Below, one piece after another: positions 1-64,000 of a stretch of 64,000 nt of DNA. The notes beneath the pieces are model-generated. The model was not told the origin of the DNA. It was given only the letters and a program-made list of their open reading frames with translations, and searched no databases. This stretch comes from Rhizopus arrhizus (lineage: Eukaryota; Mucoromycota; Mucoromycetes; Mucorales; Rhizopodaceae), in assembly GCA_024220505.1 (NCBI GenBank), contig JAKZZE010000024.1:310001-374000 (forward strand). Direction: 5' to 3'. Position 1 is the stretch's first letter. Every line of letters starts with the position of its first letter. Made by a program: the position numbers and the translations under genes.

Positions 1-16
1 TTTTTGACCTACTGTA
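1..16 (-). repeat. Terminal inverted repeat of a Tc1-like element (family F), cut by the window edge
   Basis: Bases 1-14 end in GACCTACTG followed by TA. This matches the right end of the complete family F element at 39,685-41,323, whose terminus reads CAGTAGGTCAAAAAATTGCT inward. The target TA (15-16) lies inside the CACTA transposase exon, so a second F copy extends to the left of the window and interrupts that gene. Confidence 0.75.
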
Positions 17-1992
17 TGTCTTCTACTGTGATGGAAGGGCCAGTGACCAGCTTCACAGCATCGACATACCGCAACCAGTTTGTAAAATGTTCACCTGCCA
101 GTTTTTGTTTGAGCAGGAAAGGTGACAGCACAACAACCCAGGTTCTCCACTCATCTGATTTCATATTAGCAAAAGCACCAGAGATTTTTCCTATTTTTTT
201 TTTAAAAAAAAAGAAAAAAAATAAGTATTTTGTTCCACCATGAAATAAAGCTTTATTCCATGTATATATAAACACGATCAAGCAGTATTACATACCTTCA
301 GATAGCTTAGCGTATTGCTGAGGAATGCTGATAGTAGTCGACTCTGTTGCCATTGCTGGAAAATCAGTAGAAACAAGCAAGCCAAAATCCTGCCAGACTT
401 CAATCATTTTTTTAGGCGTTCCAAGAAACAAGTTATGCATTGGATCGACAGTTACATATCTCACCACATCAAAGTAAGGAAGTCGATGTACTTCACTCCA
501 CTTTGTACCAGAACTTGCCTGTTTTTCTTCTTGTTGTGCCTTGTGCGTAGCAGTCAACCAGTCATACGCATCAAATCTTTGCTGTTCCCACGTTCTTTGC
601 ACCCAGTTTTCATCGTTGAAATCAGAAAAGTTTGGCTTTGAAGACCTGGTACCAGTTGATAGACGGCCAAAAGCAGTTGAGCACTTGTTACATGCTTTAG
701 TAGCCATGGCGCCCATGTATCCAGCTACTTTTCTTGCTGCAGGCATATCACAATTGATGGACATCAATGCCACACGAACTAGTTCTCCGTTAGGATTTTC
801 GTAAGTGGGCATTATAACACCATTGTACAGTACAAGCAATTCATCTACCAATGGCTTCAAGAAATTTTGTATTTGATCATCGTTGGGCTCATGCGGTCCA
901 GGAATAACACCTGCCAAAACGATGTTGGAAAACTTCATACGTGTATTTCTTGGCAGATTGTTGATTGCAAGGTAAATGGCACCACTAGAATGCTTCATGT
1001 TGTCACTTGGCTGGAACCAATCCACATTCAAGGATACCATCAATGATCTTGGTTGACTGGTAAAAATTTGCCCGTTTGAATCCACAAGCTGATTCCAAAC
1101 TCTGCCATCGTATATGTCGAACATAACATCTTCATCAACTGATCTTCTTCTCCATTGCTCAATTTGTTGTTCAAAACTGGGTCGCATAAAGAACTTTTTT
1201 AAAGTCTCAGTAATTGAGTTGTAGGGATACTCAAGCACTGGCTTTAAACTGCTGCCTGCAAAAAGAGCATTTCCACATGGTTGTGCTTGTCGATAAGGGT
1301 TGTGAGGGAAGCGTACATAGCCACAGGAGCGAGAATGCAAGCTTCCAGAAGTGTAAACGCTTCGACAAGCAGAGCAAACAAGAAAACGGGACAAACCATT
1401 GCTGGCAGTGGAATAATTGACCATAGTACGGGCAGTAGAGATCTTTGTAGGAATCTCCATACCATGGCCAAGAGAACGGACAAAGAAGGAAAGAAAGGCC
1501 AACAAGTCTTCACCGGCTTTCACCGAGAGGTGCTTTGCTTGAAAAAGCACAATGAACAACAGCAAGAGGTGACGAAGCTGTTCTTCATTACTCATTCCTT
1601 CCTCTTCGTCAATATTCATTCCGTCTAACAAGTTGCAAAATACATTTCAATAAATAAAACCTTTCTTATATTAAATACTTTGCTGATTAAAAATATACCT
1701 TCAGTTACTGGTTCAGGAATGGCTGATGAGTATTCGACAGTTTCCTCCCCGTTGTCGTTAGCTTCAGATACTCTTCTCGATTCTATTTTGTTTTTTTTTT
1801 TTTTTTTTTTTTTTTGAAAATTAGCACGTTTGGATTTCTATTGAAAAATAAAACAAAAAAACCTCTATTTCTAACTCTGTCGATAAGTTCATGACCTCTT
1901 ACAGTTCTCTTTGCAAGCATTCTGAATCCATTGGGATGGTTGCTGCATTCAGAACAGGTACAAATAATTTTGGTGGTGTTGAAGTTGTTCAT
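17..1992 (-). CDS. TNP2-family (CACTA/EnSpm) transposase, four visible exons, C-terminus lost to an insertion
   Basis: This is the DDE-type transposase of the surrounding CACTA element. My gene model on the minus strand is exons 1992-1863, 1782-1699, 1624-296 and 190-17. All junctions are GT-AG and keep frame. The start is the ATG at 1,992 (MNNFNTTK), followed by a Cys cluster (CTCSECSNH) typical of the N-terminus of fungal copies. The large third exon carries the family block DPMHNLFLGT, a CNKC zinc-binding pair and many conserved Trp/Asp positions; exon 4 continues with EWRTWV. The reading frame is open until base 17, where a Tc1-like element with a TA target has inserted. The remaining C-terminal part, if kept, lies beyond that insertion. 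Exon boundaries are inferred from splice consensus, not from transcripts. Confidence 0.72.
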
Positions 1993-3330
1993 GTTTATAT
2001 TTTTTAAATTTGGAAATAGCAAAGAAAATTGGTAGAAAGAGAAAATATGCCTGATAAAAAAAAACATGTTAAATTTAAAAAACAAAGTCGGTGCTTAAAG
2101 TAACCTTTTTTTTTTTCCCTCGTTTTGTTTCATGGAATACTCTAGATGCCAAAGGCATAAGAAAAAAGGAAAGCTCAAGCACTGGTCAAATGTAAGTTTA
2201 TTAAAAAAAATAACAACCAAGTCTAATGTCGATTTCTTTTTTTTTTTTTTTTTTTTTACAGTAGGAATTCCTAATGGGACACATTCGGATGATGAACATT
2301 AACCTCATGAGAGAAGCTGTTCTTTCCAACATGACAAAGCTATAAGAATATCAAACTTTTATTACTGCTTGCTGCTGAAAATTCCTCTTTGGTAACGGAA
2401 GTTGGCAATGTTAACATCTCTAATGGCTAATGGCTGATGGCTAATGGCTGATGGCTAATGGCTAATGGCTAATGGCCTAATGGCAAATTACACCCATGTG
2501 TAAACATGATGTAAGTAATGAACCAGTGTAAGCTTAAAAACATATATTCTCTTGTATTATTTGTCATAAAAAATAATAAAGCCATCTATTTACTTGAAAA
2601 ACAAAAACGCTATACTTGTATGCGTTAATTATAACAAAATGTGAGCAAAGCTTCTTTATTTTTTTATTCTTTTTAGAATGTACAAGTATTCTTTTGTTAT
2701 AACATAAAAGCATTTGCATTTCTATAAAGTATATTTGCTCTAGATTATTGTTTTCATTTGAATAAGGAACCTTTTATTGCTATATTCTTTTTTTTTTTCG
2801 CTGTCTTTTTTTTTTAACTGTGTCTTTTTTTTTAACTTTGTCTTTTTTTTTTACTTTTAATCTTTCAGCTTCTTTTTTTTTTTTTACTAAACGCAACTAT
2901 TTTGTTACGTTCTGTTACACATTTCCAATGAGCTTAGCTAAAGATCACAGATTGCCTTCCTAATATGTATTCTTCTGTACAAAATAATCGCACGGTGCTT
3001 TTGATTTCCGCATTTTGCCCTCAAAAATAAAAAAAATAAAATATCGGTCTTTAAACAATGGAGAGAAATACGCTTTCCAAAAAAAGATCGTTTGTAAAAA
3101 AAGACATTTCTTTAAAAACATGAATAACTCCATGAATATTTACCCTACAAATAAAATAATAACATCGTTAAATTTCTTTATTTTTTTCGCATCTAAATCT
3201 TTTTTCAAAATTCGAAAATGATCAATACAGCAAGATTTAATTTTTTTCACGAAAAAAAGTAACAATTTGTTACCCAAACGAAGAGCAATCTTGCGCAATC
3301 CGGTACCTAATTGGAACGATTATTTGCAGT
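1993..3330. repeat. Non-coding internal region of CACTA copy 1
   Basis: There is no credible gene here. It holds several T-tracts (1,790-1,815, 2,230-2,258, 2,790-2,885), a short tandem run of CTAATGG/CTGATGG units at 2,421-2,480, and AT-rich sequence. It is repeated with small changes in CACTA copy 2. The CTAATGG run is where chromovirus D inserted in copy 2 (TSD GGCTA). Confidence 0.7.
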
Positions 3331-3344
3331 GATTATTTGCAGTG

Positions 3345-3399
3345 AACCTCCCGAATGATAGGCAGACGCTCTAACCATTTGCACTATCTCCACATACCT
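3345..3399 (-). repeat. SINE copy S0: tRNA-derived head fragment
   Basis: On the minus strand this reads as a tRNA-like head (GGTTAGAGCGTCTGCC.. then GGGAGGTT) that aligns with the head of SINE S3 (15,174-15,105). It is cut inside the internal B-box region by CACTA copy 1. Its body, if kept, lies to the left of the window. It is the outermost member of the retroposon stack at the tRNA-Ala gene. Confidence 0.6.
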
Positions 3400-3413
3400 G
3401 GGGATGTAGCTCA
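3400..3413 (+). repeat. 14-nt tRNA 5'-end tag (target-site copy) next to SINE S1
   Basis: GGGGATGTAGCTCA is identical to the first 14 nt of the tRNA-Ala gene at 20,036. Copies also sit at 14,640-14,653 and 15,181-15,194, and a further copy is split by element B1 (3,879-3,887 and 5,520-5,524). Each one abuts the 3' end of a SINE or LINE. Confidence 0.85.
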
Positions 3414-3878
3414 GGTTAAAGATTTTATATTTTTATTGGATAATATGCAGGCGACAAATATGTCATTATTGCTATCCACAGTGATAAACTGGAAAGCATA
3501 CAAACTATTATGGGGGAGGAGGGAAAGGAAGAAAGAAGGAACGGATTATTATTGGGGGGAGCTGGAACCAGAGACGAAGACTTGAGGCAGGAACAGAACG
3601 CGCTTCATTAAGCCCGGGCTGGGCATCCCGGCACCGCGGACCAACAACGCTCGACAAACAAACAACGCAGACCAACCGACCAGAACAGCAGTGGCGTTAA
3701 AACCAGTAATATCGTCAAGAGCGCACACCAAAGTCCCCCGAAAGGGAAGGAAAGTAGGCAGATGCTCAGCTGCTACGCAACGCAACACACAGGCGGAGAA
3801 ACAAAAGTGCTTGATGCACTCGGCAAACAGAACATGTAGAGGGGCAGGGAAGGGATAGACCCGAAGATCCTATCAGGG
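3414..3878 (-). repeat. SINE copy S1, 5'-truncated (tRNA head missing)
   Basis: The minus-strand retroposon runs from about 3,878 to its 3' end at 3,414. The tail shares ...GTCGCCTGCA...AAATCTTTAACC with the LINE at 15,195. The GC-rich body is nearly identical to S2 and S3 and keeps an open frame of 79 codons (3,788-3,549). Unlike S3 it stops at CCCTGATAGG and lacks the tRNA head, which is usual for incomplete target-primed reverse transcription. Confidence 0.8.
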
Positions 3879-3887
3879 GGGGATGTA

Positions 3888-5517
3888 CAGTAGCGGACAA
3901 AACTGGTGCACAAAAATTAAAATCAACATTGTATCTCCGCCATATGTCTGCGACTTTTGTGGCATATACCATCTGAAAGACAGTCTAAAATATACATTAT
4001 GTTATGTAAACCGGAACTGTGCCGGACATCCCCCAGGCATAAGGTCATTTTTAGTGATTTTTTGCATATTTCAATTTTCGCCAAAAATGTAGTGCTTGTC
4101 TAGCCTTCTTTCAATTTTCCCCATATCTCTCCCGTTTGCTTTCAGATTTCACAGCATATTAGTAAATCTTAGTAGCTCTTAAAAAATATATAAAATCGTA
4201 GTTATTTTGTATTTCCCATTGAATCCCCCCTTTTGTTTTTACCCTATTCACTATAACAAAGTACTAGCCTTATATGTTTAAGAAAATAAGCAACTGTAAA
4301 AACGAAACTCTGAGATCTCGAATACACTTAGTTCGTACGACAACAGATATTTCTAGAATAACAAGAATCTCTAAATGGACAATCAACAGGAGAAAGAGGG
4401 AAGAAAGAAACTTAATGTCTTGTGATCATGAAGGTCTCCCGCTTTTAGTCTGAAAAGTTACTAGTTCAGTCATCAACCTAAAGCTTGGACAAGGTCCGTT
4501 ACACACAGTTCCTGATGCTCAGCACATTTTGAGGATCTTAAGATACAGTGTTAGCAGACTGTCAGTCTAAAGGCACAGTAGGAAGCTAGATTTTGAGTCT
4601 GGAAGTAAGGAATCGAAGAATTTCATCAGCTGTATAAGTCGGAAAAAGCGATGAATGTGGTATCACGACAAGCCATTGTATACAATAGAGGGCTGGAAGT
4701 CTGCTATCTTTAGCAATGAAACAAATATGAACATTATGGATGCAGACAGTATACACTAATATTGAAAGCAAGTCGAGCAACCTTAGCGATTTTTTCACGG
4801 TGATCAAACAATGAAGCATGCTGGCTGCTCTGTTATGTTTTAAGGCTGTATTAGATATTGAGGACCAGAATATGTGTGTCAGGTATACGATGGTATAATG
4901 AACTCATAAATATACACATATATTTCGCTTACTTCATACCACAAAAGCCTAGCGTATAGTAGTCTAAAACGTCGTAATCTCTCGTTTCAGTATGACAATG
5001 ACACAAGGCACAAGTCAACGCATGTCACAAACTCAATATTTGATAACAGCGCTTCTGTGCTACAAGTTTAGCCGCCACTAATCCCGGCCTAAGTCCGCTT
5101 AAGCATGCCAGGTGGCAATTGATGGCAAAGGTATGATGATACGACACTAGATGAAAAAGGGTCGATGATCTTTGGAAAAGAATAGTTAAAGAGCCGGGTT
5201 CTTTTACTGAAAATGATATACACGCATATTATTAGCATATGCAAAGAAGAATATCCGATAATATCAAGAGATGAGATGATTATATAAAGTCTAAGATTTT
5301 AGCCACTTTTGCGGTTTTTAGAAAATATAAGATTTTATAAATTCAAAGCACGCTTATCGCTCAGTTTTAACAATGTCATGCTTAGAACATACATAGATTA
5401 CAATGACTAGTATATCCTCCTTCTAGTACAGTTTCATGACTATTGCAATTACCATGAGCAGGTAATGGTAGTTAAAAGCTAAAAAAAAGTTTTGTGCACC
5501 AGTTTTGTCCGCTACTG
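3888..5517. mobile_element. TA-flanked Tc1/mariner-like non-autonomous element B, copy B1 (1,630 bp)
   Basis: It has terminal inverted repeats of about 28 bp beginning CAGTAGCGGACAAAACTGGT and is flanked by TA at 3,886-3,887 and 5,518-5,519. Removing it restores GGGGATG-TA-GCTCA, the 14-nt tag between S2 and S1. Copy B2 (26,204-34,048) is in the opposite orientation and also measures exactly 1,630 bp after subtracting the retrotransposon nested in it. There is no transposase domain, so it is presumably moved in trans by a relative. Confidence 0.85.
4586..4819 (-). CDS. Small open frame kept in both copies of element B, function unknown
   Basis: This is a 77-codon frame (starts MLHCLITVKKSLRL, ends LRFLTSRLKI). 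The same frame with one or two changes is present in B2 (33,117-33,350, plus strand). It may be chance: another frame of the same DNA reads like a degraded helix-turn-helix (REKIAKVARLAFN), so the open frame could be a shadow of a lost transposase. I do not recognise the product. Confidence 0.25.
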   Translation of the reverse strand: MLHCLITVKKSLRLLDLLSILVYTVCIHNVHICFIAKDSRLPALYCIQWLVVIPHSSLFPTYTADEILRFLTSRLKI

Positions 5518-5524
5518 TAGCTCA

Positions 5525-5910
5525 GGTTAAAGATTTTATATTTTATTGGATAATTGCAGGCGACAAATATGTCATTATTGCTATCCACAGTGATAAACTG
5601 GAAAGCATACAAACTATTATGGGGGAGGAGGGAAAGGAAGAAAGAAGGAACGGATTATTATTGGGGGGAGCTGGAACCAGAGACGAAGACTTGAGGCAGG
5701 AACAGAACGCGCTTCATTAAGCCCGGGCTGGGCATCCCGGCACCGCGGACCAACAACGCTCGACAAGCAACCGACGCAGACCAACCGACCAGAACAGCAG
5801 TGGCGTTAAAACCAGTATTATCGTCAAGAGCGCACACCAAAGTCCCCCGAAAGGGAAGGAAAGTAGACAGATGCTCAGCTGCTACGCAACGCAACACACA
5901 GGCGGAGAAA
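5525..5910 (-). repeat. SINE copy S2, 3' part (interrupted by CACTA copy 2)
   Basis: The 3' tail starts at 5,525 (GGTTAAAGATTTT in plus orientation) and the body is nearly identical to S1 and S3. At 5,911-5,913 the SINE is broken by the CACTA element with TSD CAA and resumes at 14,584-14,639. The preceding 14-nt tag is split by element B1. Confidence 0.8.
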
Positions 5911-6227
5911 CAACACTGCAAATAATAGTGTAAATTGGGTAACAAATCGTTTACCAATCTTGCGAAATAATTTACAATCGTGTACAATCAGGTAAGAGAT
6001 TTATCCACGCACAGCCTCCTGTCTCTGCCACAAATCGTGTAAGTTATTGTTCGCCCTTTGGTTATGTGATGGTGCAAGATTTGTGGCCAACACAGGAGAC
6101 TGTTGGGAGACTTTTTCGTTAACTGATCTTGCAAGGTGGACCTTTCATCAGTTACGTTGTGGCTCTTGTTTATTATCAATTTGACATCTAATGGTGCTTG
6201 GCAACCAATCACGCTTTGTAAAACACT

Positions 6228-6355
6228 ACTTTATTTGTCTTTTTGCTCTTTTATAAACCACTCATATTGCTTTATATACTTCTTTATGAACCACTTATAT
6301 TGCTTTATATACTTCTTTATCGACCATTCATATTGCAATAAATATTGCTTTATAT
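6228..6355. repeat. Short tandem repeat, about 36-bp unit, inside CACTA copy 2
   Basis: Three degenerate units share CATATTGCTTTATATACTTC. Nothing suggests a coding role. Confidence 0.6.
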
Positions 6356-6359
6356 ATAC

Positions 6360-7395
6360 AAAAAATAGGGATTTTGTTTATAAAAAATAGCTTTTTTTTT
6401 TTATTTAAATAAAATAATAATAACAATACATAGTATTTCTTTGCTTGTAGCATTTTAACAGTGTGCTTGACTTACCTAATGTCACCAGAATAGCAGCATC
6501 TAATCTAAAAATACATCAATTAATCTCGTGGAACTTTAAAAGTTCTCAAAAGAAAAGAAAAAAAAAGCAAGCTCAAGGATTCTAGGATTCAAAGACACAA
6601 GGACCAGGGCACTTAAAGCAAAAGATGGAAGTACATCAGTACTTAAGAACCAAAGTAAAAACCAGGAAAGAAACAGAAAGAGGCCAAAGCAGAGCAGCAT
6701 TTATCTATAATAATTATTAGCTATCGTATATATATCGTAAAAGCAATAGTACCTTTCTTTAGATAGACAAGGGGAAGAAAACTTGCTAAGCTTTTACCAA
6801 TAAGTAAAAAAAAGGAAGCAGCAGGCATCTATAATAATTATTAGCTATTGAGTATATGTAGCAAAAGTAATAGTACCTTGCTTTGGATGGACCATGAAAA
6901 AAAAAAGAAAAAAAAAGATACCAGTCAAGCTTATACCAACAAATAAAAGAAGAAGCAACTACAATTCTGGGAAAGAGACTTTATAAAGACTATTTAAACC
7001 ATAAAAAAAGCAATCGATACATCTTTACTAAAGTACAAGTACCATTAGAATAGGAATAGAATACATATGTAATATTAAGAACTTACCTTTTATAAAAAAG
7101 AGAAGAAAAAAAAAAGAAAAAAAAAAGAGAAGTGCTTTTTTGTAGCCTTATTTTACCAATGTTACACTTATTCACTGTCTATCTATATTAGAAAACAAAA
7201 ACAATTGCTTTTCATGTAGTTTACATTTAATGGTATCCCAAAAGATAACTTATACATTGCTTGAACAAGTTTTATTACTTGAATGCAATATGTTTAGGAG
7301 GAAGGTTATTATTTTATTTTATTTTATTTTTTTTTACTTGAAATAAAAAAAAAAAGTCGGTATCTTAACAAATTATAGCAGTAAAACAACATCTT
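6360..7395. repeat. AT-rich non-coding region of CACTA copy 2 with a duplicated about 128-bp segment
   Basis: TCTATAATAATTATTAGCTA occurs at about 6,701 and again at about 6,829, each followed by similar sequence (AGCAATAGTACC / AGTAATAGTACC). There is no gene here. Confidence 0.55.
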
Positions 7396-7725
7396 TTTTT
7401 TTCTCCCTAGTTTTGTTTCATGGAATACACTAGATGCCAAAGGCATAAAACAAAAAAAAAGGAAAGCTCAAGCACTGGTCAAATGTAAGCTTATAAAAAA
7501 GTAATAACAACCAAGTCTAATGTCGGTTTCTTTTTTTTTACATTAGGAATTCCTAATGGGACACATTCGGATGACGAACATGAACCTCATGAGCAAAGTT
7601 TTTCGCTTTAACACGATAAAACTATAAGAATATCAAACTTATATTACTGCTTGTTGTTAAAAAGCCCTTTTTGATAAAGAAAGTTGACAATGTTAACATC
7701 TCTAATGGCTGATGGCTAATGGCTA

Positions 7726-8066
7726 TGAAGTGTTTTAAGTATTCAAAAATAAGATAAAGAAGAATTAACGAGACCGAACAATAGTTCTAAAGTCGAATAC
7801 TTTTATTAAAGAAAGATTTCAAGGCTATTTATATTAGTTGAGCAAGACCTGAGATTAGATGACAAAAATAGTTACGACCGATATGATTTGACATGTATAA
7901 GAAAAATTTTATAGACTGATGTTAATAATCAACTGTTGAGATGAAAGTGAAACTTGGCTGTTTAGGGCAGTGATAATTATCAGGTTCTATTCTTATTCAA
8001 ACTCATTTGTAAAGATTTAGTCCAGAATGATAAGACTGTATCTTATTGACATGTCAAAACATGACA
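7726..8066 (-). repeat. 3' LTR of chromovirus D
   Basis: 341 bp, TG...CA in element orientation, matching 13,390-13,730. It contains TATAAATAG and AATAAA in sense orientation, plausible promoter and poly(A) signals. Confidence 0.95.
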
Positions 8067-8082
8067 TTGCCCCCTTCCAGGT

Positions 8083-8488
8083 TGTAACTATCTTTTCTGG
8101 AATTAATGTGGCAAGTGAAAATATGTTTGTTTAGGTGAATGTCGAAAATGAGGTTTGAGATGTCAAGATGAGCTCTATTTGTTGTAATAAATAGGTGCTT
8201 GGTAGGGTTAGGTCATATAACGTATAGTGGCTCTTTATATAAACATATAAAGTATAGTGTTCAAGAATGGAACAAAGCATTTAGGCGATAATAAACCCTG
8301 AACAGGAATTTATTGCTAAAGTGATGTTTGTCTGTAAATGTGACTGCGTACAAATGTGCATATTGAAAAATATTAAGGCATGAGAAAAAATACATTTTTT
8401 ACTATCCTTGTAAATATTTTATAATTGCGTAATTTGCTGGTAACGTATATGTATAGTTAATGAAAGTTGGTGGAAGAAGGTCAATGTA
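8083..8488 (-). other. 3' untranslated region of chromovirus D
   Basis: Sequence between the gag-pol stop codon and the polypurine tract. I see no further gene. Confidence 0.7.
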
Positions 8489-11400
8489 TTAACGTCTGTT
8501 TCTTTTAGAGTTATTTACACTGCGATGCACGTTTTTTCTTTTCTTAGTCGTATCTTTTTTAGGAACAAGTTGAACCTCGCGCGCTGGTTCTTGTTCACTT
8601 AGACGTGACCAATATTTTTGGATCGGTCTGTAATCATGGAAATGACTAGCCGGTTCCCAAGTGTCATCTTCTTCTCCATAACCTTTCCATCGAACTTTAT
8701 ATAAGTAATTACCCGGTGATCCCTTATGGTGTAGAACTGCCTCAACATCGTATGATTCAGATTGATCAGTATTGGATAAGGATACTTCCTGGGAAATAAC
8801 CTTTATTTGCGATGGAGGTACATCTCTTGGTAAGAGTGCTCCAGTTGCATCAACCAACACATATGAACCACCTTGAGTTTTTCTTTTGACAGTATAATTA
8901 CCAACGTAGAGGGGATCACTTTTTGCAACACGGTTTACATTCTTGAGCGTGACTTGACTACCAGTGGGGATATCGGTTAGAATTCTGTGAGTTTGGTTGA
9001 ACTTGTCTCGAGAAGCAGCTTGTGAAGTTTTTATTTTTTCACGAATAGCCGGTAAGACAGTGTCATTAAACTCGTTAATTCTAGTTTCTAACTGTTTCAT
9101 CGTTTCAGGCGATTTAGTTTTGTCCAGCACGTTATTATAATCCTTGTTTTCATTGGGACGTCTTGCAAACATCAATGAGAAAGGTCTAGTGCCGTGTAAA
9201 GCTGTATGCGTATTGTTGAGGGCTTCTTGGGTACTGTCAACGTACAAGTCCCAATCCTCAGTTCTGCCTTGTAATCTTTTGTGCAAAATATTTTTTGCTT
9301 TGCCAACCCATCGTTCAACTATACCGTTAGCTCGAGGATGATAAGCTGATATGAGACGATGATCAATACCGGATGATTCAACATACAGTCTGACGAGTTC
9401 ATTGACATACTCCGTACCATTATCACTTTGGATAATTTTTGGTCGACCAAAGAGCGATAAGATACTCCTTAATGCAAGTGCAATAGTGAGAGAAGATTTA
9501 TCGGGCAAGGCTTTGAGTACACAATATCGTGTAAAGACGTCTACTACCAGAAGGATGTATTGATTACCTTGTACTGAAGTAGGGAAAGGTCCGGCTGTGT
9601 CGATACAGATGTGATCCCAAGGTGCATCAGCATAGATTGAGGTCAAGGGATTGTATCCGTGCTTTGCGATATTGAATTTTTGGCAATCAGGACAACTACG
9701 TATTATTTCAAGTGCATCTTCCTTGAGCTTTGTCCAGTGAATACCATCACTATGTAAAGCTGTTACGATTGCTTGAGCTCCACGGTGTCCCTCTAAATGT
9801 GTATCCATGAGTAGCTTTTGTCTGTCTTCTGGTGCTGGGGTCATCAAGTCAGCAGGCATCATCATTCTGGATGTAAGAATTGATCCGTTAGAATTGATAA
9901 TTTGGGAAGTGACAATTGTTTTGATGGTTTTATTATCCCCCTCCAGCGTTTTTTCAGGTTCGAAAAGACGCGACAAAGCATCTGGTAGAATATTTTGAAT
10001 ACCAGGTCGATGGATGATTTTGAAGTTATAATCCAGTATAGTGTCCAGCCAATTGATCATCATAGCGTTAGCTACAGGCTGGGTGTGGAGATAAGTCAAG
10101 GCCTTGTGATCAGTGTATAAGGTGAATGGATTACCCCACAAAAATGGATGAAACTTCTTTAGTGCAAATATCACTGCTAATAGCTCACGTTTAGTGGTAG
10201 AATAATTCTTTTCAGATGTAGAAAGTGAGCGTGCCATGAAACCGATATATCGAGTCTCATTTTTGATAACTTGGTAAAGAACAGCACCAATTGAATAGTT
10301 ACTAGCATCAGTAGCAACATAAAAAGGTTGTTCTAGATCTGGATGATGAAGAAGTGGCGCAGAAGACAATAATGCCTTGATCTTTTCAAAAGCTCTTTCT
10401 TGTTCAGATGTCCAAAGTTTATCAAGTTTACCTTCGAAACGTAATTTGTCCAAAGGTGCAGTGACTTCAGAAATATTTGGCAAGTATTTTCTAAAATAAT
10501 TTACCAGTCCTAAAAAGCGTTGAATCTCTTTTCCAGATGCAGGTCTAGGCCAAGTCAAAGCGTTTGTAACTTTACGAGGATCGAGTCGAGACCCTTTGGC
10601 ATCAACACAGAAACCAAGCAAGTAAACAGTAGACTGCGCAAAATGACACTTGTCTGGGTTAAGGATCAAATTCACTTTAGTTAATCTCTGAATTATGTTT
10701 TGCACATGTGTGATGTGTTCCTCATAAGACTTGGAAAATATGATGATATCATCAACAAAAGCCTGTGCATAAGGTAAATCACGTAACACTATATTAATCA
10801 CTCGTTGATAACGGGAAGCAATATGTTTCAAACCAAATGGACAACCTCTAAATTGGTATTGTTGACCTTCAAAAGTGAATGTGGTCTTAATACGATCAGG
10901 CTCATAGATTTGGAATCGATGAAATGCTTGTCGAAGATCAAGAGTGGTAAAAATAGTTGATCCTTGTAATCGATCGAAAATCTCTTCAATCTTTGGAATA
11001 GGATGTCTATCATTTGACACAAGAATAGAATTTAGCAAGCGAGGATCAAGACAGGGTCGATGTCCTGTGAGATTACCAAGCAAGTCTTTCTTAGGTGCCA
11101 ATGTTAAAGGAGAATTCCAATCTGAATTAGGTGATGCACGTTCAATAACTTCATCCTTTAACCAAGTGTCAATACATTCACGCATGATTGGTAGTAATTT
11201 AAAAGGAGTACGATATGGTGCACGGTAAGCAGTTTTTCCTTTAACAGTATCTAAACGTATAACTGACTCGGGTACAGTACAAAATGAATTCTTTGGTATT
11301 AAGGCATTTTGATCAACAAATGGTTTAACAGCATTATGGAAATGAGCTTGTTGCTCAGGTGTACCGAAAGGAGCTTTGTTAGGTTCAGGTGTATCATCCG

Positions 11401-13348
11401 TAATCTCTTTGTCAATAACTGGTGCAAGATTAGGATGTCTGATAGCTAAGTTGGTAACAAGAATGTTTAACTTGTGCATCAGATCTAATCCTATTACAAC
11501 TTCAGTATCCAAGGAAAGAGGAAGGACTTCAAAAGAGTGGGATGTATGAATAAGATTTTTATCATTATCACCATAAATAACACTTAATGGAAATTTGGTT
11601 GTACCGAAACGTTTACTAACATTATCACTTGTAGCAAGTATAACGGAACCAGATACATTTCTATCAACTGCAATATTATATTTATTAACAAATTTTGTGT
11701 CTATCGAGCTAAAAGAAGAACCACTATCAACTAGGGCCATAGTGTTCACATTTTCTATAGTGATAGGTACAATTAAAGAATGGTTAGTACTTTTAAATAC
11801 TTCATTCTGTTTTGTTAATTTCTTACAATCATAATTAATAGGATAGCCCTCGTCATCTACGTCCATCAAGTTGCTATCACCACTAGACACCTTGGAAGAT
11901 GCCTGTTGTGGTCTAGCTTGAGGAGTGATGGTGAGGTTAGACTTGCTACCATTGGGCCTTGAAGTATCCAAGCGAACAGAACGGATGGCCCTAGTTGGAC
12001 CTTGATAAGGCTTGTCACGAGGACAGTGAGCAGCATGTTCTTTTGACCAGGGGACATTACCCAAGCAACGATAGCAGTTTTTGGCAACCGAAACAAAAGA
12101 CAAGGAAGGACTAGATGTATCAAGAGACGAATTTACCAAAGAAGGATTTTTGTTCAGTAGATCCTTGTATTTGTTGCATTTTTCAGTTGTGTGATTTGCA
12201 AGACCATGGATTGCGCAACGGAATTTATTTTTCAAATTTCCAACTGAAGAATGTTTCTTCATAGTACCCAGTGAGTTGCTTGATGAGCTGAAGTTCTTTG
12301 GGTTGTACTTTGATGCCTCTGTTCCACTTGCTAGGAGAGATGAAGATGAGGGCTTGGAAGGGGCAGGTTCTTGACGACTTGGGTTACCCACCTCAGAACA
12401 CAAGTTGGATGACAAGACCATTCTAGCTTTTGCTGCAACTTTTGTCACGGAATCTTGTTGATCTCTTCCAAGGTTTAACAAGGAGCGAGAGACCTCCTGA
12501 CGTAAAAAGTTTGGCAACGCACGCTTGTAAATGGATGCTGTCTTGATGTCATCATCCCACTTGGCAGCTCTGCGGATCCTTTGAAAACGATCTGTGAATG
12601 CTTCGATAGATTCCGTCGATCCCATTTTAAGCGATAAGAGCTGGTCCATGTGCTCCAGTTCCTGGGCTACGTCTTGTGCCGCATAGGTCTTGATTATTAT
12701 TTTACGGACCTCAGACCAAGTCAAGCTACGCCCTTTTAATACTTCGTTGAACCATGATCGTTGATCCCTGTTCATTTTGATGGGAACCAGGCGAGACCAA
12801 CTAGCATCAACTGACAAGCCATTAGATTCAATTATTAATGAGAAAGTATCAAGCAGGTCTTCCACTGAATCATGGATATCAGCATCTTTTCTCCAAACAT
12901 TACCACGCCACTGCCATATTGGGAGATCCGATGGGATAAGGTGGTCCAAGCGAGGATTAGGATTTCTGCTTGAGAGATCAGCGCTAAAGGAAGTATCGCT
13001 AATAGGAGGAGGAGGAGGGACACAAAACGCTTGAGCTTCATCAAGAAATTTGATGCAGTTTTGGATATTCACTGCTCGCTCCTGTAACTTCAACAAATCT
13101 TCTTGTGTAGCACCAGCCACAACAGCACGAGCTATTTGCTGTCTAAGGTTTTCCAAAGTAATCCTTAGACCCATGACAGCGTCCACAGAAGGGTCTTCTA
13201 TTTGTGAACTTTCTACAGTAGTAGGTGCCTTTCCCGTATTGGCCATTTCTATGTCTTCATATACTTCAACGTTTTCTTGTACGTTCTTGTTAGATATAGC
13301 ATTTTCATTAAGCATAGATAATTCATAGGTTTGTTCTTTTTCTGTCAT
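8489..13348 (-). CDS. Gag-Pol polyprotein of chromovirus D (Ty3/gypsy), 1,619 aa
   Basis: This single frame encodes the whole retrotransposon polyprotein. In order: a Gag region with a long helical part and Cys/His stretches (CYRCLGNVPWSKEHAAHC); an aspartic protease with VDSGSS near residue 540; reverse transcriptase with FVDD near 865; RNase H starting at YVATDAS near 1,010 and ending DALSRLF; an integrase HHCC zinc finger near 1,185-1,220 (HLEGH...CPDCQ) and DDE core (CIDTAGP, QSDNGTEY, GIVERW); and a C-terminal chromodomain near 1,525-1,575 (YKVRWKGYGEEDDTWEP). Gag and Pol are fused without a frameshift. No inactivating change is visible. The chromodomain places it among chromoviruses, whose integrases are steered to marked chromatin. 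The start is the first ATG (MTEKEQTY), 41 bp inside the 5' LTR boundary. Confidence 0.95.
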   Translation of the reverse strand: MTEKEQTYELSMLNENAISNKNVQENVEVYEDIEMANTGKAPTTVESSQIEDPSVDAVMGLRITLENLRQQIARAVVAGATQEDLLKLQERAVNIQNCIKFLDEAQAFCVPPPPPISDTSFSADLSSRNPNPRLDHLIPSDLPIWQWRGNVWRKDADIHDSVEDLLDTFSLIIESNGLSVDASWSRLVPIKMNRDQRSWFNEVLKGRSLTWSEVRKIIIKTYAAQDVAQELEHMDQLLSLKMGSTESIEAFTDRFQRIRRAAKWDDDIKTASIYKRALPNFLRQEVSRSLLNLGRDQQDSVTKVAAKARMVLSSNLCSEVGNPSRQEPAPSKPSSSSLLASGTEASKYNPKNFSSSSNSLGTMKKHSSVGNLKNKFRCAIHGLANHTTEKCNKYKDLLNKNPSLVNSSLDTSSPSLSFVSVAKNCYRCLGNVPWSKEHAAHCPRDKPYQGPTRAIRSVRLDTSRPNGSKSNLTITPQARPQQASSKVSSGDSNLMDVDDEGYPINYDCKKLTKQNEVFKSTNHSLIVPITIENVNTMALVDSGSSFSSIDTKFVNKYNIAVDRNVSGSVILATSDNVSKRFGTTKFPLSVIYGDNDKNLIHTSHSFEVLPLSLDTEVVIGLDLMHKLNILVTNLAIRHPNLAPVIDKEITDDTPEPNKAPFGTPEQQAHFHNAVKPFVDQNALIPKNSFCTVPESVIRLDTVKGKTAYRAPYRTPFKLLPIMRECIDTWLKDEVIERASPNSDWNSPLTLAPKKDLLGNLTGHRPCLDPRLLNSILVSNDRHPIPKIEEIFDRLQGSTIFTTLDLRQAFHRFQIYEPDRIKTTFTFEGQQYQFRGCPFGLKHIASRYQRVINIVLRDLPYAQAFVDDIIIFSKSYEEHITHVQNIIQRLTKVNLILNPDKCHFAQSTVYLLGFCVDAKGSRLDPRKVTNALTWPRPASGKEIQRFLGLVNYFRKYLPNISEVTAPLDKLRFEGKLDKLWTSEQERAFEKIKALLSSAPLLHHPDLEQPFYVATDASNYSIGAVLYQVIKNETRYIGFMARSLSTSEKNYSTTKRELLAVIFALKKFHPFLWGNPFTLYTDHKALTYLHTQPVANAMMINWLDTILDYNFKIIHRPGIQNILPDALSRLFEPEKTLEGDNKTIKTIVTSQIINSNGSILTSRMMMPADLMTPAPEDRQKLLMDTHLEGHRGAQAIVTALHSDGIHWTKLKEDALEIIRSCPDCQKFNIAKHGYNPLTSIYADAPWDHICIDTAGPFPTSVQGNQYILLVVDVFTRYCVLKALPDKSSLTIALALRSILSLFGRPKIIQSDNGTEYVNELVRLYVESSGIDHRLISAYHPRANGIVERWVGKAKNILHKRLQGRTEDWDLYVDSTQEALNNTHTALHGTRPFSLMFARRPNENKDYNNVLDKTKSPETMKQLETRINEFNDTVLPAIREKIKTSQAASRDKFNQTHRILTDIPTGSQVTLKNVNRVAKSDPLYVGNYTVKRKTQGGSYVLVDATGALLPRDVPPSQIKVISQEVSLSNTDQSESYDVEAVLHHKGSPGNYLYKVRWKGYGEEDDTWEPASHFHDYRPIQKYWSRLSEQEPAREVQLVPKKDTTKKRKNVHRSVNNSKRNRR

Positions 13349-13389
13349 GTCTTGATTATAACCAGTAGTTCAGAATTCGTTAAAAAAAA

Positions 13390-13730
13390 TGAAGTGTTTT
13401 AAGTATTCAAAAATAAGATAAAGAAGAATTAACGAGACCGAACAATAGTTCTAAAGTCGAATACTTTTATTAAAGAAAGATTTCAAGGCTATTTATATTA
13501 GTTGAGCAAGACCTGAGATTAGATGACAAAAATAGTTACGACCGATATGATTTGACATGTATAAGAAAAATTTTATAGACTGATGTTAATAATCAACTGT
13601 TGAGATGAAAGTGAAACTTGGCTGTTTAGGGCAGTGATAATTATCAGGTTCTATTCTTATTCAAACTCATTTGTAAAGATTTAGTCCAGAATGATAAGAC
13701 TGTATCTTATTGACATGTCAAAACATGACA
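13390..13730 (-). repeat. 5' LTR of chromovirus D
   Basis: 341 bp, matching the 3' LTR. It is followed in element orientation by TTTTTTTTAACGAATTC rather than a TGG-starting primer-binding site. Confidence 0.95.
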
Positions 13731-13735
13731 GGCTA

Positions 13736-14570
13736 ATTGCAAATTACACCCATCTGCAAATACAAAGTAAGTAATGAACTAATATAAGCTTAAAAACATA
13801 TATTCTTTTGTATTATTTGTCATAAAAAATAATAAAGTAATCTCTTTACTTGAAACCAAAAAAATTGTGCTTGTATTTGTTAATTATAACTGCCTTGCAA
13901 CAAAATGTGAGCAGAGCTTCTTTACTTTTTATTCTTTTGAGAATATACACGTATTCTTTTGTTATAATGTAAAAGCATTTGTATTTTTATAAAACATATT
14001 TGTTCTTAGATTATTGTTTTCATTTGAATAAGGAATCTTTTATTGCTATGCTCTTTTTTTTTTTTTCACTAGGTCTTTTTTTTAACTTTGTCTTTTTTTT
14101 TTACTTTTAATCTTTCAGCTTCTTTTTTTTTTTTTTTACTAAACGCAACTATTTTGTTACGCCCTGTTACACATTGCTAATGAGCTACGCTAAAGATCAC
14201 AGATTGCCTTCCTAATATGTATTCTTCTGTACAAAATAATCGCACGGTGCTTTTGATTTCCGCATTTTGCCCTCAAAAATAAAAAAAAGAAAATATCGGT
14301 CTTTAAACAATGGAGAGAAATACGCTTTCCAAAAAAAGATCGTTTGTAAAAAAAAACATTTCTTTAAAAATGTGAATAACTCCATGAATATTTACCCTAC
14401 AAATAAAATAATAACATCGTTAAATTTCTTTATTTTTTTCGTATCTAAATCTTTTTTCAAAATTCGAAAATGATCAATACAGCAAGATTTAATTTTTTTC
14501 ACGAAAAAAAGTAGCAATTTGTTACCCAAACGAAGAGCAATCTTGCGCAATCCGGTACCTAATTGGAACG
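13736..14570. repeat. Right non-coding arm of CACTA copy 2
   Basis: This corresponds to 2,470-3,330 of copy 1, including T-tracts at 14,050-14,140. There is no gene; the 68-codon frames seen in both copies are AT-rich and carry no recognisable domain. Confidence 0.65.
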
Positions 14571-14583
14571 ATTATTTGCAGTG

Positions 14584-14639
14584 CAAAAGTGCTTGATGCA
14601 CTCGGCAAACAGAACATGTAGAGGGGCAGGGAAGGGATA
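14584..14639 (-). repeat. SINE copy S2, 5' part
   Basis: This continues S2 beyond the CACTA insertion and matches the S1/S3 stretch AAGTGCTTGATGCACTCGGC onward. It ends abruptly at the next 14-nt tag (14,640-14,653), so S2 is 5'-truncated. Confidence 0.8.
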
Positions 14640-14653
14640 GGGGATGTAGCTCA
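14640..14653 (+). repeat. 14-nt tRNA 5'-end tag next to SINE S3
   Basis: GGGGATGTAGCTCA is read as the target duplication left when S3 inserted at the 5' end of the tRNA-Ala gene. Confidence 0.85.
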
Positions 14654-15180
14654 GGTTAAAGATTTTATATTTTATTGGATAATTGCAGGCGACAAATATG
14701 TCATTATTGCTATCCACAGTGATAAACTGGAAAGCATACAAACTATTATGGGGGAGGAGGGAAAGGAAGAAAGAAGGAACGGATTATTATTGGGGGGAGC
14801 TGGAACCAGAGACGAAGACTTGAGGCAGGAACAGAACGCGCTTCATTAAGCCCGGGCTGGGCATCCCGGCACCGCGGACCAACAACGCTCGACAAGCAAC
14901 CGACGCAGACCAACCGACCAGAACAGCAGTGGCGTTAAAACCAGTATTATCGTCAAGAGCGCACACCAAAGTCCCCCGAAAGGGAAGGAAAGTAGACAGA
15001 TGCTCAGCTGCTACGCAACGCAACACACAGGCGGAGAAACAAAAGTGCTTGATGCACTCGGCAAACAGAACATGTAGAGGGGCAGGGAAGGGATAGATCC
15101 GAAGATCCTATCAGGGGTCGAACTTGCGACCACACCAATAATAGTCAGACGCTCTACCGACTGAGCTACATCCACATCCC
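14654..15180 (-). repeat. SINE copy S3, complete, tRNA-derived head to LINE-like tail (527 bp)
   Basis: Read on the minus strand, it starts with a tRNA-like head (GGATGTAGCTCAGTCGGTAG...GTTCGACCCC). A GC-rich unrelated body of about 370 bp follows, then a 3' tail shared with the LINE (hairpin at 14,691-14,702, then GCCTGCAA...AAATCTTTAACC). This is the classic tripartite layout of a tRNA-derived SINE mobilised by a partner LINE. The body keeps a 79-codon open frame (15,026-14,787). Confidence 0.85.
15114..15168 (-). promoter_or_regulatory. Internal RNA polymerase III promoter of SINE S3 (A box and B box)
   Basis: The A box TAGCTCAGTCGG lies at 15,168-15,157 and the B box GTTCGACCCC at 15,123-15,114. 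Spacing is close to that of a tRNA gene. The anticodon stem does not pair (TCTGA against TGGTG), so this is a tRNA-derived promoter and not a working tRNA. Confidence 0.7.
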
Positions 15181-15194
15181 GGGGATGTAGCTCA
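15181..15194 (+). repeat. 14-nt target-site duplication at the 3' end of LINE G
   Basis: GGGGATGTAGCTCA is identical to tRNA-Ala positions 1-14 (20,036-20,049). Together they form the 14-bp target duplication of the LINE. Confidence 0.9.
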
Positions 15195-15463
15195 GGTTAA
15201 AGATTTTGTTTTTATTAAATAACGAAGATATATTGCAGGCGACTAAAAAGTCATTATTGCATCTTCATGTACAAAAAAAGAGAATAAGATACAAAAAAAG
15301 GAGCCTGAGAAACAGAAAAACTCCAAAAAAAAGATAGAGAAAAAAGATGAGATTGACTGCCTACTTCCACAACTTAGCTGACCTACTGTCACAGCCCAAC
15401 GGTAAGGAACTTTGATGGCTTTACTTCCGTGGGGGATCAGCAGGAGACAGGCAAAGAAGGGTT
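15195..15463 (-). other. 3' UTR and recognition tail of LINE G
   Basis: Pyrimidine-rich in element orientation. The last 70 bp match the SINE tails, including the hairpin GACT-TTTT-AGTC (15,252-15,241 on the minus strand), where the SINEs have GACA-TATT-TGTC. The tail is probably what the LINE reverse transcriptase recognises. Confidence 0.75.
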
Positions 15464-18400
15464 TCAGTCAGAGTTATGAGAAGAGCGAGAATACCAAGAG
15501 GCACCAGGAGAAGAGTCAATAGCATAGAAGCTATCAGGACGGCACAGACGTTGTATATGCCAGAGCATCAACAAGAGAGATGACCACCAAGGAGGACAGC
15601 GAGCTGAGCGACCAAGAGGCAACGAGGAAAGAGCAAAGTCTATAGGGTAAGACCCAGGAGGACAGCGAGGAAGGTCAGACCAAAGGAAAGACGGGATCAG
15701 ATCACACTCGAGGAAGTGACGACGAGAGCGACGATCACGGCCACACGGACAATCTTCAGGCTTACCTGGCAGCCAGCCAAGACGCCAACGAACCAAGAGA
15801 GAGCGTTCTGCACGAGTAGCAGGAACGTATAAGATGGGATCAACCACCAGAGCAGGGCGACATGCGCGTAGGAGAACCTGAGTAGTGGAGGTGGCGAGAG
15901 AGATGACTTGACGCTCACGATACTGGCGGAAGAAGGTCTTGAGCCGAGCATCGGAGGACGGAGGAGGAGAAGGCAAAGCCAAGAAAAGCGGATTCTTTTG
16001 AAGATGAACCTTGATGCGAGATACTGGAAGCGTTGACGAAAGTAGAGACAGCAGGCAAGAACCAGGAAGAGAACGAACACGTAGACAGTAGCGAGTGATA
16101 AGCACATCTATGCGGTGGCGCATAGATGGCAGTGTTGTAATGTGCTTGATAATCGTAGTAGAAGAGGTACGATGGCCACCAACCAAGAGACGGAGACAGC
16201 GATCTTGTAAGCTTTCAATAGACTTGAGATCAGTTGCCGTCAGCCGAGATATGGCTAGGCCATACTCAAACTTCGGGCGAACAAAGGTGGCATAGATGCG
16301 TGAGCAGAGCAAAAGAGAGAAACCTTGACGATTGACACCAATCTTGTTCAGGATAGCCATAACCTTGATGACACCAGGAGACCGGAGAGAAACCAAAGAG
16401 GGAGCAGAGAGACCAGACTTGACGAAGGGCACTCCAAGATATACGAAGTCATCCACCAAAGGCAGAGGAGTATCATATAACTGGAGGCGATCGGACGAGG
16501 AAGAAGATGATGGTGGGTGGTTGAGCACCGCACATTTTGTAGGGTTCCATCGATAACCCAGAGACAGCGAATGTTGTTCACATAGCTTGAGCATCTCTTT
16601 GACTGACTTTGCCGAGCCAATGACTGCGACATCGTCAGCAAAGAGGAGAGAGTTCACTGGGACCATACCAGCATCGGAGCGACCAGAGGAGGGAACCAAA
16701 TGGGTGGCAGGAGCAGCGACTTGACGAAGTAAGGAGGGTAGAGTGTTGATGTACACCGAGTACAAGTGAGGACTGAGAACAGAACCTTGCAAGACACCGG
16801 TGACAGGAGAGAAAGGAGCGGACGAGTGATTGGACACCAAGACAGACACCGAGACATCATCAAACAGATGGACCAAGAGAGACAGGAACGGACTTGACGC
16901 ACCAGAGCGAGAGAGAGCATCCCAGATAACTCGCCGGTCGACGGTATCGTAGGCCGACTTGATATCCAGGAATGCCACCACAGGAAACCGATGGGAGCGA
17001 CGGTAGTACGATTGTATCAGTTCATGTAGGCATAGAGCCTGATCCAGAGCAGACCGACGAGGACGGAAACCACCTTGAGCAAGGTCAAGAGGAGGAGAGA
17101 CAGAGGACAACCATGGAGACAGCGACAGCTCAAGTAGCTTGCGGAATATTGATGTGAGTGAGATCGGACGGTAGTTTGAGGGAAGTGATGAATCACCTTT
17201 CTTGAAGATAGGGTATACTTGAGCATGTCGCCAGAGAGAAGGAACATAGGACCATTGCCAGCATAGAGTGAAGAACCAGGAAAGAATGAACGACAGGTCA
17301 GTACTGATCGGCTTGAGCATCTCGGCCTTGATGTGATCAGCACCAGGAGCTTTGCGCGTAGGCAGTTGACCGATAAGTGAAGCCAATGTTGCAGGCGAGA
17401 ATATTGAAGTGTTGAAATGAGCGGAATGAGCAGTAGATGTAAGAATTTGAGCAGCAGCACCAGAAGAGACAACCAAAGGAGACGAACCAGGAGGACCAAA
17501 GGGCAAACCAAGAGAAGACGGATCAGGAGGAGCAGGCGGACGGACAGATGGAAGCAAGTGACCATCATAGACAGAAGCCAAGTGACGAGCCATTATTTCC
17601 ACTGCCGTAGCCGGACCATCAGGATGAGAGAATGAGGATGATGTGAGGTGGCGATGTTTGAGCTGCTTTACTTTGGATATGGCTTTAGTAAAGTCAGACT
17701 CAAGGGACTTGCAGAACGCTTGCCAAGAGAGACGTTTGGCATTAGCCACAGCTTGACGAAAGGAGGTATTCGCTTGTTGATGTTGATGCCACCAATAGAC
17801 TTTGTCAATACCAAAGGCACGACGCCATCTACGGTAACATCTGTTGCGGAAATCAGCAGCATCTTGAAGTTGTTGTGTCCAGTACTTTTTCCAATGGGAT
17901 GGACGAGGAGGACGATCACCGACAGAAGAGTCAAGAGAGCGGTAGATAATGTTGTTGAGCGACGCGTTGAGGTCGTCAATAGGCGGACGTGAAGAAGGAG
18001 GGTGTTGAACCAACCTTTTCAGTTGAGAAAGCAATGGAGCAGAGGACGTACGAAAGGTATCTTGATAGAGTTGACATGGATCAGGTTCACCAAGGCGAGA
18101 CAAGTTCCATAGTCGACGAGGATGAATAGTAGCATCAGGTGTATCAGATAATGACTCAGAGGCACTTGACGGAGCAAAAGAAAATGACAGCGTAAGTAGA
18201 CGATGGTCAGAACCAAGAGACAAGTCAGACGCGATGTCAAGGCGAGGAGACATCAATGACGCGTTTGTTAAAAACATGTCAATGATGCTACTCATCTCTC
18301 GATCATCACGAAACCCGACCCAGGTAGGAATACCATGAGCCAGTGGGCCGTTCAGAACGGTCAAAGAGCGATCAGCAAGCCAGCGAGCCATAGCAGCACC

Positions 18401-18859
18401 ACGAGGAGAGACCAATGCATCACCAGTGAGGTCACCAAGACGAGCATTAAAGTCGCCACAGATAAAAGAATTGGGAAGAGAAGGGATGGAGGAAAGTACA
18501 TCAATGAATTCAGAGTTGGAAAGAGGAGGAGGAACATACAAACAATGAATGCGAAAGGGTCCAACCTTCAACGAAAGGGTATACCGATTCGGTGAAGGAA
18601 GTTGAGAGACAGGAAAGGGACAAGAAGGAGAGACCAGAGCAGTAACACCCATCGAACCACGGTTGGCCGAAGGTACAGGCACACCATACACATGATACTG
18701 CATCCAGTCAGTAGGAAGAAGAGAAGGGGAAAGAAGCCAAGTCTCGGTGATGAAAAGGAGAGTAGAGGAGAGACAATGAGACAAGACCTCATGAACGGTC
18801 GTGGTCCGAAGACCATTCGCGTTCCAAAGGCTTATAGAAAGGTGTTGGACCTCACTCAT
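15464..18859 (-). CDS. LINE G ORF2: AP-like endonuclease plus reverse transcriptase, 1,131 aa
   Basis: The N-terminal 235 residues form an apurinic-like (exonuclease/endonuclease/phosphatase fold) endonuclease with WNANGL, ITETWL, CGDFNARLGD and GSDHRLL. Reverse transcriptase follows, with FADD near residue 740 as catalytic box and the preceding blocks (GGFRPRRS, LDIKSAYDTV, GVLQGSVLSP). A C-terminal Cys/His cluster (CPCGRDRRSRRHFLEC) is present. No RNase H domain is seen. The start codon overlaps the ORF1 stop as ATGA (18,859-18,856), which suggests termination-reinitiation. The protein nicks the target, here apparently the 5' end of a tRNA gene, and reverse-transcribes its RNA there. The frame is uninterrupted. 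Confidence 0.93.
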   Translation of the reverse strand: MSEVQHLSISLWNANGLRTTTVHEVLSHCLSSTLLFITETWLLSPSLLPTDWMQYHVYGVPVPSANRGSMGVTALVSPSCPFPVSQLPSPNRYTLSLKVGPFRIHCLYVPPPLSNSEFIDVLSSIPSLPNSFICGDFNARLGDLTGDALVSPRGAAMARWLADRSLTVLNGPLAHGIPTWVGFRDDREMSSIIDMFLTNASLMSPRLDIASDLSLGSDHRLLTLSFSFAPSSASESLSDTPDATIHPRRLWNLSRLGEPDPCQLYQDTFRTSSAPLLSQLKRLVQHPPSSRPPIDDLNASLNNIIYRSLDSSVGDRPPRPSHWKKYWTQQLQDAADFRNRCYRRWRRAFGIDKVYWWHQHQQANTSFRQAVANAKRLSWQAFCKSLESDFTKAISKVKQLKHRHLTSSSFSHPDGPATAVEIMARHLASVYDGHLLPSVRPPAPPDPSSLGLPFGPPGSSPLVVSSGAAAQILTSTAHSAHFNTSIFSPATLASLIGQLPTRKAPGADHIKAEMLKPISTDLSFILSWFFTLCWQWSYVPSLWRHAQVYPIFKKGDSSLPSNYRPISLTSIFRKLLELSLSPWLSSVSPPLDLAQGGFRPRRSALDQALCLHELIQSYYRRSHRFPVVAFLDIKSAYDTVDRRVIWDALSRSGASSPFLSLLVHLFDDVSVSVLVSNHSSAPFSPVTGVLQGSVLSPHLYSVYINTLPSLLRQVAAPATHLVPSSGRSDAGMVPVNSLLFADDVAVIGSAKSVKEMLKLCEQHSLSLGYRWNPTKCAVLNHPPSSSSSSDRLQLYDTPLPLVDDFVYLGVPFVKSGLSAPSLVSLRSPGVIKVMAILNKIGVNRQGFSLLLCSRIYATFVRPKFEYGLAISRLTATDLKSIESLQDRCLRLLVGGHRTSSTTIIKHITTLPSMRHRIDVLITRYCLRVRSLPGSCLLSLLSSTLPVSRIKVHLQKNPLFLALPSPPPSSDARLKTFFRQYRERQVISLATSTTQVLLRACRPALVVDPILYVPATRAERSLLVRWRLGWLPGKPEDCPCGRDRRSRRHFLECDLIPSFLWSDLPRCPPGSYPIDFALSSLPLGRSARCPPWWSSLLLMLWHIQRLCRPDSFYAIDSSPGASWYSRSSHNSD

Positions 18860-19842
18860 AATGAGTGTGATCCAGCACTAGCGGAATCAGAGACCAAAGC
18901 ATCTGACATGACCGTGTCACCACGGAAAGCAGCGCCTGGATCTCGACCACGAGAAGCAAAAGAGGAAGGGGGAGGGGAAGACAGAATCTGACTCAAAGAG
19001 TCGTCATCAAGCCAACCCTTGGAACAAAAGTACTTACCTACGGGACCCACTAGATGAGCACGGCCAGCACCAAGACGAGAGAGAGCACGGGAGCAGCGAG
19101 TGAACTGAAGCTCAGCACATTCATTAGCCTTGTCAGCCGATGAAAGATGCTGGAGCTCAGGATCCGCCAAGTTGATAGGATCCAGAGGATCAAAACCGTC
19201 AACCAACGGAACCTTGGCAGCAGCGAGAAGAGAGATCACCTCTTCTTTGTAGAGAACATGCACCAAAAGGCCAATGACCTTAGGGCCAGGGAAGCAGATG
19301 TCCAAGACACGAGAGAGATCAAAACCAAGTAAACGCAGATTGCGTCTGACTTCAGCACGGGTGAGTTTACGTTTACGATTCAAGTACAAGTACTCGAACC
19401 CACGAGGAGCAGAGGGGTCAACAGGCATGAAAGTACGGCCAGCAGCAAGTTTTCTTTTTTTGGTTACCGGTTTTGAAACAGAACGGGCAGCAACAGCACT
19501 GTAGGTAGGCACAGAGACATTGGAAGCTTGGTTAGCAGGATTATCAACTATGGTAGAGGAGGAGGCAACATTGGAAGCAGTGGCAGTTGACAATTTGGCG
19601 GAAGCTGATTTCAATTGGGCATGGAGATTAGCAATCTCGGCCTTTAATGTTGCATTTTCATTACGCAATGTTGACAATTCGTTTAAAATGTCGTCGTGAG
19701 TCGTAACACGTTCTTGAAGCGTGTTAACAGTATTCAGAAGGTATTTGAAAACATTTGAAATGTCATTTGGGTTCGACATGTCGACATTTGCAACGGCATT
19801 TGGCGACATCTGCAAATTAGCAGGGGTGAAATGTTGGGACAT
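18856..19842 (-). CDS. LINE G ORF1: coiled-coil RNA-binding-type protein, 328 aa
   Basis: This is the upstream frame of the LINE. Residues about 35-85 form a heptad-rich coiled coil (VNTLQERVTTHDDILNELST). A low-complexity Ser/Ala/Val stretch and a basic patch (KKRKLAAGR) follow, then a folded region (EYLYLNRKRKLTRAEVRRNL) that might be an RRM-like fold. No CCHC knuckle is seen. By analogy with other LINEs it should trimerise and coat the element RNA. The assignment rests on position and coiled coil, not on clear sequence similarity. Confidence 0.8.
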   Translation of the reverse strand: MSQHFTPANLQMSPNAVANVDMSNPNDISNVFKYLLNTVNTLQERVTTHDDILNELSTLRNENATLKAEIANLHAQLKSASAKLSTATASNVASSSTIVDNPANQASNVSVPTYSAVAARSVSKPVTKKRKLAAGRTFMPVDPSAPRGFEYLYLNRKRKLTRAEVRRNLRLLGFDLSRVLDICFPGPKVIGLLVHVLYKEEVISLLAAAKVPLVDGFDPLDPINLADPELQHLSSADKANECAELQFTRCSRALSRLGAGRAHLVGPVGKYFCSKGWLDDDSLSQILSSPPPSSFASRGRDPGAAFRGDTVMSDALVSDSASAGSHSL

Positions 19843-20035
19843 GGGTGATGTCTAAAATATTTAAAATAAGAGCTTTCGGACTGAAAAAAATATATATTGT
19901 AGAGAAAAATAAGGCGCGTTTTTTGGTGTTAAAATGGTGGATGAATGTATCGTATTGGTGTTGAAAATCGAGTTCAAAGATGAGCAAAAATAAATACCTT
20001 GTGTAACGGTCGGAAGAGCGAAAGAAAGGTGGTCG

Positions 20036-20108
20036 GGGGATGTAGCTCAAATGGTAGAGCGCTCGCTTAGCATGCGAGAGGCACTGGGATCGACGCCCAG
20101 CTTCTCCA
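20036..20108 (+). tRNA. tRNA-Ala (anticodon AGC), intact
   Basis: A cloverleaf folds over 73 nt: acceptor GGGGATG with CTTCTCC, D arm GCTC/GAGC, anticodon stem CTCGC/GCGAG around TTAGCAT (AGC at 20,069-20,071), and T arm CTGGG/CCCAG. The G3:U70 wobble, the alanine identity element, is present. A73 follows and there is no intron. One U:U mismatch sits in the acceptor stem, and the T loop reads ATCGACG in place of the common TTCGA start. A T5 tract near 20,150 could end transcription. The LINE and SINE stack begins exactly at its first base. Confidence 0.9.
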
Positions 20109-21253
20109 CGTTGAACCTAAAGTTCAATAGGTTACTGCTTCCATTGTGTTTTTGTTTCACCTATTGTGACGCATTTTTATTTTACTTTTGGTGTTGAAAG
20201 AAGACAAACAGTAATGTAGCTTTGTTGCCATCAACGTCCGGTTATCCTTACACTACTTCCAAAAGAGGTTTAGCCAGAAATTAGTGTAACCAAGAAGAAA
20301 GTAACAATGTAACACCCGATCAAGCCGAAAATTTTCAAAATAGCGACTTTAGTCGCTAGATCGAAAATTGTCGGTCAAATGAAAACTTTCATTTTTGTGA
20401 AAAAGGTCAAAAGCACAAACAAAGAAACAATATAAATACCTTCTCTTGTTGAAGTCAATTCAATTCAGTTTTTTTGAATAAAGAACTCAAGTTCAATTCT
20501 TTTTATCTTTTCATTTACACAAACAGGCAATCTTTAGTTATAAAAGTCCCTGTTCCCTTTATTTTTATCTTTATCTTTTATCTTATATTTGATCTTACTT
20601 AAAAGATCTGGTGGTCACATCAAGCAACTAAACTTGTAAAAACTCAAGAAAACTCTCTTTATTAATAACAACCTTTACTACTTCAAGAAAATAACATTAG
20701 CTTTTATTGATTTACTTTTACAACAGCAAATGTTAACAAAAAAAAATAGAAAACGTGAGAAAAACCAAAAACATGAAAAGATATAAAATACTCCCCTTTT
20801 TCAACTTTACTTTTGACTTACTTAACTTCCCTCATATATTTTATCAAATAAATATCAAGTTCCCTTTTTATAAAAACCTCTGAATTATTCATATCGAGCA
20901 CGAACAAGTCCCTTGAAGCCAATATATCTTCATTGTAATCCCTTTTTATTTTATTCTTTTACTTTTAATTTTTACTCTATCAAACTCAAGTCTGATCTGC
21001 TTAACAAGATCTGGTGGTCACTCTTACAAGAACCGAAATCAATTCTACTTAGTCAAGAATTACCTTTATTCCAAGCAAACGCGCTTATATTTTATCTATC
21101 TCAATTACTCAAACTCCGTGAACGCGAACTTTTACAGTAAATTTTTTTTTGTACTGTTGTGACGCAGTTGGTGTAACTTTTGCGGAAGAAGGGACTCAGT
21201 CGTAGTGTAGCACAAATGATGAAATTTTGGATCTGGAGAACAATGATGATCAC
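20109..21253. other. AT-rich region with decayed LTR-retrotransposon-like sequence, no gene
   Basis: GATCTGGTGGTCAC occurs twice (20,605 and 21,008), each after a TGATCT..C/GTTAA-type stretch, as in the leader of an LTR element. TGTAACACCCGATC near 20,311 may be an LTR start. I found no matching end or coding frame. Confidence 0.4.
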
Positions 21254-21258
21254 AATGT

Positions 21259-21826
21259 TGTTGTATAATGGTAATAGTTATTAAGAAAAAGGTAGAAACA
21301 AAGATCAAGAAACAGTTTGAGTACTTTTTGAGACTGATCTTTATTTCAGTTTAAGTTAAAGTAAAAATTATTCTAATTGAAGGTAGGTATTTATATCTTA
21401 TTGAGTGAGTGGCTTGATATCTTCTATTGTAAGCGTTCTTCTAATATTCAGGTACTTTAGCAAGTGTCATCTATAATTATGATTATGAAAACTTTTCATT
21501 TGTTCTTTTGTATGTCTGTCATAGATTATCTTTTATTCGGGGAATTCCTCACTGATTTGAATAACGTTATTTTACGCGTTATTTCAATTATATGAAAGAT
21601 TAGCAATATTCCTGATATTGGATTGGATCTTGTTATTTTAGTTGATACTTCTTCTTATAAAAGAACTCTCATTAATACAAAACATATTCTAAAAGAATAT
21701 GTTTAATTGGAATTGATTGTATAATCTTATTTAAATAAACTTATATTTTATTTTTATTTAATTATGATCTTGTATTAAGACTTATATTTATCAATGTCTA
21801 CTACAATCAGTTACTGTTCTACAACA
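21259..21826 (+). repeat. Solo LTR (family H), 568 bp, with target duplication
   Basis: It begins TGTTGTATAATGG and ends ..TACAACA, a perfect 7-bp inverted end pair. AATGT flanks both sides (21,254-21,258 and 21,827-21,831). A truncated copy lies at 47,784-48,270. No internal region is present, so this is the product of LTR-LTR recombination. Confidence 0.85.
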
Positions 21827-21831
21827 AATGT

Positions 21832-22314
21832 AACAAAGATTACAACATTAACACCAGCAATGGCTGCGGTTTGTGATTTTTTAATTTTGAACCTTATTCT
21901 TTTTTGAACTTTATATTGTAGCACAAATGATGAAGTTTTGGATCCGGAGAACAATGATGAACACAAGAACAAATTTTGATGTCCAGCGACATTGATGTCG
22001 TTCGACATAGATTGTAACCAACAATAAGCCACGCCTTTTTTTATATAAATAAGATGAATAATTTTAACCAAATAACAGACAGAAAATAAATAAAATCTTC
22101 TCGCGCTTAAAAAGCAATCTTTTCTTACTGGGTCGCAAGTACCTGTTGTAAACATAGTTATTTTCTATATGATATCAGTTGTATTAAAATAAATAACGAT
22201 ACACAAAAAGGTTAAACTATGATTGAACAATTCCACACTTTTCCAAATTTAGAACAATAAGATCAATATCTGTCATCCTAGAGAGTCTAATCAATTGTCA
22301 ACCCCAAAAGTAAT
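21832..22314. other. Non-coding region between solo LTR H1 and the Tc1-like element
   Basis: The stretch GTAGCACAAATGATGAA...GAGAACAATGATGA at about 21,917 repeats the sequence at about 21,208 just before the solo LTR, so the LTR lies in locally duplicated DNA. No gene is seen. Confidence 0.5.
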
Positions 22315-22316
22315 TA

Positions 22317-23979
22317 CAGTGGGTGGAAAAAAGGTTCCAATGTTTTCGTCTCGCAACTTTAACGCTTTATAACTTTTGAAATACAAATGGTAACGACTCA
22401 CAAAAACATGCATTTTGTAGCGCTTTTGCAGCTTATATTAGTGAAAAAAAATTTTGTTTGAACTGTTACACAATCGCGAATAAACTAACATTAAGTACAA
22501 AAACCAACATTGGAACCATTTTTCCACTACAACTCTAGATAACTTTATTTGTTATTTAATGGAATATTCACTAGAGCTTTTTAGCTGATTATGAGTCATA
22601 CCATTCTGGCTATCGCCGAAAAAGACTATGTGACTTATAAAATTAATTTATCCCGGGTCAAAACTTTTTTTTTCCTTTTCTTTCTTTACATAACAAAGAT
22701 TTGGGGTATCACTACACATATGGTTCGCTCTCTCCCTAAAAACAAGCAAAAAAGCATCAAATCATTGGTTTTACAAGACAAGCCGTACTCAGTGATAATG
22801 GAACGTATTCCTAACTTAAAAAAATGTACTTCAAGTAGATATGCCAACAAGTTTTCTCCTAGTAGAGTAACAGCAAACCCTGGTAGAAAAGCTGTTCTAT
22901 GCGTTACCACCAAGTCTTATATACGTAAGCAGACTGTTAATGGTACCCTCAAGACTGCGGAGGCTGTCCATAAGTACCTAGTATGCACTGGCCATAATAT
23001 TAGCTACTCAGGTACCATTAAGGTTATGAAAAGCATGAACTTCCATTCTAAGATAAAGGTAAAAAAGCCTTTATTGACTAAGGTTCAGCAAACAAGACGA
23101 CTAGCATGGGCGGAAGAGCATAAAAACTGGACAAGCGATGACTGGAGACGTATGGTATTAAGTGACGAAACAAAAGTCAACGTTTATGGGTCAGATGGTT
23201 GCAAATACGTTTGGAGTCGACCAGATGATAAACTTCAACCCCATCATCTCGACTTGACAGTTAAAGGAGGGGGTGTTAGCATTATGGTATGGGGTTGTAT
23301 TACCTACGACGGGCCTGGTTATGCTTGCTGGATTAGTGAAGGCACAATGAAGGCTTCTGATTATGTCGGGATTCTTAGTACAACTCTTATGGATAGCCTT
23401 GAACACTATGATTACAATCCTCAGGACATCTATTTTCAGCAGGATAACGATCCTAAACACACGTCAAAGCTAGCTAGGCAATGGTTCAAGGATAATAACT
23501 TCAACTGTGACCATAACTTCAACTGGCCTTCATAAAGTCCAGGTCTAAACCCAATAGAGCACATCTAGCAGCACCTTAAGCTCAAGTTAAGTGCGTATGA
23601 TATTAGGGCAAAAGGTGTGCATGAATTATGGGATTGTGTTGAAAAAGAATGGTCTACTTTTACAGCAGAAGACTGTAGGAGATACATAGACAGTATGCCC
23701 GATCGTTGTAGAGCTGTAATTGCTGCGAAGGGCGGTCATACGAGATATTAATAAAATAAAGCATGTAGTGGAAAAATGGTTCCAATGTTGGTTTTTGTAC
23801 TTAATGTTAGTTTATTCCCGATTGTGTAACGATGCAAGCAAAATTTATTTTTCACTGATATAAGCTGCAAAAGCGCTACAAAATGCATGTTTTTATGGGT
23901 CGTTACCATTTGTATTTCAAAAGTTATAAAGCGTTAACGTTGCGAGACGAAAACATTGGAACCATTTTTCCACCCACTG
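22317..23979 (+). mobile_element. Tc1/mariner element J, 1,663 bp, with long (about 215 bp) terminal inverted repeats
   Basis: Flanked by TA (22,315-22,316 and 23,980-23,981). The termini start CAGTGGGTGGAAAAA and remain similar over about 215-230 bp (22,317-22,545 and 23,760-23,979), much longer than in families B and F. It contains one transposase pseudogene. The element sits just upstream of the broken chromovirus A. Confidence 0.92.
22720..23751 (+). pseudogene. Tc1/mariner transposase (DD37E-type spacing), two in-frame stops
   Basis: The start is the ATG at 22,720 (MVRSLPKNK), because upstream codons look non-conserved. An N-terminal helix-turn-helix is followed by the DDE domain: LSDETKVNVYGSDG, YFQQDNDPKHT and SPGLNPIEHI, with 37 residues between the second Asp and the Glu. 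TAA at 23,533 and TAG at 23,566 interrupt the last part, after which the same frame continues to TAA at 23,749 (343 codons). The break separates the catalytic Glu from the rest, so the protein is dead unless the stops are read through. Confidence 0.88.
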
Positions 23980-24287
23980 TAGATCAAAGTTAATTGACTG
24001 GTTATTATTTCTATTGTTCAATTTCAGATGCATATATTAGAACATCGACAAGCTTTAGCTTAATCATTGGTTCTTCAGCACGACATCGTGACCGAGTCTA
24101 TATCTTTTATATCTACGCTCACAAAGAATATAAATAGATGCCAACTTTTTATCCATAAAGCGAGACCTTTTCGCAATATAAAGAAATCTGCAATAAAGAA
24201 GGATTTTAATTTTATATTGCTGCTATTGTTTTTTTGTTTAATTTTTTTATTTAATCTTGCGATTAAAACACGCAGAATTGCAGCAAT

Positions 24288-26203
24288 GTTAGAATGTCAA
24301 TCCTTTTTCAAGAAACTTGACATGCATCAAAACTCCACTGGAGGTAGCAATGCGGTTTCTGCTGGGCTTTCCTTGTCTCATAGGGATTTGCCTAAATTTC
24401 AGTTGGCTACCAGTGTCCTTAGACCCTTTCCAAATGAAGAGGTTTTTGAATCTGTGGAGCACTTCTTGACAAAATTTGAAAACATCATTGAGGGATCCTC
24501 ATATCAGAGTGTTGAGCATGTTTGGAAAAAGTTTTTACCACTTTGCTTACCTTACAGTGACAATGCCTGGGTAGAGACCGAGCTTAAAAGATGTCGTAAC
24601 TGGTCCGAAGCAAGACAAGCATTCGTAGATCATCATGGATCAAGCATGTCAAGTAGCTATTACAATGACTTGGTTTTTACAATGACGATGAGCAGCAAGG
24701 AATCTATTAGTGATTATTCTAAGAAATTTCTGCAAGCTGTTTTTTATGCGGGACTTCCTAAGGATGATCCACGTATCGCTGATCGTTTTTTGGCATCGTT
24801 GACGCTACCTGTCCAAACAATCATCCGTATGACTGTGACAAGAGTAGAAGGAAAACGGAGCAGACCTCACAATTGGACGGTCGAGTACTTATCGCAAGTG
24901 GGACGTGATGTCCTTGGTGACGATAACAGTCTGTATGCTGAAGCCACTGCTATGATTCCTGGTGCAAATCGGGTAAAGAAGCAAGAAGGTGTAGGTCATG
25001 GGCTTGTAAGCAAGCATCGCATTAGCAAGCCTATCAAGGCAAACAAGTTGGCCAAATCTTTCTTTTGTTCCCATCATGGAAAAAATAACACTCATAATTC
25101 CAATGATTGTTACAGCCTGAAGAATAGAGCTGAGAAGAGCACGGAGAAAAAAGAAAATAATTGTTACAAGTGCCATCAACCATGGTTTAAAGGCCATGTA
25201 TGCAAAAAAGATGAGCCTAGAAGAGTTCTTGCTGTTTCCAAGATAGAGAAACAAGAAGACAGTCAAATTGACAAGGCCACTGCCGAAGTTGAGGCGATGA
25301 TGGAAGACTTGAGTTACGATTGTAAGTATCCAAGTAAAAACAAGGATAAAGCATGTAGTGATAACAGTGCATTTAACTTATTGACTCCCATCTTTATAGA
25401 GAACGTAAAGCTTATTGGTTTGATTGATACTGGAAGCGATGCAAGTTTCATTGATATCATTTCTTTGAATAAAAAGTTAAAAATCAATAAAGTTAATAAA
25501 ATTACTGGTTCCTATAATTTTTTGTCTCATAATAATGAAATTTCTCGTATTGGGATTACTGATCCGTTGCAATTTAAATATGCAAATGGTATTCAGTTTA
25601 AACATTCATTAGAAGTAATGAAGTTTAACAAAGAATTCGAATTGGATATTCTTCTTGGAACTGATATCTTGCCTAAAATGAATATTGGGTTAACTGGTGT
25701 AGCATTTAGATTGGATGGTGAACATTCACACTCTGATACTACAGCCAACGATAATCTAATTTTAGAAAATATCAATATTGATCGTGAAAATAAATATGAG
25801 CCTGATAATTCGCCAGCTGGTACTCCCAGTCAAAGGGCAGAATTTTTCAAAATAATTAAAGAGGCCATTGATGAGAACCAGAGCATTCCTATTGAATCTT
25901 CATGTCCAATGCCTGAGTCCATTATCCACCTTCCCACTAAAGAAGGCGCTACGGCTTATAGACGGCAATATCCAATTCCGCACGCTTTAAGACCAGTATT
26001 AGACAAGCAAATAAAAGAATGGTTGGAGACTGGTACCATTATCAAGTCCAAAATCAACACATCTTTTAATAGTCCACTCCTTCTCGTTCCTAAGAGAAAC
26101 AAAGCTGGTGAAATTGTTAATCATCGGGTGTGTTTGGATGTGAGACTGTTAAATAAAATATTACCTCCCACTTTCAATTATCCTGTTCCATTGATCAGAG
26201 ATA
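24288..26203 (+). pseudogene. Gag, protease and start of RT of chromovirus A (5' half)
   Basis: The likely start is the ATG at 24,288 (MLECQSFFKKL); the open frame extends upstream to 24,067 through hydrophobic AT-rich codons without similarity to Gag. The Gag region carries Cys/His motifs (CYKCHQPWFKGHVC). The protease has LIDTGSDASF near 25,430, and the RT N-terminus includes NHRVCLDVRLLN near 26,130. At 26,202-26,203 a TA target holds element B2, after which the gene resumes at 34,051 in frame when B2 is removed. The downstream half has further lesions, so A is dead. Confidence 0.88.
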
Positions 26204-26863
26204 CAGTAGCGGACAAAACTGGTGCACAAAACTTTTTTTCAGCTTTTAACTACCATTACCTGCTCATGGTAATTGCAATAGTCATGAAACTGTACTAGAA
26301 GGAGGATATACTAGTCATTGTAATCTATGTATGTTCTAAGCATGACATTGTTAAAACTGAGCGATAAGCGTGCTTTGAATTTATAAAACCTTATATTTTC
26401 TAAAAACCGCAAAAGTGGCTAAAATCTTAGACTTTATATAATCATCTCATCTCTTGATATTATCGGATATTCTTCTTTGCATATGCTAATAATATGCGTG
26501 TATATCATTTTCAGTAAAAGAACCCGGCTCTTTAACTATTCTTTTCCAAAGATCATCGACCCTTTTTGATCTAGTGTCGTATCATCATACCTTTGCCATC
26601 AATTGCCACCTGGCATGCTTATGCGGACTTAGGCCGGGATTAGTGGCGGCTAAACTTGTAGCACAGAAGCGCTGTTATCAAATATTGAGTTTGTGACATG
26701 CGTCGACTTGTGCCTTGTGTCATTGTCATACTGAAACGAGAGATTACGACGTTTTAGACCACTATACGCTAGGCTTTTGTGGTATGAAGTAAGCGAAATA
26801 TATGTGTATATTTATGAGTTCATTATACCATCGTATACCTGACACACATATTCTGGTCCACAA

Positions 26864-27288
26864 TGTTGTATCCACACAACTAGTAAAGTGAACATTCATG
26901 GATAAACGAGAGATCTCCGCAATAGCCAACTTTGCCCTGTTGTCTCTATCGGTGTTCCCACGACTATATCGGAACCTGATTATAACAACGGCAGTTCAAT
27001 CCAACTTTATTCGATAATTATCGTTAGATCAATAATTTATCTACTTCATTGTCCCTTGATTCGTCAAGAAGACAGCGGCTATTGATTATCTACTATCTTT
27101 CCTTTATCTTCCCATCCTTCCCACATTATTCTTTTAACCGATCAATTGAAATAGCGGTAAAGATCCAGACATCCAAAAAGTATAAATAGCCTCAAATGTT
27201 TTTATTAATAAAGCAATATATAATCTTTAGTTTCACAACTATTGTCTTTTTTTAGTTTTTGTCTCTTATTTTAATACTTGGCAAAACA
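26864..27288 (+). repeat. 5' LTR of chromovirus C
   Basis: 425 bp, TG...CA. TATAAATAGCC at about 27,180 and AATAAA at about 27,209 are plausible promoter and poly(A) signals. It is followed by a T-tract and GTGAATTC, with no TGG-type primer-binding site. Confidence 0.95.
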
Positions 27289-27364
27289 TTTTTTTTTGTG
27301 AATTCTTTATTGACTTTATTTTTAAAAACAACCCTTTTTTATTATTACTACCTACCTTACCAAT

Positions 27365-30300
27365 ATGTCAAACACAAATGACTTTAACTCTGCTGCTGCT
27401 GGTTCTTCCAGTAGTAATGCCAAAACTTATCCTGATAACGCTCGTCGTATGTCAGATGTTTCTACTTTATCTTCAGAGGCAGAGTCCTCTGGAATGACCA
27501 CTTCCGCAGTTTCTTCTGGTTCTCTTGAGCCTAGAATCGCAGCCCCATCCATCCACTCTTCCATTGAGGAGTTGGATTCCACCATCATCGGTGCCACCCA
27601 AGTTATTCTTAACTTGTCTGTTCGTCTCCTTTCTACGACTCCTGAGTCAGAGGAAGACAACATGGTGCGCGCTAAGTACGAAGCCTGTTCCAAGGATCTG
27701 GAGAGACTAGTTCATACTAGGGATCTCCTCCAGCGAGCCATGAACCATGCTGTTCCCACCGCTTGGACTGGTTCACCTAAGGTTGCTCCTGCAGCCTTGA
27801 ATGTTGTACCTCCAAACCTACCCCTCATGCAGTGGAAGGGTGCGGTCTTTGACCCATCTGCCCCTGTCTCTGTGGATGTCAAGCACTGCTTGAAAAAATT
27901 TCAGGACGTAATGTTCGCACATGGTCTTGATCTTGATCAGCACTGGCTTCGTCTTCTCCCTCCTTGCTTGTCATCGAGTCAACGTACTTGGCTTGATGAG
28001 TACCAAGAAAAAGAGGATGTCCATACGTGGAGTCAGTTCAAAAAGGCTTTTACTAGCCATTATGGTGTTGGATCGGCTGAAGAAAAAGCCACGTCTACAA
28101 CGGAGTTGTTACGCATCTCCATGACTGCTGCTGAAACTGTTGACCAGTACGTTGAACGTTTCAACAACCTCCGTCGCTTGGCACAGATCCAAGATCGCTG
28201 TGTCCTGACTCGTTGCTTTCTGATCGGTCTTCAGGCCGATATCTACAAGAAGGTGATCGTGTCCTTAGCCAACTGTACGGATGCACAAAAAGAATCGGTC
28301 GACTACGTTGTCAAGTTGGCCAAGACTTTGTACCATTCGCTGTACAAAGTTCGTAAAGTGGCTAACGCTGCTCACACTCCTGCTGGCCCTTCGATGGTCA
28401 ATGACTCTTCTTCTTCTGGTCGGAAGAGATCTTCTGCTTTTGTCTCTGGTTCTGCTGTTCGTTCTGCACCTTATCCACAAGCTTCTAGGAAGTATTGCAG
28501 ATTCCACAAGACCACCAACCATAGCAATGATGAATGTCGTGCTATGAAGAAAGCTTCCTCTTCTTCTCCTTCTTCGGGTTCAACCCAAGATGATGTCTCC
28601 TCTGGTTCTGCTGCCTCTCAGTGGAATCCAAGAAACCAACCTTCCGGTTTGGGACGTCCGTGCCGCTCTTGTGGTGCTGACAACTGGCGTCCTGGTCACC
28701 GATGCAAAGGAAAGGGCCGTTCAACCGGTTCCTTCGCTGATGACTCTGCCGGATCTTCTCACATGTTTCGAGCAATGAGTCGATCCCCTGCTTCTTCCTT
28801 GTCTTCCGTTGCCTCTTCTGGTAACGATGTTTCTGTTTCTGTTGGTTCTTCTGCCACTGCTGCTTCGGGTAGTAGTGATGCTTCTCCCGGTCGTAAGACT
28901 GATGCTGCTGGTCCCGTTGTTCCTGTTCCCGATTCGTCGGATGATATGGACATTGATGTTGCGGAAGCCCTTACTGTGGCTGAAGCTGCTCAGGCCTGTA
29001 AGTACATTACACATCACATCTTTTCTAAAGCGCCTTCAAACACTAATACGCTTTATGTTCCTATTATTATAGAGCACATCAAAACATGGGCCATGATTGA
29101 TACCGGTTCGTCTTTTTCGTGTGTGTCTCCTTCGTTCTGTTCGGCACTTGGTTTAGTTCCAACACCTAATCCAGGATCGATCAAGTTAGGACATAATAGT
29201 TCAAGTACTGTAAGCCGGTTAGGCATAATAAATCTTACTGTTTATTATAACCAAATCCGTTTGTCATATGAATTTGAAGTGTTTGATTTTAGCAGTGATG
29301 TTCCCATTTGTTTAGGACTTGACATTTTGCCTAAACTAAGAATAGGTTTAACAGGATTAGCCACTTCTTGGTTAAATTCTAATATTCCTAAAATACCTGA
29401 TCCAGTTAACCCTGATGATTATAAGCCAAATGAAACTCCTGTTGGCACTATGCAGGAAAGACAACGTTTGATGAGCACTATTCAACCTTTGTTAGATGCT
29501 AATACGAGTATCCCCATGTCTTCTCATTGTAATTTACCTGGTGCTATCATCACTCTTGATACTGAACCCAATGCCTTTGCTTATCGAAGACAACCCGATA
29601 TTGCTATTGCTAATAGAAAGATCATGGAAGACCAAATTCAAACTTGGTTGGATGATTGTGTCATTGAACCTGCTCCTTCCAATACTCGCTTCAATAACCC
29701 TATTTTTCTTGTTGGAAAAAAGGATGTCAACGGATTATACACTAAGAAAAGAGCAGTTATTGATCCACGTCTGCTTAACCAACTTGTAAAGAATGTTGAT
29801 AGAATGCCTTTACCTCTAATCAGCGATCTTCATCAACGTATGGGTTCTGCTACTATATTCACTACCTTCGACATACGAGCATGCTTTCATCGTTTTCTTA
29901 TCCAAGAATCTGATAGACCCAAAACCGCATTTACTCATCCATTTACTGGTATGCAGTATCAATTTCGTCATTGTCCTTTTGGCTTGACAAGTACCGGTAA
30001 CATTGTACAGCGTGTTCTTACAAATTTGTTCGCAGATCTTCCTTACACTGCACTCTATATTGATGATCTATGTGTCTTCAGCTCTGGTGACATGAATCAA
30101 CATATTGAGTATGTCCGTGAGGTGTTGAAACGTCTTACTGCTGCAAATTTAATTATTAATGTTGAAAAGACGCATTTTGCACAAAGTTGTGTAAATATTC
30201 TCGGATGGACTATTGGTAACAATGGTTCTCTAATCCCTGATCAACGTAAACTGACAAATATACATTCTTGGCCCACACCTAAAACTGGTAGACAAGTCAT

Positions 30301-32422
30301 GAGTTTTCTTGGGTTTGCAAACTATTTCCGTAATAGTTTACCAATGTTTTCTCGCTTGACTGCTCCACTTGACCGGTTGCGATCTCTTAATTCTTTAAAA
30401 GGAATTTGGAATGAAACCCATGAATGCAGTTTTCGTAACATTAAGGATGCCTTAGTGAATGCCCCAGTCATTCACATTCCTGACCTTAAGTACCCATTCT
30501 ACGTTGCAACAGATGCTAGTGCTTATGGTATCGGCGGTGTCGTTTATCAAGTCATCGACCAAGACATTAAATATAACGCCTTTGCTGCAAGATCTCTTTC
30601 CCCTACCGAACGTCGTTATCATACAAACAAACGAGAGTTGTTAGCGATTGTATTCATGTTTGAGAGATATAATAAATGGTTATACAACCGTCATTTTACC
30701 TTGACAACTGATCATAAAGCCTTGATTTATATCAAGAAGCAAGTTGTTCCAAATGCTGCCATGCTTGTTTGGTTTGAAACAATTTTCGAATATTCATTTG
30801 ATATTGTTCATTGTCCTGGCATTAAGAATATTATCCCAGACGCACTTAGTCGTTTATTCCCAGATGACAATAAACTGGAGGGGGGTAACAATGTCAACAA
30901 TGTTGCCATCTACAATATCCGTGGTAAAGAAAAAGAAAAAAGAAAACCAACTTTTAAAGAAAAATCTAAAAGTTATGAAACACAAACATATGCAGTCACT
31001 TCTGCAACATCATCATCATCATCAAAACCCTTATTGCATCGCGCTTTGCAATATGAAGATTATATCACACCTCCTCCTGAGGAAAGAAAAGATATAATAT
31101 TGAAGGCTCACTTATTAGGTCATTACGGAATTAAAGCCATAGAACAAACCATTCATGGTGATAATCTCCATTGGACTAATTTACGTCAAGATATTCAGGA
31201 TGTCATATCCAAGTGTCATGAGTGCAAAATGTTTAACATTGCCAAAACAGGTTATCATCCCCCTAGAAGTATCCTACCTGACGGACCTCTAGATCATTGG
31301 GTTATGGACCTCGGCACTTTTAATATAACATCTACGAGCGGAAATAATTTCCTTCTTGTCATGGTTGATTTATTTTCTCGCTTTACTATCTTGAAAGCCA
31401 TTCCTGATAAACAAGCTCTTACTATTGCCAAACAGCTTGTTGATATCTTCTGTACTTTCGGCTGGCCTAAGGTCATCGCTAGTGATAACGGAAAAGAGTT
31501 TACTGCTACCATCGTTACTGAACTTATTAATAACAGTGGTATCGATAAGAGAGTGTCTAACCCTTTTAATCCCCTTGGTAACTCAGTCAATGAAGCATTT
31601 GTAGGAATTGCTAAAAAGACTATCGTTAAACAGTTACAAGGAAGAAAAGAAGATTGGGATCTATATGTACCTGCAACCCAATATGCTATGAATCTGAAAT
31701 ACTCCAGACTTCATAAGAGTAGACCATATACAGTAATCTTCAATAAAGTACCAAATGATATGAAAGATTATTCTCATATTAAACCCACTCTTAGAAGTGA
31801 CGCTGTAGATTCTAAAGCAATAGAAAACAGACTTAAATATGCTACCGAAGTTGTTATCCCTGCTCTAGCTAAGCGCATTAAAGAAACCCAGGATGTAGAC
31901 AATGCATATTTTATGAAAACAAACAAAATCGTTCATACACCGTTTCCACTCCATAGTGAAGTCATGATTAAAAATGTGAACAAGGAAAACAAAACTGATC
32001 CGCATTATGAAGGACCTTTTTACATAAGTGGAATGACAACTAATGGCAGTTACATATTAGTTGATAAACAAAATAACCTCTTATCAAGAGATGTACCCAC
32101 TTCACACTTAAAACTTATTGCATTACCCAGTAATAAAAGTGCAGAATCAATCGATGGCCAACATTATGAAATTCAAGCAATTATACAACACAAAGGAACT
32201 CCAGGTAATTACCAGTATCTTGTTCATTGGAAAGGATACGATGATCCTACAGATTACACTTGGGAACCTACTTCTAGCTTCGATGATCGATCTTCAATTG
32301 AAACATATTGGGCTCGTCGTCAAGCAGGTAACAATACTGCTGTCTCAAAGAAAGCAAGACTACCTAAACGTACCGTTCTTACTCGTGAACATCACAGTAG
32401 AAGCAAGAGATCAAGACGTTAA
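27365..32422 (+). CDS. Gag-Pol polyprotein of chromovirus C (Ty3/gypsy), 1,685 aa
   Basis: Domains in order: a Gag region of about 430 residues with Ser-rich linkers and Cys/His stretches (CRSCGADNWRPGHRC); protease with MIDTGSSFS near 577; reverse transcriptase with YIDD near 898; RNase H starting YVATDASAYG near 1,045 and ending DALSRLF; an integrase zinc finger near 1,250-1,288 (HLLGHYG...CHECK) and a core with VMDLGTF, ASDNGKEF and SVNEAF; and a chromodomain near 1,600-1,655 (YLVHWKGYDDPTDYTWEP). It is clearly homologous to the polyproteins of D and A but a separate family. The start is the first ATG (MSNTNDFNS), 76 bp after the LTR. No lesion is visible, so the element may be active. Confidence 0.95.
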   Translation: MSNTNDFNSAAAGSSSSNAKTYPDNARRMSDVSTLSSEAESSGMTTSAVSSGSLEPRIAAPSIHSSIEELDSTIIGATQVILNLSVRLLSTTPESEEDNMVRAKYEACSKDLERLVHTRDLLQRAMNHAVPTAWTGSPKVAPAALNVVPPNLPLMQWKGAVFDPSAPVSVDVKHCLKKFQDVMFAHGLDLDQHWLRLLPPCLSSSQRTWLDEYQEKEDVHTWSQFKKAFTSHYGVGSAEEKATSTTELLRISMTAAETVDQYVERFNNLRRLAQIQDRCVLTRCFLIGLQADIYKKVIVSLANCTDAQKESVDYVVKLAKTLYHSLYKVRKVANAAHTPAGPSMVNDSSSSGRKRSSAFVSGSAVRSAPYPQASRKYCRFHKTTNHSNDECRAMKKASSSSPSSGSTQDDVSSGSAASQWNPRNQPSGLGRPCRSCGADNWRPGHRCKGKGRSTGSFADDSAGSSHMFRAMSRSPASSLSSVASSGNDVSVSVGSSATAASGSSDASPGRKTDAAGPVVPVPDSSDDMDIDVAEALTVAEAAQACKYITHHIFSKAPSNTNTLYVPIIIEHIKTWAMIDTGSSFSCVSPSFCSALGLVPTPNPGSIKLGHNSSSTVSRLGIINLTVYYNQIRLSYEFEVFDFSSDVPICLGLDILPKLRIGLTGLATSWLNSNIPKIPDPVNPDDYKPNETPVGTMQERQRLMSTIQPLLDANTSIPMSSHCNLPGAIITLDTEPNAFAYRRQPDIAIANRKIMEDQIQTWLDDCVIEPAPSNTRFNNPIFLVGKKDVNGLYTKKRAVIDPRLLNQLVKNVDRMPLPLISDLHQRMGSATIFTTFDIRACFHRFLIQESDRPKTAFTHPFTGMQYQFRHCPFGLTSTGNIVQRVLTNLFADLPYTALYIDDLCVFSSGDMNQHIEYVREVLKRLTAANLIINVEKTHFAQSCVNILGWTIGNNGSLIPDQRKLTNIHSWPTPKTGRQVMSFLGFANYFRNSLPMFSRLTAPLDRLRSLNSLKGIWNETHECSFRNIKDALVNAPVIHIPDLKYPFYVATDASAYGIGGVVYQVIDQDIKYNAFAARSLSPTERRYHTNKRELLAIVFMFERYNKWLYNRHFTLTTDHKALIYIKKQVVPNAAMLVWFETIFEYSFDIVHCPGIKNIIPDALSRLFPDDNKLEGGNNVNNVAIYNIRGKEKEKRKPTFKEKSKSYETQTYAVTSATSSSSSKPLLHRALQYEDYITPPPEERKDIILKAHLLGHYGIKAIEQTIHGDNLHWTNLRQDIQDVISKCHECKMFNIAKTGYHPPRSILPDGPLDHWVMDLGTFNITSTSGNNFLLVMVDLFSRFTILKAIPDKQALTIAKQLVDIFCTFGWPKVIASDNGKEFTATIVTELINNSGIDKRVSNPFNPLGNSVNEAFVGIAKKTIVKQLQGRKEDWDLYVPATQYAMNLKYSRLHKSRPYTVIFNKVPNDMKDYSHIKPTLRSDAVDSKAIENRLKYATEVVIPALAKRIKETQDVDNAYFMKTNKIVHTPFPLHSEVMIKNVNKENKTDPHYEGPFYISGMTTNGSYILVDKQNNLLSRDVPTSHLKLIALPSNKSAESIDGQHYEIQAIIQHKGTPGNYQYLVHWKGYDDPTDYTWEPTSSFDDRSSIETYWARRQAGNNTAVSKKARLPKRTVLTREHHSRSKRSRR

Positions 32423-32648
32423 ATTGTCTAAGTAGTTGACCGTCTTTTTCCCTAAGACAATTTTTCCTAAAGAAGGTTTTTTTACTATCAGGTTTTTATG
32501 ACAACTTACTACTACGATCTATCCTCAATTATACTATGTCTATTTATCTACTCTATGATCATTACCGCACTTATTGTGTATGACCTTTGCTCATTTCTGA
32601 ATCTTCACTTTTCCTTTTTACCGTTTGCTTCAAACTAGAAGGGGGCAA

Positions 32649-33073
32649 TGTTGTATCCACACAACTAGTAAAGTGAACATTCATGGATAAACGAGAGATC
32701 TCCGCAATAGCCAACTTTGCCCTGTTGTCTCTATCGGTGTTCCCACGACTATATCGGAACCTGATTATAACAACGGCAGTTCAATCCAACTTTATTCGAT
32801 AATTATCGTTAGATCAATAATTTATCTACTTCATTGTCCCTTGATTCGTCAAGAAGACAGCGGCTATTGATTATCTACTATCTTTCCTTTATCTTCCCAT
32901 CCTTCCCACATTATTCTTTTAACCGATCAATTGAAATAGCGGTAAAGATCCAGACATCCAAAAAGTATAAATAGCCTCAAATGTTTTTATTAATAAAGCA
33001 ATATATAATCTTTAGTTTCACAACTATTGTCTTTTTTTAGTTTTTGTCTCTTATTTTAATACTTGGCAAAACA
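32649..33073 (+). repeat. 3' LTR of chromovirus C
   Basis: 425 bp, matching the 5' LTR, preceded by the polypurine tract at 32,637-32,648 and followed by the CACAA target duplication. Confidence 0.95.
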
Positions 33074-34050
33074 CACAATATCTAATACAGCCTTAAAACA
33101 TAACAGAGAAGCCAGCATGCTTCATTGTTTGATCACCGTGAAAAAATCGCTAAGGTTGCTCGACTTGCTTTCAATATTAGTGTATACTGTCTGCATCCAT
33201 AATGTTCATATTTGTTTCATTGCTAAAGATAGCAGACTTCCAGCCCTCTATTGTATACAATGGCTTGTCGTGATACCACATTCATCGCTTTTTCCGAGTT
33301 ATACAGCTGATGAAATTCTTCGATTCCTTACTTCCAGACTCAAAATCTAGCTTCCTACTGTGCCTTTAGACTGACAGTCTGCTAACACTGTATCTTAAGG
33401 TCCTCAAAATGTGCTGAGCATCAGAAACTGTGTGTAGCGGACCTTGTCCAAGCTCTAGGTTGATGACTGAACTAATAACTTTTCAGGCTAATAGCGGAAT
33501 ACCTTCATGATCACAAGACATTAAGTTTCTTTCTTCCCTCTTTCTCCTGTTGATTGTCCATTTAGGGATTCTTGTTATTCTAGAAATATCTGTTGTCGTA
33601 CGAACTAGGCGTATTCGAGATCTCAGAGTTTCGTTTTTACAGTTGCTTATTTTCTTAAACATATAAGGCTAGTACTTTGTTATAGTGAGTAGGGTAAAAA
33701 CAAAAGGGGTGGCTCAATGGGAAATACAAAATAAGTACAGTTTTATATATTTTTTAAGAGCTACTAAAATTTACTAATATGCTGTGAAATCTGAAAGCAA
33801 ACGGGAGAGATTTGGGGGAAATTGAAAGAAGGCTAGACAAGCACTACATTTTTGGCGAAAATTGAAATATGCAAAAAATCACTAAAAATGACCTTTTGTC
33901 TGAGGGATGTCCGGCACAGTTCCGGTTTACATAACATAATGTATATTTTAGACTGTCTTTCCGATGGTATATGCCACAAAGGTCGCAGACATATGGCGGA
34001 GATACAATGTTCATTTTAATTTTTGTGCACCAGTTTTGTCCGCTACTGTA

Positions 34051-36696
34051 TCTTTGATAACCTGGCTGGTAAAAAGGTGTTTACAACACTTGATTTGTCT
34101 AATGCATACCATCGATTCAAAGTTGCACCTGAAGATGTACATAAATTAACCTTCACACATAACAATGCCCAATATTCTTTCATTAAAGGATGTTTTGGAG
34201 TAAAATGCTAACTTCCCAATTCCAAAAGTGCTTAGCAACCCTATTTGATGGGATTGACTGTGTACAAAACTTTGTTGATGACTGTATTATTGCTAGTGAT
34301 AGTTATGAACAGCATGCAAAAGATGTGAAATTGGTGATTGATAAGCTGACCTCTGTGAATTTAATAATAAATCCAGAAAAATGTGTATGGTTTCAACAAT
34401 CAGTTCGACTGTTAGGCTTTGTTGTAAACACGACAGGCACTAAAGTAGATCGTAAAAAGCTAACAAATGTTGAAAATTGGCCACTTCCTAACAAAAGTAA
34501 TAAGCAAATCCAACAATTTATGGGTTTGATCAACTACTTTAGAGAATACATCCCAATGATTTCCAGAGTAGCTGAACCAATCACAGGATTGAGTAATGCT
34601 GCCAATGTGGAAGAGTTGTGGACTGATGAGCAAACAAACAGTTTTTATGCTTTAAAAAGATCTTGCAGTCAGACATGATTTTGCATTATCCCAATTTAAA
34701 TAAAAAGTTCTATGTGGCTACAGATGCATCGTTATATGGTGTTGCGGCAGTTCTTTATCAAAAAGACGAACATGATCGTGACAAGTATATCAGTTTTATC
34801 TCCTCTTCGTTGACACCTTCGCAAAGACGTTGGAGTACAACCAAAAGAGAGCTGTATGCAATCGTATTAGCACTCAACAAATTCAGGAAATTTTTATGGG
34901 GCAGACACTTTACCGTTTATAGTGATCATAAAGCCTTAGTTTATCTGCATACTCAGAAAATTGCTAATCCTATGATGATCGGCTGGATTGAGACACTTCT
35001 TGACTTTGATTTTGATGTAGTCCATATCCCTGGTATATTGAATAAGCTTCCTGACATGTTAAGCCGTTTGTATCCATCTTTACAGGATAGCTACAAACTG
35101 GTGGAGGATAATGTGCCAAGCAAATTAGATAACCGTAACAAGAAAAGAGTTATTGCTAAAAGAAAGAAATATAGCAGAGACAAAATTATTAATGTTCTTG
35201 CTACAAAATTGGTAGAAACTAAAAATGAACGTACCGATTACATGACTCCTCCTGAAGAAGAGAGAGATGCTATACTTAGAGAAACACATTCCTTTGGACA
35301 TTATGGATACCAAGCAATAGTCAGAGACATTCATAGTCGAGGCATGCATTGGACTAATATTTATGATGAAGCAAAGAGTATTGTGAGTTCCTGTACCGAA
35401 TGTCAGAAACATAACATTAGCAAGAGAGGCTATCACCCTTTGACTAACGTTATGGCTAATAGGCCGTTTGATCATATAGCTATTGATCTTGCAGGACCAC
35501 TTCCAGTGACGGATGAGGGTTACTTGTTCTTATTAGTAGTCACTGACATTTGTACAAAATACATTGTAATCAGGGCACTAAAAAACAAACAATCAGATAC
35601 CATTGCAAAAGAGCTAATTAATATCTTTGGAGATTATGGATTTCCACGAATCATTCAAAGTGACAATGGAACTGAATTCAGAAATGCTTTAATGACAAGT
35701 ATATCAAAAAACCTTGGAATAGATCGTTGATACTCTACTGCGTATCATCCACAAGGTAATGGAAGTGCTGAAGCTAGTGTAAAAATTGCATTGAATACAT
35801 TGAGAAAGATGGTACAATCCAATAGTAGAGATTGGGATCATTATCTTCCAATTGTACAACTCTGTATGAACAGATACATAAAAAATAAATCACTAAGCTC
35901 TCCATTCTCACTCATGTATGCTCGCAGAGTAAACTTACCTGACGATTATACAAATAAAGAAAAGTATCCACTCCCAAAAGATGTAATGACCATCAAAGAA
36001 CTTGAAGAACGAGTCAATTACATGGAAAATGTTATATTTCCTGCCATAAATGTAAGAACCCAAAACATTAATGAGGAGTATAGTAAGAGATACAATGATA
36101 AAAACATACTTGTAAATATCCCCAATGGAACACATGTAATGGTTAGACTGAATAGTAGAAGTGGGAAACTTGCACCACTATACGAAGGACCTTATACAGT
36201 GGTTCGAAGGAACAAAGGAGGATCATATGAGTTAAAAGATGAGCAGAATGAATTAATGCATCGTAACTATACGCCATCTGAATTAAAAATAGTGCATATA
36301 GATGAGTCTAATATTGAAGATGAATACTATGAGCTTGAAGACATTAGAGATCATCGTGGACCTTCTGGCAATAGAGAGTATTTGGTAAAATGGGCTGGTT
36401 ATGGTGAACGTGCCAACACATGGCAAAAGGCCGGTGATTTCACAGACCCAACTATCATACAAAAATATTGGGATAAACAAGACGAACTGAAAAAGTTGGA
36501 ACATGAGAGAGCTGAACAAATTGTGAAAAAAGCATCATCCAATTCCATATATAATAAGTCCAATAGAAATTCCACACCTAAAGTGAGTGATGAGAAGAAA
36601 GTAAATTCTGTTGAGACAAAGAAAAGAACTCTTCCTACAAATCTTAGCAGAGAAGAAAGATTGTTAAAGAGAAGACTTAACAAGGAGAAAAAATAA
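34051..36696 (+). pseudogene. RT, RNase H, integrase and chromodomain of chromovirus A (3' half), multiply broken
   Basis: Right after element B2 the RT frame resumes (FTTLDLSNAYHRF). It shifts frame near 34,200, carries the catalytic FVDD near 34,275, shifts again near 34,665, then reads RNase H (YVATDASLYG) and integrase (HHCC; AIDLAGP; QSDNGTEF). A TGA at 35,728-35,730 follows; beyond it the same protein continues (QGNGSAEASV) to a chromodomain (YLVKWAGYGERANTW) and a Lys-rich end at 36,696. Two frameshifts, one nonsense codon and two insertions show this is an old copy. Confidence 0.9.
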
Positions 36697-38073
36697 TAAT
36701 AAAAAAAAAGAAAAACGGACAAAGATAGTCACGGTAAATTACCCCGCAATTTAGCACACACCCGTCGAGATTTTTGGCAAAATTTAGTAAAAACATGATT
36801 TAGACAAATGTGATTGGCTGATGGCCGATTTTTTTTTTATTTTTCAATTTTTTTTCACAAAGTACTAAAAAATGCAGTCAAATAAAGTTTCTGCTCAAAA
36901 AAATAAAAAATTACAGTGCAAATTAATTTATTTTTGACAGTTTTGAGAAAGGGCGTTGCAAATGTTGAGATTTTTTAAAAGTAAAATGCTTCCAAATTTG
37001 TTGGTATTGATGAAGCGAGAGGAATCTGAAGCTACTTGGTGCATATCCAGTGTACCGACAGGAATCAGATCATTCATATTTAGATTTTCTTGAGTTTCAT
37101 TGCATAGAACTCTACCATAATCATACTTCTCTGCATCAATTTCATATTTTTTTACTGTTCCATTTTTTGCAATTATTCCAACAACATATGTATTTTCAGA
37201 AATGTTTTTAAATACTCCAGAGAATCCAGCTTTAGGTGTTCCTTTTACGTTTTCATAATTATTTTCTGCGAATTCGCGAGCCCTAAAAAAAAAGGAACGA
37301 AAGGATTCATTAGCTTCGACAAATTGTTTTATTTCGCTTCCATATCGCACTCGTTTGGAATTTTTGTTGGTCCAAGATCCACCATCTATGATAAACTTTA
37401 GGATTTCTTGGCTTCCAAACCTAATTGCGACATCTCTAGAAGGTGACAATCGGTTGGTATGAAATAGCTGTTCTCGGATGAACTTGTTGAACATCTCGCC
37501 TTTCTCTGTTTCAAACTGCAATGCACATCCAAAGCGTCGTATATCCTGATGAATATGATGAAGATAATGAACTTTTGGTTTAGTTGAGTAGGCGTTTTTG
37601 TTATGCGTGACAGTATCAAATTCATATAAAGACGCTGTAAGCTCTTTAACTGATACTTCAATTGAGTTCACATAATCTTCAAACCCTGCTTCAATTTGGC
37701 GAACAAACAGTAAAGAGCACAGCTTACCCAACGCTTGCAGGGGCCGGTTTAGTTGAATAACTTTAATGTCATTGACTGGATCAGTGAACTCGGAAGCTAT
37801 GATACCAGACAATACTTGTATTAACTGCTTGAAGTCGCGACCCACAAAAGACCCGACATGCCTGAGTTGTCTCCTAAAGTTTTTAGTGTAGGAGGGGTTA
37901 CACTCATTTTCTTTAAGTCTGCTTATCAAGCGATTCATTTTGTCTTCATTTGCTCTGCCGCCTAAGGTAATCTTTACCAAATGTTCTATTAAATATTTGG
38001 CCACACCGAGAGGCAAACAGTGTAACGCTTCAACAGGAGTATCTTGTGAAGGGTCAAAAGAATTTAGTAGGAG

Positions 38074-38470
38074 TGTGATATTTAGGGTTTATAATATAAA
38101 AAAGTACTAAGTCAATCAACAAATATAAAAATAAGTGAGACTCAAAGTAGATTGTCCTTTATTCAAGTTAAAAATATGAGGGTATTTATACTTTTCTATC
38201 CACGGCTAAATAATAGTATTCACAGTATATGATTATTGATTATTAATCGATATTAGACGATGCGTTAATTATATGATTGGTATTGTTTAACATCGTTTTA
38301 TCAAGAAGTAATTATTAATCCTGATCCAGGAACTTGTTAGAATATTCTGGAGTGGATCGGGATATAATTTTATTTGACGTGGCATAATACAATGTCCGAT
38401 ATTCCTAATTTGGATGATCATTGTTCGTAGTAATTCACATTATTACTTTATTACATGTGTAAATACCACA
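38074..38470. repeat. Solo LTR 1 in transposon E, 397 bp
   Basis: Starts TGTGATATTTAGGG, ends AAATACCACA, and is flanked by AGGAG on both sides (38,069-38,073 and 38,471-38,475). It interrupts the transposase frame. Confidence 0.88.
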
Positions 38471-38523
38471 AGGAGCAAATCTTGAGAACCAGTGTTTTTA
38501 AAACTCAAATCGCACGCATTCAG

Positions 38524-38938
38524 TGATGTATCCATCATTCATAACTCGATATGAAAACAGTATTAATAAGCTACATGTAAAATATATCGAATAGATAGAC
38601 TACAGGTTAATTCGGATAATCTTCATTAAGGATAAGATGCTGCGTAATTGCAGGGTTAAATTATATTAAATCCAGGGACTAAATCACAGTCAATCGCAGT
38701 CAATCATATACGAGTACTCTATGGATAAATGCTTATGATGACAAAGATAACAATGGAGGAACACGTAACCATTATCTATTTGTCATCAGTTATATCATAC
38801 TCATTAATTATTAATCCATGACATGAAATATTATCCGTGTATGAAAAGTATAAATAGAGTATCATTTTCTTATTAAATAAAGCAATCTCTTTATCGAGTC
38901 TCGTCCTCTCTTGTTCCTTTCTATTCTTGGATAAATCA
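38524..38938. repeat. Solo LTR 2 in transposon E, 415 bp
   Basis: Starts TGATGTATCC, ends GATAAATCA, and is flanked by TTCAG (38,519-38,523 and 38,939-38,943). An inverted relative lies at 48,281-48,700. It interrupts the transposase frame 48 bp from LTR 1. Confidence 0.88.
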
Positions 38939-39684
38939 TTCAGAGCTCCAGCTTCCAAAGCATCTACTATTTGAACGTTTTTACGACTGCAGTCTGAGGC
39001 AGCTAAGACGTAATGATTTCTTGATCTATTATTGTATACGCTGTTTAAACTATCTACAGTAATACCACTCTCAAGAAGGCTGCGGTTTTTTTTCTTGGAT
39101 GATTTGCGAACATAACACTTTCGACAAAAGTACAAAGTAGTTTGTTGTTGAATACCACATATATCAGAGTGGGCTGGGTTATCAGCAGAAATAAACATCA
39201 CAGGGGCTTTGACCAGAACAGTTTCATTGTGCTCACCAGAGAACATTGCTACACCCTTTTCAAGAGCTTTCATGTCGGCAACCAGAGCAGGAATAAAATG
39301 CATAGCATTAATACCATCACTTTTCGGAGCGCAGCCTATGAACATTGTATTTTCTCTGCGGCCACGTTCCTCAAGAGGAAGGGCGGCGTACGTCATTGAC
39401 CAACTTTCATATGGAATGTGCTGTTTCGAAGAGCCTCCAGAAGTGTCATCAGTAAAAAAAATGATGGGGACAATTACAACCTTCAAATATTTGTTATCAA
39501 TCTTGTTGGATTTTTTAACTTTCGAATCATTGACTTGAAATAAAAGATTTTGCAAGTGGTTTGGAAGAGGACAAGGGGAGCTATTGAACATTGAAAAGCA
39601 GTTATTAGAAGCAATCAATTGTTTATCCAGTACAGCACTCATTTTATCTTGCGGGATCATACTAAGCTCTGGTAATATCATATA

Positions 39685-41323
39685 CAGTAGGTCAAAAAAT
39701 TGCTGCAAGGAATTGCAAAATACCGGTTTTACAGCTGGTTGTCTATGGATACTGCACCAAACTATCTCAAACTTTGATTGTTTGTACCTCACTAGAAGGG
39801 GCATTTATTCGTCGATTATCTGATATGGACAATGGTTATTGGCGGAATTTGATATAGTTAAAGGGAATGTTATAAACATCTGGCATTTTTTACTTGTTTA
39901 CATATGTTTGGAATAACGAATTTTAATACGACCCAGCCGATTGTTATCGTATGAATTCACATCCTTGACATCGTAAGAATGTTAGCAGTATATAAAGACG
40001 CTTGCAATTCCTTTATTTTAAATTTTAAATTGTCTTGCTTGCACTATTTATCTTTTTTACCCTATCATCAACCACATGCCTAAACGACTATCAAACGAGA
40101 AAGTAAACAATCTCAAACAAGCATTAACTGAGCCCACATCAGCGTACGCTATTGCTAAGGAGACTGGAGTACATAAATCAACTGTTAGTAGTTACTTTAG
40201 AAGGTTGTTTTTAAACAGGACAATAAATACAGGTGGTAGACCTACAATAAACTCCAAAGTGACGAAGCGGTTAAGCAAAAGAAAATTCGTTAAAGGGGTT
40301 CCAAATACTGCCAAAGAGGTATGCCGGGAGCTGGCTGAACTTGGCTATGATATCTCATACCAGTCAGCAATTAAGGTACTGAAATCAATGGAGTTCCATT
40401 TTTCAATAGAAAAAAAGAAGCTATTTCCGACAAAAGCACATATGTAGCATCAGTTAGAATGTGTCAACGATCATCAGGATTAGACAGTAGACGACTGACA
40501 ATAAACGGTATTCTTTAATGAATCTGAGATCAATGTATGGGGATCTGATGGTGGTAACTACTATTGGAAAAGGCCAAGTGGTCTTTTTCAACATCGTGAC
40601 CTGAAATTTACAGTCAAGCATAGAGCTAGCAAGTTGATGACGTGAGGCTGTATAACATGCGGAAGTCCAGGATATGACTGCCAAATTTACGATGGAAGCA
40701 TTTATTCGGATGTTTACCAGCATAATTTGAACACCACGCTTCGTGATACTATGGAGCACTATAATTCCGACTGGTCCTACATTTACTTTCAGCATGATAA
40801 TGACCCAAAGCACAAGATAAAATCTACAGTAGCCTGGTTGAATAGTCACCAATAGAGTTATATTAACGATTGGCCAGCTCAGAGTCCGGACTTAAATCCA
40901 ATAGAACATGTATGGCATCAACTGAAGTTAAAGCTCAGCTGTTACGAACGTAGAGCAAAGAATACGGATGAGCTTTGGGAACGAGTACAAAAAGCATGGA
41001 ATGGATTTGATAAAGAACTTTGCCAAAGGTACATCGATAGCATGCCGGTAAGAATTCAAGAGGTTATTAATAGAAAAGGAGGATCAACTAAATATTAATA
41101 AATAAATTCATTGCGTTCAAATTTTCGTTTTTTCAAATTTTCAAATTGCGCGCCTCATACTTCCTTCAATACTTATCCAATAGGGCTTAAACTCTTTCGG
41201 ACTTTTCAAGACATGTAGGAAATCTACTATGTGGAAACAGAGGCAGTTTGTACCATTGTGGCAGGATGTACGCTACAAAAATTGAGAAAAATGGATTCCT
41301 TGCAGCAATTTTTTGACCTACTG
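39685..41323 (+). mobile_element. Tc1/mariner element F, 1,639 bp
   Basis: Terminal repeats of about 29 bp (CAGTAGGTCAAAAAATTGCT...) flanked by TA at 39,683-39,684 and 41,324-41,325. It is inserted in the transposase gene of transposon E. A second copy starts at the left window edge, also inside a transposase gene. Confidence 0.9.
40076..41098 (+). pseudogene. Tc1/mariner transposase of element F, degraded
   Basis: The first part is open (40,076-40,447; MPKRLSNEKVNN) and gives a helix-turn-helix of the AYAIAKETGVHKSTVSSYF type. After the stop near 40,445 the DDE domain can be read only piecewise: EINVWGSDGG, FQHDNDPKH and AQSPDLNPIEHVWHQLK, with an in-frame TAG between the last two and about 35 residues between the second Asp and the Glu. 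It ends near 41,098 with RKGGSTKY. It is related to the transposase of element J but clearly different. Confidence 0.85.
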
Positions 41324-42324
41324 TACATGTCATCCTTTTTCACAACAAAATATCCATCTACTTGATTAATACCATCTTTACAAAAAAAAGATTGGATCAA
41401 AAAATAGTAAAGCGAATCATCTAACTCAACAACATCACCAATCCAGAAGTCTATATTACGAATAGTAATTTGGGGTGGCTGGAACAGAGGATGGCTTTTC
41501 CATTTTTCACCTGTTGTCAAATTTTTCGATACTCCCTCAGTACGGTCTGGTAAAGCACTGAGGTATTTACTGATCCGAGGATTGGTCAATGACAGCTTTA
41601 AGTGCTCAGAGGGCATGTTGGCACTGCACTTGCTTACTTTTTCTTTATTTTTAACTATCACCGTATGTTCCATAGTGGTAGTAGTGATTGATGGCCCATC
41701 ATACTTTTTGCCTGTCTCAGACTTCATAATTGTATTTGCTGAAGGCATGGTGAAGGGTTTGTTGGCCTTGGTGCTTTCCACAGCCAAATCAACAATTTTG
41801 TTAACGCCATACAGCAAAGTTTTTAACTGGCTTCTTGATAAAAGACTTGAGTACCCATTAAAAAGGCACTTCATGATCATAGTCTGGGTGTTTCCAAAAG
41901 GATTTCCATCGCTGATGTTTTGCTCCCAGTCATTGTCATTTAAATCAAGAATATTTTGACGATTGGCCATAATATTGTCGATGATTTCCCTTTCTTCATT
42001 TTCCTCATCCTCACTTTCATCTTCATCCTCACTGTACTCCAATACATTACCTTGTTCACTTTTTTCATCTTCTGATTCATACTCGGATATTGCGTCCCAT
42101 GAAGCGCTGTAGTCCATATCATCAGGAGAGCTGACATGATTGTCTGCAATAGATGCTGCATATACCTGAATATCATCAGTATTAACTCTGTGTTTATGTC
42201 GAATATGAGCTTTGAGTGCCGAGCGACTCATATACGATTTAGTACAGCCTGCATGATTACAACGATGTACTAATTGAAGGTTTATTTTTACTTCCTTGTA
42301 AGGTCTTGGATTTGTTTTTCCCAT

Positions 42325-43152
42325 TGTAAAATTGCAGTAAAAAAAAGGACTTAGAATATTTTTTAAAAAAATATATTTTATCTCTTTTCTTTTAAATTTA
42401 AATTTTTGTGCACACCACCTCCTTATTTAAATCTTTATTAGCTAGTATGTCTCATGTAAATGTTAGTAAATAGTTTCTTTGGACATCTAATTTTAATAGC
42501 GTCTTTAGCTTAGGTTTGTTTTCTAGTGTGTAGCTAAACTTATGATGACCATATAGTTTTTTTTTTTTTCTTTTGAGAAGGTACATTTTAATACTTTTGT
42601 TTATACGTTGCTACATCACTAAACTTTTCTTTCTTATCAAGCACAAAGCAGTAATCAAACTGGGTCGTTTACAACGTAAGTGTTTAAATATAGCAAATAT
42701 TATTAATAATACTAAGTCTCTTATTGTATAGTGGTCTCTTGTGGCTACACCGTGCTTTATATATCTGTCAAGAGCCATACAGAGAAAATCAAAAGGTATT
42801 AAGTTCAAGCCAGAGTCATCAGAATATCGTATTGGTGAAGGAATTCCGGTATAGCTTTTACCAGAAGCAGGAAATCCTACCTGGAGCAGCAAACCTGGGG
42901 TAGTATGCCTGGTGTAAGCATGCCTGGGATAGTATGCCTGGGATAGTATGCCTGGTATAAGCATGCCTGGGGCAGTATGCCTGGTCTAGCCTTCCTGGAA
43001 CAGCCAGTATACTGGGATTCCTGCAAGGGGGGGGGGCAAACTCAGATAAAAACAGTTACCAAATATAGTATAAATATGAATAAATCAAGGGTGTGAGTTT
43101 GAAGTGAATTTTTTTTTTAAATTTTTTTTTTTTTTTTTTTCAAAAATTTGAG
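42325..43152. other. 5' non-coding arm of transposon E
   Basis: AT-rich, with poly-T runs (42,558-42,570 and 43,109-43,140), a G10 run near 43,026 and the minisatellite listed separately. No gene is seen. Confidence 0.6.
42880..43005. repeat. Minisatellite of about 16-bp units (GCCTGGxATAGTAT / GCCTGGTGTAAGCAT)
   Basis: About seven imperfect units with ATGCCTGG as core. The minus-strand frame across it (YYPRHAYTRH..) is a shadow of the repeat. Confidence 0.75.
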
Positions 43153-43257
43153 AAAAATCTCGACGGGTGTGCATGAAAATGATCTACCAAATTGATTAGA
43201 CATTTCATAACGCATACTTATTCACTTTTATGCCGAATCAACAAGGTGTTGTTGAAT

Positions 43258-43857
43258 CTGGTGGAGGATAATGTTAAGGATACATAAGATTATAGTCACT
43301 TTATTTTAGTAAAAGGAATCAGATATGATCCTGAATAATATGTTGACATAACTTGGAATCATTTATAACATTATTCCCGACACAGATCAATAAAATACTT
43401 TGATTAGATTTTTATATTAAGCTTTATTCATATTAACTTCACATAGTCAAATAAGATGACATGGTGGTAATATAGTTTAGTGATAGTATGAGCATGTTGA
43501 ATAAGGAATGACGATTACTTACCGGATCATCATTAGTCATGAAAACATTTATCCTGACTGAGATATTATTGTTAGCAATGATATCCAATCACGGAACTAA
43601 AAGTCTTTATATTCACCCGTACCGTCTCCTTAAATAGTTATATCTGAAACCATCCCAATAGCATAATTGACAATACAGGCTAGGAACAGGCTAAACTAAT
43701 AATTAGAAATAGTAATCATCTATTCTGTCAAATTGATTATAAATCTGTCCTAATTCTTTATCCGTATCATGTCTATAAATACTCTTACTTTTTACATGTA
43801 GAATTCATATTTAATCTTAATCATAGTTATCTTAATAAAGAGATACCAAGTTCTAAC
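43258..43857 (+). repeat. Polypurine tract and 3' LTR of chromovirus A
   Basis: CTGGTGGAGGATAA at 43,258 is the polypurine tract. The LTR follows from 43,272 (TGTTAAGGATAC) to about 43,857 (TTCTAAC). The last residues have drifted from the expected CA. A matching 5' LTR was not found upstream of 24,288, so that end of A is lost or replaced. Confidence 0.7.
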
Positions 43858-43924
43858 GGTATTTCTGTTTAGGAAAGGGGAGTTTTAGGTAAATATAATA
43901 TAGCAATCAAAGATAAAGAAATAC

Positions 43925-44509
43925 TGTTAGAACTTGGTATCTCTTTATTAAGATAACTATTTTATGATCAAAATAAATTCTACATGTAAAAAGTAAGAGT
44001 ATTTATAGACATGATACGGATAAAGAATTAGGACAGATTTATAATCAATTTGACAGAATAGATGATTACTATTTCTAATTATTAGTTTAGCCTGTTCCTA
44101 GCCTGTATTGTCAATTATGCTATTGGGATGGTTTCAGATATAACTATTTAAGGAGACGGTACGGGTGAATATAAAGACTTTTAGTTCCGTGATTGGATAT
44201 CATTGCTAACAATAATATCTCAGTCAGGATAAATGTTTTCATGACTAATGATGATCCGGTAAGTAATCGTCATTCCTTATTCAACATGCTCATACTATCA
44301 CTAAACTATATTACCACCATGTCATCTTATTTGACTATGTGAAGTTAATATGAATAAAGCTTAATATAAAAATCTAATCAAAGTATTTTATTGATCTGTG
44401 TCGGGAATAATGTTATAAATGATTCCAAGTTATGTCAACATATTATTCAGGATCATATCTGATTCCTTTTACTAAAATAAAGTGACTATACTCTTATGTA
44501 TCCTTAACA
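43925..44509 (-). repeat. Inverted solo LTR of the chromovirus A family
   Basis: Starts TGTTAGAACTTGG and ends TATCCTTAACA. It is the near-perfect reverse complement of 43,272-43,857, separated from it by 67 bp. The spacer and the right flank also carry inverted relatives of a GATAAAGAAAT segment. Confidence 0.85.
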
Positions 44510-45070
44510 ATTTCTTTATCTTTGTTGTTATATTATATTTTATCTAAAACACTCCTTCCCTAAACAAAGCTATTTAAATAAAATAATCTTTGATCAGTAC
44601 TTCTTCAGGACTTAACTCAACGTAGCCCAACGATTCATTTTCTAATTGGTTTATGTCAGCCAGGGACGTCTCCACAACATAATTATTGTATAGCAATTAA
44701 GCGTTATTAAGTACTAATGGTATTAGTATATAGAAATGTAGACTTATTAATATGTATGTATATCTGCCAAAATAGACCGGTAAATGAGGAGCAAGTACTT
44801 ATATTAAATTATGAAAATATATGCATAATACGCTGTAGCATTTAGCCATTTTAATCATGCTTAGGGTATTTTACCATCCGCATAGTACATATATTAATAT
44901 TTACACTGTGAAAAGTAAATAAACTCTGGACATATATTATTAAGTAAAATCATATATGTATAATTTTGGGTTATATTAAAATTTCTATTTTTATTATTTT
45001 TTTGTTTGATATTTTACTTTGAGTGTCCCTTTTTTTCTCTTTTCTTTCAAGTCACACATACTAACCGATA
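44510..45070. promoter_or_regulatory. Upstream non-coding region of the 45-kb gene
   Basis: AT-rich, no gene. 44,510-44,575 in reverse reads GGGAAGGAG-TGTTTTAG, possibly the polypurine tract and LTR start of another element. Pyrimidine-rich sequence (45,028-45,060) precedes the start codon at 45,071, a common fungal promoter feature. Confidence 0.35.
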
Positions 45071-47129
45071 ATGTCGGATTCTTACACTAAACCTATGCCC
45101 CCCAATCTTCAAAAGTTGAAGGGCTGCTACATGCTAACTGACAACTTGCGGGAGAAATCTATGCTGGATCACTGCATTTTGACCGGTAATGCGAAGAGCT
45201 GGGCTAGCCTGAAGAACGTCGTTGATAGCTATTTGGGTCGAGCTGAAGTATGGGAGCGTACCCCTCAAGGATTTGCTTTATTGTTGCAGACGTCCTTAAA
45301 GAAAGTCAGCGATACTATTAAGATGCAACCTGTTGACAACATTTCCACTACTGATTTGCTTTTGTCCAAGTATTGTTCATCCTTGCACTCCTTCTATAGT
45401 GACGCAAAAGTTGTCATAGATCTCAAGCATTATTACCAAAAAAAGAATTACAAAAGCGTGTTGAAGATAACCAAGAACAATCCCACATCCAATGCGCTGC
45501 AACTGCTTCTGCTTTGATTTTTGAAAAAAGTCGTTTGATGGAAGAAGAGTCAAAAAAGAGATCTCTTGATGAGGACGAGGAAGAAAGCTCCTTGATGGTA
45601 TGTAACAGTAGTTGGCTGCAATGGAAATGCACAGTCTTTTAAGTTACCTTCTATATTTTTTAGATCACTAACAGAAAACGAAGAGAGAATAATAACAAGG
45701 CAAGTTATTTTTATGTAGCTGGTTTATTTTATAAAGTGAAAAGACATAAATAACGGTTACAACTAAACCTCTTAGAGTGACAATACTGTTGTAGAAGAAG
45801 AGGAGGTCACCATTGAAACAATCAGAAGCATAAATAAACAATATGATCAGTCCTTGTTTGACACAGTCGACCCTTTCAACCCTAACCCTGATATAGCAAA
45901 GGTATCATTAGTATTGTACACAATATATACATAGTAAAAATCTAGATTCTGATACCAACTTCGTAGAGCCAATATTCGTTTGTAAAGAATGGTAAGCGCT
46001 TTGACTACCATACTCCTTCAGAAAACCTGATATCGCCAAAGAAGCCTGCACTCAATCAAGGCGATCATGGGAATCTCAGAGATCTATTTGAGATACGTTT
46101 GTCATCAGACTCAATAGTTTACTGTGACTCTGACACACAAAAGTTGTATGAAGACTATCGAGACGATCAAGACAGGAATGTGTTCATTAAAGGTCGTGAG
46201 GGCGCAGTTTCGTTTTTGAATAAGGCGCTGAACGAAAATAACTTCATGGACACACGTAAGCTATGGGCTTTGCCTGGAGAAGGCAAGTTTATAGACATGA
46301 TGCGTCATGTTTTGACCGATTACTACCAAGGCTGCAGAAGAGCAACCCCGGTCAATACCAATCAAGAAAGAACCTTTTTTTGTGAGGTCATAATTCCTAT
46401 TTTTAAAAACTTTGGGATCATGATTGGAAGCCTGAGTGGCTCATGGTAAGCGAATCTTAAAGTTATATGCAGAGATGATGATGGTATTTAATGACTTTGA
46501 TATGATAGGTGCGAAAGGCAGCTTGTGGAGTCAAGACGTGTATGGCTGCCACTGAAAGATTTCAGGGTTTCTGGGATCAACAAAAAACTTTTAGATGGTA
46601 TATTGACAAATGAAGCAGAATCTATGGCTATAATGCTGGAATCATCGGGGTAAGTAAAAGCTTTTTTGATAAGTAATTTCAAAAGAAGAATTATCATGCT
46701 GATATAAAGCTAATACAATTTTACAACAGATCTGAGCTCAACATCACACACAGCATTGATGATACTTACAAACAGCTCAAAAGTACATCTGACTTTTTGA
46801 AATATATCATCACAAAGAATAAGATGGGCTCGTTAAAAACCATAAAGAAAATACAAATACCATGCGTGACTATCATCGACGATTGTCTTACACTTTGTTT
46901 GACTGCTATACATACCAACAAAAAATGGAAATTTGTAGAAGCAAGAACGTGTACCATCCCAACCACCAAAGTACAAAAAAAACTGTGGATCAAAGCTTTT
47001 GAATTTTTTGCTTTTCTTGGACATGTTGTGGAGACGTCCCTGGTTGACATAAACCAATTAGAAAATGAATCGTTGGGCTACATTGAGTTAAGTCCTGAAG
47101 AAGTACTGATCAAAGATTATTTTATTTAA
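45071..47129 (+). CDS. Unrecognised protein, six exons, with one frame break in exon 1
   Basis: Model: exons 45,071-45,597, 45,664-45,699, 45,776-45,901, 45,967-46,445, 46,509-46,649 and 46,730-47,129. Introns are 58-80 bp; four are GT-AG and the second is GC-AG (AAG|GCAAGT). All junctions from exon 1's end onward keep frame, which makes the gene credible. Exon 1 needs a -1 shift at the A7 run (45,438-45,444): after YYQKK the sensible reading is ELQKRVEDNQEQ. The protein is about 565 aa with an acidic Glu/Asp-rich middle (DEDEEESS, EEEEVT) and a conserved-looking C-terminal half (FCEVIIPIFKNF, RRVWLPLKDF, IDDCLTLCLTAI). I recognise no domain. Its setting among repeats leaves open that it belongs to a dispersed mucoralean family. 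Confidence 0.65.
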
Positions 47130-47783
47130 GTAACTTTTTCCTGTGTCTCTAGTACTTCATATATAAATATATATTATATACAATAGTAATAAAATATATA
47201 GTATTTTAAATTTTTAGATTATTGCCTGTTCAGCAAATGTCCGCTGATAAGTTTAGATGAGCAGTGACATCTAATATTATTGAGCTATATCATAACTGTC
47301 AATTGTCGTTGAAAATGCTGTAATATAAGTTGATATTGATCTATCATAGACGCTGCACGTTACGTAATAGAAATATAGAGTGATATTAATAGTGTTACAG
47401 AGGTATATGAAAAGGGCTTACTAATGTTGAAACAATAACATATATTGAAATAAGATCTACAAAGCTGTTTTCTCTACTATCTTCATATTCAAATTGACAA
47501 AAGCAACCAAGTTGAATTGCTTCAACATGAGAGTAAGCTCATTGTATAAACTCCAAATAATCGCCAAAATACGGGAACAAGACCAAGGTATTAAACAAGT
47601 TATTGACCGTGAGACTGGAACCACACAGAACAGAATAGATACATCTGCAGCAAATTCAATGTCAAAATACGAAAAATAAGCCTTAAAAATATATAGCATC
47701 ACTGCATTATCTCGTAAGCATAAAAAAAAGACTATAAAATTTAAGGAGACTTAAAAAGTTATATTTTTATTTAATATTACTAT
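47130..47783. other. AT-rich region, no supported gene
   Basis: A short frame at 47,494-47,679 has no recognisable domain and ordinary AT-rich composition. Nothing else is seen. Confidence 0.5.
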
Positions 47784-48270
47784 TGTTGTATAATGACAAT
47801 AATGGTTTAAAAAAAATAAACAAAAATCAAGAAACAGTGTGGGTACTTTTTGAGACTGATGTTTGTTTCAGTTGAAGTAAAAATTATTCTAATTGAAGGC
47901 AGGTATTTATATCTTACTGAGTGAGTGGCTTGATATCTTCTATTGTAAGCGTTCTTCTAATATTCAGGTAATTTAGCAAGTGTCATCTATAATTATGAAA
48001 ATGAAAACTTTTCATTTGTACTTTTGTATATTTATCATAGATTATCTTTTATTCTGGGAATTCCTCACTGATTTGTATGACGTTATTTTACGCGTTATTT
48101 CAATTATATGAAAGATTAGCAATATTCCTGATATTGGATTGGATCTTGTTATTTTGGTTGATACTTCTTCTTATCAAAGAACTCTCATTAATACAAAACA
48201 TATTCTAAAAGAACATGTTTAATTGGAATTGATTGTATGATCTTATTTAAATAAACTTATATTTTATTTT
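47784..48270 (+). repeat. Truncated LTR of family H
   Basis: Starts TGTTGTATAATG and follows the solo LTR at 21,259-21,826 closely up to about 48,270. It then stops 10 bp before an inverted LTR-2-type copy, so its end was lost in a rearrangement. Confidence 0.8.
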
Positions 48271-48280
48271 ACTCTAACTA

Positions 48281-48700
48281 TGATTGGTTTATCTTAGAGA
48301 ATAAAAGAAACAAGTGAGGATGAGACTCGATAAAGATATTGTTTTATTTAATAAGAAAATGATACTCTATTTATACTTTTCATACACAGATAATATTTCA
48401 TGTCATGGATTAATACTTAATGAGTATGATATAACTGATGACAAATAGATAATGGTTACGTGTTCTTCCATTGTTATCTTTGTCATCATAAGCATTTATC
48501 CATAGAGTACTCGTATATGATTGACTGCGATTGACTGTGATTTAGTCCCTGGATTTAATATAATTTAACCGTGCAATTACGCAGCATCTTATCCTTAATG
48601 AAGATTATCCGAATTAACCTGTAGTCTATCTATTCGATATATTTTACATGTAGCTTATTAATACTGTTTTCATATCGAGTTATGAATGATGGATACATCA
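48281..48700 (-). repeat. Inverted copy of solo LTR 2, about 420 bp
   Basis: Starts TGATTGGTTTATC and ends GGATACATCA, the reverse complement of 38,524-38,938 with scattered changes. No matching target duplication is visible, unlike the copy in transposon E. Confidence 0.8.
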
Positions 48701-48990
48701 ATTGCATCTACGCTCATAACTACTCATTTACCTGCCAACTGATAGAAGAATATAAATAGTAGACTTTGTAATGATTTCTTTTTAACAATTAAGATTGTCT
48801 TACATAAAGTTCAGTCTCAAAAAGTATTCTTTTGGTTTAATTGCTACTTCGATAATTACCTTACTAGAACATAACAGCCGGATCCAGAGGCAGCGGCGAC
48901 GATACATTCAATCAGACGTGATCCTTGAAGGGTCTATATCTGAACCCTTTGAAAATTGATCCCTAAGGTACTGAATCGCTTCAAGAAACA
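48701..48990. other. LTR-like sequence next to the tyrosine recombinase pseudogene
   Basis: TATAAATAG near 48,753, then ..CATAACAGCCGGATCCAGAGGC near 48,875, look like an LTR end and leader. No partner copy occurs in this window. Confidence 0.3.
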
Positions 48991-48996
48991 AAAATC

Positions 48997-50161
48997 ATGA
49001 GAAGCAGTGCTGGTGACATCATTATAGACTACCCAATACAGGTACCCAGTGGTATTACAGATGACGAAGGGACCACCAATGATAATGAAACTAAACAAGA
49101 GGTGGTTTTTAGCTGCTTGGAGGCTATACAAAAAGGACAAGAACAAATGAGATTTGATACAGTAGTAGTAAAATTTCTAAACAAGAAGATAAGAAAAAGG
49201 ATATCGCAAGCTTATGACTTGAGCTGCCGACGCTGGGAAAGATGGTGCAATTCTTAAATGCCTCCAGTAGATTCCTTATTTTACAGTATCAAAAGCCTGT
49301 TAGAATTCTTTGTCTCGTTTCAACATATATCAACACAACAATTGAAAGTATACAGAGAAGAAATAGCATCAGTATTTCGCCAAATACACCCACACAACCT
49401 CACATCGCAAACAATTCATTTATCTAAGACTCCTTTCGAGCTAAAATGAAAATGACAATAAGGATACCAAGGCAAAACCAAATAGAAACCTGGGACTTGA
49501 AGATTCTGATTGATCACATAAAAAATAATCATCTCAAAAATTACTGGCTTACCGTTGAAAAATTCAACAAACGTCGATTGCCCTCTTATGTATTGCAACA
49601 ATATAAAGATTAAAACTGGATATTGATACATTGCAACGTCGGCATATATATTTCAAAAGAACAAAAAATGGAGACATCACTAAAGTTATCTTGTATATGC
49701 AAGCTCCAAAAGAATCGCAAGTAAAGCATTCTATTTTGGAGACTTCGCAGGACAAAAACGTGTGTCCAGTTATCACGCTATATCAGTTCCTAGAAAAATC
49801 CAGAGACTTGCGAAAAACTCTTTCTGTCGAGCATACAGCTTTCTTAACTTACTTGGGAAATCCAGAGCAAGTACGATCAATTCAACCGACAAAAGTAGCG
49901 AGTGTTCTCAAACAAATCGTGAAAGCAGCAGGCATTGATACAGCAAGTTTTGCTCCACACTCTATCATTAGCTTCTAGTACAATTGCGTACAAATGGGTC
50001 AGAAAATCGGCGATGTCAAAAAAGAAAGAACCCTGGAGCCCGTCAGTAGACATATTTGAATGATTTTATTATAAACCAGCTCATGGGATACACAACAGTA
50101 GAGATATTATTAGCTCAATTTTTTCTGATTCTGAAAACAATACCACATCTGGAATCGATAT
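48997..50161 (+). pseudogene. Tyrosine recombinase of a DIRS/Ngaro- or Crypton-type element, frameshifted
   Basis: An N-terminal core-binding-like part (VVKFLNKKIRKRISQAYDLSCRRWERWC) is followed after several frame breaks by the catalytic domain (49,631-49,978: KHSILETSQDKNVCPVITLYQFL ... VLKQIVKAAGIDTASFAPHSI). Then, past a stop, comes MGQKIGDVKK. This is the HxxR-type region of eukaryotic tyrosine recombinases in which the expected Arg after HSI has become Ile (HSIISF). No reverse transcriptase is nearby, so the exact class cannot be decided. Confidence 0.6.
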
Positions 50162-50827
50162 TTAGACAACCAAGGTTGGATTAAGTACGATGTACAATTG
50201 TACAGTTGTCGAAATGAAGATGGATGATGCGGCACAGCCCACCTCTTGGTACAGAAAATTCATTTGGACAATTTAACCCACTGCATATAAAAAAGATAAA
50301 AAAAAAGAGATAGATACATATGTACATATATAGGGAAATCATACACATCTATCAGTCAATTAACAAGTAGAAAAAATCTCAAACACACGACAGGAAAGTT
50401 ATAAAGAACAATGGTTTATGAAAATTTTGCATTTTGTTGTTTAAAAGCTCATACTACAAATAAAGAAGCACAATTCAGAAAGCTAGTACCATATCTTTCG
50501 TCTTAATTCCGATAACTGTACTATTAAAATCGTGAAGTCTAGCTCAAAATCTTGTAATGATTCGGGATTTTAATAGGTAAACGTTAAAGAATATGTAGGA
50601 TGTTAAAAATGTGTTATCCTTTTATTTCATAATATTTGAGGAGTATTTATATGCTTGCAATAATAGTAGTGGAGTGATCGAAATTATTGAATAGTAGAGT
50701 GAGATGCTCTTAATCAACTAAAATACTTTTTTTGCGTGACCGTCATTTTGCATTCGTCACATAATTTTAATTTTATTTCTCACAACAGAAAAATTCCAAA
50801 AATGTAATACAGTCTTGAGTTCTTTTG
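50162..50827. other. AT-rich region, nothing recognised
   Basis: Contains LTR-like short motifs (TTTATATGC and TTTATTTCATAATA around 50,620-50,655) but no ends or frames that can be supported. Confidence 0.4.
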
Positions 50828-51769
50828 TATACTTGGCGTGTTCGCACAGCTTGTGTAATTCTAGTCTCCTACTTGCTGCCACCCACCATAATACCACTCG
50901 GATTTGGGTTAGCTTTTACGATCTAGTCTCAAGTAAGTCTTGCTCTAAGCATGCAATAGTATGTTATGGGAAGGGCATTCTGAGCAGATGTGTGTTAAAT
51001 TACGTATGGATGAGAGCCAAGACCAAAACACGGTAAATATTAGGACTTATATGTCTACAATTTTTCATTATTACTAATTTTATGTATACATGTCGAGTAA
51101 TCATCTGGAAGTAGTTTGCTCTATTCGTTGCATTTCCAAACACAGCCTATGTAATTCTAGTCTCCTACTTGCTACCGCCCACCATAATGCCACTCGGATT
51201 TGGGCCAGCTTTTATGTTCTAGTTTAGGTGTGATCTATTCTAAGCATGTCTTTGACATGTTAGGGGAAGGGCATTCTGAATGATCGAGGTGTTTGGTATA
51301 TACTTGGCGTGTTCGCACAGCTTGTGTAATTCTAGTCTCCTACTTGCTGCCACCCACCATAATGCCACTCGGATTTGGGTTAGCTTTTACGATCTAGTCT
51401 CAAGTAAGTCTTGCTCTAAGCATGCAATAGTATGTTATGGGAAGGGCATTCTGAGCAGATGTGTGTTGAATTACGTATGGATGAGAGCCAAGACCAAAAC
51501 ACGGTAAATATTAGGACTTATATGTCTACAATTTTTCATTATTACTAATTTTATGTATACATGTCGAGTAATCATCTGGAAGTAGTTTGCTCTATTCGTT
51601 GCATTTCCAAACACAGCCTATGTAATTCTAGTCTCCTACTTGCTACCGCCCACCATAATGCCACTCGGATTTGGGCCAGCTTTTATGTTCTAGTTTAGGT
51701 GTGATCTATTCTAAGCATGTCTTTGACATGTTAGGGGAAGGGCATTCTGAATGATCGAGGTGTTTGGTA
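50828..51769. repeat. Tandem repeat, two 471-bp units, each built of two related half-units
   Basis: Unit 1 is 50,828-51,298 and unit 2 is 51,299-51,769, differing at only a few positions; a third start (TATACTTGG) is seen at 51,770. Each unit contains TAATTCTAGTCTCCTACTTG twice, followed both times by a C/A-rich stretch, CACTCGGATTTGGG and GGGAAGGGCATTCTGA, so four diverged copies of a domain of about 150 bp are present. The 73-75-codon frames across it are not convincing genes. Confidence 0.9.
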
Positions 51770-53024
51770 TATACTTGGTTAAATACAAGCTGTTTTCACA
51801 CAGCTTAAGTGACGAGCAAAAGATGCATAATAATTAAATTATACGTTTTATATATAAGATGACTTCTATTCAAAGCTTTGCTTCTGTGAACTTTTTGATA
51901 TAAGCACCAAGTAAACAACGCCATTAGGCAAGATATTATGTATTTACATATACTGAATGTCTTTCACTGATTTCAGTCTTATTTGCAACAGACTATTCAC
52001 TGCTACTAAAATGAATATTATAGATAAATTATGCATGCAGATATAGACTTACATCTTCGATTTTACAAAGCAACCCCATCAGTCAGACTCGAAAGTAGAC
52101 TTTAAGTAACACAGATGGTATGTAAGTACATACATCCATCTTTTTAGTCAATAAGCCAGCCAAAGATCTTTCCAATACAGTTAACTCTCGATCTAGTAAA
52201 GTAAATTCAATGCGTTGACTGATGTTTCATGTTTGGCAGTAATTGTGATGTCTCGTAAAATTGAAAGACTATAAAATTCAACGGGGCTGAAAAAAGCAAT
52301 ATTTTTTAATTTAATATCATTGTATCTAGTACTTATATCCTTTTCATAAAGGTTCAATTAAATCCTAAGATAATTTAATTAATTGTAGCTGTGGATCTAG
52401 TATGAATCAATTTCAATATGAAAATCTATTCCTGGTTATGCAAGTGGGCTGTTTATAATTATTTCTCAAGTTCATTTATTTTTCTACTTTTATTTTTTGA
52501 AAATGGATCATGAACAGTTAAATGTTGTTTTCTAGCTCAAAAAATTATCATATTAGTTGCTATTAAGATGGTTGTGTATATATAAATTATTTTGATAAAA
52601 TACGTTGACATCTTTGGTTTGAAACCTTTTGATTTTTATAAAAAAAAGTCTATTACAAGTTTGAAGAAAAGAATTTGTAGGAAACAATAAAGTTGCTCTT
52701 TAAAGAAGTATGACTTATTTCAATTTGTACTTTCTGGCATCCTTTGGCTATAACATATTCATTGAATAAATAAAGCACTTGCCTTCTTTCTCAGTGGCTG
52801 ATTGTGTGAACATTTCTTATTCCTTCCTCCATAATATTAATGTGTATACATATTATTTGTTCAACATGCCAAAAGCCTACATAGATAGGTATAGAACCAA
52901 AATTAAAAGGTGTACTCGAACAAGACCAATGCCATTGTCCTAGTCTTTTTGAACGTATAAAAGCTTCTTTTTTTTTTTTGATTCTTAACAAATGGTTTAT
53001 ACAAATCTATTAAATAAATAATTT
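51770..53024. other. AT-rich intergenic region downstream of PHB1, nothing recognised
   Basis: No frame or RNA gene can be supported. An A/T-run near 52,970 and AATAAA-like sequences near 53,010 lie downstream of the minus-strand PHB1 stop and could serve as poly(A) signals. Confidence 0.5.
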
Positions 53025-53950
53025 TTAAGCATTTCCAACATTAAGCAACAGGTTGGAACCTTGTTTGTTGTTGGGTAAATAAGTAACGTTTCTAGCTTGA
53101 GATAATGTCTGTGCAATTTCCTTAGAAGCTTCAATCTTTCTAAAGGCAATGAAACCATCACCAGCCTTGGAAAGAGCAGAAGATATCATTTCTGCAGCGT
53201 GAGAGTCACCTTCAGCACGAATAATGGCTGCCTGCTTTTCTTGTTCTGCACGTTCGACAATGAATTTAGCACGTTCGGCTTCTTGTTGAGCAATTTGTTT
53301 TTGTTCAACGGCATTAGTGAATTCTCTACCAAAGGTCATGTGTGTCTATGCATACTTTAGTTACACTTTTTATGCAAATATTTCCAAAACTTACAATAGA
53401 CACATCTTCTAAAGCAATATTAAAATCTCTAGCACGCTTATACAACTCTTCACGAATCTTTGCAGAAACAATTTCACGTTGGGTAATCAATTCAGAGGCG
53501 TCAAATTGAGCTACAATAGCTTTCAATACTTCATTACCAATAGAAGGCAAAACTCTTTCATCATAATCTTCACCCAAGTTTTGATAGATAGATGACAAAT
53601 TCTTGAGTTCTGGACGGTGTAATACACGAAGGGTCAAGGAAACCATTTGCATATCTTTGGAACCTGTTGTAGTAGAAATGTTGCGGGGCTTTGTACGAAC
53701 ATCGAATAAAACAGCACGTTGAAGCCAAGGAACTAAAAAGTGAGTACCTTCACCTACTGAAGTTTGTTTTACACCTTGAATACGATCGAAAATGACAGCA
53801 CGATAACCACCTTGGACTAAAAACAAAAATTAGCTAACAAAAAATGAAAAAAAAAGTTTCCTTACCATCGTACATGGCAGATTGAATACCACCGACAAGA
53901 AGGCCTGCAGGAATAGCAAACTTAGCAACTTTCTCAAGAATAGCGGCCAT
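53025..53950 (-). CDS. PHB1: Prohibitin-1 (mitochondrial inner-membrane prohibitin), three exons, 275 aa
   Basis: Exons on the minus strand are 53,950-53,866, 53,816-53,395 and 53,345-53,025, with short GT-AG introns of 49 bp each that keep frame (..AMYD|V and DVSI|TH). The protein starts [16 protein letters not shown], a hydrophobic N-terminal anchor. The SPFH/Band 7 domain follows ([46 protein letters not shown]), then the C-terminal coiled coil ([16 protein letters not shown]). Length and order fit Phb1, which with Phb2 forms ring complexes in the inner membrane that stabilise membrane proteins and mitochondrial morphology. It is one of two clear host genes in the window. No lesion is seen. 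Confidence 0.96.
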
Positions 53951-54610
53951 TATGAAACTAAAGAAAAAAAAAAATGCTGTGCACAAACCCAAGCTTAGAA
54001 ACAAATGTGACTTTCTTTAAAGCTTAGTGGACACTTTTTTAGATTGGACCAAACTGATCTTACTCTTCGAAATTGGTCATGCAGTAAAATATCATATTAA
54101 AATAAGATACAAACTATTTATGGCCGATTTGCATCAATTTATTCTATGATCTTATTCTTTCCTTGAAAGAATCCTTCTAGTTCTATTGCCTTCATTTTTA
54201 AAAATGAAAGCTACAAATGTCGCAAACATCAGTCAATGCTCCCCTAGTATGCCAGCAATACAGACCAAAGATATTTAGCAGCCTTTTTCACATCCCATAG
54301 ATATAACATAAATAAAGTATTACTGATTATGGCTGTACTTTAACGCCTTTTATCTTTTAAATGAAAACGGATAGTTTCTGCCTATTTTTTTTTTTTTTTT
54401 TTTTTTTTGAACCATGAACAAAGATTAATTTTGGCTAAAAACTTGAAGTGACTACACATTTTCATCATGGTTTTTCACTTCAAAACACTTCAAACAATTA
54501 TATATTGGTAGTAGAAATAGGTTTTATCATATCTGAATGTTAAGATATTTATTCGTTTACTAAGACGTTTTTGGCTAAATCGAATCAACTTGTATCCATT
54601 AAAAAGCTTT
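53951..54610. promoter_or_regulatory. Intergenic region between PHB1 and VPS27
   Basis: It holds the PHB1 upstream region (an A-rich tract, T-rich on the sense strand, just before the start codon) and the 3' region of VPS27. A T22 run lies at 54,386-54,407. No further gene is seen. Confidence 0.5.
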
Positions 54611-56311
54611 TTACAAGTCAATCAGAGGTGAATCATCCACTTTTTTCTGTTCAACCGGTTGTTGTGTGGGTATTGATGAATAATGTGTTTGTTTTCCGGA
54701 AGAGGATGGATAATATACTTGGTGATAATGTTCTTGAGTCGAAGGAATAGGATAATAATTATTGTAATCCAATTGGGCATTGTAACTAGGTTGATGCTGA
54801 GCAATACGTTCTTCTAATACTTGATCATAAGCCTTAACAACTGTGTTCAGCTTTTGATGAAGTTCAATGAACGCATTACGTTTACGTAGCGTTTCATCTA
54901 AGCTTTTAACTAGCTTGGGTTGGAGTGTTCCAATTTGAGTATAAAGCTGATTCACTTGTGGATCACTAGTTATATCTCCTGTTGTCGCAGCTATTCTATC
55001 CATCAAAGTAGAAAAGAGTAAAATGTTTTCCATATCTACCGAACTCAAATCATTTTGATTGTTATTGATTGTTTGATCTCTTGAAGAAATTTCAAGATCT
55101 TTTAATGAGGCAGCTATAGCAGCTGCTAAATCTGGATCATCTTCAACTGCAGTCTCTTGTTCTTTTGGAGCTGGTGATGATTGAACAAATCCTGGACCGT
55201 AATTGTTTTTCTGATGCTGTGCTTCTTTTAAAGATAGCTCAATTGCCTTTTTTAAATCATCATCATCTTCTTCATCATTCGCTGTTGTTGGCATAGTAGC
55301 AGTAGTAATAGTTGAAGTCTTGGCATTGCTTGGCTGCTGTGGCGGAGTGGAAACAGGCGGCTTTGAAGCACCGGCCTTTTCCGATTTTACTTTAATATAA
55401 CACCCATCACATACACGTACGTGTTCATTGATACCTAATTGAGGTAAAGGTAAAGATTTAGCAGAACACTGCTGGCAAAATGTTCCGCCGCATCGACGGC
55501 AATGATGCTATATGTAAAATAATCAATCTCTGTGTAGTTAGCTATTTTATAAAGCAAACCTTTCTGTTTGTAATTGTAAATGCCGTGCGACATCTATCAC
55601 AAACATCAGAATCTGACCATTCAGGAGCCTTCAAACAATAATTAGTTTATGCGAAAACATAGTTTGTACGCTATTTACAGCCGCAGTTTCTAAAAAGATG
55701 CTATCCAAATTTTCTCTGATGGGAGGAAATATCATACCTTCTGCCTTCAAAAGAACATAGGTATAATACATGTAACTTAATGTTGGTTTATTTCTTGATG
55801 CCATACCCCATGTTTGAATAATACTTAGAATTCTGTTCTTCACATCCAAATTGCATCCTGTCTGCGTTATATGAGTTTACTTTTTGTTATTTCAATAAAT
55901 ATCTAACTTACAGGAGCCTTTAAGATAGAAATAAGTTCATCCATAAATTCTCTTGTTGCAATCTCTCTTACAAAAGTATCACCACTATTTTTTACACAAG
56001 TATCCACAAGCTAATAGTAATAAGTTTATATTCTTTAGTAGCACTTACTTACAGAAAGTGTAGCGAGCTGAACATTAGGGTTTTTATGTAAAAGTCTTTT
56101 CTTTAAAGAGCGCATGGCATCTTTAGGATTCACTTTCTTACTTCTAATTTCGTCGCTTATTTCTAAATAAAGTGCAAGATCTTCCTGACCTGCGGGTAAT
56201 AGCTCTGAAGTTGCTTTTTCTATAAAGTGTGTTTATATTTGAATTTATATAAAGTAAACTTGACTTTTTACCTACGACTTCATCAAAAGGGCTCGAACTC
56301 CACCAAGACAT
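54611..56311 (-). CDS. VPS27: ESCRT-0 subunit Vps27/Hrs-like, six exons, 484 aa
   Basis: Exons on the minus strand are 56,311-56,272, 56,219-56,053, 56,010-55,912, 55,861-55,679, 55,628-55,560 and 55,507-54,611; every junction is GT-AG and in frame. The N-terminal VHS domain starts [24 protein letters not shown] zinc finger follows, split by the last intron ([10 protein letters not shown], then [16 protein letters not shown] and VRVCDGC), which binds PI3P on endosomes. Two ubiquitin-interacting motifs come next ([13 protein letters not shown] and [16 protein letters not shown]), then a helical GAT-like region and a Tyr/Gln-rich tail ending SPLIDL, a possible clathrin box. The domain order is that of Vps27/Hrs, which sorts ubiquitinated membrane proteins into multivesicular bodies. 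The FYVE finger rules out the partner Hse1/STAM. Confidence 0.94.
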
Positions 56312-56976
56312 TTTTATTTATTAGAGAAAAAAAGATGCAGTGTTGCGAATACCATTTGGTGGGAATTGAAAAGTAATTTGGGTTTTGCTATTGGCTGAAT
56401 TTACAGTTTAGTTTTTTCCCAAATGACAGTTAAGCAAACCCCAAAGCACAATTTTTTCTTAAATAACAAATGGTTTAAAATATTCTTTTACAAAAATGAA
56501 TAGGAAAAACTAGAGATGGATACGGGAATGGGACAATGGACTGGGAAGAAAGTACCGAACCTTTAACATTGCGTCTTTAATGACATACGTTGCTACAAGT
56601 CGTTTCAAAAACGAATTCTAGGAAAAATCACTGAGCAACTTGAACAAAAAGTGGATGAATTAGCGAGACAGAAAAAAAAATGAGAAAGAGCATATTACTT
56701 ACTTAGATAAACAACGAACTCTTTTGTTTCAATATAATTAGGTTGTTGATAGCTACTCCTACTGGCAGAAAAGCAGGAATGAATGAGTGTACTGCTTAAA
56801 CTTGAGTAAAAAGGGTTAGAGAAGACCCAAGTTAGAGTATTTTTCAAAAACATACCAACACATTCAATCAAAAAGTTTCTCAATTGCAAGATGAGCGTAA
56901 AGAGTACCTTAAATTTTTTGATAAAAGCCTTTAAACAACAAAACAAGATACGGCTGGCAATTTAACAAAGACTTTT
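56312..56976. promoter_or_regulatory. Intergenic region upstream of VPS27
   Basis: AT-rich. No gene is supported; a frame at 56,695-56,946 shows no domain. It ends at the target duplication of the LINE fragment. Confidence 0.45.
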
Positions 56977-56990
56977 GAGGGGTTTTATAC

Positions 56991-58351
56991 GATTAAAGAA
57001 TATTTTATTTATCTGAGAATTAAAATAACTCAATTGAGCACATAGTAATGGAAATTATTGTATTGCCCGGGTCAGATCAAGAGATGGTTAAAGAGCTAAA
57101 AAAAACCTTTTTGATAGTCAAAAAGGGAAAAAGGATAAAGATGGGAAGATGAAGAAGATACAGTAACAAACGATACGAGATTAATTAGAGCTGAACCAAT
57201 GCAATAGTTTAGTACCCAGAGGTGGAATTTCAGGAGCAGTTTTGTCATGGTGGAGGTAGTCAAGTTCATGTAGGATTTGGCAAATGATCGGCCATCGAAT
57301 AAACCACGCTGAATATTTTGATCGAGGTTGTATAGTAGGTTTCTTCCTTGAAGTAGGGAGGAGATTGAGGAGATAAGATAAAGGGTCAGAGACAGTGCCT
57401 GGCATAAGAAGGCGATTATGCATATTTAGACAGGTAATAGCATTCGATCGAGTGAGCAGGTCATGGGGGTGGTAGATACATGGTTTGGGACGGCCACCAG
57501 GTAACCAGCCCATACGCCAACGAATTAATCGGCTACGTTCGATGTATGACATCGGTAGCCAGAGGATGGGATCCACGACTAATTGAGGGCGGCAAGCGGA
57601 GAGAAGGATAGAGTTAGTGTCTGCACGGCGGCTTTCAACAGATTCTTGTAGATAATCTTGACGAATTGCTTTGAACTTGCGTCGATCAAGTTGATCAGGA
57701 TCGGTTTCAGCGCAGAGCCGCCATAGAGGGGAAGTAGTGAGCTTGTACCATTGTGAGTGGCTTGTTGATGTTCGAATGTAAGGAATTAGTCTAAACATAA
57801 GTGTATCATCCGGTGTATCAATAGTTCGAAGCAAGGATTTGGCTTGTAAGATGTGGATACGCTCTTTCATTGTTGGTTGATTTACTAGGTGTAGCATGAC
57901 CTTGATGGACGAGCGTGAAGTGCCCCCAAATATTCGATGTACACATTGGTTTTGGCAAGATTCTATCTTCTGAAGTTCGCTGAATTTCACCGTACTGATG
58001 GCCAGTCCGTATTCAAATTGTGGACGAACAATTTGAGAATAAAACCGCGTGGAGGTGAGTTTATCAAAACCAGTAGAGTTCACACCAATGGCTGTCATTT
58101 GGTTCATGGTCTTCAGTGCTTTATTGATATTATTTTGGATAACTTCCTTTGTGTTAAGGTATCCTTCAGGGCTGATAGGAATACCTAGGTAGCTGAATGA
58201 AACATGACGTGGAAGTGTAATCCCATAGAGAGCATAGTCTTGAATGTCAGAGGAAGGGGATAGTATTGCGCATTTGAAGGGGCTCCAACGGAAACCTAGT
58301 TGATAGCTATGGTCTTGACATTTTTGTAGGAGCGTCGTTAGAGGTGGAGGT
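56991..58351 (-). mobile_element. 5'-truncated LINE (family K), 1,361 bp, with 14-bp target duplication
   Basis: GAGGGGTTTTATAC flanks it at 56,977-56,990 and 58,352-58,365. The coding part is related to LINE G but belongs to another family. The 5' end is cut in the middle of the RT region, as usual for target-primed insertion. The 3' end lacks the LINE G tail. It landed exactly at the terminus of the Fanzor-bearing element. Confidence 0.9.
57181..58351 (-). pseudogene. C-terminal part of a LINE ORF2 (end of RT and downstream domain)
   Basis: The frame is open from the truncation point to TAA at 57,181 (390 codons). It begins within the post-catalytic RT region (RWSPFKCAILSP, FSYLGIPI) and runs through FEYGLAIS, RPQLVVDPILWLP and RWRMGWLPGG, matching the order in LINE G ORF2 (FEYGLAIS, RPALVVDPILYVP, RWRLGWLPGK). 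It lacks the endonuclease and catalytic FADD, so it is a dead 5'-truncated copy although its own frame is undamaged. Confidence 0.9.
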
Positions 58352-58365
58352 GAGGGGTTTTATAC

Positions 58366-58827
58366 AGTGGGGCTGGTAAATTTTGTCGGTTTAAAGAAAA
58401 TAAACTTCGTTTAGCAAAAAGCAAATGCCGTTTCCAGAAAAATAAATGTCACTAACCTAAATGAAAATTTCGTTTAGCACATTTATTGTTGTCGCTTTGT
58501 ACTTGTTTTAATGCAATACCTGTATTAAATGACCAAAGCGATAACCTTGCTGGAGAATTTTATGTGATTTTCCTACTCTTGTTCTACTTAAATATGATCA
58601 GTCTAAAGGATATTTTCTGGTGAACAGACTAGGGCGTTTGCCAGTCTTTCTCAAACTATTTAGGATCTTGAGAAAATTCAATACGACTGCTTGATCGCTA
58701 TTCCAAAGTCTTCTTTTTATTCCTGTGGCTCGTTGTTAAGACATGGGAGGCTTTTACACCTAGTACTGCATTAGTTACCAAGAATTAATCTAGTTTTTAC
58801 TTTTTTTTTCTTTTTTTTTTCTTTGGA
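58366..58827 (-). other. Region downstream of the Fanzor pseudogene, possible guide-RNA end of the element
   Basis: No protein is seen. In active Fanzor and TnpB systems the guide (omega) RNA is made from the non-coding stretch next to the nuclease gene and reaches the element end. This is the corresponding position, but no structure has been shown here. Confidence 0.3.
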
Positions 58828-61488
58828 TTACTTCAGCAAACCATTGCATGGCACGTCTGGCTTCTTTTTCCGTTGGTAAGGGCGAGGGTTTGGCATGGTT
58901 TTGAGTTTTTCTAATTCATTTTCATAGGTTGGGCAATGGAAAGATGCTTTGTATTCATTAAGTAGACAACAAACCTGTTCTTCTTTAACATCCTGATTAA
59001 CCCTTGTTTCTTATCAGTTCTTGATACTTGACATTAGGGGCGGATCAATCTCCAAAAACTAAGATAGCATCTTGGCCAAAATTTGCTTTTAAGTTACGCG
59101 CCAATTTTTGATCATTCTGGTTAAAGAAGAGTTTACTTGAAAACTTCAATTTTCGAAAAGATAAAAGTTGTAGCTTTTCTAATGCTGTACTGATAGTTTT
59201 TTTGTAATTGCTTTGCTGTGGTCGTCTACACATCTCTTTTGCCAGTCCTAGAACTTTGCTTTTCTCACTATCATCCAGTCTTTCTGAAATATGCTTTTGT
59301 TGTAGCATTATTTGTAGGTAGGTAGCATACAGTTGAGACTTTATAGAGCTATCAGTAGAGTAATTCTCAGGTTGAGGGAAAAAATCACGGATTCTTGCTA
59401 TGAACAGATTTTCACATTTTTGGTCAAATTCGGATTCAAGGAAATATGTTTCTTTAGACTTTCTTGTCTCGTTTCATAATATTCACACAAATTTTTTTTT
59501 ACTGATGTTCTTGTTTTAATGTACTATACAAACTTTTTCAAGTTTACAGAGTTGGATTCAGATCTAGAAAGAATTGCTTCGGCTTTCTGGACCATAAAAG
59601 GTTGAGTACGCTTTCTTAAATATCTGGCGTTCCTTGAACATTTTGAGCGGTTGTTCTTGGTAAATATAAGTGTTTTTTTTTTCTTCAACTGTGCTGGTTT
59701 CTTTCATGCAGTACATCAAATCCCGCCTTCCAGGGTCTATCAAGACACACTTGCCTTCAGTGCTCCTTAAGTCAGCTTGACCTAATCCTTCAATATGCTC
59801 TGTTGGATTACTGTCCACTTTCTTTTCAGTGTTGAGTTTAGGCAACTTTCTGCTTGTATCAGTATTTTGCTTTATTATGGAGACACCGACTCCATCTGTT
59901 TCGAGAGTTCCTTGGAACCGCAAAGACATTTGAAATCCTTGATGCTTGAACGCCTTTTTATTTAGGTCCACGGCGGCACCCCCATGTCTCAAACCTGCTT
60001 CCTGTTTTTAGATTCTTTCTGCTCTTGAGACCATGATAATGGATTATTTTGCTATCCAACATCATGTAGCAAGGAATAAAGGTAGTACGTAGCGGGAAAC
60101 AAGCAAACTGTTTCGTCTGTTCAGCTTCAGACAGTTCAGCAAGCCTGAAGAAGGCTTTGAAATGGTTTTCTGGATTAGCCATAACGTCATAATAAATTGA
60201 GTTCTCTTGAAAAGTGTAGTCCTCTGGGTAGCTTGAGAGAAAACCATTTAATTGCGTTCTTGATTGGTCATCTAAAAGACCAACTTCTGGCATATCTTTT
60301 TTTACGATGGCAAGCTTCACCTGATTGTAAGGTCGATAAATCTTCTTTCGGAAAGCTTCTTTTATCGCTTTACTACTAAACTTGTTTGCTTGCATTTCTC
60401 CTCCGAGACTCTCTGCTTTTTCCCTCTTTTTAAATAACTTGTTTATCAAACCACACAGCATGTTTCCAAAATGAGCTTTGATGTTATTATAGTAGGCCGT
60501 TTGGATCATCGCACACTCGTACAGGGTTATTTGCTGAGCAGATGGTAAGTTGGGGGGGGAAGTATAACCAGAGTCTTCAAAGTAAGCTTCTTTATATTTT
60601 GATATCAACCGCGTATAGTTTTTTGTCATATCCTTCAGTTTTGTGTTATTTCCACCCTTTGAGAGAACAAGGCTCAGAAAAACTTCAACAAAGAAATCTT
60701 TTGTCACAGAGTTATTCAACGCAAAATTTTCATTTGCTGCCAGTTCTTGTAAATATATGTACTTTGTGAAGGCAAAGGTATGTGTAACTAGTAAGTTGGT
60801 AGTGTGAACCAAGCCATACAATGCCTGTAAATATGCTGGTTTCCAAATATTCTTTACAGTCGTTTTAATTGTCATCACACGCTTGCTTATCTTCTTAGGG
60901 CCTTCTTTAACATTATTTGCCTTGTCAATAGGCACAGGACAAAAACTTGTCTTGACAGAAGTTGCCGCTGACTTGAAAGCAGTTGGAACAGGTTTACTAG
61001 ACTTGGGGGAAGTTAGACTTGTTTTAGAAGCAGTTGTGCTTGACTCCACCGCAGCAGAAGCTGATTTGATGATACGAAAAGCAGACTTGATTGATTCACC
61101 ATAAAGAGTCTTTTGACGACAGGTGCATCAAAATCATCACTGCTATATTCAAGATCATAGTCATCAAGAGTGATCTTATTGAACATGATAGTTTCATCTG
61201 TTGTAGAGATACCAGTACTACTCGTAGTAGTAACTTCAGAATCTGTAGCTTTTCCTTTGCCTTTGAGCCTCTTTTGTGATTCACTCTGTGGAGTATTTTC
61301 CATACCTATGATGAGGTCTCATACGTTAGACTAGCTGTTTACCCACGTCAAGTTTGACAATGGAGCTTACTTTTTCTTTTTCTAGCTGTTACAACGGGTT
61401 GGAAGTCGTCGTCTGAGTTGTCTTCTACATATAGTTCAAACGAGTCTACAATAGTGTCAATTTTGTGGTCAGTGACATTTCGATCCAT
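58828..61488 (-). pseudogene. Fanzor (eukaryotic TnpB-like RNA-guided nuclease), broken
   Basis: The likely start is the ATG at 61,488 (MDRNVTDHKID) with an intron at 61,370-61,306. Frames then change near 61,100, 59,975 and 59,460-59,310. Diagnostic blocks in order: ETDGVGVSIIKQN; RuvC-I VLIDPGRRDLMYCM near 59,730; SFRKLKFSSKLFFNQNDQKLA; FGQDAILVFGD, then TGA at 59,044-59,042 where the family has Trp, then SAPNVKY; and a C-terminal remnant of the zinc-finger/RuvC-III part (NEYKASFHCPTYENELEKL, then MPNPRPYQR). The full protein would be in the 800-residue range expected for long Fanzors. In intact relatives the protein cuts DNA guided by an RNA from the same element. Several frameshifts and stops show this copy is inactive. 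Confidence 0.75.
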
Positions 61489-61639
61489 TATTAGATATGG
61501 AGCCTACCGTTTTCGCTCCTAGATGGCTTCATTTGATTTAAAGAGAATAAAGTATCCTTTTGCTTTCCTTTCATTTTCCAATGTGTTTTCACGAGTGAAA
61601 TGTACGAACAAAAAGAAAAAGTGTCTCCAGAAATTGATT

Positions 61640-62260
61640 TAAATGTTGAAAAGAAATACCCCAGGCTTCTTTATTGAAATGAGCATGTTGTTTCTCAAGT
61701 AGTGGTTCATTTGAGATTTTGAAATCTTCAAGTCCTCAAACTGCGATTTCAGAGAATCAATAATGTCATCAGCACAAAGTTGTGAGTCTTTTTCTACTAT
61801 TTGTTGAATGTGCTGCTCATCCTCCGAAGTCAGTATGTTGGGTCGGCATGAATTTCATTACAGCTTTTTGTAAGTTATCTTCCCAGTTTCTTGATAGTGT
61901 TTCCACCAGCGCATAGCAGTACGAGGATTAATTCCAAGATCCTTTGGATACAAAGTCACTTTTCCTCTTTCCGTAGGTACCTCGATCATTCAGTCAATAA
62001 ATATATCTCTGGCTTGGTCGTTGTAGTCTTTGTAGATGCTGCTTTCTTGACCACTGTTATAGCCTTTTTTGTTGAATCTTTTGCAGTAGTTTCTTTCTTT
62101 GTTGGTTTGAGATTCAAATAGGACTTTTGGCTCGTTATGGTTTCAAACACAACATTTGGATCATTGATTTCGGTTAACACACCTTCCATCGGATCGAAGA
62201 CTCTCTCTCCATCCTTATTGTAGGCATTATTGTGTTCGCCTTCATAAAAAACATGTATTT
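61640..62260 (-). pseudogene. N-terminal helix-turn-helix part of a mariner-like transposase
   Basis: The upstream part reads GERVFDPMEGVLTEINDP, then a Lys/Thr-rich stretch. After a frame change near 61,990 comes the DNA-binding block (YPKDLGINPRTAMRWWKHYQ), two stops (TAA TGA near 61,858), and SEDEQHIQQIVEKDSQLCAD with ISKSQMNHYLRNN. This is the pattern of HTH domains in mucoralean DDE transposases. The catalytic DDE domain is missing from this position. Confidence 0.6.
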
Positions 62261-62610
62261 TTTTGTCATTTTATTCAATTGTTAGAGCGAAAGGAAAGAA
62301 ATAAAGCTTTTACATCATAGCCGACAATAATCCCTCAGTAACGCCAATTTGACTTGGCCCAAAAAGACAAAGTTTAAGAGCGACAATTATTTGCTAGCTA
62401 ATGGCCAAGCATTTATTAGGTAGCTCCACTTATTTTTAGGTAACCGCCATTTATTTTTCGGAAATTGCCATTTGTTTTTTCAGAATGGACAAAATTTACC
62501 AACTGCACTATATAATTGCAACTTGATCATAAAAAAAAATTACGCTTCATCCTTTTTTAAGAAATATTCCTGAGTTTCTCGAAGAGCGCTTTAATTGAGT
62601 TACATCAATG

Positions 62611-62846
62611 CTGAAAACTGGTATGTATTATTTAAAGAGCTATTTTTTCGTAGACGAAGCTACTCTCAGCATAAATGTGAGAAATCCTTTCGCTCGTTCT
62701 ATTCCTGGTACTTCAGCAGTGATAATGACGCTATTCGTTTGTACTGTTTCTTATACAATACTGGGAGCATTTTTTTCTGTAGGTATAGTGAGTGTAAAAG
62801 TGATTGATCTTATTAAGCTAAAAACAATAGCTGATGGTGACAGCTA
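62611..62846 (+). pseudogene. Fragment of a Tc1/mariner-like DDE transposase catalytic domain
   Basis: Two overlapping frames read FFVDEATLSINVRNPFARS, IPGTSAVIMT and SYTILGAFFSVGIV, the neighbourhood of the first catalytic Asp in DDE-3-type transposases (x-F-x-DE..). It is only about 75 residues long and lies in the opposite orientation just outside the Fanzor element. It could be the displaced half of the truncated transposase or a separate insertion. Confidence 0.5.
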
Positions 62847-64000
62847 GAGAAAGAAGCCGCTGGCAACAAAAAATGTGAGAGAGAACAATTACTGGTAATT
62901 ACTTGCGATTTATACCCAGAATATTGAATGATATAATTCATTTTGTCAAATTATCTAAATATGTACTTAAATATCCAATAAACTGAAGTAATGTTGTAGT
63001 CATTAGAGTATGCATGCCATAAAATTTACTGATCTTACATATTTCAAGTTTGATATTCTTTAATGAACCTGTCTGATATAATGATAACATACCATTAGAC
63101 AATTGGATAAAAACTAATACTGTCATTTTGTTAGAGACCATAGTAATTATATGGAACATGTATATGAAAGGTAAATACCTGATAATTGAGGCGGAGCTTT
63201 GTATATATTATGCAGATTAGTCTATTTAATACGTTGTATGTAGCTGTTATGTAGGAAATTGAATAGTGCTATATTGTCAACATAGTTAATTGATATAGTA
63301 GAGTGCAAATGAAGCTCTAGAGAAGTGTAATTTTATTCAAAATCACTTTAAAGTTGGTCATTTTGGTAGACGACAGCAATATAACACTAAATGTCTCGCG
63401 TTTGAAGCAAAGTTTGTATAAATTATTTCATAAAATAAATAATCGGGTTTCTATATACAAGTATCATTAAACTTTTTACTGCTAACTAAAGCTTCCTTAA
63501 TCGCAAAAATTTAAATAGCTATCCCTTTCAAGAATTTCTGTTATATTCTGGAATACTTTAGGATTGCCCATCAAACTCGTCCCATGATGTTTATTGATAT
63601 AGCTAATTATGCATTTCATATTAGATAAAGATGAATTTAAGTTGTATAAAAGCAAGTAATCCATAAAACATTACTCAGGATGTCAGGGTCACCCTAGTGG
63701 CTCGGTGGAGGAATCATGATAACATAGCAAGGATAACGAATGTAATTACAAACCTTTTTTTTAAAAAAAATATATAATTCTGAGAGCTAATATGTAAATA
63801 CCGTATTGTTTTCTGCCTTTTTGCAATTTTTTTATATCACTTGCATTTCTTTATTTCAAAAGAAACTAATTTACGCTAATTAAGAAATAATTTTAACGTA
63901 AGAGTTCAAAGCATTGAGAAAATTACGAAACATGAATTAATTACCATTTGGGTTTTATAAGTGCAACAAAAGTATATTAAAGACAAGCTACGAGATTTAG
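62847..64000. other. AT-rich region, nothing recognised
   Basis: No supported gene, tRNA or repeat end. Short frames (for example 63,159-62,938) have no domain. Confidence 0.5.

Follow-up and report, generated by a model that had tools for sequence, protein, structure and literature searches.

The window, a stretch of 64,000 nt from Rhizopus arrhizus (assembly GCA_024220505.1, contig JAKZZE010000024.1, forward strand, 310,001-374,000), contains a full-length LINE next to a tRNA-Ala gene, preceded by a series of older insertions. The features are the following (positions of the window):

3400-3413, plus strand: oldest fossil target duplication detected in the window
3414-3878, minus strand: still older SINE, 5'-truncated, same tRNA
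3888-5517, no strand: mariner-like element, 24-bp inverted ends, TA duplicated
5525-5919, minus strand: 3' part of the older SINE, final bases overlapping the TIR element end
5914-14583, no strand: TIR element (CACTGCAAATAAT...ATTATTTGCAGTG) with an LTR retrotransposon inside
14584-14639, minus strand: piece of the older 5'-truncated SINE, parted from its own 3' part (5525-5919) by the TIR element
14640-14653, plus strand: fossil target duplication of the 527-bp SINE
14654-15180, minus strand: SINE, 527 bp, tRNA-like head, tail common to the LINE, inserted before the LINE
15181-15194, plus strand: left copy of the 14-bp target duplication (nt 1-14 of tRNA-Ala)
15195-20035, minus strand: full-length LINE, 4841 bp, antisense to the tRNA (ends set by comparing 91 tails and 72 5' ends)
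15195-15463, minus strand: LINE 3' UTR, query for the tail search
15224-15266, minus strand: 3' hairpin with covarying pairs, shared with SINEs
15464-18859, minus strand: ORF2, APE-type endonuclease and reverse transcriptase
18856-19842, minus strand: ORF1, 328 aa, coiled-coil-like by inspection
19843-20035, minus strand: LINE 5' UTR
20036-20109, plus strand: intact tRNA-Ala(AGC) gene, the target (ARAGORN; Rfam RF00005, 54.4 bits)

The 14-mer GGGGATGTAGCTCA bounds the LINE on both sides (15181-15194 and 20036-20049), and its right copy represents nt 1-14 of a foldable tRNA-Ala gene that stayed intact after the insertion, as the preliminary description had stated. The tRNA carries the G3:U70 pair, as read from the sequence, and a U-U mismatch at position 6:67. 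Both ORFs of the LINE are open, and the ORF1 stop overlaps the ORF2 start (ATGA). Pfam identified an APE domain (Exo_endo_phos_2, 6.2e-10) upstream of the reverse transcriptase (RVT_1, 1.6e-22) in ORF2 and no other domain, thus also no RNase H, while NCBIfam yielded no match for ORF1 and ORF2 that reached its cut-off. ORF2 and Mucor proteins share about 50% identity, and these proteins are not known to be Grem-LINE1. From its ORF2 domains, the target duplication, and the 5'-truncated copies, the element is an APE-type non-LTR retrotransposon.

Copies of the tail of this LINE (family 1) and its SINEs were analyzed genome-wide, and all genome-wide counts refer to the single assembly. The comparison of tail copies with tRNA 5' ends had been proposed beforehand, and 84 of the 91 tails lie right behind nt 1-14 of a tRNA gene, namely of Ile in 71 cases, Ala in 10, and Thr, Pro, and Asp in one each, though segmental duplication may have generated many of the junctions in arrays, so that the 84 are not 84 independent events. 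Unrelated sites, which had been named as the observation that would speak against targeting, harbor only four of the 91 tails, and three have no readable end. Chance is ruled out by the control offsets, at which none of 7392 14-mers fit, and by a reverse-strand control, in which the best match in 91 had 4 mismatches. The opposite end of the element gives the same picture: 70 of 72 LINE 5' ends adjoin a tRNA 14-mer, which belongs to an intact tRNA in nine cases and is followed by the next tail in 61. Elements lie at 0 bp from the tRNA, or are separated from it by up to 9 extra bases, and not 40-54 bp upstream as TRE5-type elements do. The family 1 LINE is a target-specific non-LTR retrotransposon with copies at a fixed base of a multicopy target, and insertion at tRNA nt 1-14 is the rule in this genome for the LINE and the SINEs. 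An element is present at nt 1 of 9/11 Ala, 6/9 Ile, and 3/7 Phe genes, while the family 1 LINE was found at none of 22 other tRNA genes examined.

It could be argued that the 14-mer is a captured tRNA 5' end and part of the element, so that its presence reflects inheritance instead of targeting, and the identical Ile 14-mer at most junctions (71/91) would fit. However, the same LINE (99.9-100% identity over the parts compared) is flanked by Ile 14-mers on C3 and by Ala 14-mers on C17, at the tRNA-Ala of the window, and therefore the 14-mer belongs to the target and not to the element; a tRNA carried along by the element is rejected on the same grounds. Also the twelve target tRNA species, and the exact 14-mer on both sides of even 5'-truncated copies, e.g., of a LINE at C11:67238 and a SINE at C11:54664, make the capture of the 14-mer extremely improbable. 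In the copy at C11:67238, about 46 bp adjoining the tRNA have no alignment with the LINE.

The window illustrates that one target can be used repeatedly, and in its column one tRNA-Ala has received at least five insertions. The exact 14-mer occurs four times on the tRNA-sense (+) strand of the window, and five matches with up to 2 mismatches were found on both strands, compared to 0.19 expected; several copies are present because the 527-bp SINE and older SINEs had inserted at the same tRNA earlier. One further copy is split (3879-3887 and 5518-5524) by the element at 3888-5517, which we take by resemblance to belong to the mariner family, and a second SINE-type head (3345-3399) precedes the oldest fossil duplication. 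The right end of the TIR element in the window lies 56 bp upstream of a fossil 14-mer. Genome-wide, the distance from the end of a TIR element to the tRNA downstream of it was 54-59 bp at 12 living tRNAs, and for 10 of 11 fossil 14-mers the corresponding distance was 55-58 bp; from this similar spacing it follows that the fossil 14-mers once were the 5' ends of living tRNAs. This bears on the question whether the arrays arose from one insertion by unequal recombination or segmental duplication. The spacing in arrays is regular, near 4.85 and 5.02 kb, and Ile loci on C3 and C14, as well as two on C25, are clearly duplicated, as they have common upstream DNA. However, the arrays are mixtures of LINEs, full and truncated SINEs, and differing tail types, and together with the TIR element spacing this renders an origin of the arrays by duplication instead of repeated insertion unlikely.

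Two further LINE families have the same habit, family 2 at Lys, Met, Thr, and Phe genes (13 of 14 tails at tRNA 14-mers), and family 3 at Pro, Gly, Asp, and Val genes (37 of 55 tails at tRNAs seen here, and 12 at further tRNA-like 14-mers). Therefore, the distinct targeting mode proposed in the preliminary description is supported, and it is broader than claimed, comprising three LINE families, 12 tRNA species, and SINEs. In all of them the elements are antisense and directly upstream of tRNA genes, nt 1-14 are duplicated, and the tRNA is usually whole. The families overlap at Phe and Thr (1 and 2) and at Pro and Asp (1 and 3). The targets have the motif TRGYNNA in common at nt 8-14, where the A box begins; TRGCTCA prevails among the targets of families 1 and 2, and those of family 3 have TRGYNTA or TGGTTAA. 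As tRNA genes generally have TRGYNNA as their A box, the motif alone cannot explain the choice of tRNAs. No LINE was found at one Trp gene (TAGCTCA) and two Arg genes (TAGCGTA).

Alternatively, a protein contacting the Pol III machinery, i.e., TFIIIC or TFIIIB on the tRNA gene, might bring about the targeting, as has been proposed for TRE5-A, the ORF1 protein of which binds TFIIIB subunits, and the endonuclease would merely cut what it meets. The acceptor-stem bases 1-7 vary among the targets and the duplication at tRNAs nonetheless ends at A14, and a SINE head that contains TAGCTCA is the target of none of 88 readable tails, both of which are in agreement with such a contact. However, family preferences that track the A-box sequence are unexpected from a general factor, and the register is exact to the single base, in contrast to the 40-54 bp of TRE5, so that we regard this as a possible but rather doubtful explanation. 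A-box cutting and Pol III contact may also hold together.

The most probable reading, to which we assign a probability of about 0.85, is that the 5' end of tRNA genes serves non-LTR retrotransposons as a specific and reusable landing site, with a nick after A14, a repair that restores nt 1-14 and leaves the tRNA usable, and stacks that are youngest nearest the tRNA. Nick sites and the order of the nicks were read from the duplications. The ORF2 endonuclease would nick the tRNA-sense strand inside the A box (TRGYNNA^), in the window after A14 at 20049, and the 3' end at the nick would prime reverse transcription of a LINE or SINE RNA, which would be recognized through its own 3' hairpin. A cut in the opposite strand would fall at tRNA base 1, and nt 1-14 would be remade on both sides by fill-in. 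With the tRNA restored, a further element would enter between it and the previous element, resulting in head-to-tail stacks. Survival and re-use of the tRNA may let the elements multiply with little harm. That the insertion mode avoids harm, as originally claimed, is an interpretation, and 5' bases are missing from a tRNA-Ile beside a LINE at C18:837393.

The 527-bp SINE has the features of a tRNA-derived SINE, as its head contains TAGCTCAGTCGG and GTTCGACCC, read as A and B boxes by the box consensus, and its tail is common to the partner LINE; neither ARAGORN nor Rfam called the head as a tRNA. Covariation in the shared hairpin was 0.378 in six chosen tails, versus 0.170 after shuffling, and was reached by 0/500 shuffles, whereas the number of pair types was not above that of shuffles (373/500 reached it). 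One of five tails folded more than 2 sd stabler than shuffles.

The 5' junctions might also reveal where the LINE transcripts begin. Between the usual 5' end of the LINE and the tRNA-Ala of the window there are 5 extra bases (GGTCG, 20031-20035), which equal nt 1-5 of tRNA-Ile(AAT) and may be a scar of a previous insertion site. Ile bases were found at two Ala sites and Gly bases at a Pro site, while at L164, and at several Ile sites with just one additional C, G, or T, the extra bases match no tRNA start. Extra bases that represent the first bases of another tRNA suggest that transcription of the LINE begins a few bases within the source tRNA gene. At somewhat less than even odds, at least three LINE families would divide the tRNA genes of one fungus among themselves, with overlap, by reading the A box, cutting after A14, and rebuilding the tRNA as a permanent port; the start of the LINE transcript may come from the tRNA gene, with the 5' scars apparently recording the tRNA of origin of a copy, and growth at such ports would build the large LINE blocks of Mucorales.

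Target-specific LINEs are known, e.g., R1/R2, SART/TRAS, and Tx1-type elements, as are other LINE/SINE pairs with shared 3' hairpins. They also cut a multicopy target at a fixed base, and shared tails carry SINEs, but the targets are rDNA, telomeres, or transposons, and the target copy is usually broken.

LINEs associated with tRNA genes are already known from Dictyostelium and from some NeSL-related and planarian LINEs. The preliminary description had named only the Dictyostelium TREs; further precedents are NLTR-A of D. purpureum, NeSL-1_TV (tRNA-Pro), and two planarian LINEs, LIN15_SM (tRNA-Arg) and LIN25_SM (tRNA-Glu). NLTR-A inserts 2-6 bp upstream of tRNA nt 1, and TRE5-A inserts upstream of and antisense to the tRNA. 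NLTR-A, TRE5, TRE3, and NLTR-B resemble the R. arrhizus LINEs in being APE-type non-LTR elements beside tRNA genes of compact genomes. However, the available descriptions report no cut within the tRNA, whereas the R. arrhizus duplication is nt 1-14 itself, its sites form stacks, and the target tRNA species vary by family; NLTR-A has an RNase H domain, which Pfam did not find in the R. arrhizus ORF2. The NeSL-type and planarian elements have tRNA gene specificity in common with the R. arrhizus LINEs, but they are described among the NeSL-related families, a lineage with a restriction-like endonuclease, and the domain that Pfam identified in the R. arrhizus ORF2 is an APE-type endonuclease. Grem-LINE1 elements of Mucor are likewise ORF1/ORF2 LINEs of Mucoromycotina that cluster in blocks of repeats, which in Mucor are pericentric; however, the main text of that paper reports no tRNA association and does not contain the word "tRNA". 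In the openly accessible literature searched, no account of this cut site, of stacking, or of a partial split of tRNAs among families was found.

The insertion mode would be a retrotransposon answer to a compact genome, in which an essential multicopy gene is cut inside and given back whole, and the site stays available. The columns represent natural stratigraphic records of ordered, datable insertions at one base, and the three families offer endonucleases with related yet different A-box preferences for the study of LINE target choice. They also indicate a possible origin of the tandem LINE blocks in Mucoromycotina. Dada elements, which target tRNA and snRNA genes, are DNA transposons, unlike the LINEs, and could bear only on the TIR element upstream of the tRNAs.

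The LINE of the window is flanked on both sides by GGGGATGTAGCTCA (15181-15194 and 20036-20049), and the right copy forms the start of an intact tRNA-Ala(AGC), as the preliminary description had it. The element comprises the following features:

15195-20035, minus strand: LINE, 4841 bp
minus strand, 193 nt: 5' UTR of the LINE
18856-19842, minus strand: ORF1
15464-18859, minus strand: ORF2, with APE-type endonuclease and reverse transcriptase domains
minus strand, 269 nt: 3' UTR of the LINE

The ORF1 stop and the ORF2 start overlap in ATGA. The closest protein relatives are from Rhizopus, i.e., R. arrhizus (96% over 62% of the query) and R. stolonifer (85% over the full query), and the next ones include Mucor and other Mucoromycotina. 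The tRNA at 20036 is the sole one found within the window. A piece of another LINE ORF2, judged by its sequence, lies at 57181-58359 on the minus strand.

The genome (50.26 Mb, 41 contigs) was surveyed for both ends of family 1, which unites this LINE and the SINEs sharing its tail. Searches allowing up to three mismatches located 91 tail sites by their hairpin motif (27-mer) and 72 5' ends by a 31-mer. Both patterns lie inside the element, the final bases of the 5' pattern possibly taking in 1-2 bases of the duplication, and flanks were taken from loci already extracted and from short regions. For three of the 91 tails the element does not end at the usual distance, leaving 88 readable tails. 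Nucleotides 1-14 of tRNA-Ile(AAT) precede 71 of these (two with one mismatch), those of tRNA-Ala(AGC) precede ten, and the 14-mers of Thr(CGT), Pro(AGG) and Asp(GTC) precede one each, the latter three tails all being SINE-like. Unrelated DNA precedes the remaining four, with TCA directly before the tail at each, as in the Ile, Ala and Thr targets. At other offsets of the same flanks none of 7392 14-mers fitted, with one mismatch allowed. The proposal that tails of this LINE are joined to tRNA 5' ends is therefore borne out genome-wide: 84 of 91 lie at tRNA 14-mers, and only four at unrelated DNA.

At the other end, 58 of the 72 5' ends meet an Ile 14-mer that is in turn joined to another element's tail, and three meet such a junction with an Ala or a Phe 14-mer. 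An intact tRNA follows at nine (Ile four, Ala four, Phe one). Two meet neither, one of which (C18:837393) adjoins a tRNA-Ile without part of its 5' end. Because array junctions were scored both as 3' and as 5' ends, and some arrays are segmental copies, these end counts do not represent independent events. LINE arrays reach contig ends on contigs C3, C12, C14 and C18, and therefore this assembly probably lacks parts of the largest ones.

One and the same element can be found at two tRNA species. The window LINE and the copy at C3:1669527-1674366, which has the Ile 14-mer on each side, are 99.9% identical over 1801 bp of the 5' part and 100% identical over 1769 bp of the 3' part. Between its usual 5' end and the tRNA, the window LINE carries GGTCG, which equals nucleotides 1-5 of tRNA-Ile. 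Extra bases were also present at another Ala site (GGTCGGTCG), at a Pro site (L189; GCGTTCTT, nucleotides 1-8 of tRNA-Gly(TCC)) and at a Phe site (L139; GCGGGTAT, nucleotides 1-8 of tRNA-Phe). These matches suggest that LINE RNAs start just inside the tRNA of their source locus, so that the extra bases would be copied from it. Extra bases of the same species as the target could alternatively have arisen at the target itself. Other extra bases, at locus L164 and at some Ile sites (a lone C, G or T), match no tRNA start. One LINE of a tRNA-Ala array is bordered by an Ala 14-mer at its 5' end and by an Ile 14-mer at its 3' end (C41:1963449 and 1968305); perhaps a two-LINE unit was moved there by read-through.

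The window also records the order of insertions at its tRNA-Ala, listed from the oldest to the youngest:

3345-3399: SINE head
3414-3878: SINE
5525-5919 and 14584-14639: SINE, split by the TIR element 5914-14583
14654-15180: SINE
15195-20035: LINE, followed by tRNA-Ala

The TIR element and its kin, with the ends CACTGCAAATAAT or CACTGCACCCAATC, belong to an unrelated kind of mobile element that likewise keeps a fixed spacing to tRNAs. Their end lies 54-59 bp upstream of nucleotide 1 at 12 tRNA genes of several species (L040, L046, L048, L140, L141, L148, L154, L155, L159, L160, L162, L165). It lies 55-58 bp upstream of ten fossil 14-mers, copies no longer joined to their tRNA, with a LINE or SINE in its place; at an eleventh, the distance of 68 bp reflects a doubled end. 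Five of the 28 TIR ends, all sampled as flanks of tRNAs or LINE ends, have no 14-mer within 120 bp. Because the spacing at these fossil 14-mers matches that at tRNAs, each of them was the 5' end of a living tRNA at the time of the TIR insertion, and younger elements came between later. One fossil 14-mer is split at its TA by a mariner-like element (3888-5517), which has identical 24-bp inverted ends that recur at 26204 and 34025. An LTR retrotransposon is nested in the TIR element, with identical 300-nt direct repeats (7725-8024 and 13389-13688) and an ORF at 8489-13369.

Seen from the tRNA genes, nine of the 11 genes matching tRNA-Ala(AGC) are occupied and two are without an element. Four have a LINE 5' end at nucleotide 1 (the window gene with five extra bases), one has a 5'-truncated LINE whose last approximately 46 bp do not align to the LINE, and four have a SINE at nucleotide 1. 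Two of these SINEs were aligned over 451 and 527 bp, and two, cut by a TIR element, were recognised by their heads only. The exact 14-mer is also present at the far end in six of the nine; in a seventh, on C41, it is present, but the ends are 6.3 kb apart. By inspection, an element was read at nucleotide 1 of six of nine tRNA-Ile and three of seven tRNA-Phe genes. The control comprised 22 of the 63 listed tRNA matches, with Ala, Ile and Phe left out and one Ile-like variant (L162) included. None of the 22 carries a family 1 LINE 5' end, and at five (two Lys, two Gly, one Met) the LINE 5' end belongs to a different family, with seven and nine extra bases at two of these junctions.

Two further LINE families were found at tRNAs. 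Family 2 (3' end TGTTAAAGATTTTG) is represented by 14 tails, 13 of which are preceded by a tRNA 14-mer (Lys three, Phe three, Met four, Thr(AGT) two, Thr(CGT) one), a count biased towards the target because the search pattern started with TAGCTCA. Five of six extracted 5' ends (Met two, Thr three) lie either at nucleotide 1 or 2 bp short of it, and the sixth lies 13 bp before tRNA-Gly(GCC). For family 3 a tail-only motif yielded 55 sites, with loci L212 and L217 assigned by inspection and tRNAs called by ARAGORN, which placed some starts one base early. Thirty-seven tails lie at tRNAs seen here (Pro(AGG) 22, Gly(TCC) seven, Asp(GTC) six, Val(AAC) one, Gly(GCC) one), 12 at three further tRNA-start-like 14-mers whose genes were not found, and six elsewhere, of which four lack a readable end. 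An array-terminal tRNA was present in four of 14 regions sampled for it. The Pro 14-mer occurs 50 times, in stacks with a spacing of about 5.02 or 0.55 kb. Twenty were sampled, nine of them for a likely position at an array end; seven of the 19 readable ones have an intact tRNA and 12 have another tail.

The targets differ at nucleotides 1-7. Nucleotides 8-14 mostly read TRGCTCA in targets of families 1 and 2, the three SINE-like family 1 tails at Thr, Pro and Asp included among these targets, and TRGYNTA in those of family 3, with TGGTTAA at Gly(GCC). TRGYNNA, which equals the leading half of the Pol III A-box consensus (TRGYNNARNNG), fits all 15 target heads, including three for which no tRNA gene was found. 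A14 is the last duplicated base at tRNAs. Since the 3' end of a LINE marks the first nick of its integration, this nick would fall after A14 on the tRNA-sense strand, with the second nick probably at nucleotide 1. An A box is a general feature of tRNA genes and therefore cannot alone decide which of them are used. No LINE was present at a Trp gene that has TAGCTCA or at two Arg genes that have TAGCGTA, and the SINE head containing TAGCTCA is the target of none of the 88 readable family 1 tails.

A hairpin is predicted in all 36 distinct tails of the extracted material. Its inner helix is GACU/AGUC, GACA/UGUC, GAUU/AAUC or GAUC/GAUC in 35, and the family 2 tail differs. In six tails hand-picked to represent the types, the covariation score was 0.378 versus 0.170 in shuffles and was reached by none of 500; slid structures scored at most 0.156. 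Three pairs change on both sides in these six tails, matched by 12 of 500 shuffles; pair types are no more numerous than in shuffled sequences, 373 of 500 of which reach the count. Folding energy alone is weak, with a z-score below -2 in one of five tails. The predicted hairpin fits a LINE reverse transcriptase that would also serve the SINEs.

As far as the sources were accessible, dictyostelids have APE-type LINEs close to tRNAs, the closest of them 2-6 bp upstream, and tRNA-specific LINEs occur among NeSL-related and planarian families. A literature search, with most subscription papers outside its reach, retrieved no report of such targeting in fungi. Upstream of Ile, Phe, Asn, Gln-like, Lys and Ala tRNAs, LTR-like repeats end at a distance of approximately 6-11 bp, a spacing reminiscent of Ty3-type elements:

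L136, L142, L157, L160, L162: LTR-like end ccgacttcgtca or ccgactttgtca
L047, L152, L158: LTR-like end ctataccatttctca
L165, L166: LTR-like end cacatatca
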